This document shows, piece after piece, positions 1 through 63,144 of a stretch of 63,144 bases of DNA. Origin of the DNA: Planctomycetaceae bacterium (lineage in GTDB: Bacteria; Planctomycetota; SZUA-567); NCBI GenBank assembly GCA_021203245.1, contig JAJQBO010000226.1, positions 1 to 63,144 on the forward strand, given 5' to 3'. Each line of letters starts with the position of its first letter. Positions within the stretch are counted from its first letter, which is position 1. The notes under the pieces were generated by a model, which saw only the letters and a list, made by a program, of their open reading frames with translations, was not told the DNA's origin and made no database searches. The position numbers and the translations under genes were made by a program.

Positions 1-17
1 CATTGATAACTACAACT

Positions 18-392
18 TCAACCGTATGACTTGATAACGGGATAGACTCTAAGTGTGGCGCGCCGACGCGCATCATTTCCTACCGAGTAGCCGGCTACCA
101 CCTTCGCCGCCAAAGAGTATGTACCCGATGCAGTTTTCATTGCACGCGCCGCGAATAGACCCGGCTGTCGGTGGTGCCTGACAGGCAAACGGACTTTAAT
201 TGTGGGTAGATTTACGATATTTGTGGGTATCTTCCTCACGTCGAATATGGCGACGCCATGGTGGTACATTCGGTTTATAGTTACATAACATCCATATATA
301 ACTGATGTTATAAAAACGCAGAACGAAAAAGATGTCTGTGGGTGGATATCAGTTCGAATGCTATACAGGGACTCTAATCGCCTTATAACCAT
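18..392 (-). pseudogene. Possible N-terminal remnant of a tyrosine recombinase
   Basis: This is an open stretch of 124 codons. Its C-terminal half (RRRATLRVYPVIK, preceded by TYSLAAKV) resembles the arm-binding N-terminal domain of P4-type integrases, where a line like 'kTLGxYPxxsLadAR' precedes the core-binding domain. The frame stops right after this block, so no catalytic domain can follow and the piece would be a truncated remnant. The N-terminal third looks like random AT-rich sequence. Short TGTGGGTA / TACCCACA repeats lie in it and just upstream at 427-450. The similarity is a weak recollection of the family pattern; the frame could also be noncoding. Confidence 0.28.
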
Positions 393-586
393 ATGGCTAT
401 TAATGGCTTATTTTGCGTTCTGCAAAATATACCCACAATAATACCCACAAACGGAGCGGGTAGCCCGTTTTTTAAAGGGTGGAGATTGCAACAACCAATC
501 CATACCCAGCCTCTTATCGAAGTTCACACTATCCTAATAGGGCGGATAGAGGCGCCGGAACCGAATTCGATTCAGCGTACAACAGG

Positions 587-964
587 TTAATCAAATAGAT
601 GTGGAGCGCAAATTAAACCAACTATGAGTATTATCATGACGGTCTCATTTTGTCCCCACGTATTTCCTGAGGACTCAATTTTAATAAGTCCAGCTCCCAA
701 TATGAATGAAACCTGGACTGCGGCGAAACCGGCTGCCAATGCAATTTTTAAGGGTGTCTTCTGAAGCTTCGCCCAGAAAAAACCTGTTATGAAAGCCAGC
801 GAAATAAAACATACAAAAAATACCAGGCTCGGTGCACGACTTTGCAGTAAGTAGATTGGCATGAAACCCAACAGTAAAGCTAGAGGAATTGAAGAAACAA
901 AAAAGCGCATGAATTTCTTACGTTGATCGTTCCATTCTTCAGACGTTAAACCATCCATAAACAT
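587..964 (-). CDS. Small hypothetical four-helix membrane protein
   Basis: The 125-residue product is not recognised. A soluble, charged N-terminus (about residues 1-18) is followed by four hydrophobic stretches near 24-40, 44-65, 73-93 and 107-124, so it is probably an integral inner-membrane protein. The start is supported by a strong GAAGGAGG ribosome-binding site at 970-978, seven bases before the ATG at 964. It stands alone, is less GC-rich than the metabolic genes of the window, and lies beside element-like remnants, so it may be cargo of the mobile element. No catalytic motif is visible. Confidence 0.6.
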   Translation of the reverse strand: MFMDGLTSEEWNDQRKKFMRFFVSSIPLALLLGFMPIYLLQSRAPSLVFFVCFISLAFITGFFWAKLQKTPLKIALAAGFAAVQVSFILGAGLIKIESSGNTWGQNETVMIILIVGLICAPHLFD

Positions 965-1339
965 AGCATTTCCTCCTTCAGCGCGCCCAATTCAACGAAA
1001 ACACCTAACACCACAAGCCGACTGCGAGCCGGATGGTGACTGCGAGCGTTCGGAATGCTTCTTCTGTAATGCACTACCCCCCTTGATAACGATCGAGCCC
1101 AATTTTCTTACAAAAAAACCGTTCGATGGTTGACCGCCCCCGAATCCCATGGTACTGTGATTTTGCTGATGAAATGTCGAAAGTGTTCAAGCGTACATAT
1201 TTTTGTCCCGGAGTGGCCGGAAGCCGAGAGGCCCGGAAATACCTACCTGCGCTCACACGCGCGGCGACATTGTATTCAGCACCAGACCGGGACATTTTGA
1301 GGTCATAAGTTGTGACCTCAAAAACAGGACGGATGCACT
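965..1339. other. Intergenic gap with one operator-like palindrome
   Basis: No convincing gene is seen; the short frames here lack ribosome-binding sites and recognisable protein patterns. The only clear structure is the inverted repeat at 1295-1323 just before the ORF6N gene. Confidence 0.5.
1295..1323. promoter_or_regulatory. Perfect 11-bp inverted repeat, likely operator
   Basis: TTTTGAGGTCA at 1295-1305 and TGACCTCAAAA at 1313-1323 form a perfect inverted repeat with a 7-base spacer. It ends 16 bases before the start codon of the ORF6N gene. There is no T-run after it in the reading direction of that gene, so an operator (perhaps autoregulatory) is more likely than a terminator. Confidence 0.5.
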
Positions 1340-1920
1340 ATGGCCAGCGAACGTACCCACAACCCCATTGACGCAAGCATCCATACCGTTCGCGGTCAAT
1401 CCATCATGCTGGACAGCGACCTGGGGAAGGTCTACGAGGTTGAAACCGGTGCCCTGAATCGCGCCGTGGAGCGTAATATTCGGCGCTTCCCCGAGGAATT
1501 CTCCTTTAGGCTGGAACAAGCGGAGTGGGAAAACTTGAAATGCCAAATTGGCATATCAAGATCATGGGGCGGCCGGCGGAGCTCCCTCGGGTTTTCACCG
1601 AGCATGGAGCCGTCATGTTGGCCTCGGTCCTGAACTCCGAACGGGCGATAGCCGCCAGCATTCAGGTAGTCAAGGCTTTCGTCCGCCTGCGCCACCTTCT
1701 CACCAGTAACGCGGCGCTTGCCCGGCGCATGGACGAACTGGAATCCAAGTACACCCGACACGATCGGACCATCACCGTCATTTTCCATGAATTGAAAAAG
1801 CTGGTCGCCGGCGAACAATCCGCCGAGGTGGAGGAACAACCCAAGCCCCGCATCGGATTCCGGCCTTCAAAAGAAAAACGGGAGGGCAAGGCGAAGGCCA
1901 AAAAAAGGACGGCGAAGTAG
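1340..1920 (+). pseudogene. ORF6N-domain DNA-binding protein, frameshifted
   Basis: The first frame (1340 to about 1580) encodes a typical ORF6N domain: an 'IHTVRGQSIMLDSDLGKVY' block, then VETGALNRAVERNIRRFPEEF and a WENLKCQI segment. From about 1580 the homologous continuation (ELPRVFTEHGAVMLASVLNSERA, then IQVVKAFVRLR) is found in the next frame and runs to the stop at 1920 with a lysine-rich C-terminus. One frameshift near 1575-1585, in a GC-rich run, therefore splits the gene; an intact protein would have about 190 residues. ORF6N proteins are phage and mobile-element DNA-binding proteins related to KilA-N. Either the gene is dead or the sequence has a one-base error. The palindrome at 1295-1323 precedes it. 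Confidence 0.8.
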
Positions 1921-2509
1921 TTGGCCTGGATACTCGCCTTGGATGTCTTGTTTATTCGTGGCGAGCACCAATGGTTTTGGAAGGGCTGGACAACCAGGCG
2001 ATATTCTCTACCGCACCGACGACGACCGCATGGAAATCGAGCTGCGCGCCATGGCCGGCGAGTTGTTGCCTAGGAGAACTGTCAACAATTCTTTGACACT
2101 TGTCCGGGCGGGCGCAAGTTTCGCACTGCGTCGCCGAGACCTAACTGAATCGGAGAAGTGGGAACGACAGCTCGGAGAAAGGTGGCGAGTATTATAATCC
2201 GGACGCGAAAAAACGGCCAGAAAGCCCGCTCCCCGGGCCGTTGACCGTTCCGTACCATTGGGATACCGGCCTGGCCGGGCGAAGCTCGTAAAACGCCCCA
2301 AAACGGCCTTATTTTCGATGCGACACAGCACGGACTTGCACGGACGACTACGGACTATCAACACAGGAGGAAATGTATCGGGCCGTAAAAAAGCGGGGAT
2401 GCCAAGGTCTCGTACACCCTGACACCCCCTTGACCGTCTCGCTGCGTCAGCCAGACGAAACGGCCCATTCTCTATATCGGCGAAAATCGCCGAAAGAATG
2501 GAGTGAATC
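1921..2509. other. Gap without a supported gene
   Basis: Short open frames occur on both strands, but none has a recognisable pattern together with a ribosome-binding site. At 2330-2352 the motif ACGGAC recurs with short spacers, similar to the ACGGAC-rich stretch in the 3' part of the integrase gene near 11,020-11,060. I see nothing else. Confidence 0.4.
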
Positions 2510-3310
2510 ATGGGTAAGCACGTTGGATTTGATGGATGGGAAGCCGCGGGCCTGCCGGGACGGCCGATGGTCAGGACGCGTGGAGAGGTAGACCGCGACC
2601 TGATGCCCGACCAGCTTATTGCCGACCAAAAGGGATGCCCGATTCTGGTGCATGGGCGATGGAGCCAAGCCGACCATGCGGCAACCATCATGGGCGAACA
2701 CGTGGAACGCGAAATCCAGGTAGTCTACTTTTTCCACCCGCAGCACCACCACCTCGATGTGTTTGGCTACGCCCTGGCCCGGACCACCCGCAGTCAATCA
2801 CTTTCCCTTCTGGAACGCGCGGCGCTGGCGGCATTGGCCGAATATTGCGAACACTATCGACCCGGATTGAAGGTGGGCGTTCCGCTGGTTTTGCCCCGCG
2901 TTCTCCAGGACGAATCGGCCCTGGTCGATGGCTGTACCTGCGAATTCACCGACGAAGCCAGGGCATACATGGTGGCCGATGTATGCAGCGATTTGTTCGA
3001 AGTGGACGGGGAAGTTGTGGACGACTCCGACGGCTGGATAGTCGTCATCCGGGATGACACTGAAGGCATGATCGACGCCACGCGGATGGCCGCCTTGCAG
3101 GGGATTTGTTTATTGCTGCAACGCTACGCCGTCCAGGCCGCCACAATGGGCGAACGAATCGAAGCGCCCGACATCCGGGCCGTGGCACTGACCGGGAGAA
3201 CCACACACCAGTCGGAAATGGCCCGAATGCTGGCCGAAATAAAGGAAAGCTGCTCGCGTCTCGAGGCCGCCCACGTCGGAGAAACCGCCGGCGTCGCGGC
3301 TGGTCAGTAG
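2510..3310 (+). CDS. Hypothetical element protein, 266 aa
   Basis: I do not recognise this protein. It begins at an ATG at 2510 with GGAGTG upstream and is followed after 12 bases by a second small gene, so the two are probably co-transcribed. The sequence is soluble, acidic in the middle (an 'EVDGEVVDDSDGW' block) and has a leucine/alanine-rich C-terminal third (MLAEIKESCSRLEAA) that could form a helix. No transmembrane segment, signal peptide or nucleotide-binding motif is visible. A degraded copy of the DNA around its 5' end occurs at about 3800-3930, so this module was once duplicated. Its position between ORF6N and the replication genes suggests mobile-element cargo. Confidence 0.6.
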   Translation: MGKHVGFDGWEAAGLPGRPMVRTRGEVDRDLMPDQLIADQKGCPILVHGRWSQADHAATIMGEHVEREIQVVYFFHPQHHHLDVFGYALARTTRSQSLSLLERAALAALAEYCEHYRPGLKVGVPLVLPRVLQDESALVDGCTCEFTDEARAYMVADVCSDLFEVDGEVVDDSDGWIVVIRDDTEGMIDATRMAALQGICLLLQRYAVQAATMGERIEAPDIRAVALTGRTTHQSEMARMLAEIKESCSRLEAAHVGETAGVAAGQ

Positions 3311-3322
3311 GGAGGGCGGGCA

Positions 3323-3532
3323 ATGGCACGAATCGATAAAAACGATCCTGAATTTCAAAAATGCATTGCCGACTTGGGAACGGCTCTCAAACACTTAAAA
3401 GAAGCCTTGGAAGAGGCCATAAACCCGCAGAGGCACCTTCGCGTGGTATCCCGTCCGTCTTCCGTTGGCAATGACCAGCCGCGCATGTCCCGCCGCACGC
3501 CGAAGGCGGCACGGACGAGAGGTGTCAAATGA
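3323..3532 (+). CDS. Small hypothetical protein downstream of the 266-aa gene
   Basis: The 69-residue product is not recognised. It starts 12 bases after the preceding stop with a GGGAGGGCGG ribosome-binding site, which supports co-translation with the upstream gene. The first half (KCIADLGTALKHLKEALEEA) is predicted helical and amphipathic. The C-terminus is rich in arginine, serine and proline and is probably disordered or nucleic-acid binding. The family is unknown. Confidence 0.45.
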   Translation: MARIDKNDPEFQKCIADLGTALKHLKEALEEAINPQRHLRVVSRPSSVGNDQPRMSRRTPKAARTRGVK

Positions 3533-3799
3533 AATAGAGCGATGATTATTGCACTGGCCATGGTTGATGCGATGTGGTTGCGATGCACTGGAATGGACTA
3601 TTGGCCATCCAACGAAAATACAATCTTCAATTCATGCAGCGTTGATGCGACGTTAATTGACCAGAGGATAGACCTAACAGATTGAGACGGGCCGAAAAGC
3701 GGATCTCGCTACCGCCTGTTTCTGGCTTGACTGGCATGAGTAATATACATTAACCGCTGGTGAGATCGACATTGGTGGCGGTAAGACTAATGAGGTGGG

Positions 3800-3930
3800 C
3801 ATGCACGTTGGATGTGAAAGATGTGACTTCGCCGTCCTGCCGGGACGGCCAATGGTCAGGACGGGAAGAATCTATTGCCTGACCAACTCCTCGCAAACCT
3901 AGAGGCTTAAATTCGCTGCATGGGTGGTAT
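3800..3930 (+). pseudogene. Degraded duplicate of the 5' end of the 2510-3310 gene
   Basis: The segment repeats landmark strings found at 2513-2580: a GCACGTTGGAT block, then CCTGCCGGGACGGCC one base before ATGGTCAGGACG, followed by a CCTGACCAAC / CCCGACCAGC match. The reading frame is not preserved and contains stops. It is a paralogous fragment left after duplication or deletion. Confidence 0.55.
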
Positions 3931-4042
3931 CGCAACAAGGCGTACGATAGCCAAATGCGAGATTCTTGTATTGAAGGACGGCCGGTGGCGCAACTACAAG
4001 AATGGATGCCACGACCCGGTCACTTACCCGTTAAAGCTGTTG

Positions 4043-4070
4043 GCCTCCGAGAAATCGGAGGCTTTTTTTT
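4043..4070 (+). terminator. Rho-independent terminator
   Basis: GCCTCCGA and TCGGAGGC form a perfect 8-bp stem around a GAAA tetraloop and are followed by eight T residues. It is a textbook intrinsic terminator on the plus strand. It separates the 2510-3532 genes from the replication module and may insulate the latter from upstream transcription. Confidence 0.88.
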
Positions 4071-4394
4071 AATATTTCCCGTTTTTTTACTCCTCTAAAA
4101 TGCACTCATTTATTCATTTTTTGCATATTTTTCTATTTTACTAGAACGCACACTTTGGAACAGGATGGAACCGGTTGTGAGGTTATGGCTCACTATGTGA
4201 GGTAAGGGAAAATGTATCGCTAAATGGTATTCGTCATCAGTATATCGCGGCATGGCTTTATCTCTACATCGTCTTGTTCATGAACAAGTTACACAACAAT
4301 AATCACGCATATTCCGTTGACATTTGCATTCTATATTGTAGATTGAAAATAAGAATCCGGCTTTTGGGTAGAAACTAGCTCTAAGGAAGATTTG

Positions 4395-4628
4395 ATGCAA
4401 AATCCGCATGTCTATACCTCGGGAATGGTGGCTACGATGCTGGGGATCAATCGTGACAGATTAATGTATGCATTCGTCGCTGGATGCCCCAAACCGCAAG
4501 TTTTTGCCTGCCGCCGTTGTTACACGCCAGAAGATATTCAGAAGATTTACGAATGGTTTGTTGGGAGAGGTAGAATCGTCAATCGTCCCCAAATTCTCGA
4601 CGAAATTGGGCACACTTCAACTACTTGA
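4395..4628 (+). CDS. Small MerR/excisionase-like HTH protein
   Basis: The 77-residue protein begins with a block (VYTSGMVATMLGINRDRL) that looks like a MerR-type helix-turn-helix. It is followed by a 'CRRCYTPEDIQKIYEWF' segment like the second part of such folds. The ATG at 4395 is preferred over the TTG one codon earlier because AAGGA at 4383-4387 is well spaced. It is the first gene after the terminator and heads a same-strand series of replication and recombination genes, so it may be a regulator or an excision/accessory factor. A short hairpin follows at 4663-4679. The family call rests on the helix-turn-helix pattern only. Confidence 0.55.
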   Translation: MQNPHVYTSGMVATMLGINRDRLMYAFVAGCPKPQVFACRRCYTPEDIQKIYEWFVGRGRIVNRPQILDEIGHTSTT

Positions 4629-4720
4629 TTCCCGCAGGAAACCGATTCCACCATCACTTAGCCAACCCGTTGCGGGTTGCTTTATGAATATTGCCGTATT
4701 TGACCTTGAAAGGTAAAAGA

Positions 4721-4979
4721 GTGGGCTCTCGACACTTTGAAAGCACAAACCTCACCGCCACCCCGGGCGGCATTCGCCTGTCAGGCCAAATCAAACACAT
4801 ATTCGAGCTGATGCGCGATGGTGAGTGGCGCACCCTGCGGCAGAGTTGAATCCGCTTCAACACGGCTGCGGGTCTTACGGAAACCGCTTTTTGGCGGCCA
4901 CACAGTGGAGCGCCGACATGTGCCAGGGTATCCGGGACTGCATGAATACCGTCTCGTCCTGCGAGACCCGAAAGAATAA
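4721..4979 (+). pseudogene. Winged-helix protein gene, frameshifted
   Basis: From a GTG at 4721 the frame reads GGIRLSGQIKHIFELMRDGEWRTLRQ in two overlapping stretches, then hits a stop at about 4848. In the next frame the sequence continues as TRLRVLRKPLFGG, then HTVERRHVPG and LHEYRLVLRDPKE, ending at 4977-4979. Together this is the usual layout of small element-encoded winged-helix proteins: first helix with 'dGeWrTLreI', recognition helix with 'SArLRdLRK', then a wing with 'rR...G...eYrL'. The recognition-helix start (a 'TGxPeaS' type block) is missing, so a small deletion that changes frame is likelier than a single-base error. The stop lies seven bases before the initiator gene. Confidence 0.7.
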
Positions 4980-4985
4980 ACGACC

Positions 4986-5987
4986 ATGGCGGACGGGTTT
5001 TATATCAACCTATACGGAATTCAAGCGCTGTGCGAGCTCCAGGAAGCCGGGAGGCTGTCCCTGTCCGCATTTGCCGTTGGAATGGCGCTCTGCCGCTATA
5101 TGGACCGTGACGGGAGTTGTTGGCCGAGTCGGGAAGCATTGGGAAGGCGTGCCGGGATTTCAAGAGTCGACACGGTAACCAAGGCGATCAAGGACCTGGT
5201 TGACGCGGGATTTATCGTGGTCAAAAAGGGCCAGCGATTCAACCATTACCAGCTTTGTGCATACGACCAATTACAGTCTATTCCTGTCGACGCGGAAAAC
5301 GCGTCAACAGAAGAGTCCTGCCGACACGAAAAGCGCGTCAGCAGGAACGACTCTGCCGACGCGGAATCCGCGTCAGCACAAAATCCTGCCGACGCGTTTT
5401 CCGCGTGCTCTGTCGACGCGGAAAACGGGTGTTCACTATACATAATGAACGAATATAAGAACGAATACACAGGTCAGTGTGTTTCAAACAAGCCCGCTTC
5501 GCCGGTAACGGCACCAGCTACCGCGAATACACCGGTCGCACGAACAAGGCGCAAAAGGACGGAACCGACCGATTCTCCTACTTGGCGCGAATGGGTGACT
5601 GCATGCCGGGAAGCTGGACGGAACACACCGGCGCCGTCAAATGGCGCACTGAAGGCGGCCAGGACCCTTGCGGATTGGGTGCCCGACTTGATTGAACAGT
5701 GCCGCATCATGAAGACCTTCCTGGCCCTGGATGACGAATGGGTCCGCCGTCAGGGCTTCCAGCTTTCGATTTTAGTTAACCATCGTTTTGAAGCCTGCCG
5801 ACAGCGTGTCGCCAAAACCGGCACGGTCGGCGGCGACCTTTCCGACCTTCTTTACAAAACTGGCCGCGTTGAAGCTGCCCATGGCGAGGATATAGCCAGG
5901 CGCTACGACGCCAAGGCCCGGGAACTGAAAAGCACAGCCGCTGCGGACGAATGGCTGAAGGGGGAGTTGGTATGCTTGAGAGCTTGA
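4986..5987 (+). CDS. Replication initiator-like winged-helix protein
   Basis: The 333-residue protein has an N-terminal helix-turn-helix region (about residues 10-90; SWPSREALGRRAGISR is approximated by 'CWPSREALGRRAGIS', then VTKAIKDLVDAGFI) typical of phage and plasmid replication initiators and of lambda O-like proteins. A low-complexity linker (about 100-150, repeated 'DAEN/DAES' units) is encoded by palindromic DNA repeats. A C-terminal domain of unknown type follows (about 185-330). It overlaps the next gene, a DnaB-like helicase, by 16 bases, matching the lambda O-P or initiator-helicase arrangement. The inference is that it binds the repeats within its own gene and recruits the helicase. 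The ATG at 4986 follows the broken winged-helix gene closely. Confidence 0.7.
   Translation: MADGFYINLYGIQALCELQEAGRLSLSAFAVGMALCRYMDRDGSCWPSREALGRRAGISRVDTVTKAIKDLVDAGFIVVKKGQRFNHYQLCAYDQLQSIPVDAENASTEESCRHEKRVSRNDSADAESASAQNPADAFSACSVDAENGCSLYIMNEYKNEYTGQCVSNKPASPVTAPATANTPVARTRRKRTEPTDSPTWREWVTACREAGRNTPAPSNGALKAARTLADWVPDLIEQCRIMKTFLALDDEWVRRQGFQLSILVNHRFEACRQRVAKTGTVGGDLSDLLYKTGRVEAAHGEDIARRYDAKARELKSTAAADEWLKGELVCLRA
5282..5440. repeat. Five palindromic iterons inside the initiator gene; candidate replication origin
   Basis: Five copies of a GYCGACGCGGAAWNCGCGTC-type palindrome start at 5286, 5320, 5355, 5388 and 5412, with spacings of 34, 35, 33 and 24 bases. Copies 2, 4 and 5 are imperfect. 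Flanking CTGC/GCAG bases extend the dyads in copies 2 and 3. An AT-rich stretch (about 5431-5472) follows directly. Iterons in the middle of the initiator gene followed by AT-rich DNA is the lambda ori layout. Confidence 0.65.
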
Positions 5988-7258
5988 TGGATTTTCAAAC
6001 AGGCGACGAACTCAAAGAGGACGAGTACACCATGCTCACCGCCTTCTTGAATGGCGCGGTGGAAATCGCCGGGCTCGTCCCGGCCGTCGCCGTAAGCGAC
6101 GTGTTTTGCCGCCAGGCGTTCGAAGCCTATCACCGCAGCCATAAGCGTGGCGAGTCCGTCGATACGGTCAGGCTGGCTGCGGCCATGGACGGCGGCAAGG
6201 CTCACAGCAACCTTCTGCTTGTCCGCGATTCCCTCCGCGCCGATCCCGCCACCGGCCTGTCGATCGCCCGAATGCTGCGCCAGCGTCACGAGGGTGCGAT
6301 ATTGGCGGGAGAATTGGAGGCGAACGTATCCATGCTGCGCTACGGCTTCGAGACGCAGGAAGCTGCGGCGCGGTGTCAGAAGGCCCTCGAGCAGTTCCAG
6401 CAAGCGGTCGGCGGCCGGGAACAGGAAACAGACATCGACTCCATTTTGCGCGACCACGGCGATATGATTCTAATGAGCCGTGAGGAAGGCGGTTTGCCCT
6501 TCAATATACCATCATTGGACAAGTTCCTCGGCGGCAACCATCCTGGCGAACTAATCACGGTCGCGGCCCGGCCAAAGCGCGGCAAAACCTCGCTGCTTGC
6601 ATCGCTGGTCGAGGCGGCGAATCTGCGCACAGTGATATTCTCGCTGGAAATGACAGCGCTGGAATTCTTGAAAATGCTGGTATGCATTCACGGCCGCATC
6701 CCTTCGGATGAGCTCCGCGACCGATTGCACGACGTGGACGCGGCAAAGGAATCGCTCCGCCGTCGCAAAATCGACATCGTGGACACGTCGGGCCTGACTG
6801 TCGATGAAATCTCGGCGGCCTGCTACGCGCGCCGCGGCGTCCAACTGATCATCGTTGATTATCTGCAAATTATTGGCCGGATGCGCGGAGCCGAATCCGC
6901 GCGGGATAGCCTGGTCGAGTCCATAAAGAGTTTGAAGGTGTTGGCCAAGCGGCTCAATGCCACCATCATTACGGGCAGCCAGATCGCTCGAACCGGAGAC
7001 GATAAACCCTCGGCACGCGACCTTGCCGAGTCTGACGAAATTCTCCGGTCGAGCGATGCCGTTTTGGTCATGAAGTGGAAAGACGATGAACCGCCGGCCG
7101 AAAACAGGTGGCAGCGCGCGCCCATCGAGGTGGAGATTTCATTGACGCAGCGGCATGGGCCCTCGGCAAAGTTCCCGCTGGCTTTCCACCGTTCCCAGCG
7201 CCGCTTCGGCGAACTTGGTATCGGCGATGGCCCGGGCCTGGAGCCGACCGAATGGTGA
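5972..7258 (+). CDS. DnaB-like replicative helicase of the element
   Basis: The 428-residue protein has a helical N-terminal domain (about 1-150) and a RecA-like C-terminal domain. Walker A is AARPKRGKTSL (about 197-207), Walker B is LIIVDYLQII (about 292-301), and GSQIAR plus the 'ARDLAESDEI' stretch match the DnaB H3/H4 motifs. DnaB helicases unwind DNA ahead of the fork as hexamers. The ATG at 5972 is preferred to the one at 5951 because GGGGGAG (5959-5965) is correctly spaced. The gene overlaps the initiator by 16 bases and the following gene by 7 bases, so the module is tightly coupled. The N-terminal domain is shorter and more divergent than in chromosomal DnaB, as usual for element-encoded versions. 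Confidence 0.88.
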   Translation: MLESLMDFQTGDELKEDEYTMLTAFLNGAVEIAGLVPAVAVSDVFCRQAFEAYHRSHKRGESVDTVRLAAAMDGGKAHSNLLLVRDSLRADPATGLSIARMLRQRHEGAILAGELEANVSMLRYGFETQEAAARCQKALEQFQQAVGGREQETDIDSILRDHGDMILMSREEGGLPFNIPSLDKFLGGNHPGELITVAARPKRGKTSLLASLVEAANLRTVIFSLEMTALEFLKMLVCIHGRIPSDELRDRLHDVDAAKESLRRRKIDIVDTSGLTVDEISAACYARRGVQLIIVDYLQIIGRMRGAESARDSLVESIKSLKVLAKRLNATIITGSQIARTGDDKPSARDLAESDEILRSSDAVLVMKWKDDEPPAENRWQRAPIEVEISLTQRHGPSAKFPLAFHRSQRRFGELGIGDGPGLEPTEW

Positions 7259-7584
7259 GTGACGACGGATTTGCTCTGCCAGCGTTGTCACATGTGTGCG
7301 GGTTGCTTGGTCTGGATATTTGCGAACTGGCAGAGCCGGTCCTTTCCGCACTCGACACAGGCGTATCGGAAAGAGAGGCGATCAGGATGAGCATCATCGA
7401 CATTCTTCGGCGGCGCGGTCGATACCAAGGCGAACTGCGGCGGCGGATCGAGGACGGGACCATCTTCCAGATCGACGCCGAAGGCCGGCGGGTGACGTTA
7501 CGCGATACCGTTGGTGTTGATACCAACAGCGAAGATGCTGTGCCCGCGTCGGCAGGTGACGTTGCAGTGGAGGTCGCGTCATGA
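7252..7584 (+). CDS. Small hypothetical protein of the replication module
   Basis: The 110-residue product is not recognised. The start at 7252 overlaps the helicase stop (ATGGTGA), a typical translational coupling, and the stop overlaps the start of the broken recombinase at 7581. The frame is open further upstream, but that part lies inside the helicase gene. A segment of about 30 residues (SEREAIRMSIIDILRRRG) is probably helical, followed by a basic patch (GELRRRIEDG). The C-terminus is acidic and alanine/valine-rich. It could be an accessory DNA-binding protein. Confidence 0.5.
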   Translation: MVSDDGFALPALSHVCGLLGLDICELAEPVLSALDTGVSEREAIRMSIIDILRRRGRYQGELRRRIEDGTIFQIDAEGRRVTLRDTVGVDTNSEDAVPASAGDVAVEVAS

Positions 7585-8755
7585 CATTTCGGAAATCTGG
7601 GGATTCATGGGTCGTGCGGCGTAACGTTTGGAAACGCGTTCCCACAAGGAAGGACGCCGAAGTGTTCGACACCATCCTCGAGTCCTCACTTGCCGAGGCC
7701 GAACGCAAGTTTGGCGAACAGATCAAACCGTGTTGTCGCATTCGCGACAAGCTGGACGAATTCCTTTCAGATAGCGAGCTGGGGCTACGCCGCCGGCCGT
7801 GCAACGCGATGACGTTGGCTCTGCATCGGAAACGGTTGCTTGTGTTCGATGCCGCATTTCACTCCAAGCCTATCGACAGCATTACCCGTGAAGAGGTGGA
7901 AGCCTGGATGCGCCGTCGTACCAAAAAAACGGCCGTCGAGGTCGCATCGAACCCGGCACCGTCAACGCCGACATGAACAGTCTACGGGCCTTTGCCAAGT
8001 GGGCGCAGGAAAAAGGCCACGCCCCGGCCGCCCTGGCCCTCATGACAGTCGGGAAATTGCGAACTAAGGGCAACATACCCGGAACGAATCGGAAGCCGCC
8101 CAAGGCTCTGGAAATAGCCGAGGCCATAAGCATGATCGCCCAAGTCAAGGAATGGCGACCGGACGCCGGTCTCCTGCTCGAGGGTATGGTGCTGTTTTGC
8201 CTGCGACCGCACGCGCTGTGCCGCTTGCGCCGCGGTGACGTGAAACTCCCGTCGGGAGGCAGTCCCGGGAGTCTACACAGCGTTGGATTGAAAGGCTACC
8301 ACGACCGCCTATTGCCCATCTTTGCCGGCACCTGCCAGCACCAATAGGTGAAAGAATGCATCGCCCTCCCAAAAACTCTGCGCCGCCGCGCACCGCGTCC
8401 GGACGACGCACTGATACCTGCCAAGGCCGGCCGGTCGAAAGCTACGGGCGGCGGCTGGACGACATCCGGCCTGGACATGGTAGTTGCCCGCTTCTGTCGT
8501 CAGGTTGGTGTAGTATTCACGCCGTACCAGATTCGGCATTCGGTCATTTCCTGGCTGCAACAAAACCCCGGTATGTCGTCGGCGACGGTGCAGGCCGTGG
8601 CGGCACACGCCAGCGTCACCACGCAGGATGCCTACGGCAAGCGCCACGGCCTGGAGGCCGTCCCAGCCTTCCAGGCATTGTCGGATTTGATGGCGAATCA
8701 CAGCCAGCCGGCGGAAACAGCGGGGGATCAAGGGGGGGATGTTTCGGCTGATTGA
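7581..8755 (+). pseudogene. Tyrosine recombinase, frameshift plus in-frame stop
   Basis: Three consecutive open pieces make one integrase of about 390 residues. The N-terminal piece (from 7581) ends with a core-binding domain segment; after the run of seven A at 7923-7929 the homologous continuation RIEPGTVNADMNSLRAFAKW is in another frame. A TAG at 8345-8347 then interrupts the same frame, after which the catalytic part continues (YQIRHSVISWL, then AVAAHASVTTQDAYGK with the putative nucleophilic tyrosine). The first active-site arginine is seen in CLRPHALCRL. One frameshift plus one nonsense codon argues for real decay rather than a sequencing slip. It overlaps the preceding small gene and belonged to the replication module. 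Confidence 0.82.
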
Positions 8756-9180
8756 TGCGGTTGACCCCGATGGAATGGGGTCCAATCGCCATTTTTCCCC
8801 GTGTGTGTGGCGCGACCGAAAGAACGCTGGTTTTTTGGACCTATCCCGTTATTGGCATGATGGATGGAAAAACAGAAACGAAATGACTACGAGCTATTTG
8901 CACTTTTTTGGGGGCCTGACCGGTCGGGAGGCACGGCCGGCGGGTCCTCCCGAGGGGGTAGGCCCCTGCGGGTGCCTTGCGACTCACGGATTTCGGTCAG
9001 TTGCGTAAACCTATTTAGGGTTTACGCAAGAACGGTAAACAAACGGTGGCGTACTATTTAACTGCGCTAAAATACGTGCCTTATGACAACGAGCGGCCAA
9101 ATGTTGTGTAAACCCGGTTGCCAAAAGGTTGCCACAGGTTTACACAACCGCCCCTTGAGCTTTACACAAAGGAAGATTGT
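8756..9180. promoter_or_regulatory. Control region with TTGYGTAAACC palindromes
   Basis: The 425-base gap holds no gene. Its right half carries a family of repeats: a perfect dyad TTGCGTAAACC (9001-9011) / GGTTTACGCAA (9019-9029), a second dyad TTGTGTAAACC (9104-9114) / GGTTTACACAA (9137-9147), a single half-site CTTTACACAA (9160-9169), and GGTTGCC repeated directly at 9117 and 9128 inside the second dyad. The last half-site abuts the ribosome-binding site of the AlpA-like gene, so these are candidate operator or integrase/Xis arm sites. Confidence 0.6.
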
Positions 9181-9399
9181 ATGATCACATCGGAAAACCT
9201 CCTGATGGACGCCAATGGTGCAGCCGCGCTCTGCGGGGTGAGTCGTTCGACCTGGTTCAAGCTGGCGGCGACGGGAAAACTCCCCAGGCCGATCAAACTT
9301 GGCCGCGTCACCCGCTGGAATCGCGAAGAACTCCAGGCCTGGATCGCCGCCGGTTGCCCGGCGCGGGAAAAGTGGGACAATATCCGGGCAAAGGCATAG
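9181..9399 (+). CDS. AlpA/excisionase-like DNA-binding protein
   Basis: The 72-residue protein has a MerR-like winged helix-turn-helix of the AlpA/Xis type: DANGAAALCGVSRSTWFKL (recognition of the first two helices), then LPRPIKLGRVTRWNREELQAW, the wing and last helix. Such proteins regulate element excision and integrase expression. The ATG at 9181 with AAAGGAAG at 9167-9174 is chosen over an upstream in-frame start lying inside the palindromic control region. It is followed by an AT-hook protein and the intact integrase on the same strand. The half-site beside its ribosome-binding site suggests autoregulation. Confidence 0.82.
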   Translation: MITSENLLMDANGAAALCGVSRSTWFKLAATGKLPRPIKLGRVTRWNREELQAWIAAGCPAREKWDNIRAKA

Positions 9400-9447
9400 C
9401 TACGTTTTCCGTTTGATTATCCGCCCTACAGATAATATAGTGAAATA

Positions 9448-9702
9448 ATGACTCCACACGACGACACGCCAAAACGGCCCCGCGGCAGGCCCCGCAAACC
9501 GCCGCCAGCAAATCCGCCTCCGAAGCGGCCGAGGGGAAGACCATCCCTTGGCGACGACGCCAAGGTTCATAATATCTCGATTCGCCTTGCCGACGACGAA
9601 TACCAACTGTGGAAGCGGCTGGCCGCTGAAGAAGGGATGACGCTCGCAGACTTTGTCGCTGCGCCGTTGCGACGGTTACTGCATGCCAAGGGGAAAAAAT
9701 GA
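9448..9702 (+). CDS. AT-hook plus ribbon-helix-helix-like protein
   Basis: The 84-residue protein starts with two AT-hook cores, KRPRGRPRK and KRPRGRPS, separated by a proline-rich linker. Then comes a C-terminal region (NISIRLADDEYQLWKRLA, then MTLADFVAAPLRRLL) with the pattern of a ribbon-helix-helix or CopG-like fold. Its stop overlaps the integrase start (ATGA at 9699), so the two are translationally coupled. AT-hooks bind the minor groove of AT-rich DNA. The likely role is architectural, helping the integrase or Xis bend att DNA, or acting as a repressor. This domain combination is uncommon in bacteria; the function is inferred from context only. Confidence 0.7.
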   Translation: MTPHDDTPKRPRGRPRKPPPANPPPKRPRGRPSLGDDAKVHNISIRLADDEYQLWKRLAAEEGMTLADFVAAPLRRLLHAKGKK

Positions 9703-11204
9703 GCGTTTTCAAACGCCGGCGTGCCGGCAAGAACGGAAAAACCCAGGCCGATGCAACGTGGACGGTGGAGTTTTCCGACCATGACGGTGTGACGCGACGC
9801 CTGGCCGCATTCACCGACCGCTCCGCCAGCGCCGAGCTTGAGCGCCACGTCAAGCGGCTGGTCTCCCTGCGCATGGCCGGCGCCGGGCCGGACGCGGAGT
9901 TGTCACGCTTCCTTGAAGCCTGTCCTGTCGCGGTCCGCGACTCCCTGGCAAAATGGGGAATCATCACAGGGCAGCGGGCGGCGGCTGGTAAGCGGCTCCA
10001 GACTCACATTAGCGACTGGCGTCTGGCGCTTGCGACAAAGGGCAATACTCCCAAGCATGTCCGGTCCTTCACCGCGAAAGTGGCAGCTATCGGGAAGTGG
10101 TGCGGGTGGCGGACGATTACCGACATTTCGCTATCCAGCGCGCAACAGTGGCTGGCTGCATTCCGTGAGGGCAACAAGAGTGCGGCAACCGCGAACGTGT
10201 ACATCCGGGCCGCGAAGGGCTTTTGCAAATGGCTGGCGAAGGAAGGGCGGACTGTTGAAAACCCCCTGCATCATTGGCCGCTCCTGAACGAGCGCGCCGA
10301 TCGTCGCATGGAGCGTCACGCCTACACCATCGAGGAACTTGGACGGCTGCTGGCCGCTGCGGAGTCCGGGCCGGTGGTGCAGGGCATGGCAGGTCGGGAA
10401 CGCTCACTGCTGTACTGCCTGGCCGCTACAACCGGCCTCCGGTGGAGTGAATTGCACAGCCTCACCCGTGCCTCATTTGATTTCGAATCAGAGCCCGCCA
10501 CCGTCACCATTGCCGCCGCCTATGCAAAGAACGGCAAGGACGACGTGTTGCCATTGCGCCCCGAGGTTGCGGTCGCAATGAAACAACACCTCGCCTTTTC
10601 ACTTCCGGCCGCGAAGGCATTCCCGGGCATGTGGGTGGATAAGGGCGCGCAGATGATCCGAGCCGACCTCGAGGCCGCCGGTGTATTGTCACGGAATGAG
10701 GAAGGCGATTTGAACGTCAGGGACGAATACGGCCTGGTCTACGATTTCCACGGCCTGCGCGCCGCCTTCGCCACCTTCCTGAATCGCACCAAGGTGCCGC
10801 TGGCAACCGCGCAGCGCCTTATGCGGCACAGCGACCCGAAGCTGACCAGCAGTATTTATACGCACGTCCTGATTGATGACCGGGCCGCCGAGCTGGCGAA
10901 GATGCCCGCCATCGTGCCGAGCGTGTCCGGAAGCAGCGCGGAATCCGCGCAGAAAACCGGCACCGATGACGCGCCCGCGACTCTCGAAAACATGGACAGG
11001 AAAAGGGACAGTTTCGCCACGGACTTTGACGGACAAGCAAGGACTTACACGGACTGTCGCAAGGTGAAAATCGAGGACGTTTACGAGAGGCCAAAAACGC
11101 AAAAACCCCTGTCCCACAAGGGAAAACAGGGGCAAGATATTGGAGCCAACTGTGGGATTCGAACCCACGACCTGCGCTTTACGAAAGCGCTGCTCTACCC
11201 CTGA
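9699..11204 (+). CDS. Tyrosine integrase reading into the tRNA-Thr gene
   Basis: The 501-residue protein has an N-terminal arm and core-binding region (to about residue 200) and a catalytic domain. Active-site residues are seen in TGLRWSELHSL (arginine I, about 246), HGLRAAFATFL (His-x-x-Arg, about 351-354), LMRHSDPKLTSS and the tyrosine of SIYTHV (about 387). After about residue 400 the sequence is low-complexity. The last 20 or so residues (GIRTHDLRFTKALLYP) are simply the antisense of the tRNA-Thr gene, and the stop lies within the tRNA. The reading direction toward the tRNA 3' end identifies the tRNA as the attachment site. In the excised circle the C-terminus would differ. All catalytic residues are present, so the enzyme may be active, unlike the copy at 7581-8755. 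Confidence 0.9.
   Translation: MSVFKRRRAGKNGKTQADATWTVEFSDHDGVTRRLAAFTDRSASAELERHVKRLVSLRMAGAGPDAELSRFLEACPVAVRDSLAKWGIITGQRAAAGKRLQTHISDWRLALATKGNTPKHVRSFTAKVAAIGKWCGWRTITDISLSSAQQWLAAFREGNKSAATANVYIRAAKGFCKWLAKEGRTVENPLHHWPLLNERADRRMERHAYTIEELGRLLAAAESGPVVQGMAGRERSLLYCLAATTGLRWSELHSLTRASFDFESEPATVTIAAAYAKNGKDDVLPLRPEVAVAMKQHLAFSLPAAKAFPGMWVDKGAQMIRADLEAAGVLSRNEEGDLNVRDEYGLVYDFHGLRAAFATFLNRTKVPLATAQRLMRHSDPKLTSSIYTHVLIDDRAAELAKMPAIVPSVSGSSAESAQKTGTDDAPATLENMDRKRDSFATDFDGQARTYTDCRKVKIEDVYERPKTQKPLSHKGKQGQDIGANCGIRTHDLRFTKALLYP
11101..11133 (-). terminator. Terminator downstream of tRNA-Thr, inside the integrase gene
   Basis: On the minus strand CCCCTGT (11132-11126) pairs with ACAGGGG (11112-11106) and is followed by five T. 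It lies just 3' of the tRNA-Thr gene and would end its transcript. It is also part of the integrase coding sequence on the other strand. Confidence 0.65.
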
Positions 11205-11215
11205 GCTAAGTTGGC
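11141..11215 (-). tRNA. tRNA-Thr (anticodon CGU)
   Basis: The minus strand gives a full cloverleaf. The acceptor arms GCCAACT / AGTTGGC pair perfectly, the D arm is GCTC...GAGC, and the anticodon arm is GCGCT-TTCGTAA-AGCGC with anticodon CGT. The T arm GTGGG-TTCGAAT-CCCAC has the standard loop. The 3' end carries an encoded CCA. Anticodon CGU reads ACG threonine codons. The 3' half is the probable attB/attR core of the neighbouring integrative element, whose integrase reads into it from the opposite strand. Confidence 0.97.
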
Positions 11216-11624
11216 ATAGTGGCATTTCAAGGCCAATATTGTTACGGAAAAGCGCGCCACTTGCAAGGGTTTTATCCGATTTTGTTCCTGATGCCGGATG
11301 ATTCGGCCAGTGCCGTTCCACTTCATCGCGTCAATTGCGCGAAATATGGGCTGGTTGCAAAGCGAATGCCGGTATATCCCCAATATGCCGCTGGAAGCCG
11401 GTACGGCCCACCGGCACGCCCCCTCACGTTCTCCCACCCCACTCCCACCGGTGGTGTTCTCCTAAAAACCTCTTTACATTTCCGCCATTTTCATACAATC
11501 GACTACGATACTGTCGGGCTGGATGAGGGTGTCCCGGCACAGGGACGCCCCGGACAGGGCGCGGGCGGTGGTCATTGCCGTTTGCGGTCCTGTTGCGCGG
11601 GCCGATCAGTATGGGATTGTGGCT
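11216..11624. other. Gap between tRNA-Thr and the chemoreceptor gene
   Basis: No gene is seen. It should contain the tRNA promoter on the minus strand. On the plus strand TTTACA (11473-11478) and TACAAT (11494-11499), spaced 15 bases apart, are a possible promoter for the chemoreceptor-kinase pair. From 11523 the frame of the receptor is already open, so a start upstream of 11625 cannot be excluded. Confidence 0.4.
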
Positions 11625-13946
11625 ATGCGCGGTATGCTCAGTGTGAAATGGAAGTTGATCATCGCCGTGGTCGGCGTGTCGTTCATCTGCCTCGCGGGCA
11701 TGATGCTTCTCAACCGGCACCAGGCTGAACAATACACCCTCGACCGCCAGCGCGCCCTCATGATGGAAGCGTCGGCCCTCAACGCCTCCCTCTACAACCA
11801 GGCGGTCGAAAATGTCTCCACCATCGTCGGCGCCATCAGCGCCAGCGTCATGTCGGAGGTGGAGCACGCCACCGCGTCGAACGGCGTGCCCGATTCCTCC
11901 CGCATCGCCGCCTTTGCCCGGTCGTCCCTGGACCAGTCGAACACCTTCCTCACCAGCGTCGGTCTCGCCACGCTGCCCGGCGTGCTGCCGGACGGGCCGG
12001 ATTTCAGCCGGTACACCACCGCCGCCGGCGCATCCGTCATCGTCTTGGACAAGGCCACCGGCAGGGTTGCGATGGTCGAACCCGACCGCCTCGGCCGCTT
12101 CGAGGACGAACCGTGGTGGAACCATGTCTCGCGCTACCACGCCTTCCACATCGCCGAGCCGCGCCTGAACATCCACCACGCCGTCAGCGGCAGGGACGAG
12201 GAACATGTCGAGTGCCGGTTCGTCCAGCCGCTCATGATGGACGGCCGTTTCGTCGGCGCGGTGTGGGCCGATTTGTGCCTGACCGAGTACCAGCGCACCC
12301 TGCGGCGTCAGAACGAAAACCGCGGCAACCAGGAATCGATTCTCATTTCGCCCGGCGGGGCGGTTGTCGGCAGGCCGACGGGGGTCGACGTCGACGGCCT
12401 TATCGAACCGTCGACCACCGACCTCTCGCGCCTCAGGCCGGACGTCTACCCGGACGTCATGCGGGCGGTGCAGGCGGGCAGCGAATTGTCGGCCGTCTAT
12501 CAAATGGGCGGGCACGAGGTGCTGGTCGCCGTCGCCGCCGTCAACCGGACCTATTTCGAAAAGCCGTGGGCGGTCATGCTGTTCCAGCCGGCCGACCAGG
12601 TTCTGGCGGATTCCGACTCCACCCTCTCGCGCCAGTTGTATGAAATGGCCGGCATGCTGCTGGTGTCGATTCTTCTCGGCTATCTGGTCGCGCAGACCAT
12701 GGGCCGGACCCTGACCGATTCGGAAAAATGGCACCGCACCATTCTCGATCGGGTGCCGATGCCGCTTGGCATTCTCGACCTCCGGTCGCAGTGGATTTAC
12801 GTCAATCCGGCCATGGCCGAACTCCTGGCCGACGGCAACCCGCAGACCCTGATCGGCCGCACCTGCGTGGAGACCCTGCCCGAAACGGACGCCCGCTTCA
12901 TCGCCGCCACCAACAGTCCGGACGCGCCGGAGATCCAGAGCATGGAGGTCCACGTCGGCGACAACCGCATCCACCGCATTTCCTCGTGCCGGGTGCTGGA
13001 CACGGACGGCAAATATCTGGGCCGCATGACGGTCGGCGTCGACGTCACGGACGCGAAGGAAATTTCCCGCACTCTCGCCCTCGCGTCCTCCATCGCCAGG
13101 AGTTTGGACGCGAAGTCGGAGCGCATCCTCACGGCGGCGCAGTCCCTGTCCGACCCGGCGATGGAACAGTCGGCCGCCATCGAGGAAATCACTTCGACAA
13201 CGCAGAAAATCGGCGAAGCCTCCAGCGATTACGCGATTTCCGCCCGCAACAGTCACGCCAAGGCGGAGTCGACCCACGACCGCTCCGACAAGGGCGCGAA
13301 CGAGGCGCTCGGGGCCGCCGCCGCCATGAACGGCGTGCGCGAGTCGGGCCACAAGATACGCACCATCATCAAGCTGATCGACGACATCGCCTTCCAGACG
13401 AATCTGCTGTCGCTGAACGCGGCGGTCGAGGCCGCCCGCGCCGGCCGGCACGGCAAGGGCTTTGCCGTCGTCGCCGACGAGGTGCGCAATCTCGCCGGCC
13501 GCAGCGCCCGCGCCGCCCGCGAGACCTCGGCCATGATCGAGGAGATGACCGGCCGCATCCAGGACGCCACCGACTCCATCGAGCAATTGGGCGGCACCCT
13601 CATTGACATCAAGGAAAACGCCCAGGATCTGCGCACCGATTCGGATACGGTCGCCAAGCTGGCGGACGAACAGTCGCATTCGGTGCACCAGGTCCATGTC
13701 AGCCTGGAGCAGATTTCGAAATCGGTCGATCATACCATTATCGTCTCCCGCGAGACAGCCGCCGTCGCCGAATCGATATTCCAGCAGGCGGCATCGTTGC
13801 GGCGCATCACCCATGACAGTACCATGGACCCGAACCACCAGGGCGAATCGCGGCAGCCGCCGGTCATCGATCTCGCCCGGTACGGCGACAATCCGGAGCC
13901 GGGACGGCAGCGGGCCTCGCTGCCGCCGCCCCGGGAGGAAAAGTGA
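11625..13946 (+). CDS. Methyl-accepting chemotaxis protein with sensor, PAS and signalling domains
   Basis: With the ATG at 11625 the protein has 773 residues. An N-terminal membrane helix (about 8-30) is followed by a large extracytoplasmic region (about 31-335) of Cache-like character. A second helix (about 338-362, [15 protein letters not shown]) follows, then a PAS-like domain (about 372-480) and a cytoplasmic coiled coil. The hairpin tip [20 protein letters not shown] and the following [17 protein letters not shown] (about 585-630) are diagnostic of chemoreceptors that bind CheA/CheW. No HAMP domain is evident between helix 2 and PAS, and no CheR-tethering pentapeptide at the C-terminus. 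The gene ends one base before the Ser/Thr kinase start, so the two are almost certainly co-transcribed. The start is uncertain because no good ribosome-binding site precedes 11625 or 11634. Confidence 0.9.
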
Positions 13947-13947
13947 A

Positions 13948-15213
13948 ATGAGCGATAAAGCGACCACCAAGATCCACCGGAGGCCCATGTCACCCACCGA
14001 CACGGCCGATTTCGAAGGCCATCCGCCGCCGGTGTTTCTCGAGGCCATCAACCTCGAGAGCCTCCTCAATCACCTCGAGGACGCGCGGCCGTCCATCATC
14101 GCCGACATTTCGGAGGACCAGACGCCGCCGGCCCGCTACATCATCGGCCAGGAGTTGGGGTCGGGGTCGGTCGGGCAGGTGATTGAAGCGCGCGACCAGC
14201 ACCTCGGCCGTCAGGTTGCGATCAAGATTCTCCACGACGGCGAGGGGTTGTCCCGGGACGGCATCGCCCGCTTTGTCGCCGAGGCGCAGATCACGGCGCA
14301 GCTCGAGCACCCGTCGGTCGTGCCTGTCCACGAGATCGGCATCATGCCCGGCGGCATGCTCTATTTCAGCATGAAGCTGGTCAAGGGCCGCAGCCTCGGC
14401 GACGTCATCAACCACCTGCGCATCGGCGACCGCGAGTTCCGCCGCGCGTACAATTATCTCGCCCGGTTGCGGCTCTTTCAGCGCATCTGCCAGGGGATGG
14501 CCTATGCCCACGCCAAGGGCGTGGTGCACCGCGACCTCAAGCCGGGCAATATCTTTATCGGGGAATTCGGCGAGGTGCAGATCATGGATTGGGGCCTTGC
14601 CAAGACGGTGAAGTCGCCTCTTCCCGATTTCGACGAAGACCCGGTCGCGACTGTCCGCCAGGCGTCGGGTATGAATACGATGGGCGGCGCCATCGCCGGC
14701 ACGCCCGCCTACATGAGCCCCGAGCAGGCGCGGGGCGACTACATCCATATCGGCCCCCAGTCCGACGTCTATGCGCTCGGGCTTATTTTGGCCGAATTCA
14801 TGAGTCTGACCCGGGTCTACCGGCAGGCGACGTTCCAGGCCACCCTCGAGGCGGCCCGCAGCCCGAAGGGCGAGGTCGATATCCGCGCCCTCGCGCCGCG
14901 CGCGACCTTCAGCCACGGCGTCGACCGGGTCATCCGCAAAGCCACCCACCCGGATATCGAGCAGCGCTACAGCCACGCGGGCGAGTTGTCGACCGACATC
15001 GCCAAACTGATCGAGGAGCAGTTGCCGCCGTCGTCCATCAAGCGCTCGATCAAGCCGGACGACTACGACGAAGATCTCGACATGAGCGGCAACACCCATG
15101 AAGATGAGGCAGACAATTCGGACGAAAAAGACCGGCCGGCATCGTGGCGTCCCTACCTGATCGGAGCCGCCGCGATGCTGGCGGTGCAGATAATCGTCTA
15201 TCTCTTGTGGTAG
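13948..15213 (+). CDS. Membrane-anchored Ser/Thr protein kinase
   Basis: The 421-residue protein has a 60-residue N-terminal tail, then a Hanks-type kinase domain. The glycine loop is LGSGSVGQV (about 70-78), the ATP lysine is in VAIK (about 90-93), the catalytic loop is HRDLKPGN (about 194-201), and a DWG replaces the usual DFG in IMDWGLAK. GTPAYMSPEQ is the activation-loop end. A single C-terminal hydrophobic segment (IGAAAMLAVQIIVYLLW) anchors it with the kinase domain in the cytoplasm. No sensory domain lies beyond this helix, so the input may come from the co-transcribed receptor. The start is fixed by GGGAGGA within the end of the receptor gene. The DWG variant is frequent in kinases I associate with Planctomycetota and relatives. 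Confidence 0.93.
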   Translation: MSDKATTKIHRRPMSPTDTADFEGHPPPVFLEAINLESLLNHLEDARPSIIADISEDQTPPARYIIGQELGSGSVGQVIEARDQHLGRQVAIKILHDGEGLSRDGIARFVAEAQITAQLEHPSVVPVHEIGIMPGGMLYFSMKLVKGRSLGDVINHLRIGDREFRRAYNYLARLRLFQRICQGMAYAHAKGVVHRDLKPGNIFIGEFGEVQIMDWGLAKTVKSPLPDFDEDPVATVRQASGMNTMGGAIAGTPAYMSPEQARGDYIHIGPQSDVYALGLILAEFMSLTRVYRQATFQATLEAARSPKGEVDIRALAPRATFSHGVDRVIRKATHPDIEQRYSHAGELSTDIAKLIEEQLPPSSIKRSIKPDDYDEDLDMSGNTHEDEADNSDEKDRPASWRPYLIGAAAMLAVQIIVYLLW

Positions 15214-15827
15214 CGTCACCCCGCCACCCCCGCGAACGCGGGGGCCCGGCGGGCAGTTCAATAAGGGAACGGTGGGACATACCCATATAACCGTACACGT
15301 CACTGTCACTCTTATCGCTGCCGGGCCGCATCCACCGTCATCGTCCCCTCGGCGTGCAGGGCAAACGGCTTACGAATCCGGCCGCACCCACCGCCATCGT
15401 CACCCCGGCGTGCGGACCTCCATCAGCGGAAATAACAGGCGGTTCGGCCGGGGTCCACGCCAGGAACGGTGAGTACACCAAACTCTGGCGTTCTCCCCCC
15501 AATCTGCCCGGTTTAACCGCAAGGGCGAGGCAACCCCCACGCCGCGCGAACTGTTGCAAACCTTTTAAAATGTTTTTCCCGCACCCGCGTCCTCCTCTGC
15601 ATCCAACCGGGCCGCCCCAGGCCCGATTGAAAAGCGGGGCTGACATCGGGAATTCTCACTTAATTTTTTATAGTACGCAACTCCAATGATTATAGGCTGT
15701 TGAAGTAATTCACTTAATTACCGAATAAAAACCGCTTTACTAAGCCAAACCGTAGGATATACTGCCGTAAATACTTCAGAGTCGAGGCGGCGCGACGGCG
15801 GGGCTCTTTGCACTCCAGCAGGTTTTA

Positions 15828-15837
15828 AAAACGTTTT
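15828..15837. promoter_or_regulatory. AAAACGTTTT palindrome, possible operator
   Basis: A perfect 10-bp palindrome with a central CG step, as in many LacI-family operators, lies 10 bases upstream of the -35 box of the following promoter. The regulator is not encoded in this window. Confidence 0.3.
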
Positions 15838-15847
15838 GAAAAAGAGC

Positions 15848-15876
15848 TTGACTTTACCCCCGGTTCCGGGTCATAT
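15848..15876 (+). promoter_or_regulatory. Sigma-70 type promoter of the inositol-like operon
   Basis: TTGACT (15848-15853) and TCATAT (15871-15876) are separated by 17 bases, 122 bases upstream of the first start codon. It is the best promoter match in this gap. Confidence 0.5.
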
Positions 15877-15998
15877 GCAGGTATCTGACATCGTTGCCGG
15901 ACGCGCCGTGCCGAATAATCCACGCTCCTTCCCGGTCTGAAGCCGGGATCAGCTTGTGTCTGCAGTTTTTTGGAAAAACCACACCAGGAGAAATCACA

Positions 15999-17171
15999 AT
16001 GCGCGCGTTCTATGTCGAGGCCGATTGGGCTCCCAAGCCCGGATACAAGCTCTCACCGCGGGAGCTGGAAACAAAGCGAGCCATGCGCGGCAACAGCATC
16101 TTCAAGAACATCCGTGGTTCGGTCGTCGATCGCCCCAATCCCAAGATCAAGCCCGACGAAGTCCTGATCAAGGTCGGCGCGGCCGGCATCTGCGGCACCG
16201 ACGCGCACCTCCTTCGCAAGGACGACGACGGCTATACCAAGTACGACGGCCACTCCCGCTATCCCATCATCACCGGCCACGAGTTCGCCGGCACCGTCGC
16301 CGAAGTCGGCAAGGACGTCACCACCCTCAAGGTGGGCGATCTGGTTGCGGTCGAGTCGATGCACTGGTGCGGCATGTGCGACGCCTGCCGCCGGGGCATG
16401 TTCAACCAGTGCAAATTGCTGGACGAGCCCGGCCTCACCTTTGACGGCGGCTTTGCCGAATTCTCCGCCATCAAGGCCAAGCACTGCTATCCCCTCAACG
16501 ACCTCAAGGCCTTCTACAAGGACGACACCATCGCCCTCGAACAGGGCGCGATGATCGAACCCGTCGGCGTCGCCTACAACGGCCTGTTCGTCTGCGGCGG
16601 CCTGCAGCGTCCGGGCGGCCATTCGGCGGTCTTCGGCGCGGGCCCGGTCGGCCTCGCCGCCGTCGCGCTCCTCAAGACCACCGGCACCGCCAAGCTGTTC
16701 TGCTTCGAGACGACCCCCGAACGTCAGGAACTCGCCAAAAAGCTTGGCGCCGACTATGTCGTCGACCCCACCAAGTTCGGCGAAGGCGAAGCGTCCGAGT
16801 ACCTGATGGACATGACGAACGGGCAGGGCATCACCACCTTCGCCGAGTGCGCGGGCGCGAATCCCTTCACCTACCCGGTCATGGAAGGCGCGCTGGCCAT
16901 CGGCGGCAAGACCTGCCAAATCGGTCACCGCGTCGGCAAGACCCCGGTCGACATGTACAAGTTCATGTGGAACGCCGCCCGCATCTCCGGCTCCAACGGC
17001 CAGTCCGGCTGCGGCATCTACCCCGACGTCATCAACCTGATGGCTTCCGGCCGCATCGACATGCGTCCCGCCATCACCGGCCGCGTCTCCTTGGAGAACA
17101 TCCAGCAGGGCCTGGACGCGTCGTCGAAGGGTGCGGCGGGCAAGATTCTCGTCAGCACCATGTACAAGTAA
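15999..17171 (+). CDS. Zinc-dependent dehydrogenase, scyllo-inosose 3-dehydrogenase-like
   Basis: The 390-residue protein is a medium-chain dehydrogenase. Catalytic zinc ligands lie in GICGTDAHLL and GHEFAG, the structural-zinc cysteines in CGMCDACRRGMFNQC, and the NAD-binding turn in FGAGPVGLAAVALL. An N-terminal extension (DWAPKPGYKLSPRELE) and overall layout match my recollection of the Thermotoga enzyme IolM, which oxidises 2-keto-myo-inositol. The start at 15999 has AGGAG at 15986-15990. It heads a three-gene operon with an inositol dehydrogenase-like oxidoreductase and a methylmalonate-semialdehyde dehydrogenase-like enzyme. The alternatives are other polyol or threonine-type dehydrogenases, so the substrate remains an inference. 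Confidence 0.75.
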   Translation: MRAFYVEADWAPKPGYKLSPRELETKRAMRGNSIFKNIRGSVVDRPNPKIKPDEVLIKVGAAGICGTDAHLLRKDDDGYTKYDGHSRYPIITGHEFAGTVAEVGKDVTTLKVGDLVAVESMHWCGMCDACRRGMFNQCKLLDEPGLTFDGGFAEFSAIKAKHCYPLNDLKAFYKDDTIALEQGAMIEPVGVAYNGLFVCGGLQRPGGHSAVFGAGPVGLAAVALLKTTGTAKLFCFETTPERQELAKKLGADYVVDPTKFGEGEASEYLMDMTNGQGITTFAECAGANPFTYPVMEGALAIGGKTCQIGHRVGKTPVDMYKFMWNAARISGSNGQSGCGIYPDVINLMASGRIDMRPAITGRVSLENIQQGLDASSKGAAGKILVSTMYK

Positions 17172-17219
17172 GAAGGTCGGGAACCAGGGGAAAATACCTT
17201 TACTCACGAGGAACAGCAG

Positions 17220-18242
17220 ATGAAGAAAATCGCGAAAATCGGCTCCATCGGCCTCGGCCGCCAGGGCGAGCAGCACGCCATCAACCTCGCCACCCGCGTT
17301 CAGGGCTGCGAACTCACCGCCATTTGCGACATGGACGAACCCAAGCTGAACGCGTTCGCCGACAAATACGGCGTCAAGCACCGGGTCAAGACGTTCGAGG
17401 ATCTCATCGCCATCGACGAACTCGACGCCGTCGTCATCGTCTCGCCGTCCGTCTTCCACGCGAAGCAGATCGAGCAGGCCCTCGCCGCCGGCAAGCACGT
17501 CTTTTCAGAGAAACCCCTCGGCGTCAGCATGGAAGAATGCGTCGCGACCGAGAAGGTGGTCAAGAAGTACCCGGGCCGGTTGTTCATGCTCGGTTTTATG
17601 CGCCGCTTCGACCAGTCCTACCGCTATGCCAAGGCCAAAATAGACGCCGGCGAAATCGGCAAGGTCGTCCTGTTCCGCGCCTACAGCCAGGACCCGATCA
17701 AGTACATCAAGGGCGCCATCGCCTACGGCCCGACTTCTGGGGGCCAGTTCCTCGACATGTCGGTGCACGACATCGACCTGGCGCGCTGGATGGTCGGTTC
17801 CGAGCCGGACCAGATCTGGGCCATCGGCGGCTGCTACGCCTATCCCGAATTCGGCTCCTACAAGGACGGCGACAACGTCTCGGCCCTGATGAAGTTCAAG
17901 GACGGCGCGATGGGCTTCCTCTTCGCCGGCCGCACCGCCAACCACGGCTACAACATCGAGACGGAGATCATCGGCACCAAGGCGACCCTGCGTATCGCCA
18001 GCGTGCCGCAGTGCAACCTGGTGGAAATCCTCGACGGCCACGGCGTCCGCAAGGAATGCCACGACAACTTCCTCGAACGCTTCGAAGCCGCCTATGTGAA
18101 CGAGATGCAGGAATTCGTCAACTGCCTGAACGAAGGCCGCAAGCCCAGCCCCACCGTGGACGACGGCTACCGCGCGTCCCTGGTCGCCTACAAGTGCCGC
18201 GAAGCCTTCGAAAGCGGCAACCTGGTCACGACCGGCCTGTAA
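17220..18242 (+). CDS. iolG: Gfo/Idh/MocA oxidoreductase, inositol 2-dehydrogenase-like
   Basis: The 340-residue protein has an N-terminal Rossmann fold (SIGLGRQGEQHAINLA) and the family's EKP motif (HVFSEKPLGVS). The C-terminal part includes GGQFLDMSVHDIDLARWM, where aspartate and histidine of the active site are expected. Members reduce NAD while oxidising inositols or sugars; length and context favour a myo-inositol 2-dehydrogenase that would make the substrate of the upstream dehydrogenase. It starts 48 bases after the previous stop with a GAGGA box. Gfo/Idh/MocA proteins have many substrates, so the symbol is tentative. Confidence 0.75.
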   Translation: MKKIAKIGSIGLGRQGEQHAINLATRVQGCELTAICDMDEPKLNAFADKYGVKHRVKTFEDLIAIDELDAVVIVSPSVFHAKQIEQALAAGKHVFSEKPLGVSMEECVATEKVVKKYPGRLFMLGFMRRFDQSYRYAKAKIDAGEIGKVVLFRAYSQDPIKYIKGAIAYGPTSGGQFLDMSVHDIDLARWMVGSEPDQIWAIGGCYAYPEFGSYKDGDNVSALMKFKDGAMGFLFAGRTANHGYNIETEIIGTKATLRIASVPQCNLVEILDGHGVRKECHDNFLERFEAAYVNEMQEFVNCLNEGRKPSPTVDDGYRASLVAYKCREAFESGNLVTTGL

Positions 18243-18358
18243 TTCCCGTCCGGCCGCCTGCGGACGCGGCGGTTTATGGTGGAGGCGTGCAGCATCAGTA
18301 ATCGTAATGTGGCGCATTCGGCCACACGTTTGGATATGTTTATCCCGGGAGAATTATC

Positions 18359-19864
18359 ATGGCGGAAGTGCTGAAGTATTACCTCAACAACAAGTACGTC
18401 GAGTCGAAGACCGACAAGTTCTACGACGTCTACAACCCCTCCACCGGCGAGTTGCAGGCCAAGATGCCGCGCTGCACCACCGACGAGGTCAAGGCCGCGG
18501 TGGAATCGGCCCACAAGGCCTACGCCGGCTGGTCCGCGACCCCGCCGATCAAGCGTTCCCAGGTGCTGTTCAACATGCGCAACCTGCTGGAAAAGCACAT
18601 GGACGAACTCACCATGATCTGCGCCAAGGAGCACGGGAAGAACTGGGCCGAATCCCAAGGGGACATCCTCAAGGCCAAGGAAGGCACCGAACACGCGTCG
18701 GGCATCTGCAACCTGATGATGGGCGACTCCCTGATGGACGCGTCGAAGGGTTACGACACCGTCCTCTACCGCGAACCGCTGGGCGTTTTCGTCGGCCTGA
18801 CCCCGTTCAACTTCCCCGCCATGATCCCCATGGGCTGGATGGCCCCGATGTGCATCGCCTGCGGCAACACCATGGTCCTGAAGGTCGCGGGCGCGACCCC
18901 GATGACGGCCCTCCGCATCGCCGACCTCTACCGTGAAGCCGGTCTGCCCGAAGGTGTCCTGAACGTCCTCTCCTGCGACCGCTCCGGCGTGCCGGAACTC
19001 ATCCAGAATCCGGTCGTCAAGGGCGTCAGCTTTGTCGGCTCGACCTCGGTCGGCCTGCACGTCTACTCGACCGCGTCCGCCGCCGGCAAGCGCGTCCAGT
19101 GCCTGACCGAGGCGAAGAACCACGCGCTCGTCCTCAATGACGCCGCCCTCGACCGCACCGCCGCCGGCATCATCAACGCCGCCTACGGCTGCGTCGGCGA
19201 ACGCTGCATGGCGCTCCCCACCGTCGTCGCGGAAGAAGGCATCGCCGACAAGCTGGTCGCCAAGCTGGTCGAACTCGGCAAAACGCTGAAGATCGGCCCG
19301 GCCTACGAAAAGGATACCCAGCTCGGCCCGGTCTACTCCGCCGACCACAAGAAGTCGGTCATCGAGTGGATTGAGAAGGGCGTGCAGGAAGGCGCAAAGC
19401 TGGTCCTGGACGGCCGCGACTGCGTGGTCAAGGGCTTCGAGAAGGGCTTCTACCTCGGGCCGACGATTTTCGACCACGTCAGCGAGGACATGTCTGTCGG
19501 CCGCGAAGAGATTTTCGGCCCCGTCCTCTGCGTCAAGCGCTGCAAGAACTTCGCCCACGGCCTGGAAATCATGAACAACAGCCGTTTCGCGAACGGGTCG
19601 GTCATCTACACTCAGAGCGGCTACTACTCCCGCGAGTTCGTGCGTCACACCGACGGCGGCATGGTCGGCATCAACGTCGGCATTCCGGTTCCGGTCGGCT
19701 ACTTCCCCTTCGCGGGCCACAAGCAGTCGTTCTTCGGCGACCTGCACTGCCTCGGGAAAGACGGCATCCGCTTCTACACCGAGTCGAAGTGCGTGACCAC
19801 CCACTGGTTCGACGAAGAGGAAATGAAGTCGACCAAGGTCTCGACCTGGGACGGCACGATTTAA
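18359..19864 (+). CDS. mmsA: Methylmalonate-semialdehyde dehydrogenase-like (acylating)
   Basis: The 501-residue protein is an aldehyde dehydrogenase with features of the CoA-acylating MmsA/IolA group: LTPFNFPAMIPMGWMAPMC, the catalytic cysteine in GERCMALP (about residue 283), GFVGS-like FVGSTSVG, and the C-terminal PVPVGYFPFAGHKQSFFGD stretch. These enzymes convert malonate or methylmalonate semialdehyde to acetyl- or propionyl-CoA with NAD. GGGAGA precedes the ATG. It is the last gene of the operon and is followed by a terminator. In Bacillus-type inositol degradation IolA performs the last step, which agrees with the neighbours. Confidence 0.9.
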   Translation: MAEVLKYYLNNKYVESKTDKFYDVYNPSTGELQAKMPRCTTDEVKAAVESAHKAYAGWSATPPIKRSQVLFNMRNLLEKHMDELTMICAKEHGKNWAESQGDILKAKEGTEHASGICNLMMGDSLMDASKGYDTVLYREPLGVFVGLTPFNFPAMIPMGWMAPMCIACGNTMVLKVAGATPMTALRIADLYREAGLPEGVLNVLSCDRSGVPELIQNPVVKGVSFVGSTSVGLHVYSTASAAGKRVQCLTEAKNHALVLNDAALDRTAAGIINAAYGCVGERCMALPTVVAEEGIADKLVAKLVELGKTLKIGPAYEKDTQLGPVYSADHKKSVIEWIEKGVQEGAKLVLDGRDCVVKGFEKGFYLGPTIFDHVSEDMSVGREEIFGPVLCVKRCKNFAHGLEIMNNSRFANGSVIYTQSGYYSREFVRHTDGGMVGINVGIPVPVGYFPFAGHKQSFFGDLHCLGKDGIRFYTESKCVTTHWFDEEEMKSTKVSTWDGTI

Positions 19865-19893
19865 TTACCACGAGCCATTACCCTGTACCGCTT

Positions 19894-19929
19894 GGGCGGG
19901 CCCGTTCTGCTGCGGGTCTGCCCATTTTT
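19894..19929 (+). terminator. Terminator of the inositol-like operon
   Basis: GGGCGGGCCCG (19894-19904) pairs with CGGGTCTGCCC (19913-19923) with two wobble positions and is followed by ATTTTTG. It lies 30 bases after the mmsA stop. Confidence 0.75.
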
Positions 19930-19989
19930 GTACCGGTACGGGTTATGGCGCGGCTGTCGCCGTTTTTCGCTGGAAATGTTCCGGCGGTG

Positions 19990-20489
19990 TCAGCGGGCGG
20001 GGCGCAGGCTGACGGAGTCTTTATCCCAGGCGAAGAGCGCTTTCTTGCCCAGATCGCCGCGAATGCCGTCGACCGCGCCGATATAGAGGTAATGGTCCCC
20101 CACCTCGACGACTTCGGTTATCGAGCAGGCTATCGCCAGACAGCAATGGACCGGAATCTGTATGGCGCTGCCGTCCAGCGGCTGCATGTCGATGGCGAAT
20201 TTCGTCACCTTGTCCGTATTCCTCCCGGCGCTGCCGCCGCAGGCCATGGTGGCTTCCGCCAGTTCTTCGGTCGGCATGGCCAGGACCGCTTTTTTGTTTG
20301 CCCGTATCAGGTCGCCGCTGTACGACGTCTTGGCCATGGCGAAGCCGACCATTTCGGGCGTGAAGGACAGCTTGGTCCACCACGATATGGGTGCAAGGTT
20401 GGTTTTCCGTCCGGCGTCAGGCTGCAGACAAGCGTGAGCGGGTTAGGCGAAGAAATCTTGTTGGATTGAAAAAAGGTGATCGTGTCCAT
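19990..20489 (-). pseudogene. Flavin reductase-domain protein, single frameshift
   Basis: The N-terminal piece (20489 to about 20400) reads LTLVCSLTPDGKPTL. Adding one base there would give APISWWTKLSFTPEMVGFA, the classic flavin-reductase motif, in the frame that continues to 19990 with ending VDGIRGDLGKKALFAW. The restored protein has about 166 residues, normal for flavin reductase-like FMN-binding domains that supply reduced flavin or act on flavoprotein partners. The lesion is a single missing base around 20397-20400, so it may be an assembly error or a fresh mutation. CAAGGAGACAG precedes the ATG at 20489. It stands alone on the minus strand, convergent with the inositol-like operon. Confidence 0.8.
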
Positions 20490-20644
20490 GCTGTCTCCTT
20501 GAAATCGAGAAATTCCCCCGAGCGGATTATAGCGGTTTAAATCGAATGTAAACCTTTCTCTGCGCTTTTCGGCTTAATCGGGTAGTCACCGTAAAACGCA
20601 GGCAGGAACCAGTCATCCTTAAAAAAGATCGAAGCCGGACAGGA

Positions 20645-20672
20645 ACGGCCCCCGGCGCACGCCGGGGGCCGT
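20645..20672. terminator. Perfect 13-bp GC hairpin after the hydrolase gene
   Basis: ACGGCCCCCGGCG (20645-20657) and CGCCGGGGGCCGT (20660-20672) form a very stable hairpin 27 bases after the minus-strand hydrolase stop. A TTTTTT run on the minus strand follows about 20 bases later, so it is a probable though not canonical terminator. Confidence 0.5.
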
Positions 20673-20698
20673 CTCCACGCCTCCAGTCCATCGCCCCC

Positions 20699-22258
20699 CT
20701 ACCACTGCCGCGTAAACGCCGACGGCTCCCAGTAATCCGGGCTGGCCTCGACCGCCTCGCGGAAGCTGGCGTATTCCGGCCGGTACGCATCCGGGTTGAC
20801 CAGGGCGTCGACCGCGAAGGCGGCCAGCTTGTCCTTCATGTACTGGAGGTTTTCCGGGCCGAACTCGTTTTCCGAGTGCGGACCGCGCACAAACACCAGT
20901 TCCTTCAGGCCGGTGGCGCGGCGGTAGGTTTCGTAGGTGCCTGGCGCGCTTTCGTGTTCGTCCCACAGCCCCTTGCCGATAAATACCGCCGCCGGCCAGG
21001 TGTGGATATTTGCCAGCACTTCCGACGTCGGCCGGTAGACGATGCCGAATTCATTGCGGTAAATCGACTCCACCATGTTCCTGGACGTGTTGCCGAGGTA
21101 GCCCGGGCCGCCGGCGAAGCTGCCCAGCAGGAACACCGCCTTAATGGTGTAGCCGCGCGCGGGGGTGAACGACATGTCACCGCCCATGTCTTCGTAGCCG
21201 ACGAAGTTCTTGTGCGCGACATAGCTGGTGATCATCGACCCGTGCGACGGCCCGCCCACCATCACCGGCAGTTCCTTGGCGCTGTAGCCCCGCGTCAGCA
21301 CCCCGGCCGCGCCGCCGCCGCGCCTGATTTCGCCGTCGGGGCCGAGGATGGTCAGGCCGTTCCCGGATTCGAGGGCGTCGAGCATCCGGAAGAAATCGTC
21401 CGAAACGGCGTTGACGTTCCGGGGATTGGCCCCGCCCGAGATGCCGTGGGCGCGCTTGTCCACCGTCAGCACGTCGAAGCCGGCCCGCCACAGGGTATAG
21501 ATGTAATCGCGCCACGGCGCGACGCCCCACTTTTCCGTCCTGCCTTCCGGATTCGGATAGGGGATGCCCGTGTATTCCTTGCTGGCCCAGTCGTAGTAAT
21601 AGAGCGGGTCGTCCGGGTGCTGGGCGGCGGTGAGTTCGATGGTATAGCCGGAGAAGAGCACCACCAGCGCATGGTGGAGCCGCCCGTCCGGGCCGCGCAC
21701 GCCCGAGCCTTCCAAATACCAGCCGCGCAGCTTAAGCTCGTCCGCCATCCCCTTGGTTTTTTCATAGGGATCGGCGGGCACGGTGAATTCCACCGTCCAG
21801 GCGCTGTTTTCCGCCAGGGCGATGTTTTCGTGGTAGGGGGCGCGGCCGAAATATCCGGGCCGCCGGATGGCCCGGATGTCGACGTCGCCGTGGGGGTCGA
21901 TTTTGCCGAACGGGTCCAGGAGGCCGGTCCAGCGGAACTGGTTGTCGACGTCCTTTTGCGTGTCGGACAACGCCTTGCCGGCCGCGCTTGGATCGCGTTC
22001 CTTCAGGTCGAGGTAGAGCTGTTTGATCTTCGCGTCGGTGAACTCGTCCACATAGTAGTCGCCCACGTAGTCGGCGGGCGGCACGAACGAAACCGGCAGG
22101 TAGGGGATAAGGGTGCCGTCCTCCGCCTGGATGGCGGGCAGGTACCCGTTCCAGCCGTAGCCGACATAGGCGCTGCCGTCCTGCGCCGGAGCAATGCCGC
22201 ACCATGCGGCCAGGAGCACTGGAATCACCAGCGGGAACACTCGCCGAGTTTTCGCCAT
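20699..22258 (-). CDS. Exported alpha/beta-hydrolase-like protein
   Basis: The 519-residue protein begins with a signal peptide (RRVFPLVIPVLLAAWCGIAPAQ). The mature part has a long N-terminal region (about 30-190) and an alpha/beta hydrolase-like core: FDVLTVDKRAHGISGG follows the pattern of a strand with an oxyanion loop, and GGPSHGSMI (G-x-S-x-G) supplies the putative nucleophilic serine. GPHSENEFG near the C-terminus offers a histidine. AAAAAGGAGAGAGAC precedes the ATG. It is probably a periplasmic or secreted esterase, lipase or peptidase. The substrate is not deducible, and the gene stands alone between a terminator hairpin and aconitase. Confidence 0.75.
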   Translation of the reverse strand: MAKTRRVFPLVIPVLLAAWCGIAPAQDGSAYVGYGWNGYLPAIQAEDGTLIPYLPVSFVPPADYVGDYYVDEFTDAKIKQLYLDLKERDPSAAGKALSDTQKDVDNQFRWTGLLDPFGKIDPHGDVDIRAIRRPGYFGRAPYHENIALAENSAWTVEFTVPADPYEKTKGMADELKLRGWYLEGSGVRGPDGRLHHALVVLFSGYTIELTAAQHPDDPLYYYDWASKEYTGIPYPNPEGRTEKWGVAPWRDYIYTLWRAGFDVLTVDKRAHGISGGANPRNVNAVSDDFFRMLDALESGNGLTILGPDGEIRRGGGAAGVLTRGYSAKELPVMVGGPSHGSMITSYVAHKNFVGYEDMGGDMSFTPARGYTIKAVFLLGSFAGGPGYLGNTSRNMVESIYRNEFGIVYRPTSEVLANIHTWPAAVFIGKGLWDEHESAPGTYETYRRATGLKELVFVRGPHSENEFGPENLQYMKDKLAAFAVDALVNPDAYRPEYASFREAVEASPDYWEPSAFTRQW

Positions 22259-22345
22259 GTCTCTCTCCTTTTTCCGATATCGCCCACGACGCCCGCACGC
22301 GCGGGCGTCTTCGAATACGGCACGGGAGGGATGTACGTCGCCCGG

Positions 22346-24901
22346 TCAGCCCTCCCGGTGGAAATACATCGGCCGCAACAGTTCCGCCTGGTGGGGGGCG
22401 ATTTCCTCGCGGTAGATGCGGAAGTATTCGTCCGGGGCGGGAATCTTCCCCAGCCGGGCCACGACGGCGGCGAGGATGCCGGAACCGAGGTAGACCTGCG
22501 CGCCCGCGCCCATGCGGTTGTTGAAATTGCGGGTGGAGGTGGAGAAGACGACAGCGTTGTCCTCGACCCGCGCCTGGTTGCCCATGCACAGGGAGCAGCC
22601 GGGGATTTCCAGCCGCGCGCCCAGCTTTTCGAAACACTGCAAAACGCCTTCGCTGGCGAGGCGGTCGTGGTCCATGCGGGTGGGCGCGACAATCCACAGC
22701 CGCTTGACCCCGAGGCGCGCCTTCGGCCCCATGAACAGCCGGGCGGCGGCGCGGAAGTGGCCGATATTGGACATGCACGAGCCGATAAACACCTCGTCCA
22801 CCGGCTTGCCCGCCTCTTCCGACATCCACGCGACCAGATCCGGATTGTTCGGAGTCGCGAGGACGGGTTCACGGATGGAAGAGAGATCGATAGGGACGGT
22901 GGCGGCGAATTCGGCGCTGTCGTCGCGGCGGGTGAGGCTCGGGTTTTCCAGCCATTTTTCCATCTCGGCCTTGCGGTTTTCGAGGGCGGCGGCCGACTGG
23001 TAACCGTCCTGGAGCATCGACTCGATCAGTTTGACGTTGCTCCGGAGATACTCCGCCACCTGCCCGACGTCCAGCGCGACGGTCGAGGCGGCGGCCGAGC
23101 GCTCGGCGGTGGCGCAGGCGAGTTCGAACGCCTCCTCCACCGTCAGCCCGGGCAGGCCTTCCATTTCCATGATGCGGCCGTTGAAGACGTTTTTGTTGCC
23201 CGTGCCCGGCCGGTCGAGTAGTCCCTGCTCGACGGCCAGGAGCGGGATGGCGTTGACGACGTCCCGGAGGGTTATTCCCTCGGACAGCGTTCCGGAAAAC
23301 GACACCAGCACCGATTCGGGCATTTCAATGGGCATAAAGCCCATCGCCGCCGCCAGGGCCACCAGCCCGGAGCCGGCGGCAAAGGAGATGCCCAGCGGGA
23401 AGCGGGTGTGGGAGTCGCCGCCGGTGCCGACCCGGTCGGGCAGGAGCAGCCGGTTCAGCCACGAGTGGACGATGCCGTCGCCGGGCTTCAGGGCGACGCC
23501 GCCCCGTTCCTGGATGAAGGCGGGCAATGTCGCCTGCATGGTTTTGTCGCGGTCGGTGGGGTAGGCGGCGGTGTGGCAGAACGACTGCATCACCATCGGC
23601 GCGGTAAAGGAGAGGCAGGCCAGGTTGTTCAGTTCGTCCCGGGTCATCGGTCCCGTGGTGTCCTGCGAGCCGACCGTCGACATGGCCGGTTCGCAGCTTT
23701 CGCCCGGCAGGACGCCGTCCTTGCCGCAGGCGCGGCCGACCAGCTTTTGCGCCAGCGTATAGCCCTGGCCGGGAGCCGGCTTCGGGCTGACGGCGGGGAC
23801 GAAAATTTCCGGAGCCGGAAGGCCCAGAATCGCCGCCGCCTTGGTCGAGAGTTTGCGGCCGATGATAAGGTTGATGCGGCTGCCGGCGCGGTATTCGTCC
23901 GCGAGGCCGCGCGGGAAGGTGAACGCCGCCACCTCGCCGCCGCCGTCCCGCTCGATGCGGCCGGTTCCGGCTGTCCTGTCGAGACGGACGACGATGCGGT
24001 CGCCGGTCTTGAGTGACGAGACGTCCGCCATCAGCGGCAGCCCGCCCGCGTCTTCGAAGCTGTTGTAGAAGATGGGCGCGATGCGCGCGGCCAGGACGAC
24101 GCCGCCCTCGCGTTTGTTCGGCTGGTGCGGCACGTCGCGGCCCAGCACCCAGACGAGGGAGTTAATCGCCGACTTGCGGCTCGAGCCGGTGCCGAGGGTA
24201 TCGGCGACGAACACGGGGGAGAAGCCGGTCGTTTCGGCCTCGGCGCGCATGGTCTGCATCTGTTCCAGCCCGCCGGGAAAGCGCGTTTCGCCGAGCGCCA
24301 GCGCGTGGAGCGGGATATCCGGCCGGGTCGGGGCCTGTTTCGCCGGCGAGAGGTCGTCGGTGTTGACTTCGCCCTCGACCCGATAGACGATCAGCTTTAT
24401 TTCGGCGGGCAGGGCGGGCGCGCCGGTAAACCATTCCGCCGTGGCCCACGATTCGAGAAGCCTCTTGGCGTGGGGATTCCCGGCGGCGGCGAGGTCGGCC
24501 ACCGGCTCCACCGCGTCGGCGGCGAGGATGCAGGTGGACAGGGCCTGTGCCGCGTCCGCGCCCAGGTCGTCGTCCTTGAGGCAGTCGACCAGGACCGGGA
24601 TGGTGTAGCCGCCCTGCATGTCGCCGAGCATCGCCACCGCCTTGGCGGGCGGGACGGGGGACGACGCCGGCTTCGCCGAGACGATGCCGGCCAGGTAGTC
24701 GCATTTGATTTTCGCCGCCGGGTCGACGCCGGCCGGGACGCGGTTTTCGAGAAGATTGACGAGGTCGAATTCGCCGTCAGGCGAGGTCGTCCGCCCTTCC
24801 TGCAGCCAGGCGACTATCTGTTCGACCCGGGCCGCGTCGAGCGGCAGGGGGGGGATGTTCTGGGCGGCGCGTTCCATAACGTGTTGTTTGTAGGTGTCCA
24901 T
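22346..24901 (-). CDS. acnB: Aconitate hydratase B
   Basis: The 851-residue protein matches bifunctional aconitase B (E. coli enzyme about 865 residues). HEAT-like N-terminal domain (about 1-155), then the swivel domain with GVNTDDLSP-type sequence (GEVNTDDLSPAKQA), then the catalytic domains. [4Fe-4S] ligands are Cys709 (GSCMSNIGHFR) and Cys769/Cys772 (PGCSLCMGNQ), the same positions as in E. coli. GGDSHTRFPLGISF is the conserved active-site block. It interconverts citrate and isocitrate in the cytoplasm and may dehydrate 2-methylisocitrate. It is monocistronic with GGAG nine bases before the ATG. With the fumarase and dehydrogenases further right it supplies a partial TCA cycle. Confidence 0.96.
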   Translation of the reverse strand: MDTYKQHVMERAAQNIPPLPLDAARVEQIVAWLQEGRTTSPDGEFDLVNLLENRVPAGVDPAAKIKCDYLAGIVSAKPASSPVPPAKAVAMLGDMQGGYTIPVLVDCLKDDDLGADAAQALSTCILAADAVEPVADLAAAGNPHAKRLLESWATAEWFTGAPALPAEIKLIVYRVEGEVNTDDLSPAKQAPTRPDIPLHALALGETRFPGGLEQMQTMRAEAETTGFSPVFVADTLGTGSSRKSAINSLVWVLGRDVPHQPNKREGGVVLAARIAPIFYNSFEDAGGLPLMADVSSLKTGDRIVVRLDRTAGTGRIERDGGGEVAAFTFPRGLADEYRAGSRINLIIGRKLSTKAAAILGLPAPEIFVPAVSPKPAPGQGYTLAQKLVGRACGKDGVLPGESCEPAMSTVGSQDTTGPMTRDELNNLACLSFTAPMVMQSFCHTAAYPTDRDKTMQATLPAFIQERGGVALKPGDGIVHSWLNRLLLPDRVGTGGDSHTRFPLGISFAAGSGLVALAAAMGFMPIEMPESVLVSFSGTLSEGITLRDVVNAIPLLAVEQGLLDRPGTGNKNVFNGRIMEMEGLPGLTVEEAFELACATAERSAAASTVALDVGQVAEYLRSNVKLIESMLQDGYQSAAALENRKAEMEKWLENPSLTRRDDSAEFAATVPIDLSSIREPVLATPNNPDLVAWMSEEAGKPVDEVFIGSCMSNIGHFRAAARLFMGPKARLGVKRLWIVAPTRMDHDRLASEGVLQCFEKLGARLEIPGCSLCMGNQARVEDNAVVFSTSTRNFNNRMGAGAQVYLGSGILAAVVARLGKIPAPDEYFRIYREEIAPHQAELLRPMYFHREG

Positions 24902-25261
24902 GCGGTGTCTCCGGTGGTTGTGGGATACCTCCTATACTATGGTTTTTCTCATTTGGGCAAAAGCCTAAACCGCCAAATCAATGCCATTCGGAAACCTTGG
25001 CCATCACGCCCGGATTGGCTGAAGCCGGTTGGCACGAATTGCCGTTGTTAGGTATACCCGTGTATAAATACGGCATCCGGGACCGGCGCGTCTTCTCTTA
25101 TTTAAGTTTTGGGCCGTCAAGGAGTTCCCTCTTTCTATTGCGTTGTTTCGGCGTATCCGTAAACTTGTGGAGATCGTCGTTACACCGCGTGTTGTGACGA
25201 GGATGGACCATTGTCTCCATTATTGACGCCATGTATGAAGTATAGAGCAGGTAAACTCCCC
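24902..25261. other. Divergent gap between acnB and the PKD-repeat gene
   Basis: No gene is supported. It must contain the promoters of both divergent genes. The AT-rich stretch around 25,050-25,080 (GGTATACCCGTGTATAAATAC) is the only promoter-like sequence I see, and I cannot assign boxes with confidence. Confidence 0.4.
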
Positions 25262-27223
25262 ATGCCGAAGCGCGAGCAGCCGAGCGTCTCCCCGTGCCCC
25301 AGCCGTCCCCGGCGTGGGTATGGCCGCGCGGCGACGCTGCTTCTGGCTCTTGTCATGGCGGCTGCGGCCGGCATGGCGGGCGAGAATTCACTCAGGCCCG
25401 CGTCGACCAGGGGCCGTTCCGGCCCGGCCATTCCCTCCACCCTTATCGAACTCGACGGCAGCATTTCGTCCAGCCCCGACGGGGCCGAACTCGGCTACCA
25501 GTGGCGGCAATTGAGCGGTCCCGCCGTGACCCTGTCCGATCCCACCGCGGCCAAACCCTTTTTCCGCACCGCCGAACCGGGAACCTATGTCTTCGAACTG
25601 GTGGTGACAGCCGACGACCTGGCGAGCGAACCCCATATCGTGCAACTGGAAATTGAGGCGGAAAACCTCCCGCCCGTCGCCAAGGCGCCGCGCGAACTGA
25701 CCGGGCAGGTCGGCAAGGTGCTGGAGGTCGACGGCAGCGACTCCTTCGATCCCGAAGGGGAGGAGTTGTTTTACCGCTGGCGGTCGTTGTCGCCCGGGCT
25801 GGAACTCCCACCCGACGAATCGACCAGCCCGGTCCTGACGTTCGAACCGGCCGAGGAAGGCGTCTACGAACTTGAACTGGTGGTGTTTGACGGCGAATTG
25901 AAAAGCGATCCCGCCGTCTGTCGCCTGACCATCAAGCCGCGCCCGCGCCCGCCGGTGGCCCGGGCCCGGGTGGTGACCCGGGAGGTGCCGCCCGATCCCA
26001 TTGCGCCGACGCTGGCCGGAGAGGCGTTGCCCGGTGCGGGCTTGGCCGCGTCCATAAACGCTTCGGCCGACATGTCGCCCGCGCCGCCGCCCGCCGCGCG
26101 GAGCGACACGCCGGTCAGCGAACTGGCCGCCATGGCCCCGCCGTCGTTCCCGTCCCGTCCGCCCGCGACGGCTGCGCCGTCCCTGCCGGTGCTGGCGTCG
26201 ATAGCCGACATCGAGGCGTCGCGGCCGGTGGCGCGCATCGAGGGGCCGACGGCGGCGCAAACCGGCAAGCCCGTCGTCCTCGACGCCCGCGCCAGCTTCA
26301 ACCCGAGCGGCAGCCGGCTCGAGTACCGTTGGCAGCAGACCGCCGGGGCGCTGGTCGAGAACCGCGAAAACGTCTATGACGGTGCGGCGGAGCGCTTTGT
26401 CGCGCCCCATCCGGGCGAGTACGAATTCCGCCTGGTCGTGGTCGACAACGGGGTGGAGAGCGATCCCGCCGTCCACCGGATGCGGGTCGACCCTGCGCCC
26501 GAGCCGCCGGTCGCCGCCATCGACGCCCCGTCCCGGGCGGCGAAGGGCGAACTGGTGCGCATGAACGCGACCAGCTCCTTCGATCCCTCCGGCAACCGGC
26601 TGGTCTACCGCTGGCGGCAGACCGGCGGCCCGGCGGTGCGCAATTACATCATCGACGAGCGCCTCGGCGACGCCGCTCCCGGCTTCCAGCCCTCGGCTCC
26701 CGGCACCTATTCGTTCGAACTGATCGTGTCCAACGGCACCTTGAATTCCAAGCCGGTCGAGGTGGACATCGTCGTCGCCGATGTCGCGCCCACCCCGGGC
26801 GTCACCATCGCCGGGCCCGACTCCGCCCGCGCCGGCGACCGCATCGCCCTCGACGCCGTGCCCCACAACGTGGAGGGGCGGACCTTGTCCTATCTGTGGC
26901 AGCAGGTCGACGGCCCGGCTCCGGCCCTGTCCCAGGGCGGGGGCATGCGCACCTTTGTCGTGCCGCCGGTCGACGGCCGCTATGTCTTTTCCCTCACCGC
27001 CATCGAGAACGGGCAGATACTGGCAGTCGCCCAGCGCACCATCGAGATCTACGGCAGCCCGAAGGGCGGCAGCGTCGCCGTGCCTGTCCACCTGCCGCCG
27101 ACCGGCCGGGTTCCGGCACTGACGCCGCTCCCGAACACGCCGCCGCCGCGCCCGCCGCCGCTGGAGTCGTTCCCGCCGGCGCGTCCTCTGGGCAATCGCC
27201 CCGCGCAGGTGATGCAGCGATAA
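25262..27223 (+). CDS. Exported PKD-like repeat protein
   Basis: With the ATG at 25262 the protein has 653 residues: a basic N-terminus, a hydrophobic signal segment (ATLLLALVMAAAAGMAG) and then repeated immunoglobulin-like units. At least five units share the pattern 'vxLDaxxSfdPsGxxLxYRWxQxxGP' and end with 'PGxYxFELvVxxxxxxS.P'. Units are seen around residues 50-135, 136-225, 315-410, 411-505 and 506-600. A proline/alanine-rich linker (about 226-310) and a proline-rich tail follow. PKD and REJ-type folds mediate protein or carbohydrate contacts at the cell surface; no catalytic domain is present. In-frame starts exist at 25211 (TTG) and 25235; 25262 gives the cleanest signal peptide. A terminator follows. 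Confidence 0.8.
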   Translation: MPKREQPSVSPCPSRPRRGYGRAATLLLALVMAAAAGMAGENSLRPASTRGRSGPAIPSTLIELDGSISSSPDGAELGYQWRQLSGPAVTLSDPTAAKPFFRTAEPGTYVFELVVTADDLASEPHIVQLEIEAENLPPVAKAPRELTGQVGKVLEVDGSDSFDPEGEELFYRWRSLSPGLELPPDESTSPVLTFEPAEEGVYELELVVFDGELKSDPAVCRLTIKPRPRPPVARARVVTREVPPDPIAPTLAGEALPGAGLAASINASADMSPAPPPAARSDTPVSELAAMAPPSFPSRPPATAAPSLPVLASIADIEASRPVARIEGPTAAQTGKPVVLDARASFNPSGSRLEYRWQQTAGALVENRENVYDGAAERFVAPHPGEYEFRLVVVDNGVESDPAVHRMRVDPAPEPPVAAIDAPSRAAKGELVRMNATSSFDPSGNRLVYRWRQTGGPAVRNYIIDERLGDAAPGFQPSAPGTYSFELIVSNGTLNSKPVEVDIVVADVAPTPGVTIAGPDSARAGDRIALDAVPHNVEGRTLSYLWQQVDGPAPALSQGGGMRTFVVPPVDGRYVFSLTAIENGQILAVAQRTIEIYGSPKGGSVAVPVHLPPTGRVPALTPLPNTPPPRPPPLESFPPARPLGNRPAQVMQR

Positions 27224-27236
27224 GAGAAAATAACCG

Positions 27237-27268
27237 GGGGCCGCGCAGCGCGCGGCCCCTCTTGTTTT
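27237..27268 (+). terminator. Terminator after the PKD-repeat gene
   Basis: GGGGCCGCGC (27237-27246) and GCGCGGCCCC (27250-27259) form a perfect stem with a 3-base loop, followed by the T-rich TCTTGTTTT. Confidence 0.8.
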
Positions 27269-27361
27269 CAAACCGCCCGTATTTGCGGCTTGTGAATTGC
27301 CCGAACCGTGCCGAACCGGTTCACGGAATATCCTCGGTCCGTCCGCATCGCCACCCCCGCT

Positions 27362-27419
27362 CGTCACCCCGGCGGTGCAGCGTCGACCAGCGCGCACGCG
27401 TGTGGTTGTGCCGGGGCAA
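27362..27419. repeat. Copy of the CGTCACCCCGGCG repeat family
   Basis: CGTCACCCCGGCG (27362-27374) is followed 30-40 bases later by GTGGTTGTGCCGGGGCAAG, the same pairing of ends seen at 36,622-36,680. It lies in the gap between the PKD gene and the SelA-like gene. Confidence 0.55.
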
Positions 27420-27494
27420 GGGCGAATGACCGTATGTTCCAAGGCATCTCAAGAATACCCAGCCGTCCTGCCCAGCCCCGCCCACCCGCACCAC

Positions 27495-28703
27495 TCAATC
27501 GGGCCAGCGCAGCAGCGCCTGTTCCTTGGCGCGGTTCCGGTCGTCCAGGTTCGAGCGCACCGGGGCGGGCTGGGTCCTGGCCCAGGCGCATTCCTGCTCG
27601 ACCCGTTCGGCGACGATCGTCTCCTGGCCGGGATGCAGGTTGCACGGGTCGAGGAAAAAGTAGTGCCACTCGACTTCGTGGTCGCGGACGATGACCGGCG
27701 GGTCGCCGGCGGCGAGGCGGTCGGCCAGGTCCCAGGCGGTGATGTTGGCCTTGTCCGGATCGACAGCCACGTGGAGGCGCGACAGCGGGTTGTGGGTCGG
27801 GTCGGGGGTGATGGTGGGGGTGATGCCGGGAATCTTTTCCAGCCGTTCCTTCCACAACCGGAGGGTGCCGTCCTCCTTCGCCCTGACGGCGGCGTGGTCC
27901 CGCTTCGCCCAGGAGCGAAGCGCCACCATCGCGCCGACCACCCCTTCCTTGCCGACCTTCATGCCCCGGCCGAGGGCGTAGCTCTGCAGATAGACGCCGC
28001 GAACGACCACTTTCGGCCCGGCGACGATGCCGGAGGTGGTGCCGCTCAGGAATTTATGGCCGCTGTAGACGACCACGTCCGCGCCGGCCTTGAGGAATCC
28101 GGTGAGGTCGTATTCGGACGCGGCGTCGCAGATGACCGGCACGCCGTGGGCGTGGCAGACCCGCGCGAACGCGGCGAGGGAGAGCTGGCCGTAGTGGACG
28201 ACGTGGTGCGAGACGACGTAGAGGCCGACGGCGGTGCGTTCGTTCAGGGCGGCGGCGAGCTGGTACTCCTTTGTCTCGGTCGAAGTGCCGACCGGCACCA
28301 GCGTCGCGCCGGTGAGGCGGACCGCCTGGTCGATGGGCGCGCCGTAGTTGACCATATGGCCGATTTGCATCACCACTTCCGTGCGCGCCAACCCGTCGAC
28401 GTCGGGCAACCGTTCCGCCTTGCCGAGATCCGCCCCCACCATATAGGAGGCGATGGCCTGGCTGACGCCGGCCGAGGCGGAGGCGGTGACGACGCCGAAT
28501 TCCGCGCCTGTCGCCTCCGCGATAACCGCCCCGGCTTTCCGCTGCAGGTCCGACATCTCGACAAAGTGCGGCAAAAACGATGCCACCGCCTCGACCGTCT
28601 CGGGCGAAACGATGGACGCGCCCAAGCCGGTCATGGTACCGGAAGCGTTGATCACCGGCCGGAGGCCGTATTCAATTCGCGGGTCGTTCTGGAGTGGGTT
28701 CAT
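27495..28703 (-). CDS. SelA-like PLP-dependent lyase/aminotransferase-fold enzyme
   Basis: The 402-residue protein has the fold-type I PLP enzyme pattern. The cofactor lysine is probably Lys217 in YSGHKFLSG; SHHVVHYGQLSL and VICDAASEYD provide the expected preceding elements. It resembles the group annotated as L-seryl-tRNA selenium transferase-related or D-glucosaminate-6-phosphate ammonia-lyase (DgaE), which perform alpha,beta-elimination on amino acids or amino sugar acids. The ATG at 28703 with GGAAGGGAA is preferred to one eight codons upstream. No SelA partner function in selenocysteine synthesis is suggested by the context. It is the last gene of the catabolic locus, after a RidA gene, which fits an enzyme releasing enamine/imine products. 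Confidence 0.8.
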   Translation of the reverse strand: MNPLQNDPRIEYGLRPVINASGTMTGLGASIVSPETVEAVASFLPHFVEMSDLQRKAGAVIAEATGAEFGVVTASASAGVSQAIASYMVGADLGKAERLPDVDGLARTEVVMQIGHMVNYGAPIDQAVRLTGATLVPVGTSTETKEYQLAAALNERTAVGLYVVSHHVVHYGQLSLAAFARVCHAHGVPVICDAASEYDLTGFLKAGADVVVYSGHKFLSGTTSGIVAGPKVVVRGVYLQSYALGRGMKVGKEGVVGAMVALRSWAKRDHAAVRAKEDGTLRLWKERLEKIPGITPTITPDPTHNPLSRLHVAVDPDKANITAWDLADRLAAGDPPVIVRDHEVEWHYFFLDPCNLHPGQETIVAERVEQECAWARTQPAPVRSNLDDRNRAKEQALLRWPD

Positions 28704-28718
28704 TCTTTTCCCTTCCAT

Positions 28719-28823
28719 ATAATGCACAATTCACAATGCACAATGCACGCTGTAAATCGGCAAAACATTGAATCATTGTTCCTTGGTAAATAATTGTGCA
28801 TTGTGAATTATGAATTGTGAATT
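28719..28823. repeat. Heptad-repeat hairpin element, copy 1
   Basis: The left arm (ATGCACAATTCACAATGCAC near 28722) consists of 7-base units of the type CACAATT/CACAATG. The right arm (ATTGTGCATTGTGAATTATG, then AATTGTGAATTC, 28791-28823) is the inverse complement pattern. Between them lies an unrelated core of about 45 bases. The element fills the whole gap between the RidA and SelA-like genes. Confidence 0.75.
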
Positions 28824-29285
28824 CTACTTTTTGATCTGCACAACCGCCTCAATCTCCACGCTTATCCCGCCGGGCAGCGACGAATACCCGACCGCGGACC
28901 GCGCGTGCTGGCCGCGTTCGGCAAAGACCTCGACCAGCAGGTCGGAACAACCGTTGACGACCTTGGGGTGGTCGGTGAAGTCGGGCGTGGCGTTGACCAT
29001 GCCGAGCAGCTTGACCCAGCCCTGGATGCGGTCGAGATCGCCAAGCGCCTCCTTCGCCACCGCCATGAGGTTGAGGCCGACCTGGCGGGCGCGGCGGTAG
29101 CCTTCCTCGACCGAGACGGTTTTCCCGAGCGTCCCCTGGTGCAGCGTGCCGTCGGCCTCGCGCGGGCCCTGGCCGGAGAGATACAGGATGTCGCCGACGA
29201 TGCGGTAGTTGACGAAATTGGCGATAGGCGTCGCGACGCTGGGCAGGGACAGGCCCAGTTCTTTGAGTTTTTCTTCAGGGTGCAT
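28824..29285 (-). CDS. RidA/YjgF-family protein
   Basis: The 153-residue protein has the hallmark C-terminal pattern RSAVGYSSLPGGISVEIEAV and a ILYLSGQGPRE-type N-terminal strand. RidA proteins hydrolyse reactive enamine/imine intermediates such as 2-aminoacrylate released by PLP enzymes. The arginine of RSAVG is the substrate-binding residue in active members, and a conserved glutamate (SVEIEA) is present. It precedes the SelA-like PLP enzyme on the same strand, an arrangement that makes biochemical sense. GGAAAG precedes the ATG at 29285. At 153 residues it belongs to the longer subgroup rather than the 128-residue E. coli type. Confidence 0.88.
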   Translation of the reverse strand: MHPEEKLKELGLSLPSVATPIANFVNYRIVGDILYLSGQGPREADGTLHQGTLGKTVSVEEGYRRARQVGLNLMAVAKEALGDLDRIQGWVKLLGMVNATPDFTDHPKVVNGCSDLLVEVFAERGQHARSAVGYSSLPGGISVEIEAVVQIKK

Positions 29286-29379
29286 GTGCTTTCCTTTTAT
29301 AGGCAGAAACAGTGGTCAATACACTTCAGTCCAAAACAAGACGCGTCTTCGCGTCAACAATGCCGCACTCTTCCCCAAA

Positions 29380-29445
29380 CGTCACCCCGCCGTCTGAACG
29401 ATGAACCGGGAGACGGACGGGAGGTTGTTTCGGGGCAAGGGCCCC
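29380..29445. repeat. Diverged copy of the CGTCACCCCGGCG repeat family
   Basis: CGTCACCCCGCCG (one mismatch) at 29380-29392 is followed by GGAGGTTGTTTCGGGGCAAG, a degraded version of the internal segment of the other copies. It fills the gap between the RidA and DppF genes. Confidence 0.45.
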
Positions 29446-29509
29446 TCTGGCGGCTATGGGCTTACACCGGTATCCATGGCCTGCGTTCCTGTTTTGGACA
29501 AGAGTGGGG

Positions 29510-30523
29510 TCAAAACACAATGTCGTCCCGGATGCAGGCGCAGGTCCGGCCTGGCCGGCGTTCCACCAGCGGCGGCACCGTTTTGGCGCATTCTTCGAGC
29601 GCGTGCGGACAGCGGGTGCGGAAGACGCAGCCGCTCGGCAGTTTTATGGGCGAGGGGATGTCCCCCTTCAGGAGTATCCGCTTCGACTTGCCGCCCGGCT
29701 TCGGGATGGGGGACGCCGACAATAGCGCCCGCGAGTAGGGGTGCAGCGGGTCGTCGCACAAGGCTTCGGTGGGGCCGGCTTCCATGATGCGGCCCAGGTA
29801 CATGACGACGAGTTCGTCGCAGAGGAAGCGCATCACCGCCAGGTCGTGGGTGATGAAGAGCATGGTCAGGCCGAGGCGGCCCTGGAGTTCGAGGAGCAGG
29901 TTCAGGACCTGCGCCTGCACCGAGACGTCGAGGGCCGATACCGGTTCGTCGGCGACGATGAACTCCGGTTCGGCGGCAAGGGCGCGGGCGATGCCGATGC
30001 GCTGGCGCTGGCCGCCGGAGAATTCGTGCGGGTAGCGGCGCAGTTGGCCCGAATTGAGGCCGACCATTTCCATCCGCTCCACCACCCGGTCGCGCCGGGC
30101 CGAGGCCGAGGTCATGCCGTTGGCGAGGAGCGCCTCGCCGATGATCGACTCCACCCGAAGACGCGGGTTGAGGCTGGAGAACGGGTCCTGGAAAATCATC
30201 TGCACCCGGCTGCGGTACTCCTTCAGGGACGCCCCTTCCATGGCGGTGACGTCCTCCCCCTTGTAGAGGATTTCCCCGCCAGTGGGTTCGAGCAGCTTCA
30301 CGAGCATGCGCCCGACCGTGGTTTTGCCCGAGCCGGATTCGCCGACCAGGCCGACGATATGGCGGGGCATGACGTCCAGGGACACGTCCTGCACCGCCTT
30401 GACGACGCGCTTTTCGCCCGACCAGGAGGAGCCGACGGGAAAGTGCTTCTGCAGAGTGCGAATCTCGACAAGCGGCTTCACGCCGGAGGCGGGAGCGGAT
30501 TGTTCCGTTGCGGCTGACACCAT
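29510..30523 (-). CDS. dppF: Dipeptide/oligopeptide ABC transporter ATPase, DppF-type
   Basis: The 337-residue protein has Walker [10 protein letters not shown], signature [15 protein letters not shown], Walker [15 protein letters not shown] and the H-loop THDLAVM. The C-terminal extension [15 protein letters not shown], with its cysteines, is the oligopeptide-permease [4Fe-4S]-type motif (PF08352). It energises import together with DppD and the two permeases. The ATG at 30523 has GGAGG at 30531-30535, overlapping the end of the upstream DppD gene by proximity (2-base gap). It is the last transporter gene of the operon. Confidence 0.93.
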
Positions 30524-30525
30524 GA

Positions 30526-31536
30526 TTAGACCTCCTTCCAGTACAGGCAGCGGCTGACGTGCGCGTCGCCCGTCTCCACTAGATCCGGTTCGCGGACGTT
30601 GCAGTCCGGGCGCGCCATGGGGCAGCGGGTGGCGAAGACGCAGCCCCGGGGCAGAAACGCGGCGTTCGGCATCGAGCCGGGGATGGAGAAGAGGCGGCGG
30701 TCGGAGCGGTCGTTCCCGAACACCACGCCGCTCCCCGGGATGCACGCCATCAGGCCCTTGGTGTAGGGGTGGCGCGGTTGCTCGAAGATGGATGAGACCG
30801 AGCCCATCTCGACGATGCGTCCCGCGTACATCACCACCACCCGGTCGGCCATTTCCGCCACCACGCCCAGGTTGTGAGTGATGAACATGATGCTCATGCC
30901 GATTTCCCGCTGCAGGTTGCGCATGAGGTCGAGGATTTGCGCCTGAATCGTCACGTCGAGGGCTGTCGTCGGTTCGTCGGCGATGACGAGGGACGGCCGG
31001 CACGACAGGGCCATGGCGATCATCACCCGCTGGCGCATGCCGCCGGACATCTGATGCGGGTAGTCGCGGAGCCTGTCGCGGGGGGCCGGGATGTCGACGA
31101 GGCGGAGCATCTTTTCCGCTTCGTCCAGCGCTTCCTGGCGGCTGCAGCCGCGGTGGAGCTGCACCGCCTCGGCTATCTGGTCGCCGACCCGGAACAGCGG
31201 GTTCAGGGAGGTCATCGGCTCCTGGAAGATCATGGCGATTTCGCCGCCGCGGATGCGGCGCATCTTCAGGAGAGGCGTCTGGACGAGGTCCTCCTCCTTG
31301 CCGTCGCGGGTGCGGAAGAGGATTTTGCCGCCGGTGATGCGCCCGGGCGGGTTGGGGATGAGCCGCATCACCGACAGGCTGGTGACGGATTTTCCCGAAC
31401 CCGACTCGCCGACGATGGCCAGGGTCTCCCCTTGCTTGACCGAGAAAGACACACCGTCCACCGCCTTGAAGTCGCGCTTCCCCGAGGTAAAGGTGGTAAA
31501 GAGGTTTTGCACCTCGAGTATGTTGGTAGCGTCCAT
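30526..31536 (-). CDS. dppD: Dipeptide/oligopeptide ABC transporter ATPase, DppD-type
   Basis: The 336-residue protein carries Walker [11 protein letters not shown], signature [15 protein letters not shown], Walker [15 protein letters not shown] and THNLGVV. The C-terminal [15 protein letters not shown] motif is typical of the DppD/OppD subgroup. The start at 31536 overlaps the stop of the amidohydrolase gene (TGATG) and has GGAGGAA. Insertion of the amidohydrolase gene between permease and ATPase genes indicates that import and hydrolysis act on the same compound. Confidence 0.93.
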
Positions 31537-32708
31537 CAGGTTGTTCCTCCTGCGTGGTGGGCCTGCGCGTCGACAGGCAGGCGGCTCGCGGCCGGGACGA
31601 GTTCGCCCCGCCACAGCACCGCCTTGGGGAGAATGCGTTTCGACAGGGTCAAACTGTCGCCGAGAGAGTCGGGCAAGGAGAGTGCGCACTCGGCGATATC
31701 GAACAGGGTGAAGTCGGCCGGCTCGCCCGCTTCCAGCAAGGCCGGCTGCATCCGCAATGCCGCCCGCGACGCCCAGGTCGCGCCGGCGACGACGTCCCGG
31801 ATATCCATGCCGAGCGCCAGCAATTTCGACAGCACCACCGACAAGTCCCACACCGGCCCCTCGATGTTCCCGGTATGGAGATCGGAACCGATGACGGTGG
31901 GAAAAACGCCCCTGTCCATGCACTCCCGCGCCACACGGTACGAGAACGACGCCGATCCGTGACCGATGTCCAGAACGACGCCGCGGTCGCGGGCCGCGAC
32001 AAGGGCGGCGAAGGCGCGGTCGTCGTCGACGACCGAACTGGCGGGTTTTCCCTGGAAGCAGTGAGTGCAGATGTCCCCGGCGTCGAGACGGTCGAGGACT
32101 TCCTCCACCAGCGGGAGCGGCCTGCCGATATGGGTCATGAGCGGCAGTTTGGCGTAGCGGGACAGCTTCTTCGCGAGCTTCAAGGGCAGCAGATCCGACT
32201 CCGCCTGGATGATGCTGCACAGCCGCACCTTCAAGCCGGCGATGAGCGGCTTGTACTTTTCGATTGTCGCGAGGGTGCGCTCGATATCGATGTCCTGCAT
32301 CAGCCGCACCTCGGGCACGTGGTTGGTGGCGACGAGGCCGATGGAGCCGACGTTCAGGAACGGGACGATCTGTTCGCGGGCGCGTTCGATGACGTATTCG
32401 ACAAAGCCGTTGAAGTGGCCTTCCCCGGCCGAGCCGGCGTCGACGAGGATGGGCGTCCCGGTCGCCGCGCCGATCGTTTCGGGCCGGAGCGCGATATCGG
32501 AGCCGCCGTGGTAGACGTGGGTGTGGATGTCAATCCACGCCGGCGACAGGTAGGCGTTCGCCATTTCCCTGATTTCGGCGTTGTCTGTTTCGAGGTCGTA
32601 GCCGACCCGTTCGATGCGGCCGCCGTCCACCAGGACGTCCACCCTGGAGCTACCGTCATAGCCCGGGAAGCCGATGGGCTTGACGTTGCCGAGAAGAATG
32701 CGGGCCAT
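31536..32708 (-). CDS. Amidohydrolase/deacetylase-family metallohydrolase
   Basis: The 390-residue protein belongs to the amidohydrolase superfamily. DIHTHVYHG gives the HxH metal pair, MTHIGRP and ICTHCFQG give further histidines, and GSDLHTGN the last aspartate. It resembles the dihydroorotase-like group (often encoded beside DgaE/SelA-like PLP proteins) that removes acyl groups from N-acyl amino acids or amino sugar acids. It sits between the DppC and DppD genes, one base after one and overlapping the other, so it is an integral part of the operon. It is cytoplasmic, with no signal peptide. The precise substrate is unknown. Confidence 0.85.
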   Translation of the reverse strand: MARILLGNVKPIGFPGYDGSSRVDVLVDGGRIERVGYDLETDNAEIREMANAYLSPAWIDIHTHVYHGGSDIALRPETIGAATGTPILVDAGSAGEGHFNGFVEYVIERAREQIVPFLNVGSIGLVATNHVPEVRLMQDIDIERTLATIEKYKPLIAGLKVRLCSIIQAESDLLPLKLAKKLSRYAKLPLMTHIGRPLPLVEEVLDRLDAGDICTHCFQGKPASSVVDDDRAFAALVAARDRGVVLDIGHGSASFSYRVARECMDRGVFPTVIGSDLHTGNIEGPVWDLSVVLSKLLALGMDIRDVVAGATWASRAALRMQPALLEAGEPADFTLFDIAECALSLPDSLGDSLTLSKRILPKAVLWRGELVPAASRLPVDAQAHHAGGTT

Positions 32709-32709
32709 G

Positions 32710-33576
32710 TCAGCACTCCTTCCGCAGCCGCGGGTCGAGGACGTCGCGGAGCGCGTCGCCGGACAGCTGCAGCGAGAACACGGTCAGGACGATGAACAGC
32801 CCGGGGAACCACATGATCCACGGCGCTTTGCCGATATAGGTCTGGCCGGCGTTGATGATGCCGCCCCAGGTGGGGATTTCCGGGTTCACGCCCGCGCCCA
32901 GGTAGGACAGCCCGGCTTCGGCCAGGATGGCGTAGGCGAAGATAAAGGTGCCCTGGACAATGAGGGGGCTCGTGATATTGCGGAGAATATGCTGGACCAG
33001 GATGCGCGGCGTCGACACCCCGAGCACCCGGGCGGCGTCGACATAGGCGAGTTCGCGCACGACCAGGGTCGAGGCGCGGGCGACCCGGGCGACGCGGGGC
33101 GTGTAGACGATGCCGAGCGCTATCACCACGCTGGAGACGGACGGGCTCAGGACCGACATCAGGGTGATGGCGAGGAGGATGTCGGGGAAGGCCATCATGG
33201 CGTCGATGATTCGGTTGACGATCATGTCGACCTTGCGGAAATAGCCGCCGACGATACCCAGGATGGTGCCGAAGAAGCACGAGAACACCACGGTCAGGAA
33301 GCCGATGAGCAGACTCGTGCGGCCGCCCACGATGACGCGGGTGAACAGGTCGCGGCCGTATTCGTCGGTACCGAACCAGTTGACGGACGACGGCGGCCGC
33401 AAGCGCCGCGAGGCGCGGATGGCGGTGGCGCTGTGGGGCGACACCACGTCGGCGAAGACGGCCAGGAAGGCGATGACGAGGATGATCAGCAGGCATACCG
33501 CAACCGTTTTCCGCTGCCAGATGATGGAAAACGCTTTTTTGAGGATGCCGCCGTCGTCGGAGAGGCGATCAGACAT
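32710..33576 (-). CDS. dppC: Dipeptide-type ABC transporter permease, DppC
   Basis: The 288-residue protein has an N-terminal hydrophobic segment (KTVAVCLLIILVIAFLAVFA), the DppC-typical HWFGTDxxGRDLF-like block NWFGTDEYGRDLFTRV, and five further membrane segments. The EAA loop is seen around VRELAYVDAARVLGVSTPRI. It forms the channel with DppB. It lies one base before the amidohydrolase start and ten bases after the DppB gene. Confidence 0.94.
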   Translation of the reverse strand: MSDRLSDDGGILKKAFSIIWQRKTVAVCLLIILVIAFLAVFADVVSPHSATAIRASRRLRPPSSVNWFGTDEYGRDLFTRVIVGGRTSLLIGFLTVVFSCFFGTILGIVGGYFRKVDMIVNRIIDAMMAFPDILLAITLMSVLSPSVSSVVIALGIVYTPRVARVARASTLVVRELAYVDAARVLGVSTPRILVQHILRNITSPLIVQGTFIFAYAILAEAGLSYLGAGVNPEIPTWGGIINAGQTYIGKAPWIMWFPGLFIVLTVFSLQLSGDALRDVLDPRLRKEC

Positions 33577-33586
33577 GGTTGGCCTC

Positions 33587-34531
33587 CTAATATTTCACGC
33601 GCGGGTCGACGAGCAGGTACAGGATATCGACCGCGAGGTTGACGAGGACGTACGCGCCGGCGATGACCAACAGCGATCCGCCGATGACGGGATAATCGCG
33701 CCGCAGCACCGACGACACCACCAGGTTGCCGATGCCGGGGATGTTGAACACGGTCTCGGTCACGACCGCGCCGCCCAGCAGCAGGGCGAGGGTGAGGCCG
33801 ACGACGGTGAGGATGGGAATAAGTGCGTTCTTGAAGGCATGGCGCATGATGACCGGCCATTCGCCCAGGCCCTTGGCGCGGGCGGTGCGGATATAGTCGT
33901 CCTCGAGAATGTCCAGCATGGTGGTGCGGGTAAAGCGGGTGATGAGGGCGGAGTTCACCAGGCCCAGCACGATGCCCGGCAGGATCAGGTGATACATGCG
34001 GTCGAAGAATCCCGCGCCCGGGTCGCCGTAGCCGGAGGCCGGGAACCAGCCGAGCCGCACGGCGAAGAACTGGATGAAGACCAGGCTCATCCAGAAGCTC
34101 GGGGCCGAGGCCAGCAGCATGGCGACGGAGATCGTCGCCTGGTCGGTGATTTTGCCCCGCTTGTAGGCGGAGAGGATGCCGGACGGGATGCCGACCAGGC
34201 AGGCGATGACGATGGAGACTATCGTCAGGGCGATGGTCGGTTCGGCCCGGTCGGCGAGGATGCGCAGCACCGGCAGGCCGCCCAGGAAGATGGAGTTGCC
34301 AAGGTCGCCCTTGAGGATATCGCCGAGAAAGCCCAGGTATTGCGACCAGATCGATTCGTCCAGCCCCATCTTCGCCCTGAGGGCGGCGACGTCGGCGGCG
34401 GTGGCGTCGGGACCGAGCATGAGGCCGGCCGGGTCGCCCGGTATCATGCGGATGATGACGAAGGTGATGGTCGCCACCATGAACATGACGGCAATCATGC
34501 CCACCAGTCGTTTCAGGAGATAGATTTTCAT
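33587..34531 (-). CDS. dppB: Dipeptide-type ABC transporter permease, DppB
   Basis: The 314-residue protein opens with LLKRLVGMIAVMFMVATITF, the first membrane helix, followed by the usual periplasmic loop with LGLDESIWSQYLGFLGD-type sequence (here MGLDESIWSQYLGFL). The EAA motif is around YIRTARAKGLGEWPVIMRHA. There are six predicted helices. The ATG at 34531 is favoured by AGGA eight bases upstream; another ATG three codons earlier is possible. It lies five bases after the zinc dehydrogenase stop. Confidence 0.94.
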   Translation of the reverse strand: MKIYLLKRLVGMIAVMFMVATITFVIIRMIPGDPAGLMLGPDATAADVAALRAKMGLDESIWSQYLGFLGDILKGDLGNSIFLGGLPVLRILADRAEPTIALTIVSIVIACLVGIPSGILSAYKRGKITDQATISVAMLLASAPSFWMSLVFIQFFAVRLGWFPASGYGDPGAGFFDRMYHLILPGIVLGLVNSALITRFTRTTMLDILEDDYIRTARAKGLGEWPVIMRHAFKNALIPILTVVGLTLALLLGGAVVTETVFNIPGIGNLVVSSVLRRDYPVIGGSLLVIAGAYVLVNLAVDILYLLVDPRVKY

Positions 34532-34536
34532 GGGAG

Positions 34537-35595
34537 TCATCCTGAGGGAAGAGAGACGAACTGCGCCTTGACGCAGCGGGTTCTGTCGCCCGCGAAGGCG
34601 AAGGCTTCGGCCGCCTCCTCGAAGGGGAATTGGCCCGACAGCATCGGGAGCGGATCGATGCGCTTGTGCAAAAGCAGGGCGACGGCGGTCTCGAACTCGG
34701 TCGTGAACTGGCTCGAGCCGCGCACCTGCAGCTCCTTGGCGGTAAAGAAAACCCAGGGGACGGTCGCGCCCGTGACCGGCGCGGTGCCAAGCTGCACCAG
34801 CGTGCCGCCCTTCCGAAGGGCGTGCATCGCGCCGACGATGGCCGACGCCGCGCCCGAGGCTTCGATAGCGGCGTCGACGGGGCCGACCGCCCTGGCCATC
34901 GCTTCCGGGTCCATCCCGGCGGTGTTGACGCCCGTGTCCGCGCCCATCCGTTCGGCCACCTCCAGCGGCTGGTCGGCGATGTCCGTAATGGTGATACGGC
35001 CCGCGCCGGCGACTTTCGCGGCGGCGGCGGCAAGGATGCCGATAGGCCCCGACCCGGTGACAAGCACGCGCTTGCCGACCAGGTCGCCGGCCCGGAGCAC
35101 CGCGTGCAGCGAGCACGACAAGGGTTCGGCGAAGGCGAGGGCCGCCATGTCGGTGTCAGCCGGCACCGGAACGCAGCAGCGCGCTTCTGTTTCGAAATAC
35201 TCGCGGAAAAAACCTTCCACATGAGGGACGATCATGGCGGAGCAGGGAAAGCGCTTGTTTTCGCACAGATTGGCTTCGCCCCGGCGGCAGGGCATGCAGA
35301 CGCCGCACGGCATCACCGGGTTGACCGCCACCTTGTCGCCGGGCTGAAGGCCGGTGACGCCTGGCCCGACGTCGTCGACGCTGCCGCAGGCCTCGTGACC
35401 CATGCACAGCGGGTGTTGCAGCGGATAGCCGACATTGCCGAAATCGTGGTAGTAATGCAGGTCGCTGCCGCAGATGCCGCCGGCGGCGAATTTGACCCGC
35501 ACCTGGCCGGGCCGGAGCGGCGTGCGTTCGCGCCGTTCCACCACAGCGTCCTGCTTGCCCCGCAACACCAGGGCGCGGTAGGGAGTGTTGTCCAT
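34537..35595 (-). CDS. Zinc-dependent dehydrogenase, L-idonate 5-dehydrogenase-like
   Basis: The 352-residue protein is a medium-chain dehydrogenase. GICGSDLHYYHDFG and GHEACG hold catalytic zinc ligands, CGVCMPCRRGEANLC the structural zinc cysteines, and GSGPIGILAAAAAK the NAD(P) turn. The SDLHYYxxG pattern is characteristic of the L-idonate/sorbitol group. It probably oxidises a hydroxyl of a sugar acid or polyol. It is paired with a gluconate 5-dehydrogenase-like SDR, the same pairing as IdnD-IdnO, but here inside a peptide-type importer operon, so the natural substrate may be an amino-substituted relative of idonate. Confidence 0.82.
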   Translation of the reverse strand: MDNTPYRALVLRGKQDAVVERRERTPLRPGQVRVKFAAGGICGSDLHYYHDFGNVGYPLQHPLCMGHEACGSVDDVGPGVTGLQPGDKVAVNPVMPCGVCMPCRRGEANLCENKRFPCSAMIVPHVEGFFREYFETEARCCVPVPADTDMAALAFAEPLSCSLHAVLRAGDLVGKRVLVTGSGPIGILAAAAAKVAGAGRITITDIADQPLEVAERMGADTGVNTAGMDPEAMARAVGPVDAAIEASGAASAIVGAMHALRKGGTLVQLGTAPVTGATVPWVFFTAKELQVRGSSQFTTEFETAVALLLHKRIDPLPMLSGQFPFEEAAEAFAFAGDRTRCVKAQFVSLPSG

Positions 35596-35603
35596 CGTGT
35601 CAC

Positions 35604-36377
35604 CTACCAGACCGTATAGCCGCCGTCCATGACGAGGACAGCGCCGTTCATGTAGTCGCTCGCCGCCGAGCAGAGGAACACCATCGCGCCGCCGAGCTCG
35701 TCCGGCGTCGGCATGCGGCCGACGGGGATGAGGTCGAGGGCGAACCTGGTCCATTCGGGATTGGCTTCGAAGAAGCGGCTGTTCCGGTCGGTGGCGATGT
35801 AGCCGGGCGCCAGCGCGTTGACGGTGATGTGGTGCTTGCACCATTCCGAAGCGAGAGAGCGGGTCAGCGCGACGACGCCCAGCTTGGAGACTTCGTAGGG
35901 GCCGCAGTGGACGCCCTTGTTGGCGATGATGCCGGACATGGACGCCAGGTTGACGATTTTTCCCTTTTGCCGTTTGATCATTTCGCGGCCGAAATATTTG
36001 CAGCAGATAAAGGTGCCGGTGATGTTGTTGTCGACGGTGCGCCGCCACTCCGCCGTCTCGATATCCTCGAACGGCTTGTTGACGCGGCCGAGGCCGGCGT
36101 TGTTGACAAGCACGTCGGGCGGGCCGAAGCGGTCGAGGCAGAACGACACGGCCGCCTGCACCGCATTTTCGTCGACGATGTCGGCAACGGCGACGTCGAA
36201 GCGGCCGCCCGAATCGGTGATTTCGTCGCGCAGGCATTCGAGTTCCTCGCGGTTCCGGGCCATGCCGAGGACGGACGCGCCGGAGGCGGCAAGCGCTTTC
36301 GCGAAGGCGCGGCCGAGTCCTTTCGACGCGCCGGTGACGACCATAACCTTGCCGGTGAGATCAAAAACAGGGAGCAT
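35604..36377 (-). CDS. Short-chain dehydrogenase, gluconate 5-dehydrogenase-like
   Basis: The 257-residue protein has the SDR cofactor motif TGASKGLG (residues about 15-22), NNAG in VLVNNAGLGRVN, the catalytic serine in NLASMSG, the YxxxK in YEVSK and the GGYTVW C-terminus frequent in IdnO-like enzymes. It would reduce or oxidise a keto-aldonate with NAD(P)H. The ATG at 36377 has only a weak AAAGG upstream, and the gene follows a 458-base gap filled by two MITE-like repeats, so it might be transcribed from its own promoter. It precedes the zinc dehydrogenase by eight bases. Confidence 0.85.
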   Translation of the reverse strand: MLPVFDLTGKVMVVTGASKGLGRAFAKALAASGASVLGMARNREELECLRDEITDSGGRFDVAVADIVDENAVQAAVSFCLDRFGPPDVLVNNAGLGRVNKPFEDIETAEWRRTVDNNITGTFICCKYFGREMIKRQKGKIVNLASMSGIIANKGVHCGPYEVSKLGVVALTRSLASEWCKHHITVNALAPGYIATDRNSRFFEANPEWTRFALDLIPVGRMPTPDELGGAMVFLCSAASDYMNGAVLVMDGGYTVW

Positions 36378-36427
36378 ACAATTACAGCCTTTCTGGTGTG
36401 GGAAAATCTTCTGACTCTTACGTTGTT

Positions 36428-36573
36428 CGTACCCCCCGGCGTACAAAACGATCGCCGAAGCGTGAAGTTGTGCCGGGGCAGCCAGGCGACCATCTGCTGC
36501 ACATTCAGCTTCGTTTCGGCACAGCATAGCCAATCGCGTCCGCCCGGTTCACCGCTTCACCGCCGGGGTGACG
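36428..36573. mobile_element. MITE-like element, copy A
   Basis: The 146-bp unit ends with CGCCGGGGTGACG (36561-36573) and begins with an imperfect inverse, CGTACCCCCCGGCG (36428). The inner 109 bases (36467-36575 including the end) repeat in copy B at 36665-36773 without any length change. No coding capacity is visible. Confidence 0.7.
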
Positions 36574-36621
36574 ATAGAGTTACAGTGACGCTTTTGGGAT
36601 GAACAGTGTCCTTGCCCCTTA

Positions 36622-36771
36622 CGTCACCCCGGCGTGCGAACGGTCGCCGAGAGAAAAACGGGTGGTTGTGCCGGGGCAGCCAGGCGACCATCTGCTGCAC
36701 ATTCAGCTTCGTTTCGGCACAGCATAGCCAATCGCGTCCGCCCGGTTCACCGCTTCACCGCCGGGGTGACG
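36622..36771. mobile_element. MITE-like element, copy B, perfect inverted ends
   Basis: The 150-bp unit has perfect 13-bp terminal inverted repeats: CGTCACCCCGGCG (36622-36634) and CGCCGGGGTGACG (36759-36771). It is the best-preserved member of the family in this window and lies 48 bases after copy A in the same orientation. Confidence 0.75.
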
Positions 36772-36835
36772 ATGAGGGAGGTCGCCACCTTTCAGGTGCG
36801 ACCGGCCATAGCGCGACCGGCCGCCCCCCATATTC

Positions 36836-38362
36836 CTACCGAATCGACACGTTCCAGAAGCTGGGCCAGGACGAGGGCTGATACCCCTTCAGGTTCTTGT
36901 CCTTGGCGCCGAGCAGGTTGAAGTTGCCGATCTTGATGCTGGACGCCGATTCGTACAGCAGTTCCTGGATATCGCCGAAGATTTCGGCGCGCTTGGCGAG
37001 ATCCGGTTCGGCGTTGAACTTGTTGGCCAGTTCGGTCTTTTCCGGGCTGACCCACCAGCCGGGATACTCGTCGTTGAAGAAGTTATTGAGGTACGGGTCG
37101 GGCACGAACGGGCTGTGGGTGAAGTAGAGATCCCACTTTGTCGGGTCGGTGCGCTGTTGGGTCAGGGTAGCCCAGTCGACGACGTCGATGGAGACTTCCA
37201 TCCCGGCTTCGCGGAGGTTCTCGGCCAGCACCTGCGCCATCTTGAAGTGGAACTCATACTGCATCGAGGTGAGGATGCGGACCGGCGAGCCGTCGTAGTT
37301 CGCCTCCTTCAGGAGCGCTTTCGCCTTGTCGATGTCGTACTGGTTGTAGAGGTCGAGGCCCTTTTCCGAGTGGTAGAAATAGCCTTCCGGATAGAGCGAC
37401 CCGTCGACGGAGAAGAACTGTTCCTCGCCGAAGGCGATATACATCATGTCTTCCTGCGACATCGCGGCCTGCACGGCCTGGCGCATGGCCAGGTTGGTCA
37501 TCTTGCCGTCGCGGCAGTTCAGGAAAAGGATGGGCCAGCCGTAGGGGTCGGTTATGACCGGTTCGACCCTGTCCTTGCCGACGAGGCGGTCGTAGTTTTC
37601 GATGGGGAGCTGATCCGAATACTGGTACTGGCCGGCCAGCGCGCCTTCGATGCGGGTGTTGGCGCTGGGGACGGGGATAAAGCGCAGTTCGTCCACATAG
37701 GCGACGCGTTCGCCTGCGTAGAGGTCGCCCGCTTCTGGGCTCGGCTGGTAGTCGTCGTAACGGACCAGGCGGACATAACGGTCCGGCTGGTGTTCGGCGA
37801 ACTTGTACGGCCCGGTGCCGATGTTGTCCTTTAGGTCGCCTTCGCACAGTTCTTCCGGGATGATGATCGCCATCGAGGTGGGGATGGACAGGAGGGCGAG
37901 GAGCGGCGTGTGCGGGGCTGACATCTCGATACGGACCGTGTATGTGTCCGGCGCCGAGACGTCCTTGACCATGTCCGCCACCTGCTTGCCCCGGACCGAA
38001 TTCCTCAGCCAGCGCTTTACCGACGCCGCCGCGTCGGCCGAGGTCAGTTCCTTGCCGTTGTGGAACTTCACCCCCTGGCGGAGCGCGATGGTGTAGACCG
38101 TGCCGCCGTCCGTGACCTCCGGCATGGCTGCGGCGAGGAGCGGCTTGATGGCGAAGCCGTGGCCGAAGGCGTAGAGCGTTTCGTAGTAGTGCTGGGTAAT
38201 CATCCCGACCACGTCGGCGGTGGTGGAGGTTGGGTCGAGGGTCGGCGGTTCGCCGATGGTGGCGATGTTCAGGACGCCGCCCCTGGTCAATTCTTCGCCG
38301 CGGGCGGTGGGGATCACGGCGACACATGCCAGCAGGCACAGCGCCAAACAAAACTTTTTCAT
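36836..38362 (-). CDS. dppA: Dipeptide-type ABC transporter substrate-binding protein
   Basis: The 508-residue protein starts with a signal peptide (KKFCLALCLLACVAVIPTARG) and follows the SBP family 5 plan: a GGVLNIATIGEPPTLDP N-terminus, FHNGKELTSADAAASVKRW in the first lobe, then GTGPYKF. It captures the substrate in the periplasm for the DppBCDF importer. AAGGAG precedes the ATG. SBP5 proteins bind peptides, nickel, opines and sugar acids, so the fold does not settle the substrate. A palindromic operator candidate lies 62 bases upstream of the start. The cysteines in the signal peptide do not form a clear lipobox. Confidence 0.93.
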   Translation of the reverse strand: MKKFCLALCLLACVAVIPTARGEELTRGGVLNIATIGEPPTLDPTSTTADVVGMITQHYYETLYAFGHGFAIKPLLAAAMPEVTDGGTVYTIALRQGVKFHNGKELTSADAAASVKRWLRNSVRGKQVADMVKDVSAPDTYTVRIEMSAPHTPLLALLSIPTSMAIIIPEELCEGDLKDNIGTGPYKFAEHQPDRYVRLVRYDDYQPSPEAGDLYAGERVAYVDELRFIPVPSANTRIEGALAGQYQYSDQLPIENYDRLVGKDRVEPVITDPYGWPILFLNCRDGKMTNLAMRQAVQAAMSQEDMMYIAFGEEQFFSVDGSLYPEGYFYHSEKGLDLYNQYDIDKAKALLKEANYDGSPVRILTSMQYEFHFKMAQVLAENLREAGMEVSIDVVDWATLTQQRTDPTKWDLYFTHSPFVPDPYLNNFFNDEYPGWWVSPEKTELANKFNAEPDLAKRAEIFGDIQELLYESASSIKIGNFNLLGAKDKNLKGYQPSSWPSFWNVSIR

Positions 38363-38423
38363 GCTCTCTCCTTGTCTGAAGCAGGTCCAAAATTCCCCGC
38401 TGCGCGGGACGGTGCGTCCGCGA

Positions 38424-38444
38424 CCGGAACGCATGACGTTCCGG
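38424..38444. promoter_or_regulatory. Palindrome upstream of dppA, candidate IclR operator
   Basis: CCGGAACG (38424-38431) and CGTTCCGG (38437-38444) form a perfect dyad with a 5-base spacer between the iclR-like gene and dppA. Its position 62 bases before the dppA start and beside a local regulator gene makes it a likely operator. Confidence 0.5.
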
Positions 38445-38547
38445 CTGCCAGGCGCGGCGGCTCGTGGTGGTCTTGGAGGAGGAAACGCAGACGGCGTTTC
38501 GGCAACAGGTATGTGATACCCCCCCGCCAAATGCGGGAGCATGGCGA

Positions 38548-39342
38548 TTACGACGCGTCGGGGCGTCTGGCCCAGGTCGCGGGCTGCCATCCCAACGCTT
38601 TTTCAATGTTGCGGGCCGAGGCCATGACCAGCCGCGAGAGGCGTTCGCCCTTTTCGGCGGCTGTCGTCTCCGGCACCACCAGGCTGATGGTGGCGCGGCA
38701 GGTGCCGTCGGCGTCCTTGACCGGTGCGGCGATGCAGGCGACGGCGAAATCGGATTCGGCTATCTGGATGCAGTAACCCTGTTCCCAGGCTTCGGCGCAG
38801 GCTTTTTCCAGTGCGTCCGGATCGACCAGGGCGCGGCCGGTGGCGCTGGGCGTGGCGCGGGCGAAGATTTCCGCCCGTTCTTCCGGGGTGAGGTGGCCGA
38901 TAAGGAGCCTGCCGCTGGCGCTCCAGTTCAGGGGGGTCCGCGATCCCGGCCGGGAGGAGATGTGGAAATGATCCCCCGCCTCGACCATGGCGGCGACGAC
39001 CATGAAGTCGCCGTCGCGGATGCAGATCTGCACGTTTTCGCCGCTGGCCCGGCTGAGGGCGTCTGCCTCGTGGCGGTAGATGTCTTCCTCTTCCATTTGA
39101 CTGGTATAAGCGAGGCCATAAAAAAGGAGTCGTGGGCCGAGGAAATACTTGCCTTCGCCGCCGCTGCGGCGCAGCACCTCCATGCGTTCCAGGAGGGCGA
39201 TGGTTTCATAAATGGTCGACAGGGGCGCGCCGATGCGTTTGGCTATCTGGTAGGCGGTGGCGCTGTCGCCCAATTCGACCAGGCACTCCAGAATCTGAAA
39301 GGCTCGCTCAATGCCATTTGTTCGTGGTTTGCGGGGCGGCAT
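38548..39342 (-). CDS. IclR-family transcriptional regulator
   Basis: The 264-residue protein has the IclR winged helix (IERAFQILECLVELGDSATA, then YQIAKRIGAPLSTIYETIALLE) and the effector-binding domain with SASGRLLIGHL-type sequence (NWSASGRLLIGHLTPEER) and an ISLVVPETTA-like end (RATISLVVPE). IclR regulators respond to small organic acids or aromatic compounds. It is encoded directly upstream of the Dpp-type operon in the same orientation, with a palindrome in between, so it probably controls that operon. The ATG at 39342 has no strong ribosome-binding site. Confidence 0.93.
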   Translation of the reverse strand: MPPRKPRTNGIERAFQILECLVELGDSATAYQIAKRIGAPLSTIYETIALLERMEVLRRSGGEGKYFLGPRLLFYGLAYTSQMEEEDIYRHEADALSRASGENVQICIRDGDFMVVAAMVEAGDHFHISSRPGSRTPLNWSASGRLLIGHLTPEERAEIFARATPSATGRALVDPDALEKACAEAWEQGYCIQIAESDFAVACIAAPVKDADGTCRATISLVVPETTAAEKGERLSRLVMASARNIEKALGWQPATWARRPDAS

Positions 39343-39788
39343 GACGGTATTCCTTAACGGCGGAATATATTGCGAAGTTATATTGTTACCATACCCGCTG
39401 GAATGCGGTAGTCAAGCACAGGGCCGGAAAAAAGCCAGTTTTTCCACAGAAAAGCAAGAAATCGGTCCTCGACTCCGGAATGCCACCCTCAGCTAGTATG
39501 GTAGTCTGGTTAAACGATGCAAAAAAATCCCCCTCGCCCCGGAGGGGGAGAGGGCCGGGGTGAGGAGTCTTCCAAAAATCTCTACCATCCGTCCCATTCA
39601 AACCCTCACGCCCACGCATCGTCACCCCGGCGCACAAATCTTCCAACCGGGCAAAAAACGGGCGGTTCGGCCGGGGTCCACGCCCCCGACCCCGGCTCCG
39701 CGAAAAACGCCCGCATAAAAACCCATAAAAAAACCCACCACCGTACGTGAACGCCGCTACCCTTTCATTATGAGAAAGGAGGGCGAAC
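39343..39788. other. Gap with REP-like GC repeats
   Basis: The AT-rich part next to the iclR-like gene probably holds its promoter. At 39,530-39,562 a CCTCGCCCCGG...CCGGGGTGAGG inverted repeat occurs. At 39620-39632 a perfect CGTCACCCCGGCG is followed at about 39,660-39,690 by CGGGCGGTTCGGCCGGGG and CCACGCC, nearly the same arrangement as at 15,398-15,465. No gene is seen. Confidence 0.55.
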
Positions 39789-40877
39789 ATGACCGACCCC
39801 CAACCCAACCGACCCGAATCACCCCAGCCCTCCGAAAACGAGGTCTGCGAAAAAGCCTGGCAACTCGCCCTGGCCGACAACCCCGACCTCGACCCGGGCC
39901 AGCGCCACCTCTTCTTCTACCCGCCCACCGCCACGCCCCCTTCGGGCGAGGCAGGCCGCTACTGGCGTGAAACAATTCGAGGCCGCTGGATAAAACAGGC
40001 CTATGCAGCCCTGACCGCGCCGAAGGAAGAGGAACCCGAATGGCAGGAAGAGGACGGGGCCGGGTCGTACCAGCGCCCCAACCCCACCGAGTACGAGGTG
40101 GGCATGCTGGCGTGGCGACTGGCCCGCCGCCACCTTCCGTCCATGCCGCTGCATTACCGGCGGCTGTTTGTCCCGAAAAAGCCGCAGCCCGCGTGGGTCG
40201 TCACCACCGATCCCTGGCGGCTCCAGACCTATGTTTTTTTCACCCGCATGGCCCGGGAACGGCTCACCTTTCCGGAGAGGTTCCAGTCGCTGAACCACGA
40301 CCTCGGCCCGGTCGCCCCCATCGCGCAGAAGCGCCACGACCGGTACTACCCGGTCCGCACCCCCACGCCGGAGGAGGTCCGCCGCAAGGCGCTGGCGCTG
40401 GACGACAATCCCTCTCTTCCTGCTGAATCCAGGCAGTTGTTCCACTATCCCGAATGGGTCGCGCCGCCCCCGGATCATCAGGGTGTCTATTGGCGCGGCG
40501 TCGTCAGGGGGTATTGGTTCAAGGCGGCACGGAATGCGTTGCAGCGGGAGTATAACGCGCAGCCGCGCGTCCGCATGCCGCAGCGGAAGAAGTTTCGCCG
40601 CCAGCCGAACCGCTACCGGTTCTGGACGCGGCAGCCGCTACAAAACGACCCGCCGCGTCAGAGGCGGCGGGTCGTTTTGTTGTCTCATCTCTGCGTTCGG
40701 TCCGCTGTCCCGCCGCCCCTGGTGGCGACCCGTCCGGGTGCGCCGCCGGGCCGGCCGTGGGAGGAGGGTACTCCCGCGCGGTTCCGGCTCCCGGAGGAAG
40801 ACAGGGCTCCGCACCCTTTCCCTTCGGGGCGGCCGGGCGGATTCGATTCCGCACAAGTCATGCTCTTTGACATGTGA
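39789..40877 (+). CDS. Uncharacterised protein with three internal repeats; 3' end runs through a terminator
   Basis: I do not recognise this protein. GGAGG precedes the ATG. Residues about 18-78, 98-165 and 192-252 are three copies of one unit. The first and third are clear: 'ALADNPDLDPGQRHLFFYP' against 'LALDDNPSLPAESRQLFHYP', and GRYWRETIRGRWIKQAYAAL against GVYWRGVVRGYWFKAARNAL. The middle one is diverged. No signal peptide or membrane segment is visible; it is basic and rich in Trp, Tyr and Arg. After about residue 283 the frame reads through a perfect terminator hairpin (40641-40679) and continues with low-complexity Pro/Arg sequence to 40877. The natural stop was probably before the hairpin and has been lost by mutation or sequence error. 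Confidence 0.6.
   Translation: MTDPQPNRPESPQPSENEVCEKAWQLALADNPDLDPGQRHLFFYPPTATPPSGEAGRYWRETIRGRWIKQAYAALTAPKEEEPEWQEEDGAGSYQRPNPTEYEVGMLAWRLARRHLPSMPLHYRRLFVPKKPQPAWVVTTDPWRLQTYVFFTRMARERLTFPERFQSLNHDLGPVAPIAQKRHDRYYPVRTPTPEEVRRKALALDDNPSLPAESRQLFHYPEWVAPPPDHQGVYWRGVVRGYWFKAARNALQREYNAQPRVRMPQRKKFRRQPNRYRFWTRQPLQNDPPRQRRRVVLLSHLCVRSAVPPPLVATRPGAPPGRPWEEGTPARFRLPEEDRAPHPFPSGRPGGFDSAQVMLFDM
40641..40679. terminator. Perfect 16-bp bidirectional terminator hairpin
   Basis: CAAAACGACCCGCCGC (40641-40656) and GCGGCGGGTCGTTTTG (40664-40679) form a perfect stem with a 7-base loop, with A-run and T-run ends. It can terminate transcripts from both sides: the hypothetical gene on the plus strand and the fumarase-dehydrogenase operon on the minus strand. 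It lies inside the open frame of the former. Confidence 0.8.
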
Positions 40878-40901
40878 AAGTGTGTACGGTCGACGCGTCC
40901 G

Positions 40902-42014
40902 TTACTTTTCCGGGCCGACCGGCTTCTTTTCGACCATGATCGTTTCGTAGTCGACGCCGCATTCGGTGGCGATGTCCATGATCTCCTGCAGCGACTTGTC
41001 GTGGATGGCCACGCCTTCCCAGTCCACCCGGCGTTTGGTCTTTTCTTCGACCTCGCCCTGGGTGCTGATGCGTTCGTGACCGGCGGCCTTGGCCGAGTCG
41101 CGGATTTCGTTCAGGTAGGTGGAGAAGTGGCCTTCGATCTCCTTCTGGTCCCCGAACATGCTGTAGTCGATAGCCATGAACATGTGGCAGCACTTGTCGA
41201 CGTTCGGCACTTCGCGGACGTGGTTGGAGGTGCAGCCGCCGGCGAAGACGCCGGTCATCAGCTCGACCATGAGCGAAATCGCATAGCCCTTGTGGCCGCC
41301 GAAGGTGGTGCCGAAGCCGCCGATCGGCAGCAGGCCGCCGTCCAGCTTTTCCTTGCGGATCTTCAGGAAGGTCTCGGGGTCGGTGTTGATCTGGCCGTCG
41401 GAGCCGACCGACCAGCCTTCGGGAAGCGGCTGGTTGTTGCGGGCATAGACTTCAATTTTGCCGGCCGGGACGACCGAGGTGGCGATGTCGAAGTGGAACC
41501 AGACCGGGTTCGCGGGCATGGTCAGGGCGATGGGGTTGGTGCCCATCATGGCGCGGCGGCCGAAGGTCGGCACGACCATGGCTTCGGAGTTCGTCATCAC
41601 CAGGCCCATCAGGCCTTCGCGGGCGGCCATCATCGAGTAGTAGCCGCCGATGCCGAAGTGGTTGGAGTTGCGGACAACCACCATGCCGATGCCCGACTTT
41701 TTCGCCTTGGAGATGGCGAGGCGCATCGCCTTGATGGCGGCGGGCTGGCCCATGCCGTCGTTGGCGTCGATGACGCCGGAGACGGGGGTCTCGCGGATCA
41801 GGCTGATTTCGGCGGTGGGGTTGATGCGGCCCAGCTTCATGCCCTGCATGTACATGCCCAGGCGCAGAATGCCGTGGGATTCGATGCCCATGCGGTCTGC
41901 CTCGAGCAAGACATTGGCCACGTCCTGCGCCTTGTCCGGAGACAGACCCTGCGTTTCCATTACCGCCTTGACCAGGTTTTTCAAGCTCTTTACATCAAAT
42001 CGTCTCCGGCTCAT
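40902..42014 (-). CDS. Malate/L-lactate dehydrogenase family (Ldh2/MDH2-type) oxidoreductase
   Basis: The 370-residue protein belongs to the family of NAD(P)-dependent malate, lactate, sulfolactate and ureidoglycolate dehydrogenases that differ from classical Rossmann MDH. ADRMGIESHGILRLGMY contains the catalytic histidine; VVVRNSNHFGIGGYYSMMA and GHKGYAISLMVELMTG are family blocks. The ATG at 42014 with AAAGGAAAG is preferred; the frame is open upstream to the fumarase beta stop. In an operon with fumarase the most likely reaction is oxaloacetate to malate, the step before fumarate. Lactate or sulfolactate remain alternatives. Confidence 0.88.
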   Translation of the reverse strand: MSRRRFDVKSLKNLVKAVMETQGLSPDKAQDVANVLLEADRMGIESHGILRLGMYMQGMKLGRINPTAEISLIRETPVSGVIDANDGMGQPAAIKAMRLAISKAKKSGIGMVVVRNSNHFGIGGYYSMMAAREGLMGLVMTNSEAMVVPTFGRRAMMGTNPIALTMPANPVWFHFDIATSVVPAGKIEVYARNNQPLPEGWSVGSDGQINTDPETFLKIRKEKLDGGLLPIGGFGTTFGGHKGYAISLMVELMTGVFAGGCTSNHVREVPNVDKCCHMFMAIDYSMFGDQKEIEGHFSTYLNEIRDSAKAAGHERISTQGEVEEKTKRRVDWEGVAIHDKSLQEIMDIATECGVDYETIMVEKKPVGPEK

Positions 42015-42251
42015 GGTTCTTTCCTTTGTGTGCAATGGTTGCATTGGTTGTTGTACTTCAGACGGTTCCGTTGCCCCTGATGGTCCATCCTGTTGCGTTG
42101 GTTCCGCTTGCTGCGTTTGTCCCGCGTGTTCGTCGTGCGGGTGGGTCGTTTCGATCGGTGCGGCGTCTGCCGGGTTGAGCGGCGCGTCCGCTTGGGCTTG
42201 TCCTGTCCCGGCATCGCGGGCGGCGGTTTTTTTTGCGGCTCTTAGCCACGG

Positions 42252-42812
42252 CTATCCCCTGCTGGCAAGGTAGTTTTGGACGCCAATCTCGTAGAGGTTG
42301 TTGCCCTCGGAATCGATAATCACCGTGGCGGGGAAATCCTTCACCGTCAGGCGGCGAATCGCTTCCGAGCCGAGGTCTTCGTAGCACACCACTTCGGCGG
42401 CGGTGATGGACTTGGCGATCAGGGCGGCCGCGCCGCCGATCGCGCCGAAGTAGACGGCGCCGTTCTTTTTCATGCTGTCGATGACGTCCTGGGAGCGTTT
42501 GCCTTTGCCGAGCATGCCCCGGAGGCCGAGATCGAGGAGGCGGGGCGCGTAGGCGTCCATGCGGTAGCTGGTGGTCGGCCCGGCCGAGCCGATGACCTGT
42601 CCCGGCTTCGCCGGCGTGGGGCCGACATAATAGATAACCGCGCCCTCGACGTCGATGGGCAGTTTTTCGCCCTTGTCCAGCAGTTCCACCAGCCGGGCGT
42701 GCGCCGCGTCGCGGGCGGTATAGATGGTGCCGGAGAGGAGGACGGTGTCGCCGGCGCGCAATTTTTTCGCATCGGCCTTGGAGATGGGCGTGGTGAGTGC
42801 GATATTATCCAT
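42252..42812 (-). CDS. Class I fumarate hydratase, beta subunit
   Basis: The 186-residue protein is the C-terminal half of iron-sulfur hydro-lyases: LRAGDTVLLSGTIYTARDAAH, YYVGPTPAKPGQVIGSAGPT and the GAVYFGAIGGAAALIAKSI block. With the alpha subunit it forms a [4Fe-4S] fumarase (or L-tartrate dehydratase) in the cytoplasm. The ATG at 42812 has AAGGG. A heptad-repeat element separates it from the alpha gene. After its TAG stop the same frame stays open for 78 codons up to the dehydrogenase start, with an Ala/Gln/Pro/Thr-rich translation (see findings). Confidence 0.92.
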   Translation of the reverse strand: MDNIALTTPISKADAKKLRAGDTVLLSGTIYTARDAAHARLVELLDKGEKLPIDVEGAVIYYVGPTPAKPGQVIGSAGPTTSYRMDAYAPRLLDLGLRGMLGKGKRSQDVIDSMKKNGAVYFGAIGGAAALIAKSITAAEVVCYEDLGSEAIRRLTVKDFPATVIIDSEGNNLYEIGVQNYLASRG

Positions 42813-42827
42813 GGTTTGCCCTTCATC

Positions 42828-42972
42828 GAATTCACAATTCACAATTCACAATGCACAATTATGAACTGCAATTTTATAATTATCCAATTATCCCTGACGC
42901 ACATCCGATTCATGCACCAATCATCAAGAGCGTTACCCATTGTGAATTGTGCATTGTGAATTGTGCATTATC
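42828..42972. repeat. Heptad-repeat hairpin element, copy 2
   Basis: The left arm GAATTCACAATTCACAATTC, continuing with ACAATGCACAATTATGAA (42828-42865), and the right arm ATTGTGAATTGTGCATTGTG, continuing to ATTATC (42938-42972), are inverse series of 7-base units. The roughly 70-base core is different from the other copies. It lies between the two fumarase genes. Confidence 0.75.
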
Positions 42973-43813
42973 ATAGGTCCCGGCTCACATGCCTGGTCAC
43001 GTGGCAGTTGATGTTGACCGCCACCGGCAGCCCGGCGATGTGGGTGGGGAAGGTCTCGATGTTCACGCCCAGCGCGGTGGTCATGCCGCCGAAGCCCTGG
43101 GGGCCGATGCCGAGGGCGTTGATGCGCTCGAGCAGTTCCTTTTCCATGTCGGCGTAGTAGGGGTCGGGGTTCGGCTGGTTGATCGGCCGCTGCAAGGCCT
43201 TTTTGGCCTGGAGCGCCACCCGGTCGAAGGAGCCGCCGATGCCGACGCCGACGACGATGGGCGGGCAGGGGTTCGGGCCGGCGATGCGTGCCGTCTCGAC
43301 GACGAAGTCCTTGACGCCCTTTTCGCCCGCCGACGGCGCGAGCATGGCCAGACGGCTCATGTTTTCCGAGCCAAAGCCCTTCGGGGCGACGGTGAGGTGG
43401 ATTTTGTCGCCAGGGACGATTTCAACGTGGATAAGGGCAGGGGTGTTGTCGCCGGTGTTTTTGCGGCGAAGCGGGTCGGCGACGACGGACTTGCGGAGAA
43501 AGCCCTGGTTATAGCCTTGGCGGACGCCTTCGTTGATGGCATCATTAAGGTACGCGCCGGTGATGTGGACGTCCTGCCCAAGCTGGACGAGCACGACCGC
43601 CATTCCCGTGTCCTGGCAAAGGGGCATGCTGTCGCGCTTGGCGATTTCCATGTTCTCCACCAGTTTTTCCAGGGTGTCCTTGGCGCCGGGCCAGGGTTCG
43701 GATTGGCTGGTCTGGCGGATGCGTTCGGCGACGTCCCCGGGCAGTACCAGATTTGCCTCGATACACATGTCGCGCACCGCGGCGGTGATGGCGTCGGAAG
43801 TTATTTCCCTCAT
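42971..43813 (-). CDS. Class I fumarate hydratase, alpha subunit
   Basis: The 280-residue protein shows the alpha-subunit plan: MPLCQDTGMAVVLVQLG with the first cluster cysteine, GPNPCPPIVVGVGIGGSFD with the second, and NINCHVTRH with the third. The [4Fe-4S] cluster hydrates fumarate to malate reversibly. The first gene of the leftward operon, it lies downstream of a good minus-strand promoter (43957-43984) and the TATTGATA boxes. No strong ribosome-binding site other than AAGGGG at about -9 is needed; that one is well placed. Confidence 0.93.
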   Translation of the reverse strand: MREITSDAITAAVRDMCIEANLVLPGDVAERIRQTSQSEPWPGAKDTLEKLVENMEIAKRDSMPLCQDTGMAVVLVQLGQDVHITGAYLNDAINEGVRQGYNQGFLRKSVVADPLRRKNTGDNTPALIHVEIVPGDKIHLTVAPKGFGSENMSRLAMLAPSAGEKGVKDFVVETARIAGPNPCPPIVVGVGIGGSFDRVALQAKKALQRPINQPNPDPYYADMEKELLERINALGIGPQGFGGMTTALGVNIETFPTHIAGLPVAVNINCHVTRHVSRDL

Positions 43814-43956
43814 CTCTACCCCTTGTGCAAACGGTTTTTAACAGTTGATAGTGGTATGGATACTCTACAACTTGGGCGGGGCCGCGGGACGGACGTGCCT
43901 TCCGTGCCGGGCATTCAGTAATTCTTTATCAATAGTTTTTTATCAATATGTCTTAC

Positions 43957-43984
43957 AGTATAACACTTTCGGGTACTTCGTCAA
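43957..43984 (-). promoter_or_regulatory. Sigma-70 type promoter of the fumarase operon
   Basis: On the minus strand TTGACG (43984-43979) and TATACT (43962-43957) are spaced by 16 bases, 144 bases upstream of the fumarase alpha start. Confidence 0.7.
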
Positions 43985-44140
43985 GTCAAATTAGTAATAA
44001 AATATTGATATAAAAATATTGATTTAAAAGGAGTTGGCGGCTCGTTCGCCTAAATTTCCCTCCTGCTTGGGTTTTCGCACCAAGGTATGGATATAAAATT
44101 ATTGATATGGATATATTGATAAAAAAATATCGATTTGGTA

Positions 44141-44169
44141 TTGACAAGGCCGACGCTATAGTGTATTGA
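44141..44169 (+). promoter_or_regulatory. Candidate promoter of the Hdr-Flx operon
   Basis: TTGACA (44141-44146) and TATTGA (44164-44169) are spaced by 17 bases. Both overlap TATTGATA-type boxes. The start codon of hdrB is 355 bases downstream, so a long untranslated leader would result. Confidence 0.5.
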
Positions 44170-44524
44170 TTAAATATCTCTTAAAGGCACCTACCGGCAG
44201 TTTTCGAAATTGCGTTTCTCCTTTCGTTTGTTGCGTATTTTATTCGTTATTTTTGCCAAATTCGGCTGCTATGAAATGTAGCTAGTGGCTGGATATCGCG
44301 ACGGAATTGTCGACTTGGCAGACAGATATGGGATATGGCAACAATATCCGCGTCGGCGTTGTGTTATCGTTAATTCGGTAAACCCCGCCCGAAGCTCTGA
44401 AACGGGAAATGGCAATTTCCATAAAATCCCGTCCGCCGCGTTCCGGGAACGCGGCGTGTGGAATACCGTACGCTCTTGTAGGGCAGGGGTGTTGTCTGTC
44501 CTAGCCGCCTGAAAGCACACGACC

Positions 44525-45340
44525 ATGAACTATTACCCGGGTTGTACCTTGAAGACAAAGGCGCGGCAACTCGACACGTGCGCCCGAAACGCGGCCGCCG
44601 CCCTGGGGGTCGACCTCCAGGAACTGCCCGAATGGCAGTGCTGCGGGGCTGTTTATCCGCTCGCCCGCGACGAAATCGGCACAAAGTTGTCGTCGGTGCG
44701 CGCCCTTGCCGCCGCCCGCGACAATGGGGGCGAGTTGGTCACCCTCTGTTCCGCCTGTCATCACGTCATCAAGCGAGTCAATGACGACATGGCGAACGAC
44801 GATCTCATCCGCACCCGCGCCAACAACTACCTGCAGCTTCCCCAGCCCTATGCGGGCGAGACCAAGGTCATTCACTACCTTGAAATGCTCCGGGACACAG
44901 TCGGCTTCGCCGCCATCAAGGAAAAGGTTCAGAACTCCCTCGGCGGCAAGAAAGTGGCGGCGTACTACGGCTGCCTCCTGCTCCGGCCCAGCAAGGTCAT
45001 GCAGTTCGACAAGCCGGACAACCCGTCCATTGTCGAAGACCTCATCGCCGCCATGGGCGGCGAGCCGGTGAAGTTCCCGAAGCGGAGCCAGTGCTGCGGC
45101 GGCTACGTCACCCTCGGCAACAAGGAAGGGGCGCAGGCCCGCACCGAGGCGGTCCTCGCGTCGGCGGCGAAGAGCGGGGCAGAACTCATCCTCACCGCCT
45201 GCCCGCTGTGCCTCTACAACCTGACTCAGAACGCCACCGAGACCACGGTCCCGGTCAAATACTTTACCGAGGTTTTGGCCGAAGCGCTTGGCGTGCCGGC
45301 CGAGGCCGAAGCCGGGAGGGCTTGCGCATGCACTCACTGA
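44525..45340 (+). CDS. hdrB: HdrB-like heterodisulfide reductase subunit B
   Basis: The 271-residue protein has two CCG domains: the first with YYPGC, ELPEWQCCGAVYPL and LCSACHHV; the second with YYGCLLLRP, RSQCCGGYV and TACPLCLYN. These cysteines bind the noncubane [4Fe-4S] clusters that split disulfides in methanogen HdrB and its bacterial homologues. Bacterial partners may be DsrC-like proteins or small thiols. It is the first gene of an eight- to nine-gene operon and overlaps hdrC by 13 bases. No clear ribosome-binding site stands immediately before the ATG. Confidence 0.92.
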   Translation: MNYYPGCTLKTKARQLDTCARNAAAALGVDLQELPEWQCCGAVYPLARDEIGTKLSSVRALAAARDNGGELVTLCSACHHVIKRVNDDMANDDLIRTRANNYLQLPQPYAGETKVIHYLEMLRDTVGFAAIKEKVQNSLGGKKVAAYYGCLLLRPSKVMQFDKPDNPSIVEDLIAAMGGEPVKFPKRSQCCGGYVTLGNKEGAQARTEAVLASAAKSGAELILTACPLCLYNLTQNATETTVPVKYFTEVLAEALGVPAEAEAGRACACTH

Positions 45341-45714
45341 ATCCCGCCCGCGACATTGAACGCATCTCCGGTATCAACGCCCGCCGCTGCATGCACTGCG
45401 GCAAATGCAGCGCCAGTTGCCCCGCCTTCCACGAGATGGACATCCACCCGCACCAGGTCGCGGGCATGGTCGCCGACGGCGATATCGAAGGGCTTGCGAA
45501 CTGCAAGACCCTGTGGCGCTGTTTGTCCTGTTTCGCCTGCGTCGAACGTTGCCCCCGCGACGTCCAGCCCGCCAACCTCATTGAGGCGGTGCGGCTCTGG
45601 CAGATTCGCCGTTCGGGTGAAAACCACATGCATCCCCAGGACATCCCGGAAATGCTGGACGACGAACTGCCGCAGCAGGCGATTGTCTCGGCCATGCGGA
45701 AATACGCGAAATAG
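45328..45714 (+). CDS. hdrC: HdrC-like subunit with two [4Fe-4S] clusters
   Basis: The 128-residue protein carries two ferredoxin motifs, CMHCGKCSASCP and CLSCFACVERCP, in the arrangement of HdrC. It passes electrons between HdrA and the HdrB active site. The ATG at 45328 is set by GGAGG at 45315-45319 and overlaps the end of hdrB, so translation is coupled. A heptad-repeat element follows before hdrA. The separate HdrB and HdrC genes match the HdrABC form rather than HdrDE fusions. Confidence 0.92.
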   Translation: MHSLNPARDIERISGINARRCMHCGKCSASCPAFHEMDIHPHQVAGMVADGDIEGLANCKTLWRCLSCFACVERCPRDVQPANLIEAVRLWQIRRSGENHMHPQDIPEMLDDELPQQAIVSAMRKYAK

Positions 45715-45723
45715 GTATGAGGT

Positions 45724-45848
45724 GAATTCGTGAATGCACAATTCACAATGCACAATTATGAAAGACAATTCAGCAATTTTACAATGTGCGAACGCGTCAA
45801 CGATGTTGCGGTAATCATTGTGAATTATGAATTGTGAATTATGAATTC
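45724..45848. repeat. Heptad-repeat hairpin element, copy 3
   Basis: The left arm ATGCACAATTCACAATGCAC, continuing with AATTATGAA (45733-45762), and the right arm ATTGTGAATTATGAATTGTG, continuing with AATTATGAATTC (45817-45848), are tandem 7-base units in inverse orientation around a core of about 55 bases. Both ends carry GAATTC. It lies between hdrC and hdrA. Confidence 0.78.
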
Positions 45849-45887
45849 AATTTTCAGTTCCACCCTAATCAAGGGGGATAACGTATC

Positions 45888-47876
45888 ATGCATAGAATCG
45901 GCGTATTTGTCTGCTGGTGCGGCTCGAACATCGCCGCGATCGTGGACGTCAAGGCGGTGGCGGAAGCGCTCGGCAAGGAACCCGGCGTCGTCTTTTCCAT
46001 GGATTACCAGTATATGTGTTCCGAAGGCGGGCAGGGTGCCATCCGCGCCGCCATCAAGGAACACGAACTGACCGGCATTGTCGTCGCGTCGTGCTCGCCG
46101 CGCATGCACGAAAACACCTTCCGCAAGGCCGCCGCAGCCGCCGGGCTGAACCCGTTCCTGGTGGAAATCGCCAACATCCGCGAGCAGTGCTCCTGGATTC
46201 ACCGCGACAAGACGGACGCGACCGAAAAGGCCCTTATCCTCGGCCGTGCCGCCATCGCGAAGCTGATGCTCAACACGCCGCTCCAGGCGGGCGAGAGCAA
46301 GGTCGTCAAGCGCGCCCTGGTTATTGGCGGCGGCATCGCCGGTCTCCAGACCGCCCTCGACATCGCCGACGCCGGTTTCAAGGTCGACGTGGTTGAGCGG
46401 AAGCCCACCATCGGCGGCAAGATGGCGCAACTGGACAAGACCTTCCCCACCCTCGACTGCGCCGCGTGCATCCTGACGCCGAAGATGGTGGAAGCGGCCC
46501 AGCACGAAAACATCACCCTCCACACCTATTCGCAGGTGGAGGCGGTCAGCGGCTTTGTCGGCAACTTCACCGCCACTATCCGCAAAAAAGCCCGCTATGT
46601 CGACGAAAAGGCCTGTACCGGCTGCGGCGACTGCATGGCCAAGTGCCCGTCCAAAAAGGCGAAGAGCGAGTTCGACCAGGGCCTCAAGAACCGCCCGGCC
46701 ATCTATATCCCCTTCGCCCAGGCCATCCCGAACGTCCCGGTCATCGACACGACGGAATGCATCAAGTTCAAGACCGGCAAGTGCGGCATCTGCCAGAAGA
46801 TTTGCCAGGCCAAGGCGGTCGATTACGAACAGCAGGACACGGTCTTTAAAGAAAGCTATGGCGCTATTATCGTCGCCACCGGCTTTGACACGATGTCGCC
46901 GGACAAGTACGGCGAATTTCACTACGAGGAATACCCGGACGTCATCACCTCGCTCGAGTTCGAGCGCCTCTGCAACGCGGCCGGCCCAACCGGCGGCCAC
47001 CTCGTGCGTCCGTCCGACCACAAGGAACCGAAGAAGGTGGTGTTTGTCCAGTGCGTCGGTTCCCGGAACGGCGGCGACTGCGACGGCAAGACCTATTGCT
47101 CGAAAATCTGCTGCATGTACACGGCCAAGCACGCGATGCTGACCCGCGAGAAGTATCCGGACTCCGAAGTCTATGTCTTCTACATCGACGTCCGCACCCC
47201 GGGCAAGAACTTCGACGAGTTCCAGCGCCGCGCCATCGAGCAGTACGACGTGCATTATATCAAGGGCATGGTCGGCCAGGTGGAGCAGAACGGCGATACC
47301 CTCACTGTCCAGGCGTCGGACCTCCTGAACGACAAGCAGATTATCCTTGACGCCGACCTGGTCGTCCTGGCGATGGCGGTCCAGCCCGAGGAAGGCGCGC
47401 GCGCCATCGGCACGATGCTGACCGCGAGCATGGACACGAACGACTTCTTCACCGAAGCCCACCCCAAGCTCCGCCCGGTGGAAAGCCCCACCGCCGGCAT
47501 CTTCCTGTCCGGCCTGTGCCAGGGGCCAAAGGATATCCCCGAGACGGTGGCGCAGGCGGGCGCGGCCGCGTCAAAGGCCATCGGCCTCCTCGCGAAGGAC
47601 CACCTGGTCACCAATCCCTGCGTGGCCGGCTCGTCCAACAGCCTGTGTAACGGCTGCTCGATGTGCGAAAACGTCTGCCCCTACGGCGCGATCGGCTATG
47701 AAGACCAGCAGGTGGTCCGGGACGGCAAGCGCGTCATGGCCCGTCAGGCGGTCGTCAACGAAGCGGTGTGCCAGGGCTGCGGCGCCTGCACCGTGACCTG
47801 TCCCTCGGGCGCGATGGATCTCAAGGGATTCTCGACCCGGCAGATTTTGGCGGAGGTTGATGCGATATGTCGATAG
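45888..47876 (+). CDS. hdrA: HdrA-like flavoprotein subunit
   Basis: The 662-residue protein starts with the HdrA signature IGVFVCWCGSNI. A cysteine-containing segment, then FAD-binding VIGGGIAGLQTALDIADAGF (about 144-163), KTFPTLDCAACILTPKM, and two ferredoxin modules (CTGCGDCMAKCP near 245 and CNGCSMCENVCP plus CQGCGACTVTCP near the C-terminus) follow. HdrA is the bifurcating flavin subunit in methanogens: one electron path to ferredoxin, one to HdrB. AGGGGG precedes the ATG. Its stop overlaps the flxD-like start. Fused C-terminal ferredoxins are usual for bacterial HdrA of Flx-Hdr type. Confidence 0.95.
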   Translation: MHRIGVFVCWCGSNIAAIVDVKAVAEALGKEPGVVFSMDYQYMCSEGGQGAIRAAIKEHELTGIVVASCSPRMHENTFRKAAAAAGLNPFLVEIANIREQCSWIHRDKTDATEKALILGRAAIAKLMLNTPLQAGESKVVKRALVIGGGIAGLQTALDIADAGFKVDVVERKPTIGGKMAQLDKTFPTLDCAACILTPKMVEAAQHENITLHTYSQVEAVSGFVGNFTATIRKKARYVDEKACTGCGDCMAKCPSKKAKSEFDQGLKNRPAIYIPFAQAIPNVPVIDTTECIKFKTGKCGICQKICQAKAVDYEQQDTVFKESYGAIIVATGFDTMSPDKYGEFHYEEYPDVITSLEFERLCNAAGPTGGHLVRPSDHKEPKKVVFVQCVGSRNGGDCDGKTYCSKICCMYTAKHAMLTREKYPDSEVYVFYIDVRTPGKNFDEFQRRAIEQYDVHYIKGMVGQVEQNGDTLTVQASDLLNDKQIILDADLVVLAMAVQPEEGARAIGTMLTASMDTNDFFTEAHPKLRPVESPTAGIFLSGLCQGPKDIPETVAQAGAAASKAIGLLAKDHLVTNPCVAGSSNSLCNGCSMCENVCPYGAIGYEDQQVVRDGKRVMARQAVVNEAVCQGCGACTVTCPSGAMDLKGFSTRQILAEVDAICR

Positions 47877-48304
47877 CGAACGAAGACGTCAAAACCAAGC
47901 CGCTGATCGTGGCCTTTTGCTGCAACTGGTGCAGCTACGCCGGGGCCGATCTGGCCGGCACCAGCCGCCTGACGTACCCTGCGGACGTCAAGATTATCCG
48001 CGTGCCCTGTTCCTGCCGCGTCAACCCCATGTTTATCCTCCGCGCCTTCCAGCGCGGGGCGGACGGGGTCATTATCGCCGGCTGCCACCCCGGCGACTGT
48101 CACTACACCTCTGGGAACTACTTCGCCCGCCGCCGGATGTCACTCCTGTTCAGCATGCTGGACTACTTGGGCATTGAGCGCCAGCGCACCCGGGTCGAGT
48201 GGATTTCCGCCGCCGAAGGCAGCAAGTTCGCGAAGACCATGTCCGAATTCGCCGAACAGGTTGCCGCCCTGGGCAAGCCGAACCATTTGGGGGAACTGCG
48301 CTGA
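47867..48304 (+). CDS. flxD: MvhD/FlxD-like [2Fe-2S] subunit
   Basis: The 145-residue protein contains FCCNWCSYAGADLAG, VPCSCRVNP and GCHPGDCHYTSGN, the conserved cysteines of the methyl-viologen hydrogenase delta subunit. In methanogens it links hydrogenase to HdrA; in Flx-Hdr complexes it links the NADH module to HdrA. It overlaps hdrA by 10 bases and shares TGATG with the next gene. Confidence 0.93.
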   Translation: MSIANEDVKTKPLIVAFCCNWCSYAGADLAGTSRLTYPADVKIIRVPCSCRVNPMFILRAFQRGADGVIIAGCHPGDCHYTSGNYFARRRMSLLFSMLDYLGIERQRTRVEWISAAEGSKFAKTMSEFAEQVAALGKPNHLGELR

Positions 48305-49302
48305 TGAGCATACAAGACAAAATCCTCGCCCGCGCCAAGGAGCTCATGGCGGACGGCACAGTCACGAGCGTGCTTGGCTGGAAAAAGGGTGAAACGTATA
48401 CCGACCCCAGCCCCGCCTTCTTCACCTCGGTCGAAGAGCTGGAGCGCGACTTTATTTTCAACCACTTCTGCGGGCAGAACCTTTCCCGTCTCCTGAACGG
48501 CCGCAAGGCCGAGGACGGCAAGGTGCTGATGCTGTGCAAGCCTTGCGACGCCTTCAGCCTGAACCAGATGCTCGGGCAGCACCGGCTTGAACGGGACTCC
48601 GTCTATGTCCTGGGCATTCCCAGCCCCACTATCCTGGATGCTGACAAGCTTCGCGCCGCCGGCATAAAGGGGATTCGCGGCTCGCGGTTCGCCCGTGGCG
48701 GCGAGGTCGTCCTCGACACCCTCTATGGCGAAAAGCGCATCGCCGGCAAGGACGCGGTCCTCGAGAAATGCCTCTCCTGCAAGACGCACAAGTTCCCCGT
48801 CTCCGACGAAATTCTGGTCAAGCCGAAGGGCGAGGAACACGACGAGCCGGAAAACCCCTACCGCTTCGCCGGGGTCGAGGAACTGGAAACGATGACGCCG
48901 GACGAGCGCTTCGCCTTCTGGCAGTCGCACCTCAAGCGCTGCATCCGCTGCAACGCCTGCCGCAACGCCTGCCCGGTCTGCGCCTGCGTCAAGTGCGTGT
49001 TCGACAATCCGGGGTCGGAAGTGGCGGGCAAGTCCAACATCGACGCCTTCGACGACAAGCTTTTCCACGTCATCCGGGCCTTCCACGTTGCCGGCCGCTG
49101 CACCGACTGCGGCGAATGCAGCCGGGCCTGTCCGGAAGGGATTCCGCTGCACCTGCTGAACCGGAAGTTCATCAAGGACATCAACCGGATCTACGGTCCG
49201 TTCCAGGCCGGCGCGTCGGACGACGGCGTGTCGCCGCTGACCGAATACAACACGGAAGACATGGAACCCGGCGAAGCCATCCTCAAAGGGAGTGGAAGCT
49301 GA
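48304..49302 (+). CDS. Iron-sulfur protein of the Flx module (FlxB/C-type)
   Basis: The 332-residue protein has an N-terminal FrhB-like or dehydrogenase beta-like region (MLCKPCDAFSLNQML and CLSCKTHKFP) and a C-terminal ferredoxin-like domain with CIRCNACRNACPVCACVKC and CTDCGECSRACPEG. It is one of the two polyferredoxin-type proteins between FlxD and FlxA in flxABCD-hdrABC clusters; I cannot tell with certainty whether it is the B or C member. Start and stop overlap both neighbours (TGATG and ATGA), indicating a coupled complex. It probably wires electrons from the NADH flavoprotein to FlxD/HdrA. Confidence 0.85.
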   Translation: MSIQDKILARAKELMADGTVTSVLGWKKGETYTDPSPAFFTSVEELERDFIFNHFCGQNLSRLLNGRKAEDGKVLMLCKPCDAFSLNQMLGQHRLERDSVYVLGIPSPTILDADKLRAAGIKGIRGSRFARGGEVVLDTLYGEKRIAGKDAVLEKCLSCKTHKFPVSDEILVKPKGEEHDEPENPYRFAGVEELETMTPDERFAFWQSHLKRCIRCNACRNACPVCACVKCVFDNPGSEVAGKSNIDAFDDKLFHVIRAFHVAGRCTDCGECSRACPEGIPLHLLNRKFIKDINRIYGPFQAGASDDGVSPLTEYNTEDMEPGEAILKGSGS

Positions 49303-50351
49303 TGAAAAAGATTTCGACAGAAAAGCTCCCGCTGCTCTACGCCGCCCTGAACGGCGACCGGCAGCTCTGGATTCCCGTCCAGGACGGGGATCGGGTCGAG
49401 TTCGGTTTGTGGCGGGAAGGCGCGGCCGTGAACCTCGCCGGCAAGACCCTGAAGAGCGGCAAGGATTTCTTCTTTCCGCAGAACGAGGACTTCGTCTCTT
49501 TCCAGAAGGAAGGCAAGAAGATAACCATCACCGAAAAGAAGCGCCCGACCGACGAGTTCGTTGTCTTCGGGATGCGCGGCTGCGACCTGGCCGGCCTTGA
49601 GGTCCTGGACCTCGTCTTCCTGGCCGAGCCGAAGGACAGCTTCTACGAAGCGCGCCGTGGGGCAGGCGTCATCGTCACCCTCGCCTGCGGCACGCCTGAC
49701 GAAAGCTGCTTCTGCACCGCCTTCGGCGTGAACCCGGCCGAACCCAAGGGCGACGTCGCCGCGTGGCTCGTCGGCGACACGCTCTACTGGAAGCCCACGA
49801 GCGACAAGGGCGAAAAACTCACCGCCGAATTGGGCAGCCTCCTCGAGGACGCCGGCGCGGACGGCGACAAAGCGGTTGCCGAACAACAGGCCGCCATTGC
49901 CGACATCCTTAAACAACTTCCCAACACCGAACTCGAACTGCCGAAGGTCGGCGACGCCGAGTTCGATGCGTGGTTCGAGTCGCCCAACTGGGCGAAGATG
50001 GCGGAAAGCTGCCTCGGCTGCGGCACCTGCACCTTTGTCTGTCCCACCTGCCAGTGCTACGACATCCAGGACCGGGACACCAAGGACGGCATCCGCCGCT
50101 TCCGCTGCTGGGATTCATGCATGTATTCGGACTTTACCCTGATGGCGCACGGCAATATCAGGAACACCCAGATGCAGCGCTTCCGCCAGCGTTTTATGCA
50201 CAAGCTGGTCTATTTCCCGCAGAACAACGACGGCAAATACTCCTGCGTCGGCTGCGGCCGTTGCGTCGAGAAATGCCCGTCGTCACTCAATATCGTCAAG
50301 GTCATCAAAGCCATGCAGGCCATGGAAGCCATGGAAGGGGTGGGCAAATGA
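49302..50351 (+). CDS. Iron-sulfur protein of the Flx module, AsrA-like
   Basis: The 349-residue protein resembles anaerobic sulfite reductase subunit A and FlxB/C-type proteins. An N-terminal part with FVVFGMRGCDLAGLEVLD and CGTPDESCFCTAFG, then two [4Fe-4S] motifs CLGCGTCTFVCPTCQCYD and CVGCGRCVEKCP. It probably docks to the following AsrB/FlxA-like flavoprotein and carries electrons. Its start overlaps the previous stop and its stop overlaps the next start (ATGA), so stoichiometric synthesis with neighbours is likely. No sulfite-reductase catalytic subunit (AsrC) is nearby, so sulfite reduction is not indicated. Confidence 0.87.
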   Translation: MKKISTEKLPLLYAALNGDRQLWIPVQDGDRVEFGLWREGAAVNLAGKTLKSGKDFFFPQNEDFVSFQKEGKKITITEKKRPTDEFVVFGMRGCDLAGLEVLDLVFLAEPKDSFYEARRGAGVIVTLACGTPDESCFCTAFGVNPAEPKGDVAAWLVGDTLYWKPTSDKGEKLTAELGSLLEDAGADGDKAVAEQQAAIADILKQLPNTELELPKVGDAEFDAWFESPNWAKMAESCLGCGTCTFVCPTCQCYDIQDRDTKDGIRRFRCWDSCMYSDFTLMAHGNIRNTQMQRFRQRFMHKLVYFPQNNDGKYSCVGCGRCVEKCPSSLNIVKVIKAMQAMEAMEGVGK

Positions 50352-51208
50352 GCGGCTGCTCCTGCGGTACTAACACCACCGCCACGAAGGATATGCTGAT
50401 CCCGATGCTGGGCGTGGTGACGAACATCAAGCAGCAAACGCCGGACGTGCAGACCTACCGGGTCGAGGCTCCGGGGGGCGGTGTCGTTTTCCCGCACCTG
50501 CCGGGCCAGTGCGCCATGGTGTCGGTGCCGGGCGTCGGCGAGGCGATGTTCTCCATCACCTCCAGCCCGACCAACACCGAGTACATGGAATTCTCGGTCA
50601 AGCGCTGCGGCATGCTCACGGACTACCTGCACCATATGGACGCAGGGCAGGAGGTGACGGTGCGCGGCCCCTATGGCAACAACTTCCCGGTTGAGACCGA
50701 GCTGAAGGGGAAAGACCTTCTCTTCATCGCCGGCGGCATCGGCCTTGCGCCCCTGCGCTCGGTCATCAACTACGTCCGCCACAACCGCAAGAACTACGGC
50801 ACCGTCGACATCGTCTACGGGTCACGTTCGGCCGCCGACCTCGTCTATTTGGATGAAATCAAGAACGAGTGGGACGGCAAGGACGACGTCAAAGTTCACC
50901 TCACCATCGACCGCGAGGAAGACGGCTGGGACGGCCACGTCGGCTTTGTCCCGAACTATGTCAAGGAACTGGCGTTCCCCCCGACCAAGACGGTGCTGGT
51001 CTGCGGCCCGCCAATCATGATCAAGTTCGTCCTCCAGGCCCTGCAGGAAATGGGCTTCGCCAAGACGCAGGTCTACACCACCCTGGAACTGCGGATGAAG
51101 TGCGGCATCGGCAAGTGCGGCCGCTGCAACATCGGTCCCAAATACGTGTGCCGCGACGGCCCGGTTTTCCGCTGCGACGAACTCGACGAGATACCGGACG
51201 AGTACTAG
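50348..51208 (+). CDS. flxA: FlxA/AsrB-like NAD(P)H flavoprotein
   Basis: The 286-residue protein has a ferredoxin-NADP reductase-type fold: FAD-binding MFSITSSPTNTEYMEFSVK, NAD-binding FIAGGIGLAPLRSVINYV and CGPPIMIKFVLQAL. A C-terminal [2Fe-2S] motif CGIGKCGRCNIGPKYVC of the PyrK/AsrB type follows. It is the likely entry point for NADH. The N-terminus MSGCSCG is cysteine-rich. It ends with tandem TAG stops and is followed by a heptad-repeat element. In Flx-Hdr complexes this subunit oxidises NADH and passes electrons to HdrA through the iron-sulfur proteins and FlxD. Confidence 0.88.
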   Translation: MSGCSCGTNTTATKDMLIPMLGVVTNIKQQTPDVQTYRVEAPGGGVVFPHLPGQCAMVSVPGVGEAMFSITSSPTNTEYMEFSVKRCGMLTDYLHHMDAGQEVTVRGPYGNNFPVETELKGKDLLFIAGGIGLAPLRSVINYVRHNRKNYGTVDIVYGSRSAADLVYLDEIKNEWDGKDDVKVHLTIDREEDGWDGHVGFVPNYVKELAFPPTKTVLVCGPPIMIKFVLQALQEMGFAKTQVYTTLELRMKCGIGKCGRCNIGPKYVCRDGPVFRCDELDEIPDEY

Positions 51209-51231
51209 TAGAAGCGTAGTCATTATTGTTC

Positions 51232-51354
51232 GAATTCACAATTCACAATTCACAATGCATAATTATGAACCACAATGATCCAATGGTCCAATTGTCGCAT
51301 TGATGAATTGGTGTAATAATTGTGAATTATGAATTGTGAATTGTGCATTATTAA
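51232..51354. repeat. Heptad-repeat hairpin element, copy 4
   Basis: The left arm GAATTCACAATTCACAATTC, continuing with ACAATGCATAATTATGAA (51233-51268), and the right arm ATTGTGAATTATGAATTGTG, continuing with AATTGTGCATTA (51318-51351), are 7-base unit arrays around a core of about 50 bases. It lies between flxA and the fumarate-reductase-like iron-sulfur gene. Confidence 0.78.
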
Positions 51355-51368
51355 AGAATGGACTCACT

Positions 51369-52055
51369 ATGGAAACGACGCCGCAAAAAATGGTCCACGT
51401 CTATATCATGGGGAAACGCTACGAGGTGCCTTCGACCCTCACCATCATGGGCGCGTACGAGTACGCGGGCTACAGGCTGGTGCGCGGCTGCGGCTGCCGT
51501 AACGGCTTCTGCGGCGCATGCGCCACCATCTACCGCATCGCCGGCGACCGCGAGCTGAAGGTCTGCCTCGCCTGCCAGACGGCGGTCGAAGACAACATGT
51601 ACATCGCCTCGCTGCCGTTCTTCCCGCTTGTCAAGGAACTCTACGACATCGAAAAGGTGCGCCCCACCGAACAGATCATGATGCAGCTCTATCCGGAAAT
51701 CTACTCCTGCATCGGCTGCAACGCCTGCACCAAGGCTTGTACCCAGGACCTGAACGTGATGCAGTACATCGCCCATGCCCAGCGGGGCGAGTACGACGTC
51801 TGCGCCGAGGAGTCCTTTGACTGCGTCATGTGCGGCGTCTGTTCGTCCCGGTGCCCGGCCGGCATCTCGCATCCGCAGGTGGCGCTCCTCGCCCGCCGCC
51901 TCACCGGCAAGTACCTGGCTCCCGAGTCGAAGCACCTCACGAATCGCGTGAAGGAAATCGACAACGGCGACTTCAACGAGCTCATCGCCAATCTCATGGG
52001 CAAGCCGCTGGAAGAAATCAAGGAACTCTACAATAACCGCGAAATCGAGGTGTAG
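51369..52055 (+). CDS. Fumarate reductase/succinate dehydrogenase-like iron-sulfur subunit
   Basis: The 228-residue protein has an N-terminal [2Fe-2S] ferredoxin domain (RGCGCRNGFCGAC with a further CLAC about 25 residues on) and a C-terminal dicluster domain (CIGCNACTKACTQDLNV and CVMCGVCSSRCPAGISH). The plan is that of SdhB/FrdB and of the N-terminal part of TfrB of methanogen thiol:fumarate reductase, but the CCG domain of TfrB is absent, and an HdrB is encoded separately at the head of the same operon. The ATG at 51369 is the first start clear of the repeat element. It precedes the flavoprotein gene by 17 bases. Confidence 0.9.
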   Translation: METTPQKMVHVYIMGKRYEVPSTLTIMGAYEYAGYRLVRGCGCRNGFCGACATIYRIAGDRELKVCLACQTAVEDNMYIASLPFFPLVKELYDIEKVRPTEQIMMQLYPEIYSCIGCNACTKACTQDLNVMQYIAHAQRGEYDVCAEESFDCVMCGVCSSRCPAGISHPQVALLARRLTGKYLAPESKHLTNRVKEIDNGDFNELIANLMGKPLEEIKELYNNREIEV

Positions 52056-52072
52056 CGAAAGGGGGTGCCGAG

Positions 52073-53683
52073 TTGTACACACAGGAAATGTTGGATTCCA
52101 TCGCCAAGGTTGAAGCGGCCCGCAAGGACAATATCGCCGCCACGCCGCGCCGCATGACCGCCGAGGAAAAAAGCGACCTGCTGGCGAAGTTCCACCCGGA
52201 CTACCGTCCCGACAAATTCATGAGCCTGTCGATCGGCCCGAACAAGGGCGAAAAGGTGCCGCTCGAACTCGGCGCGCTTCTCCAGGGCCGCAGCCGCGTC
52301 CTCGACCTGAACGTCGACCTGAACCACCCCGACTACGACGTCGACGTCCTCGTCATCGGCGGTGGCGGTTCCGGATCGTCTGCCGCCATCGAGGCCCACG
52401 AGGCGGGCGCGAACGTGATGATGGTCACGAAGCTGCGTATCGGCGACGCCAACACCATGATGGCCGAGGGCGGCATCCAGGCGGCTGACAAGGAAAACGA
52501 CTCCCCCGCACAACACTATCTCGACGCCTTCGGCGGCGGCCACTACGCCGCCGTCCCCGAACTCCTCCGCAAACTCGTCTGCGACGGCCCCGGCGCGGTG
52601 CAGTGGCTGAACAAACTGGGCGTGATGTTCGACAAGGACGAGAACGGCGTCATGATCACCACCCACGGCGGCGGCACCAGCCGCAAGCGCATGCACGCCG
52701 CCAAGGACTACTCCGGGGCGGAAATCATGCGCACCCTCCGCGACGAAGTCCTCAACCGCCAGATCCCGGTGGTCGACTTCACCGCCGCCATCGAACTGAT
52801 TCTCGACGACAAGGGCCGCGCCGCCGGCGCTGTCCTCATGAACATGGAGACCGAGGAAATCATGGTCGCCCGGGCCAAGGTGGTGGTCATCGCCACCGGC
52901 GGCGCGGGGCGGATGCACTACCAGGGCTTCCCCACGTCGAACCACTACGGCGCGACCGCCGACGGTCTGGTGCTGGCCTACCGGGCCGGTGCGCGGCTCC
53001 TCTACCAGGACACGCTGCAGTATCACCCGACCGGCGTCGCCTTCCCGAACCAGATTTTCGGCGCGCTGGTGACGGAAAAAGTGCGTTCGCTCGGCGCGAA
53101 GCTGGTCAACCGCGAGGGCGTGGTCTTCATGCATCCCCTGGAAACGCGCGACGTCTCGGCCGCGTCCATCATTCGCGAGTGCAACGAACGCAAGCTCGGC
53201 CTCGAGACCACGGACGGCCTCGGCCTGTGGCTGGACACTCCGATGATCGAAGCCATTCACGGCGCGGGCGCAATCGAGAAGCGCATCCCGGCGATGCTCC
53301 GCATGTACTCGAAGTACGACATGGATATCCGCGAAAAGCCGATTCTCATCTACCCGACCCTGCACTACCAGAACGGCGGCATCCGCATTTCGGCGGACGG
53401 CCAGTCGGACATTGAAAACCTGCTGGTGGCAGGGGAAGCGGTCGGCGGCATCCACGGCCGCAACCGCCTGATGGGCAACTCCCTCCTCGACATCATCGTC
53501 TTCGGCAGAAACGCCGGCCAGGAGGCGGGCCGCCGCTACAAGAACATCACCCCCGGCACGCCCAACCTCAATCACGTGGACAAATACGAGTCCATGCGCC
53601 GCGAGGCAGGCATCGAGACGGCGAACGCCAGCCCGATGCTGCTGCCTGATTACACCCGCAGGCGGGAAGCGGTGGCGAACTAG
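52073..53683 (+). CDS. Fumarate reductase-like flavoprotein, no membrane anchor partner
   Basis: The 536-residue protein belongs to the SdhA/FrdA/NadB family: VLVIGGGGSGSSAAIEAHEA (FAD), MAEGGIQAA, the LQYHPTGVAFPN active-site block and GRNRLMGNSLLDIIVFGR. At the position where membrane FrdA/SdhA carry the flavin-linked histidine the sequence reads GDANTMMAEGG, with Asn127, so FAD is probably not covalently bound. A TTG at 52073 with AAAGGGGG is the likely start; an ATG five codons later is possible. No cytochrome b-type anchor gene follows; a terminator does. The probable reaction is fumarate to succinate in the cytoplasm. Aspartate oxidase is the main alternative, but the pairing with an iron-sulfur subunit argues against it. 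Confidence 0.87.
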   Translation: MYTQEMLDSIAKVEAARKDNIAATPRRMTAEEKSDLLAKFHPDYRPDKFMSLSIGPNKGEKVPLELGALLQGRSRVLDLNVDLNHPDYDVDVLVIGGGGSGSSAAIEAHEAGANVMMVTKLRIGDANTMMAEGGIQAADKENDSPAQHYLDAFGGGHYAAVPELLRKLVCDGPGAVQWLNKLGVMFDKDENGVMITTHGGGTSRKRMHAAKDYSGAEIMRTLRDEVLNRQIPVVDFTAAIELILDDKGRAAGAVLMNMETEEIMVARAKVVVIATGGAGRMHYQGFPTSNHYGATADGLVLAYRAGARLLYQDTLQYHPTGVAFPNQIFGALVTEKVRSLGAKLVNREGVVFMHPLETRDVSAASIIRECNERKLGLETTDGLGLWLDTPMIEAIHGAGAIEKRIPAMLRMYSKYDMDIREKPILIYPTLHYQNGGIRISADGQSDIENLLVAGEAVGGIHGRNRLMGNSLLDIIVFGRNAGQEAGRRYKNITPGTPNLNHVDKYESMRREAGIETANASPMLLPDYTRRREAVAN

Positions 53684-53717
53684 TAGTCATTGGATTCACG
53701 AAGAGATTTAGCATGAA

Positions 53718-53747
53718 GACCCGCTTCCCTGGAGGCGGGCCTTTTTT
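53718..53747 (+). terminator. Terminator of the Hdr-Flx-Frd operon
   Basis: GACCCGC (53718-53724) and GCGGGCC (53735-53741) form a stem with one mismatch, extended inward by CTTCC/GGAGG pairing, and are followed by six T. Confidence 0.8.
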
Positions 53748-54162
53748 AATAAAGAGCAAGGCCAGCCGATTTGGCGGCGGCATTGAGCTGCCGATCTTTC
53801 GAAGCCAGGGGAAGTCCCGAAACCAATGCCAACTGCAGGTAGGCGGCATCGTATGCCGTGAGCCCAAAACGGCTCGAAATCACGAAAATGTCGAAAGCCA
53901 TGGTAGCGGGTGCGGATTCGTCGGCAACCACGCTAATGGGGAGTGTCGATAGCAGCCGTAGAAATCTCAGCGCCTGGCCCTCCACCAGCCGATTACGCTT
54001 TACCCCGCTGTACAGTATATTGGCAACTTCAAGGGGCCATAATCCCGGTACGATTGCTCCTTCCGCTCTAACGGCCTCAAAGATCCGCACCGTTTGGTCA
54101 TCGCGTTCATCTTCGAAGGCAAGACTCAGCGTGGCGGAGCTATCGAGAACAAGTGCTGGCAT
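53746..54162 (-). CDS. vapC: PIN-domain toxin, VapC-like
   Basis: The 138-residue protein has the PIN-domain acidic residues: LVLDSSATLSL (first Asp), PLEVANIL (Glu), LTAYDAAYLQLA (Asp) and ASKDRQLN (Asp/Asn region). PIN toxins are Mg-dependent RNases, usually cutting tRNA or rRNA. Its ATG overlaps the antitoxin stop by one base (TAATG). The length fits VapC. It is convergent with the Hdr operon and its end touches that operon's terminator. Confidence 0.9.
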   Translation of the reverse strand: MPALVLDSSATLSLAFEDERDDQTVRIFEAVRAEGAIVPGLWPLEVANILYSGVKRNRLVEGQALRFLRLLSTLPISVVADESAPATMAFDIFVISSRFGLTAYDAAYLQLALVSGLPLASKDRQLNAAAKSAGLALY

Positions 54163-54389
54163 TAGCGCCGTCCCTCCGACACCAGCTCCTGTAACGATAT
54201 GCCGTCAAGACGGTTTCCCTTGTGGAAGTTCATGAGCTCTTCAAAGGCATCATCTTCAGCATGGACGGAATCATCCATACCCTGAACGATAACAAGTACG
54301 TCGACCTCGCCTGATTTGGTTCCAGCGGGCAAGGTGACCACAAGTCTGCCTGTATCGTCAACGAGACCCTTTAGTTTGATTGTCTGCAT
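54162..54389 (-). CDS. vapB: Antitoxin of the VapBC-like pair
   Basis: The 75-residue protein precedes the PIN toxin with a one-base overlap. An N-terminal beta-rich part (MQTIKLKGLVDDTGRLVVTL) and an acidic, helical C-terminus (EDDAFEELMNFHKGNRLDGI) fit an antitoxin that binds DNA with one end and the toxin with the other, but I cannot assign the DNA-binding class (the start is not a clear AbrB or RHH pattern). GGAGAG at about -8 supports the ATG at 54389; the alternative ATG four codons upstream lies in this box. Confidence 0.75.
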   Translation of the reverse strand: MQTIKLKGLVDDTGRLVVTLPAGTKSGEVDVLVIVQGMDDSVHAEDDAFEELMNFHKGNRLDGISLQELVSEGRR

Positions 54390-54513
54390 ATTGCTCTCCA
54401 TGGACTATATTGCGACTATGTGGCAGCTTGTCCTCCATATAGTATATCCTGTATCCTTCTCGGTCTCAACCAGCCTCGTTTGAAAGGCTTTATATCACCA
54501 CCATGACAGACTA

Positions 54514-57500
54514 ATGGATATGAAAACAACGCCGCCACCCCGCGCGCTCCTGGGCGTTCAGACCTATTATTCCCTCAATTGGGGGACCGGCTCGCCGGCG
54601 GACTGGTTCCGCATCGCGGCGGAACTGGGCTATACCCACCTGGGCATTACCGACCACGCTGCGCTGTACGGTCTTCCCGAAACGGTGGGGCTGGCGGGAA
54701 AATACGACGGCGTCCGCCCGTTGTACGGCGTTTCGTTCCCCTACGCCGACGGCAAGGGCGTCCTCGCCTTTGTCCGGCTCCATATCGGCTATGGCAACAT
54801 GTGTCAGCGCATTACCGACTGGCACGAACTGGCCGCCTCCGCGCCGCCGGCGAATGCGGGCGGTCTTCCCGTTCTCGAGCCCGAGCGGGGACGACGCTTC
54901 TTTGCCGAAGGAAAGCGGTATGACGGCCTCATTTTCCTGACCAACGATGCGCCCACCTGGCACAGTCTCCGCCGGGGCGGCGCGGAAGTGTATTGGCGCA
55001 TCGGGCCGACCATGGCGGCTCCGCCCCGAGGCGTCGACCCGCACAGCGCGGTGTTTGCACCAGGGCCGGTTTTTCGGACCCCCGACGACTACCTGACCCA
55101 CCGGCTGCTGCGGGCGGTCGGCGCTGCCGACACCGTGGATCGCATCCCGGAGGCGGAGCGCTATGACGCGCTCGGCGGCGTCACCCCCTACCTGTCCGCC
55201 CCGCCCGGACTCGTCGCCGCTTCGCCGGACAGCTATGACGATCGCTTCGCCGCCTTCGCCGACGCAATCGACCGGGCGAACCGGCTGGCGGAGGAACTGG
55301 CCGGATTTGAGCCGAATACGGGCGTTATTTTCCCGCCCTTGCCGGATAACGACCGCGCCGGCGATGCGGGGGAATCGGCCCTGGCGCGGTTGCGGCGGCT
55401 CGCGTACGAGGGGGCGGTCCAACGCTACGGGTTTGTCAACGACGCGGCGCGCGAACGGTTGGAAAGGGAACTTGGCATTATTGGGCAAAAAGGCTTTGCC
55501 GAATATTTCCTCATTGTGCAGGACATCGTCAATCGTCTCGCCGGCGGCGACAGGCGGGTGAACCGGGGCCGTTCCATCACCTGCGGGCGCGGTTCGGGCG
55601 CTGCGAGTCTGGTCAATTATTGCCTCGGCGTGACCAACGTCGACGTCCTCAAGCACGACCTGATGTTCGAGCGCTTCCTGAACGAAGGCCGCACGGATCC
55701 GCCCGACATCGACGTCGACTTCGCCTGGGACGAACGGGACGGCATCCTCGACAGCGTTTTCGCCCAGTATGGCCGGGACAAGGTCGGCCGCGTCGCCAAC
55801 CACAACCGCTACGACTGGCGCGGCGCGTTCCGGGCCGTCGCCCGCGCCCTCGGCCACGCCGACACCGAAATTTCCCGCCGCCTCTCGACCCAGCCGGAAA
55901 TCCACGCCGCCGTTTTCAACAGCCGCCTGCCTGCGCCGAAGCCGACGGCGGCGCACCAGTTTATGCCGTCCCGGGTGATGCGGCAGTTGACCGCGCTCGG
56001 GAAGGTGCAAGCGTCGAATTGGGAGACGGTGGCGGAATTGTCGAAACGCCTCGCCGGGTTGCCGCACGGCCTGTCCATGCACTGTGGCGGGCTGGTCGTG
56101 TCGCCCGGGGTGCTGGCCCGGACGGTGCCGCTGCAGATTTCCCGCAAGGGCCAGCCGACCATCCAGTGGGAAAAGGACGGCGCGGAAGAGATGGGGCTGG
56201 TGAAGATCGACCTCCTCGGCAACCGCTCGCTCGCGGTTATCCGCGACGCCGTCCGCGCCATCTCCCGCGACTACAGCATCCCCGAGGAACAGGTCATTAC
56301 GGGCGACCCGACCGAGGACAAGGAGACGCAGCGGCTTTTGCAGACCGGCAACACCTTCGGCGTGTTTTATCTGGAAAGCCCGTCCATGCGCCTTCTCATG
56401 GCGAAGGCGCGCCAGGGCGACTTCAAGCACGCGGTGGTGCACTCGTCCATCATCCGCCCCGCCGCCAACGCCTTTATCCAGGAATACCTCACCCGCGTTC
56501 ATTCGGGAGGCAATTGGGATTGGGACAACAATATCCTTCGGGAAAAGCGCGCCTTCGAGGAGAGTTACGGCATTCCCGTCTACCAGGAGGACATCGTCAA
56601 GCTGTCGATGTATCTGTGCAATTACAGCTATGAGGAAGCCGACAAACTCCGTAAAGCGCTGGGCAAGCGGAATGCGGAGGAACGCTTGCGGGAAATGTAC
56701 CCCGATCTCGAGCAGGCGGCCAAGGAAAACGGCGTCGACGACAAAACGATGCACAATTTCTGGCGCGCCCTGATGTCGATGACAGGTTATTCGTTCTGCA
56801 AGCCGCATTCGGCCAGCTTTGCCCAAGTGTCGTTCGAATCGGCCTATATCCGCGCCCATTACCCCGCCTATTTTATCGCCGGGGTGCTGTCGAACGGCGG
56901 CGGCTATTACTCGGCCCAGGCCTATGTCTCGGAAGCGATGCGCATGGGGCTGGGTGTCCTCCGGCCGGATGTGAACGCCTCGACCATCGCCTGGACGGCC
57001 GAAGGCGCGGCAATCCGCACCGGCTTGATGGCTATTTCCGGCCTGTCGGCCGACAGCATGCGCGCCGTCGTGGACGAACGCGGGCGCGGCGGCCCGTACC
57101 GAAGCCTCGAGGATTTCCTCTCCCGCACCGCGCTGGCGACGGACGATGTGCGCCGGCTGGTCCTCGTCGGGGCGTTGGACGGGCTCGAACCGGGCTGGAA
57201 CCGGCCGCAACTGCTGTGGAAGGGCGTTGACGGCAGACACGAGGCGAGCGCCAAAGCCAGGGTTCCTCGCACCGGTTCCCTGTTCGCCCGCGCCGAACCG
57301 AAGGAAACGGACGCGACGCCGCCCGATCTGCCCGATTACACCGAGGCGCAGCGGCTCGAGGCCGAATACGCCTCCATGGGGTTTATTCCCGGCTGTCACC
57401 CGATGATCCTCTACCGGGAGGAGATCGCCGCCGGGATGGACTTCTACCGGCGGCGCAAAAAGCCCCGCCTTATCGAAGCCGCCGACCTCGCCAAACACAG

Positions 57501-57789
57501 CGGCGAACTGGTGACGCTTCTCCTTTGGCCGATCACGGCCAAGATAGTCGAGACGCGGCACGGCGAGGCGATGATGTTCCAGTCGTTCGAAGATCCGCGT
57601 TCGCTGTGCGAAGCGGTGGTGTTCCCCGAGGAGTTCCGCAAATACCGCAAACTCCTCGCCTCGGTCCAGCCCTTGTGGGTGACGGGCAAGGTGGAGGAGG
57701 AGTTCGACGTCTGCACGCTCCGGGTGCTGGCAATTGAAAGCGCCCGCCAGCGCGCCCTGCGCGAGTGGGGGGAGGACGGGTCGGAGTGA
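54514..57789 (+). CDS. dnaE2: DnaE2-like DNA polymerase III alpha subunit
   Basis: The 1091-residue protein follows the error-prone DnaE2 plan and length: an N-terminal PHP-like domain, polymerase palm with PDIDVDF (about 397-403), thumb and fingers (HCGGLVVSPGVL, QVSFESAYIRAHYPAYF) and a C-terminal OB-type region. DnaE2 performs damage-induced translesion synthesis. The usual HxH metal motif of the PHP domain is replaced (LGVQTYYSLNWG), so no proofreading nuclease activity is expected. The partner genes imuA/imuB are not in the window, and no LexA box is evident upstream. No ribosome-binding site is clear before 54514. Confidence 0.88.
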   Translation: MDMKTTPPPRALLGVQTYYSLNWGTGSPADWFRIAAELGYTHLGITDHAALYGLPETVGLAGKYDGVRPLYGVSFPYADGKGVLAFVRLHIGYGNMCQRITDWHELAASAPPANAGGLPVLEPERGRRFFAEGKRYDGLIFLTNDAPTWHSLRRGGAEVYWRIGPTMAAPPRGVDPHSAVFAPGPVFRTPDDYLTHRLLRAVGAADTVDRIPEAERYDALGGVTPYLSAPPGLVAASPDSYDDRFAAFADAIDRANRLAEELAGFEPNTGVIFPPLPDNDRAGDAGESALARLRRLAYEGAVQRYGFVNDAARERLERELGIIGQKGFAEYFLIVQDIVNRLAGGDRRVNRGRSITCGRGSGAASLVNYCLGVTNVDVLKHDLMFERFLNEGRTDPPDIDVDFAWDERDGILDSVFAQYGRDKVGRVANHNRYDWRGAFRAVARALGHADTEISRRLSTQPEIHAAVFNSRLPAPKPTAAHQFMPSRVMRQLTALGKVQASNWETVAELSKRLAGLPHGLSMHCGGLVVSPGVLARTVPLQISRKGQPTIQWEKDGAEEMGLVKIDLLGNRSLAVIRDAVRAISRDYSIPEEQVITGDPTEDKETQRLLQTGNTFGVFYLESPSMRLLMAKARQGDFKHAVVHSSIIRPAANAFIQEYLTRVHSGGNWDWDNNILREKRAFEESYGIPVYQEDIVKLSMYLCNYSYEEADKLRKALGKRNAEERLREMYPDLEQAAKENGVDDKTMHNFWRALMSMTGYSFCKPHSASFAQVSFESAYIRAHYPAYFIAGVLSNGGGYYSAQAYVSEAMRMGLGVLRPDVNASTIAWTAEGAAIRTGLMAISGLSADSMRAVVDERGRGGPYRSLEDFLSRTALATDDVRRLVLVGALDGLEPGWNRPQLLWKGVDGRHEASAKARVPRTGSLFARAEPKETDATPPDLPDYTEAQRLEAEYASMGFIPGCHPMILYREEIAAGMDFYRRRKKPRLIEAADLAKHSGELVTLLLWPITAKIVETRHGEAMMFQSFEDPRSLCEAVVFPEEFRKYRKLLASVQPLWVTGKVEEEFDVCTLRVLAIESARQRALREWGEDGSE

Positions 57790-57852
57790 CGGCACGGACT
57801 TACTGAGGATAAATGATGCAATGACCGGTACGATATAAGGCCTACCACGAAA

Positions 57853-57881
57853 GCGCGCCGCCCGAAATACAGGCGGCGCGC
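57853..57881. terminator. Bidirectional hairpin between convergent genes
   Basis: GCGCGCCGCC (57853-57862) and GGCGGCGCGC (57872-57881) form a perfect 10-bp stem with a 9-base loop between dnaE2 (plus) and the molybdenum hydroxylase operon (minus). T-runs are short, so termination strength is uncertain. Confidence 0.55.
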
Positions 57882-57908
57882 CCGTATGAAGTGGAACGAT
57901 GACTGTTT

Positions 57909-60185
57909 TTAAAACTCCAGCTTGTCCGGCCATCCCGCCTTGCGGCTGGCGTCGAGGACGCGCTCGAGGTTGGCGGGGAGTTCGTAGATGCGTTCTCCCA
58001 GGGCCATCTCGATAGCGTTCAGGATGGCGGGTGCGGTCGGGACCAGGGCCGGTTCGCCAATGCCTTTTGCGCCGAACGGGCCGGACGGCTCGTGATCCTC
58101 GACAATGATCGGCACGATCTCCGGCATGTCCATGACCGTGGCGATGTGGTAGTCGGTCAGGGATTCGGTGACGCCTGTCTCGAATTCCTCCGTCAGGGCA
58201 AAGCCCTGGCCGATGCCGATGCCGCCGCCGATCTGACCGACCAGGTTGGCCGGCGACACGCCCCGGCCGACGTCGTGGGCGGCGACGATCTTGATGACGT
58301 CGACTTCGCCGGTCAACACATCCACCTCGATCATGGCCATCTGGCATGCGAAAGCGTAGGTGCCGTACGGCACGCCCTGGCCGTCTTCGGCGGCGAGCGG
58401 GGTGGTGTCGGGGTCGAAGAAGCCTTCCCAGCGGAGCGCTTCGCCCGCCTTGGCGATATGCTTGGCCGCGTCGGCGAACGTCACCTTTTGCGCATGGTCG
58501 GCGATGACCCGGATCAGGCCGTCGTCCAGTTCCAGCGTTTCCGGCCCGACTTCAAGGATGGCCGCGGCCGCCTTCTTGAGCGCCTCGGCCATTTCGGTGG
58601 TGGCGAGGACGACGGCGTTACCGGAAATATAGGTCTGGCGGCTGGCCGACGACGCGCCGGCGTTGGTCGTATACTTCGTGTCGGCGCAAACCAGCCTGAA
58701 CTTGGACGGATGTAGCCCCAACACCTCGCCCGCCAACTGCAGCAGCACGATGGACGAACCCTGGCCGATGTCGGCGCAGCCGGTGAACAGGGTGACGATG
58801 CCGTTTTCGTCCACCTCGACCTGGGCGGTGGCGGGATTGGCCGCGCCGGTACTGCCGCAGCCATACCACATCGCGCCGACGCCGACGCCGCGCCTGCGGG
58901 TCGGGGACGACGGTTCTTCCTTCACCCACGTGGTAACCGCGTCGTGGTAGTAGGGCTTGACCGCCTCGAGGCAGTTCGGCAGGCCGCAACTGGCTGTCAT
59001 CAACTGGCCGGTGGCGGTGTGCGCGCCGGGCCGCAGGGCGTTGCGGAGCCGAATCTCGATCGGGTCGAGGCCGAGGGCCTGGGCGTGCAGGTCCATCTGG
59101 CTCTCGTAGGCGAAGGCAACCTGCGGCGTGCCGAAGCCGCGCATGGCGCAGGCGAAGAGGTTGTTCGTATAAACTTCAAGCGCGGTGATGTCGACGTTCG
59201 GGCAGGCGTAGGGGCCGGTGGCGTGCACCGCCGCGCGGGTCGCCACGGCGATGCCGTAGGAACCGTACGCGCCGCCGTCGCCGGTAATGTGGGCATGGCA
59301 GGCGACCAGTTTGCCGTCCTTGTCGACGCCGGTCTTTATCGTGATCCACATCGGGTGACGCTTGCCGGTGGCCAGGAGCGCCTCTTCCTTGTTATAGAAA
59401 TACCGCACCGGGCGCTTGAGATGGTAGAGGGCCAGGCCGATATAACCCTGGACGGTGATGTCCAGCTTCGACCCGAAGCCGCCGCCGGTCACCGCCTGGA
59501 TGATGCGGACCTTGTCCTCGGGCAGGTCGAGGACGGCGCAGACCTCGCCCAGATCGAAGTGCGGATTCTGGGTGCAGACGACGATGGCGAGCGCGCCGTC
59601 TTCGTCGACATAGCCGTAGCCCGCGTCCGGTTCCATATAGCAGTGCTCGATGGCCGGGGTTTTGTACTCGCGTTCGATGATGTTGGCCGCCGTGGCGAAA
59701 GCCGCTTCGGCATCGCCCCGTTTGACGACGCGGGTGAACAGGAGGTTGCCGCCTTCGTGAATCTTGGGGGCGTCCTCCTTCAGGGCGTCGAAGGGGTTGA
59801 GGAGGGCCGGGAGGTCCTTGTATTCGACCTTGATGGCCCGCAGGGCCGCCTGGGCGGCCTGTTCCGTCTCGGCCGCGACCAGGGCGACGGCGTCGGCCAT
59901 GGAACGAATCTTGCCTTCGGCCAGGACCGGCCAGTCCTTGTTGATGATGCCGGTGGTGTTGCGGCCGGGGATGTCCTTCGCCGTGAAAATGCGGACCACG
60001 CCCGGCAGCTTTTCCGCTTCCGAATAGTCGATGGAGACGATCTCGGCATGGTGCCTGCCGGCCCGAAGCGCCTTCAGGACCAGGCAGTCGTCAGGGGCGA
60101 GATCGGCGGCGAAGAGGGCGTCGCCCATGGCCTTTTCCCAGATGCGCGGGTGGGTGATGTCTGTGCCGATGAATTTCGCTGTCAT
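57909..60185 (-). CDS. Xanthine dehydrogenase-family molybdenum subunit
   Basis: The 758-residue protein is the large subunit of molybdopterin cytosine dinucleotide-type hydroxylases. GRHHAEIVSIDYS-type N-terminal a/b hammerhead, TGGGFGSKLDITVQGY, GDGGAYGSYG, CAMRGFGTPQVAFAYE and the catalytic glutamate in GAKGIGEPALVP. It hydroxylates purines, aldehydes or N-heterocycles; the substrate cannot be told from sequence. Its ATG overlaps the FAD-subunit stop (ATGA). No XdhC-type maturation gene is nearby, so maturation must be served from elsewhere. The operon order FeS-FAD-Mo is common in anaerobic purine degraders. Confidence 0.92.
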   Translation of the reverse strand: MTAKFIGTDITHPRIWEKAMGDALFAADLAPDDCLVLKALRAGRHHAEIVSIDYSEAEKLPGVVRIFTAKDIPGRNTTGIINKDWPVLAEGKIRSMADAVALVAAETEQAAQAALRAIKVEYKDLPALLNPFDALKEDAPKIHEGGNLLFTRVVKRGDAEAAFATAANIIEREYKTPAIEHCYMEPDAGYGYVDEDGALAIVVCTQNPHFDLGEVCAVLDLPEDKVRIIQAVTGGGFGSKLDITVQGYIGLALYHLKRPVRYFYNKEEALLATGKRHPMWITIKTGVDKDGKLVACHAHITGDGGAYGSYGIAVATRAAVHATGPYACPNVDITALEVYTNNLFACAMRGFGTPQVAFAYESQMDLHAQALGLDPIEIRLRNALRPGAHTATGQLMTASCGLPNCLEAVKPYYHDAVTTWVKEEPSSPTRRRGVGVGAMWYGCGSTGAANPATAQVEVDENGIVTLFTGCADIGQGSSIVLLQLAGEVLGLHPSKFRLVCADTKYTTNAGASSASRQTYISGNAVVLATTEMAEALKKAAAAILEVGPETLELDDGLIRVIADHAQKVTFADAAKHIAKAGEALRWEGFFDPDTTPLAAEDGQGVPYGTYAFACQMAMIEVDVLTGEVDVIKIVAAHDVGRGVSPANLVGQIGGGIGIGQGFALTEEFETGVTESLTDYHIATVMDMPEIVPIIVEDHEPSGPFGAKGIGEPALVPTAPAILNAIEMALGERIYELPANLERVLDASRKAGWPDKLEF

Positions 60186-61072
60186 TTCGAGGCCCCCTTC
60201 ACGAACGGGATGCACATCCGGAGCATGAGTCCTTGGATTGCCGGTTCCTTGTAATAAATGGATTTGCGCCTGCCGGTGATGGCGATCATCTCCGCCGCCA
60301 TGTGGGCGGCCGCTTCGCGGAACACCTTCCAGGTCGGCTTGTTGCCCTTGAGTATCGCCTCCGTCTCCGGCATGCGGCCGGTGGTGGGCATGCAGGCGCC
60401 GAGGACGACCCGCACCTCGTCCATGACGCCGGACGCATCGACGTCGAGGAGCATGGCGAGGCTGACGCGGGAAATGGCCAGGTCCTTGCGGCGGCCGATC
60501 TTCTGGAAGTCCTCGAGCGCGGCCTTGCGGGGCCGTAGGGTGAAGCGGGTCATCAGTTCGCCCTGCTTGAGGGCGGACTTGCTCGGGCCGGCGAGAGTCT
60601 CTCGAAGCGGGACGACGCGCCTGCCGGACGCGGAGGCGATCTCCACTTCCCCGTCGTACAGGATAAGCGGCGGGTGGGTATCGCCGCACGGGGCGGCGTG
60701 GCCGACGTTGCCGCCGATGGTGACGGTGTTCCTGACCTGGAGGCTGGCGAACTTTTCCGTCGCCTTGTACAGGGCGGGGAGCTTTTCACGGACGAGCGGG
60801 CTTTGCCGCAGTTCCTCGATACTGGTCGTCGCGCCGATGGCTATCGCGCCGTTTTCCTCGCGAATGCCGTGCATTTCGGGGATGTGCTTGACGTCGACGA
60901 GGCAGTTCCCTTTGAACCAGCCGGCGCGGATGTCGATCATGAGATCGGTGCCGCCGGCGACGATCGCGGTTCCTTCCTTCGCCAGCATGGCGACCGCCTC
61001 GTCGACCGTGGCCGGGCGGACATAGTCGATGGCGGAGCGGTCGGGCTGGTGGTAATTCATGACGTCAATCAT
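60182..61072 (-). CDS. Xanthine dehydrogenase-family FAD subunit
   Basis: The 296-residue protein has the CoxM/XdhB FAD-binding pattern: AIVAGGTDLMIDIRAGW, TIGGNVGHAAPCGDTHPPLILYD and a C-terminal CO-dehydrogenase flavoprotein domain (KIGRRKDLAISRVSLAMLL). It passes electrons from the [2Fe-2S] subunit to NAD or another acceptor. AAGGAG seven bases before the ATG at 61072 fixes the start. It overlaps both neighbours by four bases. Confidence 0.93.
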   Translation of the reverse strand: MIDVMNYHQPDRSAIDYVRPATVDEAVAMLAKEGTAIVAGGTDLMIDIRAGWFKGNCLVDVKHIPEMHGIREENGAIAIGATTSIEELRQSPLVREKLPALYKATEKFASLQVRNTVTIGGNVGHAAPCGDTHPPLILYDGEVEIASASGRRVVPLRETLAGPSKSALKQGELMTRFTLRPRKAALEDFQKIGRRKDLAISRVSLAMLLDVDASGVMDEVRVVLGACMPTTGRMPETEAILKGNKPTWKVFREAAAHMAAEMIAITGRRKSIYYKEPAIQGLMLRMCIPFVKGASK

Positions 61073-61554
61073 GAGCCGGCTCCTTCCCGAATGGTCTCGG
61101 CCGCGTCCATGACCGCGTCGACGATCTGCTGATACCCGGTGCAGCGGCAGATGTTGCCGGCGAGGGCCTTGGAAACCTCCTCGCGGGTCGGGTCGGGTTT
61201 TTCGTCGAGGAGCGCCTTGGCGTTCATCATAAAGCCGGGCGAGCAGTAGCCGCACTGGATGGCGTTGTGCTTGACGAAGGCGGACTGCAGCGGGTGCGGA
61301 TTTTCCTCCGTCCCCAGGCCTTCCGTCGTGATAACGGTCGCGCCGTCGAGCTGGCCGGCGGGCATGAGGCAGGTGTTGACCGCCTTGCCGTTCACGATGA
61401 CGGTGCACGCGCCGCACTCGCCGATGCCGCAGCCCTCCTTGACGCTCTTCTGGCCCATGACGTCGCGGAGAAAGGAGAGCGCGGTCTGGGCGGGCTGCGC
61501 ATTTCCTTCCCGTTGTTCCCCGTTCAGGGTGAGTTTGATGGTGATTGTGGGCAT
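61069..61554 (-). CDS. Xanthine dehydrogenase-family [2Fe-2S] subunit
   Basis: The 161-residue protein carries both clusters of the family: the plant-type set GCGIGECGACTVIVNGKAVNTC and the helical set CGYCSPGFMM plus NICRCTGYQQIV. It shuttles electrons between the molybdenum and FAD subunits. The ATG at 61554 has AGGTAGG upstream. A GC hairpin (61588-61615) lies between it and the PTS-like gene. Confidence 0.95.
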   Translation of the reverse strand: MPTITIKLTLNGEQREGNAQPAQTALSFLRDVMGQKSVKEGCGIGECGACTVIVNGKAVNTCLMPAGQLDGATVITTEGLGTEENPHPLQSAFVKHNAIQCGYCSPGFMMNAKALLDEKPDPTREEVSKALAGNICRCTGYQQIVDAVMDAAETIREGAGS

Positions 61555-61587
61555 GGTGAACCTACCTTCTGTATGGTGCCAAACGCG

Positions 61588-61615
61588 CCCGGGAGGACGA
61601 CCGTGCCCTCCCGGG
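61588..61615 (-). terminator. Hairpin between the PTS-like gene and the hydroxylase operon
   Basis: CCCGGGAGG (61588-61596) and CCTCCCGGG (61607-61615) form a perfect 9-bp stem with a 10-base loop. On the minus strand only a short GTTT follows, so it may attenuate rather than fully stop transcription into the hydroxylase genes. Confidence 0.4.
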
Positions 61616-61653
61616 GACGTTCTGTAAAAACCGCGCATGGAAGCCGTATATAC

Positions 61654-62690
61654 TTATATGTCCAATTTCTGGTCGCCGAACTTGATCCAATTCTTTTTCC
61701 GCATGTATTCGGCAATGACCCAGGTCAACACGGCGGGCAGCAGGATCTGGAGAACGAGAATCCAGGTCAGGACGCCGCCGCCCGATCCCATGGCGTTGAT
61801 GGTGCCGATCTGGCCGACCAGGCCGCTCGTGCCCATGCCCGCGCCGATGGGGGGTGTTTTCCATCTTGGCGACGGTGGTGGCGATGGGACCGAGAATGGC
61901 CGAGGCGAGGGTGGGCGGAATGAGAATCAGCGGATTCTTGACAATATTCGGCACCTGCAGCATGGATGTGCCGAGGCCCTGGGCGAGGAGGCCGCCCAGT
62001 TTGTTTTCCTTGTACGACGCGATGGCGAAGCCGACCATCTGGCAGCAGCAGCCGACCGTGGCCGCGCCGGCGGCGAGGCCGGAGAGGCCCAGCATGACGG
62101 CGATGGCGGCCGAAGAAATGGGGGCGGTCAGGGCCAGGCCCATGATGACCGAGACGAGGATACCCATGGGAATGGGCTGGAGATCCGTCGCCCACATGAT
62201 GAGCTGGCCGACCCAGGTCATGAAAGTACCGATATAGGGACCGACGAACTGGCCGACGGCGATGCCGACAAAGACGGTGACGGCCGGGGTGACGATCAGG
62301 TCGATTTTCGTCTCTTTCGAAACCATCTTGCCGCATTCGGCGGCGATGACGGCGGCGATAAAGCAGCCGGCGGGGCCGCCTCCGGCCAGCACGGCGGCGT
62401 GGCCGACCACGGTGGCGGAAAACAGGACAAACGGCGGGGCCTTGAGGCCGAAGGCGACGGCGACGGCGATGGCCGGCCCCATCATGGCCATGCACAGCTT
62501 GCCGACCTCGTTTAGCCAGGCGATGCCGGTGACGTCGCCGACCATATTAATGATGGTGCCGATGAGCAGGGACGCGAACAGGCCGAGGGCCATGGCCCCA
62601 AGCGCTTCAATGCCATAGCGATGGAGCGTAAACTCGATATTCTTGCGCTTGAAAAACCCCTGACCCCCTGCCGGTGTGTTGGTGCTCATA
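61654..62690 (-). pseudogene. PTS IIC-like membrane protein (EIIC_2 type), frameshift at a C-run
   Basis: From the ATG at 62690 (GGGAG upstream) the product has about nine hydrophobic segments and the glycine-rich blocks of the PTS_EIIC_2 family (GGGPAGCFIAAVIAAECGKM, ILVSVIMGLALTAPISSAAIA). After VAKMENTP the frame is lost, but the expected ending IGAGMGTSGLVGQIGTINAMG and a final helix plus KKNWIKFGDQKLDI is found in the next frame and stops at 61654. A run of six C (plus-strand G, 61849-61854) has one base too many, so one change restores a protein of about 342 residues. No EIIA or EIIB domain is attached. This may be a sequence error, phase variation or a recent mutation. Confidence 0.8.
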
Positions 62691-63144
62691 CAATCTCCCT
62701 TGAACCATAGCTGACCTGCAACCCGCTTGACCGGACGGCATACCCTTTTCTGGTGTCGGGCTTCCCCTGCCACCGCCGGCCAGCGACGCGAACGCGAGGG
62801 CAGTGACGCCGCCTCTCGCCCGATAATGAATCAGTTGTGTATGCGTGTAATTTTCCGTAATGCGTGAATAAATTCCGGGTGGCGTCCTCTCCCTGTACCA
62901 GCCGTTTTCGTGAAAAATCGCTCCGATTCAACGCTTACTAATTTCGGCCTTTATGAAAAAAGGTTTCAAAAGTGAAACGCGACTCGGCCCTCGAATGGCA
63001 CTGGAAAAAATTTTTGAGGAGTGTTTAGCTATTTATATAAAAATTAACATATAATCAATGCGTTGTCAAATTATTTTTGATATACTAAGAGTAGTGGAAC
63101 CGCGCTGCGGCGCCCCTTCTTGCATCGATACAATGGAATGACGC
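62691..63144. other. Terminal gap without a supported gene
   Basis: The first 130 bases are GC-rich without a gene pattern; from 62,930 the DNA is AT-rich. TATACT at 63081-63086 may be a -10 box for a gene beyond the window edge, but no well-spaced -35 box is visible. I see nothing else. Confidence 0.35.

What the first reader, a model, noticed from the sequence alone, without database searches (positions are those of the whole stretch)
40902..53747. Hdr-Flx operon fused to a soluble fumarate reductase, divergent from fumarase/malate dehydrogenase
The sequence shows hdrB-hdrC-hdrA-flxD-FeS-FeS-flxA followed in the same operon by an FrdB-like and an FrdA-like gene without any membrane anchor, and a divergent operon of class I fumarase and a malate/lactate-type dehydrogenase. 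Known: FlxABCD-HdrABC oxidises NADH, proposed with electron bifurcation to ferredoxin and a disulfide; methanogen TfrAB couples fumarate reduction to thiol oxidation, with TfrB carrying a CCG (HdrB-like) domain. Here that CCG protein is separate (HdrB). Inference: a cytoplasmic complex in which NADH reduces fumarate directly or through a thiol/disulfide carrier while reducing ferredoxin, giving a membrane-independent route oxaloacetate-malate-fumarate-succinate.
Basis: partly seen in the sequence, partly recalled or inferred. Interest (0 to 1): 0.78.

Follow-up and report, generated by a model that had tools for sequence, protein, structure and literature searches.

The report
Soluble Hdr-Flx-linked fumarate reductase operon
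A gut planctomycete carries a nine-gene operon that probably builds a soluble enzyme which uses NADH to turn fumarate into succinate while also charging ferredoxin; the gene set is real and very common in gut Clostridia, but both it and this idea were already published.

Summary
Confirmed: hdrB-hdrC-hdrA-flxD-flxC-flxB-flxA-frdB-frdA lies at 44525-53683 (+), divergent from a two-subunit class I fumarase and an Ldh_2-type dehydrogenase (40902-43813, -). The genome is a Planctomycetota MAG. It shows no Sdh_cyt anchor, no DsrC and no second CCG protein; it has Rnf and [FeFe]-hydrogenases. The adjacency is not local: in the 80 closest relatives, mostly gut Clostridia, all 62 contigs long enough carry the same nine genes in the same order, and the other 18 end exactly where genes are missing. 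Clostridial copies follow an unrelated class II fumarase (54/59) and malate dehydrogenase (44/59). FrdA keeps the fumarate-binding residues and is not the aspartate oxidase, which lies elsewhere. In other Planctomycetota the recurring core is HdrC-HdrB-FrdB-FrdA with variable or absent HdrA/Flx, which argues for HdrB-to-FrdB contact. Best reading: a soluble NADH-dependent fumarate reductase, probably bifurcating to ferredoxin. Operon and mechanism were already proposed for Pseudoclostridium thermosuccinogenes (2019-2020) and, with tfrAB, for tubeworm symbionts (2019). New here: the laterally acquired planctomycete version, the core-module evidence, and a locus-specific 14-nt operator-like array. 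Bifurcation remains unproven.

The parts
40902..42014 (-). Ldh_2-family (malate/L-lactate/sulfolactate-type) dehydrogenase; probable malate dehydrogenase by context
   Evidence: PF02615 376 bits; best NCBIfam hit L-sulfolactate dehydrogenase, below its cut-off
42252..42812 (-). Class I fumarase, beta subunit
   Evidence: PF05683; NF005310 Fe-S-containing hydro-lyase 324 bits, above its cut-off of 238
42971..43813 (-). Class I fumarase, alpha subunit
   Evidence: PF05681 388 bits
43926..44172 (.). AT-rich divergent intergenic region with phased TATTGATA-type repeats (14-nt period), probable operator array
   Evidence: 10 of 15 window matches lie here; 0 of 100 shuffles reach 15; the phased double motif occurs nowhere else in the 4.09-Mb genome; also in sister species L041
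44525..45340 (+). HdrB: two CCG domains, all ten cluster cysteines kept
   Evidence: PF02754 twice; C7, C39, C40, C75, C78, C150, C190, C191, C226, C229 invariant in 69 sequences; matches PDB HdrB chains such as 8rvv_B and 5odc_B
45328..45714 (+). HdrC: soluble protein with two [4Fe-4S] motifs
   Evidence: NCBIfam HdrC hits; eight cysteines invariant in 67 sequences
45888..47876 (+). HdrA: FAD- and Fe-S-containing presumed bifurcating subunit, full-length
   Evidence: NF040770 HdrA2 791 bits; aligned over residues 3-660 to PDB HdrA 8rvu and 5odc, E about 1e-199
47867..48304 (+). FlxD (MvhD/FlpD)
   Evidence: PF02662 188 bits
48304..49302 (+). FlxC: Fe-S electron-transfer subunit
   Evidence: PF13183 Fer4_8; most cysteines, in CxxCxxCxxxC runs, invariant in 76 sequences
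49302..50351 (+). FlxB: Fe-S subunit related to sulfhydrogenase beta
   Evidence: PF17179; NF040829 191 bits; PDB 9nez_B E 6e-40
50348..51208 (+). FlxA: FAD/NAD-binding subunit related to sulfhydrogenase gamma
   Evidence: PF00175, PF00970, PF10418; PDB 9nez_C E 4.5e-56
51369..52055 (+). FrdB-like: [2Fe-2S] motif plus two complete [4Fe-4S] motifs
   Evidence: Twelve ligand cysteines invariant in 89 sequences; E. coli FrdB lacks one of them; weak match to TfrB N-terminus
52073..53683 (+). FrdA-like flavoprotein; fumarate-site residues kept; about 85-aa N-terminal extension; no C-terminal SdhA-type helical domain
   Evidence: NF004900 TfrA 315 bits; residue map; AlphaFold model pTM 0.83, closest PDB fold E. 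coli quinol-fumarate reductase FrdA

Best explanation
The nine genes encode one soluble FlxABCD-HdrABC-FrdBA enzyme. NADH is oxidised at FlxA; electrons pass through FlxB, FlxC and FlxD to the FAD of HdrA and are split there. The low-potential electrons reduce ferredoxin; the others pass through HdrC and HdrB to FrdB and on to the FAD of FrdA, where fumarate becomes succinate. Expected net reaction: 2 NADH + Fd(ox) + fumarate -> 2 NAD+ + Fd(red) + succinate. The divergent dehydrogenase and fumarase supply fumarate from oxaloacetate and malate; reduced ferredoxin would be spent by Rnf and [FeFe]-hydrogenases. Shown here: gene content, conserved order, catalytic and cluster ligands, and failure to find an anchor or DsrC in the genome. 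Inferred: physical complex, direct HdrB-to-FrdB transfer (about 0.75), bifurcation with ferredoxin (about 0.6), direction towards succinate (about 0.9).
For: Identical nine-gene order in all 62 testable homologous loci; 18 truncated loci lack only genes beyond the contig end. Unrelated class II fumarase directly upstream of HdrB in 54/59 loci (median 40.5 nt) and an LDH-fold dehydrogenase with an MDH-type Arg in 44/59: two non-homologous solutions to the same oxaloacetate-to-fumarate supply. FrdA has H318, T334, E335, R359, H431, R465 at the fumarate-site positions of E. coli FrdA, lacks the NadB Glu121, and a true NadB lies elsewhere. FrdB has eight invariant Cys for two [4Fe-4S]. No Sdh_cyt, DsrC or second CCG protein was found in the genome; Rnf and [FeFe]-hydrogenases were. 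HdrC-HdrB-FrdB-FrdA recurs without HdrA/Flx beside it (L037, L126). TfrB carries FrdB-like and HdrB-like parts in one profile. HdrA is full-length against solved HdrA of bifurcating methanogen complexes. Thermodynamics: fumarate/succinate +33 mV against NADH -320 mV (PMC5861303). The P. thermosuccinogenes succinate operon rose about 4-fold under CO2 limitation (PMC7282089).
Against: No biochemistry for this or any homologous complex was found in the papers searched. Ferredoxin reduction remained uncertain even for the purified MetFV-HdrABC-MvhD (PMC5861303), so Hdr modules need not be shown to bifurcate. Both HdrB CCG clusters are fully kept, which pure wiring might not require. L036 shows FrdBA without Hdr neighbours, and L038 lies near a different CCG protein. 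The genome is 88.8% complete, so absences are provisional. The FrdB model is poor (pTM 0.48) and no complex could be modelled.
Confidence: 0.6

Rival explanations
1. The complex is a soluble NADH-dependent fumarate reductase without bifurcation: all electrons go from NADH to fumarate, and ferredoxin is not reduced.
For: Recalled precedent, not read here: Hydrogenobacter thermophilus soluble five-subunit NADH-dependent fumarate reductase (J Bacteriol 2008). Ferredoxin was left as a question mark for MetFV-HdrABC-MvhD (PMC5861303).
Against: Full-length HdrA with all expected FAD and Fe-S regions and a seven-gene Flx-Hdr input would be an elaborate way to do a reaction that is already strongly downhill; Rnf and hydrogenases that could use reduced ferredoxin are encoded.
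Confidence: 0.22
2. Thiol-coupled version: Flx-Hdr reduces a small disulfide at HdrB and the thiol then drives fumarate reduction, as in methanogen thiol:fumarate reductase run on a regenerated carrier.
For: All ten CCG cysteines are invariant in 69 HdrB sequences; TfrA is the best-scoring NCBIfam family for FrdA; HdrC-HdrB-FrdB-FrdA without HdrA/Flx beside it exists (L037, L126).
Against: FrdB and FrdA have no CCG domain, so a free thiol could only feed them through the same HdrB; no DsrC was found in the genome; no candidate thiol gene lies in the operon.
Confidence: 0.12
3. It runs in reverse as a succinate dehydrogenase: electrons from reduced ferredoxin and succinate are merged to make NADH.
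For: Hdr and Frd reactions are reversible in principle.
Against: Succinate oxidation at about +33 mV to NADH at -320 mV needs strong ferredoxin input; the relatives are gut fermenters, and P. thermosuccinogenes, which has the same kind of operon, makes succinate (PMC7282089).
Confidence: 0.04
4. The flavoprotein is not a fumarate reductase but an aspartate oxidase or another enoate reductase.
For: FrdA lacks the SdhA/FrdA C-terminal domain, has an unusual N-terminal extension, and misses every NCBIfam cut-off.
Against: All six fumarate-site residues are kept, NadB Glu121 is not, a separate NadB exists, the closest fold is E. coli FrdA, and fumarase genes accompany it in two unrelated forms.
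Confidence: 0.02

Closest known systems
'Succinate operon' of Pseudoclostridium thermosuccinogenes (PMC7282089; Koendjbiharie and van Kranenburg 2019 preprint, cited there)
   Same: Fumarate hydratase, a seven-gene Flx-Hdr set and a two-gene fumarate reductase in one operon; same proposed coupling to ferredoxin.
   Different: Different phylum. In the window a class I fumarase is divergent and an Ldh_2 dehydrogenase accompanies it; whether the P. thermosuccinogenes proteins are close homologues was not tested.
flxABCD-hdrABC with tfrAB and korABCD in tubeworm symbionts and Thioflavicoccus (PMC6315080, PMC11636981)
   Same: Same functional partners and a proposed direct electron shuttle from Hdr-Flx to the fumarate reductase.
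   Different: Embedded in a reductive TCA cluster with 2-oxoglutarate:ferredoxin oxidoreductase genes; here there is no kor or acl in the operon.
Thiol:fumarate reductase TfrAB of methanogens
   Same: Soluble FrdA-type flavoprotein (TfrA is the best NCBIfam hit) and the FrdB plus CCG module content.
   Different: TfrB joins FrdB-like and CCG parts in one protein; here they are separate, with HdrA and an NADH input added. Scores are far below the TfrA and TfrB cut-offs.
FlxABCD-HdrABC of Desulfovibrio
   Same: The same seven-subunit NADH dehydrogenase/heterodisulfide reductase module.
   Different: A disulfide (DsrC type) is the proposed acceptor there (from general knowledge); here frdBA is attached and DsrC was not found.
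MetFV-HdrABC-MvhD of Moorella
   Same: An HdrABC-MvhD module joined to a non-disulfide acceptor enzyme.
   Different: Acceptor is methylene-tetrahydrofolate; no Flx subunits are named for it in the source read (PMC5861303).
Quinol:fumarate reductase FrdABCD (E. coli)
   Same: FrdA catalytic site and fold.
   Different: No Sdh_cyt anchor, FAD-linking His replaced by Asn, [3Fe-4S] site replaced by [4Fe-4S] ligands, no C-terminal helical domain.

Membership tests
FlxABCD-HdrABC | All seven genes present with the expected domains | tested here: met
FlxABCD-HdrABC | CCG cluster ligands in HdrB (disulfide-reducing site) | tested here: met
   All ten CCG cysteines invariant in 69 sequences; activity not testable
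HdrA-type electron-bifurcating complexes | Full-length HdrA with FAD and Fe-S domains | tested here: met
   Residues 3-660 aligned to 8rvu and 5odc; cluster-ligand cysteines conserved
HdrA-type electron-bifurcating complexes | Coupled reduction of ferredoxin and a high-potential acceptor | not testable with these tools
   Needs enzyme assay
Hdr-Flx-linked fumarate reductase (P. thermosuccinogenes kind) | Flx-Hdr and frdBA in one conserved gene set with fumarase | tested here: met
   62/62 intact loci share the nine-gene order; FumC upstream in 54/59; class I fumarase divergent in the window
Thiol:fumarate reductase TfrAB | TfrB with FrdB and CCG domains in one protein | tested here: not met
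   Separate FrdB (228 aa) and HdrB (271 aa)
Thiol:fumarate reductase TfrAB | TfrA family score above the curated cut-off | tested here: not met
   315 bits against 718
Quinol:fumarate reductase (FrdABCD/SdhABCD) | Membrane anchor subunit | tested here: not met
   None in the window; no PF01127 match in the 88.8%-complete genome; E. coli-type FrdC/FrdD families were not searched separately
Quinol:fumarate reductase (FrdABCD/SdhABCD) | [3Fe-4S] cluster in FrdB and covalent FAD His in FrdA | tested here: not met
   Fourth Cys present at the last cluster; Asn127 in place of the His
Fumarate reductase catalytic subunit | Fumarate-binding and catalytic residues | tested here: met
   H318, T334, E335, R359, H431, R465; fold match to 5vpn/1kf6
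L-aspartate oxidase (NadB) | Glu121 and family score above the cut-off | tested here: not met
   Gly aligned in place of Glu121 in the family; 257 bits against 452.75; the real NadB on C262 scores 505 bits
Hydrogenobacter soluble NADH-dependent fumarate reductase | Five-subunit composition and homology of all subunits | not tested

The most novel reading that the evidence does not exclude
A soluble electron-bifurcating fumarate reductase, in which an HdrC-HdrB-FrdB-FrdA core is fitted with interchangeable input modules (none, an HdrA/FlxD-type module, or the full NADH-oxidising FlxABCD-HdrA module); it lets many gut Clostridia, and by lateral transfer a planctomycete genus, make succinate while charging ferredoxin without quinone or membrane. 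No such enzyme has been purified as far as the papers searched show.
Probability: 0.55. Interest if true: 0.7.

Novelty: new member of a known kind. Interest (0 to 1): 0.45.

Why it matters
If bifurcation is real, fumarate reduction to succinate in these gut bacteria conserves energy through ferredoxin (Rnf ion pumping or H2) instead of through quinone respiration, which changes energy and redox budgets for a very common group of fermenters. The gene set is in hundreds of genomes (554 or more related stretches), including a named isolate, Christensenella intestinihominis (L068), so the open question can be tested directly.

Tried and rejected
Chance or local adjacency: rejected (62/62 intact loci). 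Aspartate oxidase: rejected (residues, separate NadB). Anchor encoded elsewhere in the genome: not found (PF01127 search only; E. coli-type FrdC/FrdD families were not searched separately). Contaminant contig: judged unlikely, since four genus mates carry the genes, those in the FrdA tree form one clade, and GC and GC3 match the flanks. FrdB structure search: model too weak (pTM 0.48), hits uninformative. The Koendjbiharie preprint itself was not held. PEPCK: the ATP-type family was not found, GTP-type not searched; methylmalonyl-CoA mutase not found, so there is no support for onward conversion to propionate. Rfam gave only one tRNA.
Full report
WHAT IS THERE. On the + strand, 44525-53683, lie hdrB, hdrC, hdrA, flxD, flxC, flxB, flxA, frdB and frdA. 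Most junctions overlap; the only gaps are 173 nt before hdrA, 160 nt before frdB and 17 nt before frdA. Divergently, across a 711-nt AT-rich gap, lie the two subunits of a class I fumarase and an Ldh_2-family dehydrogenase (40902-43813). The frdA start is a TTG, in register with the ATG starts of homologues.

WHERE IT COMES FROM. The window is one contig of a 4.09-Mb, 88.8%-complete assembly. Four of six genus mates carry close copies (FrdB 81-96% identity), while no other member of the family searched does; only 13 of 392 Planctomycetota genomes have this FrdB. In a FrdA tree the genus forms one clade (99*) on the side of gut Clostridia, Treponema and Synergistaceae, away from five other planctomycete homologues (a quick tree, with long branches among the five). 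The simplest reading is lateral acquisition within gut communities. GC content and GC3 match the flanks, so the genes have probably been resident for some time.

IS THE ADJACENCY REAL AND CONSERVED? Yes. A genome scan found at least 554 related stretches and returned the 80 closest. All 80 carry flxA-frdB-frdA. Of these, 62 have all nine genes in the same order and strand; the other 18 begin inside or just before the first gene found, so the missing genes are simply off the contig. In 54 of 59 loci with enough upstream sequence, a class II fumarase (FumC; one example scored 736 bits, above its cut-off) lies on the same strand a median 40.5 nt before hdrB; in 44 of 59 an LDH-fold dehydrogenase precedes it. 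NCBIfam calls one example L-lactate dehydrogenase, but all 35 readable copies carry Arg-Lys-Pro-Gly where lactate dehydrogenases have Gln (the Gln/Arg rule is from general knowledge), which marks them as probable malate dehydrogenases. Planctomycetes therefore reach the same oxaloacetate-malate-fumarate supply with unrelated enzymes (class I fumarase, Ldh_2). That is strong contextual evidence for fumarate as substrate.

THE FLAVOPROTEIN. FrdA scores best against TfrA (315 bits) but misses every curated cut-off. Aligned to E. coli FrdA and NadB from K-12, it keeps H318, T334, E335, R359, H431 and R465, the fumarate-site residues, has Asn127 in place of the His that binds FAD covalently, and lacks the NadB-specific Glu121. 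A separate protein on contig C262 is the genome's NadB (505 bits, above cut-off). FrdA has a well-ordered N-terminal extension of about 85 residues and lacks the C-terminal helical domain of SdhA/FrdA. The model (pTM 0.83) matches E. coli quinol-fumarate reductase first in the PDB.

THE ELECTRON PATH. FlxA and FlxB resemble the gamma and beta subunits of sulfhydrogenase. HdrA aligns end to end with the solved methanogen HdrA. HdrB keeps all ten CCG cysteines in 69 of 69 sequences. FrdB has a [2Fe-2S] motif and eight further invariant cysteines (two [4Fe-4S]); E. coli FrdB has one fewer because its last cluster is the [3Fe-4S] next to the quinone (cluster assignment of E. coli FrdB from general knowledge). 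This fits a soluble donor rather than quinol. No Sdh_cyt anchor, no DsrC and no other CCG protein were found in the genome, whereas Rnf and five [FeFe]-hydrogenase matches were.

WHICH PART TOUCHES FrdB? Other planctomycetes help. L126 has HdrC-HdrB-FrdB-FrdA, with no HdrA or Flx in the 2.5 kb before it; L037 has fumarase-HdrC-HdrB-FrdB-FrdA; L129 has FlxD, an Fe-S protein, HdrC-HdrB-FrdB-FrdA; L127 and L128 add HdrA-type genes, and L127 follows genes that look by eye like 2-oxoglutarate:ferredoxin oxidoreductase. The recurring neighbours of FrdB are HdrB and HdrC, not FlxA. TfrB of methanogens covers an FrdB-like stretch and a CCG stretch in one protein (profile positions hit by our FrdB and HdrB). 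Both point to direct HdrB-to-FrdB transfer. Exceptions: L036 has FrdBA without Hdr neighbours, and L038 has FrdBA near a different CCG protein, so FrdBA is not tied to HdrB everywhere.

HOW IT MOST LIKELY WORKS. NADH -> FlxA -> FlxB/C/D -> HdrA FAD; one branch to ferredoxin, the other through HdrC/HdrB -> FrdB -> FrdA -> fumarate. With NADH at -320 mV and fumarate/succinate at +33 mV (PMC5861303) the energy is ample to lift one pair to ferredoxin. Direct wiring is well supported by genomic evidence; bifurcation itself is inferred by analogy with HdrA complexes and remains unproven. Rivals are listed with their tests.

WHAT WAS KNOWN. PMC7282089 describes the P. thermosuccinogenes 'succinate operon' (fumarate hydratase, Flx-Hdr, fumarate reductase), about 4-fold up under CO2 limitation, and cites a 2019 preprint on a fumarate reductase potentially involved in bifurcation. 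PMC6315080 proposed the same kind of complex for tubeworm symbionts and Thioflavicoccus; PMC11636981 reports expression support for that cluster in Endoriftia, with tfrAB as an exception to co-expression. PMC4914600 notes frdA next to hdrA and mvhD in large sulfur bacteria. No purified enzyme was found, within an open-licence library only. So the kind is known as a proposal; this is a new, laterally acquired member with added comparative evidence.

UNEXPECTED. The divergent promoter region holds TATTGATA-type repeats at an exact 14-nt period. The phased pair, with up to two mismatches, occurs five times in the genome, all five here, and a similar phased array is in the sister species L041. It looks like the operator of a dedicated, unidentified regulator.

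Noticed in passing
window 43926-44172; L041 2750-3011: Phased TATTGATA repeats (14-nt period) between the divergent operons; the double motif is found nowhere else in the genome and recurs in the sister species. Regulator unknown.
   Followed up: partly
L041-L120, upstream of hdrB: Gut Clostridia place a class II fumarase and an MDH-type LDH-fold dehydrogenase before the same nine genes, whereas the window genus uses class I fumarase and an Ldh_2 enzyme: non-homologous replacement of pathway partners.
   Followed up: yes
L048 5065-6747; L062 12311-13549: AspT/YidE-type antiporter-like gene downstream of frdA or of the fumarase; candidate dicarboxylate exporter, with weaker matches in many other loci.
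   Followed up: partly
L036 6686-12191: FrdBA followed by genes that look like 2-oxoglutarate:ferredoxin oxidoreductase (by eye), preceded by multihaem cytochrome and Fe-S membrane genes, in another planctomycete; no Hdr.
   Followed up: no
L038 4600-13360: FrdBA near a sigma-54-type regulator, a DsrK/HdrD-like CCG protein and membrane subunits (by eye): another possible input to the same FrdBA.
   Followed up: no
G000 C86 (L123) and C175 (L124): Two further FrdA/NadB-like flavoproteins of unknown substrate; the C86 copy lies next to a TRAP-transporter-like gene (by eye).
   Followed up: no
window 36400-36800: A roughly 110-bp sequence appears twice close together (same translated string in two adjacent ORFs); possible intergenic repeat element.
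   Followed up: no
window 53746-54162 (-): PIN-domain-like (VapC-type) ORF by eye directly after frdA on the opposite strand; not tested by family search.
   Followed up: no

Follow-up and report, generated by a model that had tools for sequence, protein, structure and literature searches.

Boxes in 14-bp steps between divergent fumarase and Hdr-Flx-fumarate reductase operons of a planctomycete are probable operators of a variant Rex repressor

Introduction

The canonical Rex operator (ROP) reads TTGTGAA-N4-TTCACAA, that is, TTGTGA-N6-TCACAA. DNA binding by Rex takes place with NAD+, and NADH releases the repressor (PMC8376106, PMC8836258). In the Rex-DNA structure from T. maritima, the recognition motif reads the conserved G of the half-site through its first Arg and the last A through its Lys (PMC8836258), while in the S. 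agalactiae complex residue 47 makes water-mediated base contacts (PMC8376106). The published motifs TTGTTANNNNNNTAAC (PMC5886521) and TTGTGAANNNNTTCACAA (PMC6391272) share the half-site-N6-half-site layout. The nearest published half-site that we found belongs to the Thermoanaerobacter/Thermoanaerobacterium motif TTGTTANNNNNNTAACAA, in which TTGTTA is one base apart from TTGATA and the spacer is again 6 bp; these sites, located at adhE, adhA and hydrogenase genes, are single inverted repeats, and a 14-bp lattice is not described for them (PMC5886521). The rex and adhE promoters of Streptococcus mutans carry two Rex sites each, but the available portion of that report does not describe half-site sharing in a fixed 14-bp lattice (PMC3441419).

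Here we analyze a box array in a 63,144-nucleotide stretch of planctomycete DNA (the window). The array and its candidate regulators resemble the Rex/ROP system in having half-sites about a 6-bp spacer, the conserved G and final A, the Arg/Lys pair of the recognition helix, an NAD(H)-binding Rossmann domain in the candidate proteins, and redox-metabolism targets. They differ from it in the half-site (TNGATA rather than TTGT(G/T)A), in the joining of half-sites into chains, and in the protein, where the recognition helix ends in ..TG with T, I or S at contact residue 47 instead of the ..FG and Ala of ROP-binding Rex. No description of a TNGATA Rex operator, a planctomycete Rex or chained Rex operators was found in the open-licence literature, in which the principal comparison of Rex motifs, Ravcheev 2012, was represented through citations of it. 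Rex control of redox genes is already known; what appears to be new is the TNGATA half-site, the association of that half-site with a Rex clade, and the arrangement in chains.

Results

The gap between the fumarase start (43813, minus strand) and the HdrB-like start (44525, plus strand) contains ten in-phase 8-bp boxes, arranged in three clusters of 3, 3 and 4 with exact 14-bp steps. The array and its surroundings are as follows.

40902..42044, minus strand: malate/L-lactate dehydrogenase family (Ldh_2), Pfam PF02615
42252..42842, minus strand: fumarase beta-type subunit, Pfam PF05683
42971..43813, minus strand: fumarase alpha-type subunit, encoded at the head of the leftward operon, Pfam PF05681
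43913..43948, minus strand: cluster 1, boxes 43913, 43927 and 43941, within the fumarase (leftward) transcript leader
43957..43984, minus strand: predicted leftward (fumarase) promoter, TTGACG, 16-bp spacer, TATACT
43989..44024: cluster 2, boxes 43989, 44003 and 44017, directly upstream of the fumarase -35
44086..44135, plus strand: cluster 3, boxes 44086, 44100, 44114 and 44128, directly upstream of the hdr operon -35
44141..44169, plus strand: likely rightward (hdr) promoter read from the sequence, TTGACA, 17-bp spacer, TATTGA
44525..45340, plus strand: HdrB-like protein with two CCG domains, encoded at the head of the rightward operon
45888..47876, plus strand: HdrA-like protein, best NCBIfam match HdrA2, under its cut-off
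47867..48304, plus strand: FlpD-domain electron-transfer protein, Pfam PF02662
49970..51208, plus strand: FAD/NAD-binding electron-input subunit (Flx-like), Pfam PF00175, PF10418 and PF00970
51336..52055, plus strand: iron-sulfur subunit, fumarate-reductase-like
52073..53683, plus strand: fumarate-reductase-like flavoprotein

The original prediction had placed seven boxes in this gap, all of which we recovered. Five are exact copies of TATTGATA, two of them reading on the minus strand (43927, 43941) and three on the plus strand (44003, 44100, 44114), and the others are TATTGATT at 44017 and TATCGATT at 44128. Three additional boxes in exact 14-bp phase, at 43913 (ATTCAGTA), 43989 (AATTAGTA) and 44086 (TATGGATA), enlarge the array. 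Since the box consensus is the near-palindrome TAYYRRTA, the earlier description of the left cluster as inverted holds for the central TTGA but not for the 8-mer as a whole. Also present are the two extra boxes placed over the -35 and -10 elements of the rightward promoter (44139, TATTGACA; 44164, TATTGATT), but they lie off the 14-bp lattice and resemble promoter hexamers. A promoter scan also lists an alternative hdr promoter, TTGGTA-16-TATAGT (44135-44162).

That AT-richness alone would not produce this regularity was borne out in several ways. TATTGATA occurs five times in the 63-kb window against 0.20 expected matches. Paired boxes (TATTGAT-N7-TATTGAT, at most one mismatch) number five in the 4.09-Mb assembly, every one in the fumarase/hdr gap, and the reversed-pattern control gave none. 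In each of the four gaps tested, lag 14 ranked first both for repeated 7-mers and for autocorrelation, with P <= 0.002 against block shuffles preserving local AT-richness.

We compared seven genomes of the genus (G000 to G006), of which G000, G005, G001 and G003 bear the boxes. The divergent fumarase/hdr arrangement and the boxes are common to G005, G001 and G003; G005 proteins share 94-98% identity with their counterparts in the window, and the G005 copy of the locus is split over two contigs. Boxes were not found in G002, G004 or G006, whose fumarase is not divergent with hdrB. The box-bearing genomes form two diverged lineages, G000/G005 and G001/G003, with HdrB ~71-74% identical between them. 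The gap sequence differs between the lineages, yet the boxes remain at aligned positions around the fumarase promoter (TTGACA-16-TATACT in G001/G003), and box substitutions, such as TATTGATA versus TATCGGTA, preserve TAYYRRTA. Across all seven genomes, exact TAYYRRTA-N6-TAYYRRTA pairs are confined to the four gaps. A lattice that is unique in the genome and conserved together with the divergent arrangement supports the earlier proposal of one regulator for both operons. The step within clusters is fixed at 14 whereas the distance between clusters varies, suggesting local interaction rather than a fixed loop.

These comparisons bear on a structural or mutational origin of the array, in which AT-rich promoter DNA underwent tandem 14-bp duplication and no dedicated regulator is involved. 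The spacers are AT-rich, and some of the 14-mers could stem from duplication. However, the boxes persist in two lineages while their surroundings diverged, the seven genomes hold no further exact pair, and the block shuffles that retain local AT content do not reproduce the pattern; we regard this origin as very unlikely. Two observations from the comparisons are recorded separately. A match in G013 from the first search of relatives fell in an apparent coding region instead of a promoter and was rejected. In G006 (C131 and C223; loci L036 and L148), the fumarate reductase gene is followed, on the same strand, by fumarase, and the hdrB promoter is a near-consensus TTGACA-17-TAATAT without boxes, a natural contrast case.

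Control by an FNR/CRP-type protein through TTGAT half-sites would draw on the TTGAT element that the box shares with the FNR/CRP site TTGAT-N4-ATCAA, and on the anaerobic character of the genes. The spacing and orientation of half-sites in the gap differ from that site, and the regulator is mostly missing: no CRP/FNR-type HTH exceeds the family cut-off in G000, G003 or G005, three of the four box-bearing genomes, whereas full CRP-type matches occur in two boxless congeners. The original exclusion of FNR therefore stands, and we give this type of control almost no credence.

A triple-box search of 392 Planctomycetota genomes, designed without any regulator in view, gave matches outside the genus in ~20 genomes, mostly repeat-like or isolated. 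Two of the outside arrays (G078:C245:7551-7614 and G356:C82:102586-102621) each lie directly upstream of a rex gene. By rough arithmetic (~120 rex genes, ~1.8 Gb), the chance of a random match falling <=300 bp upstream of rex is ~2 in 100,000. Further rex promoters of the same family carry two GATA boxes at a 14-bp step, for example AATGGATA-TAAATA-TATCCATT and GATAGATA-GGTTTA-TATCCAAT. Box-N6-box is the layout of a Rex operator (half-site, 6-bp spacer, half-site). The original prediction had stated that the boxes do not match Rex spacing and had left the regulator unnamed; neither point finds support, given this geometry and the same boxes at rex promoters of other planctomycetes, which point to Rex.

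We then surveyed 119 planctomycete rex promoters, classing each Rex by the end of its recognition helix as ..FG (as in B. subtilis), ..TG or other. Exact TNGATA-N6-TATCNA was present in 9/31 promoters of ..TG rex genes and 0/51 of ..FG genes (Fisher 7e-5); the nine promoters represent seven genera, so these counts are not fully independent, and the motif class was defined after part of the rex promoters had been inspected. Exact TNGATA/TATCNA pairs in rex promoters occurred at spacer 6 only, with spacers 2 to 12 scanned. Conversely, the canonical TTGTKA-N6 motif was found within one mismatch in 12/51 FG promoters versus 1/31 TG promoters. One clade of 35 proteins (SH-aLRT 96 in the tree) contains nine of the ten Rex proteins whose genes have GATA operators, together with both Rex proteins of the genus, Rex-A and Rex-B. 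Three-box chains were present at four rex promoters, and all four of the encoded proteins fall within this GATA clade. The Arg/Lys pair of the recognition helix is retained in Rex-A and Rex-B. Residue 47 is Ala in 37/51 FG proteins, while 28/31 TG proteins have T, I or S.

Some individual loci deserve mention. The GATA-site Rex outside the clade is that of L283 (G007:C37), where a perfect AATCGATA-N6-TATCGATA pair lies ~280 bp upstream of rex; this pair may belong to another gene. In L263 (G078:C245:1-18000), a gene cluster (7551-17432) is headed by a rex gene whose promoter carries a GATA chain of five boxes; further members encode NuoE- and NuoF-like proteins, a protein with [FeFe]-hydrogenase and PAS domains, a SpoIIE-domain protein and a radical SAM/BATS protein. 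L377 (G298:C4) and L381 (G249:C12) have back-to-back rex genes with one canonical-type operator (TTGTGAAACTAATCACAG) common to both.

Applied to the 63-kb window, the rex-derived motif has five sites within one mismatch, one of them exact, and all are in the fumarase/hdr gap; shuffled gaps held a mean of 0.03 sites and a maximum of 1. When spacers from 2 to 12 were allowed in the gap, five sites fell at 6, one at 4 and two at 12. Each of the sites at spacer 6, listed below, is a predicted Rex-type operator (TNGATA-N6-TATCNA).

43929..43946: one mismatch
44005..44022: one mismatch
44088..44105: one mismatch, overlapping the next operator
44102..44119: one mismatch, overlapping both neighbours
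44116..44133: exact match TTGATAAAAAAATATCGA

No canonical Rex site with TTGTGA or TTGTTA half-sites occurs in the gap within two mismatches; having TNGATA half-sites instead, these would be variant Rex operators. Inverted symmetry is exact at one site and within one mismatch at four, and the quasi-palindromic boxes blur direct versus inverted order. Rex usually controls several targets, and it counts against Rex that exact box pairs marked no further target in the genome. Among the one-mismatch outliers elsewhere in the genome, those whose contexts were read proved mostly to be solitary and in long open frames, and the outliers were set aside. Look-ups in viral and plasmid sequences gave four viral stretches and no plasmid match.

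Many TATTGA half-sites in the gap run direct, not inverted, which counts against Rex, and the boxes within a cluster mostly read one way. This order would suit a different DNA-binding protein, for example a small MerR/excisionase-like one, that binds head to tail on 14-bp direct repeats and coordinates both operons, and HTH_17 proteins are common in genomes of the genus. Such a protein is nevertheless an unlikely occupant, because it leaves unexplained the lattice before rex genes, the tracking of that lattice with the Rex clade, and the palindromic pairs at rex promoters. BldC/excisionase-like HTH_17 genes were tried as candidates and were uninformative, being numerous both in genomes with boxes and in those lacking them.

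For Rex, the genus offers two candidates. G000 encodes Rex-A (G000:C251) and Rex-B (G000:C156), both above the cut-off of the Rex equivalog NCBIfam NF003994 and both with Rex structures as their best PDB matches. Rex-A is present in 7/7 genus genomes. Rex-B is present in 3/4 box-bearing genomes and 0/3 boxless ones, a distribution that favours Rex-B as the acting paralog; against this we weigh the incompleteness of assemblies and the failure to find Rex-B in G003, which has the array in an assembly 83% complete. The rex-A and rex-B promoters of the genus that we examined have no boxes and give no sign of autoregulation, which also counts against the Rex reading.

Discussion

Taken together, we propose, with a probability of roughly 0.78, that the boxes are chained, overlapping operators of a GATA-type Rex repressor that couples the fumarase and Hdr-Flx-fumarate reductase genes to NADH/NAD+. 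This repressor, an NAD(H)-sensing homodimer, would bind adjacent boxes as TNGATA-N6-TATCNA. The near-palindromic form of each box allows it to act as a half-site for two adjoining operators, such that n boxes provide n-1 overlapping sites. If two dimers need one and the same box, the overlapping operators would not all be filled at once; in that case the chain may increase effective affinity or permit dimers to assemble one after another.

At low NADH/NAD+, Rex would sit beside the hdr -35 and around the fumarase promoter, keeping both operons off. As NADH accumulates, Rex would be released and the NADH-consuming malate-fumarate-succinate route made, so that the electron sink would come on when needed. 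The placement of the clusters relative to the predicted promoters suits a repressor, with clusters 2 and 3 upstream of the -35 elements and cluster 1 covering ~+2 to +37 relative to the predicted fumarase start. Judged from their sequences, the target genes would interconvert malate and fumarate (fumarase, beside the Ldh_2-family dehydrogenase) and reduce fumarate, with electrons passing via the FAD/NAD reductase, Hdr and the FlpD-like module. Their fit to an NADH-controlled electron sink counts in favor of Rex.

More tentatively, and at slightly less than even odds, a Planctomycetota Rex clade may have changed its code from TTGTGA to TNGATA through the helix end and residue 47, and may use 14-bp chains of shared half-sites, on which dimers compete or assemble, to grade or sharpen the NADH response at a bidirectional promoter.

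With the Rex reading, a promoter array that is otherwise an orphan gains a regulator class, and a prediction follows for the control of fumarate reduction in uncultured planctomycetes. The clade would also provide a natural specificity switch within a well-studied repressor family, open to swap mutants, and searches with canonical TTGTGA will miss Rex regulons in lineages carrying GATA-type proteins.

The origin of the rightward operon was also considered. No other genus among the 392 Planctomycetota genomes has the Hdr-Flx-fumarate reductase operon (44525-53683) at a similar level, and the nearest relatives of HdrB outside the genus are clostridial (60-69% identity), which suggests horizontal transfer. 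Among the clostridial relatives of the hdr operon, fumarase is near hdrB in 1/80 loci and is of a distant type. A canonical Rex site within one mismatch is present in just 5/78 of their promoters, so inherited Rex control is not demonstrated. Comparison of loci across the genus revealed no conserved regulator gene adjoining the operons.

Elsewhere in the window, the long ORFs at 33263-35224 and 39789-40877 (653 and 362 aa) have no Pfam match. Positions 1-11400 resemble a mobile element, being rich in short ORFs whose third-position GC is low, one of which (near 9208-9351) is an excisionase-like HTH_17 gene.
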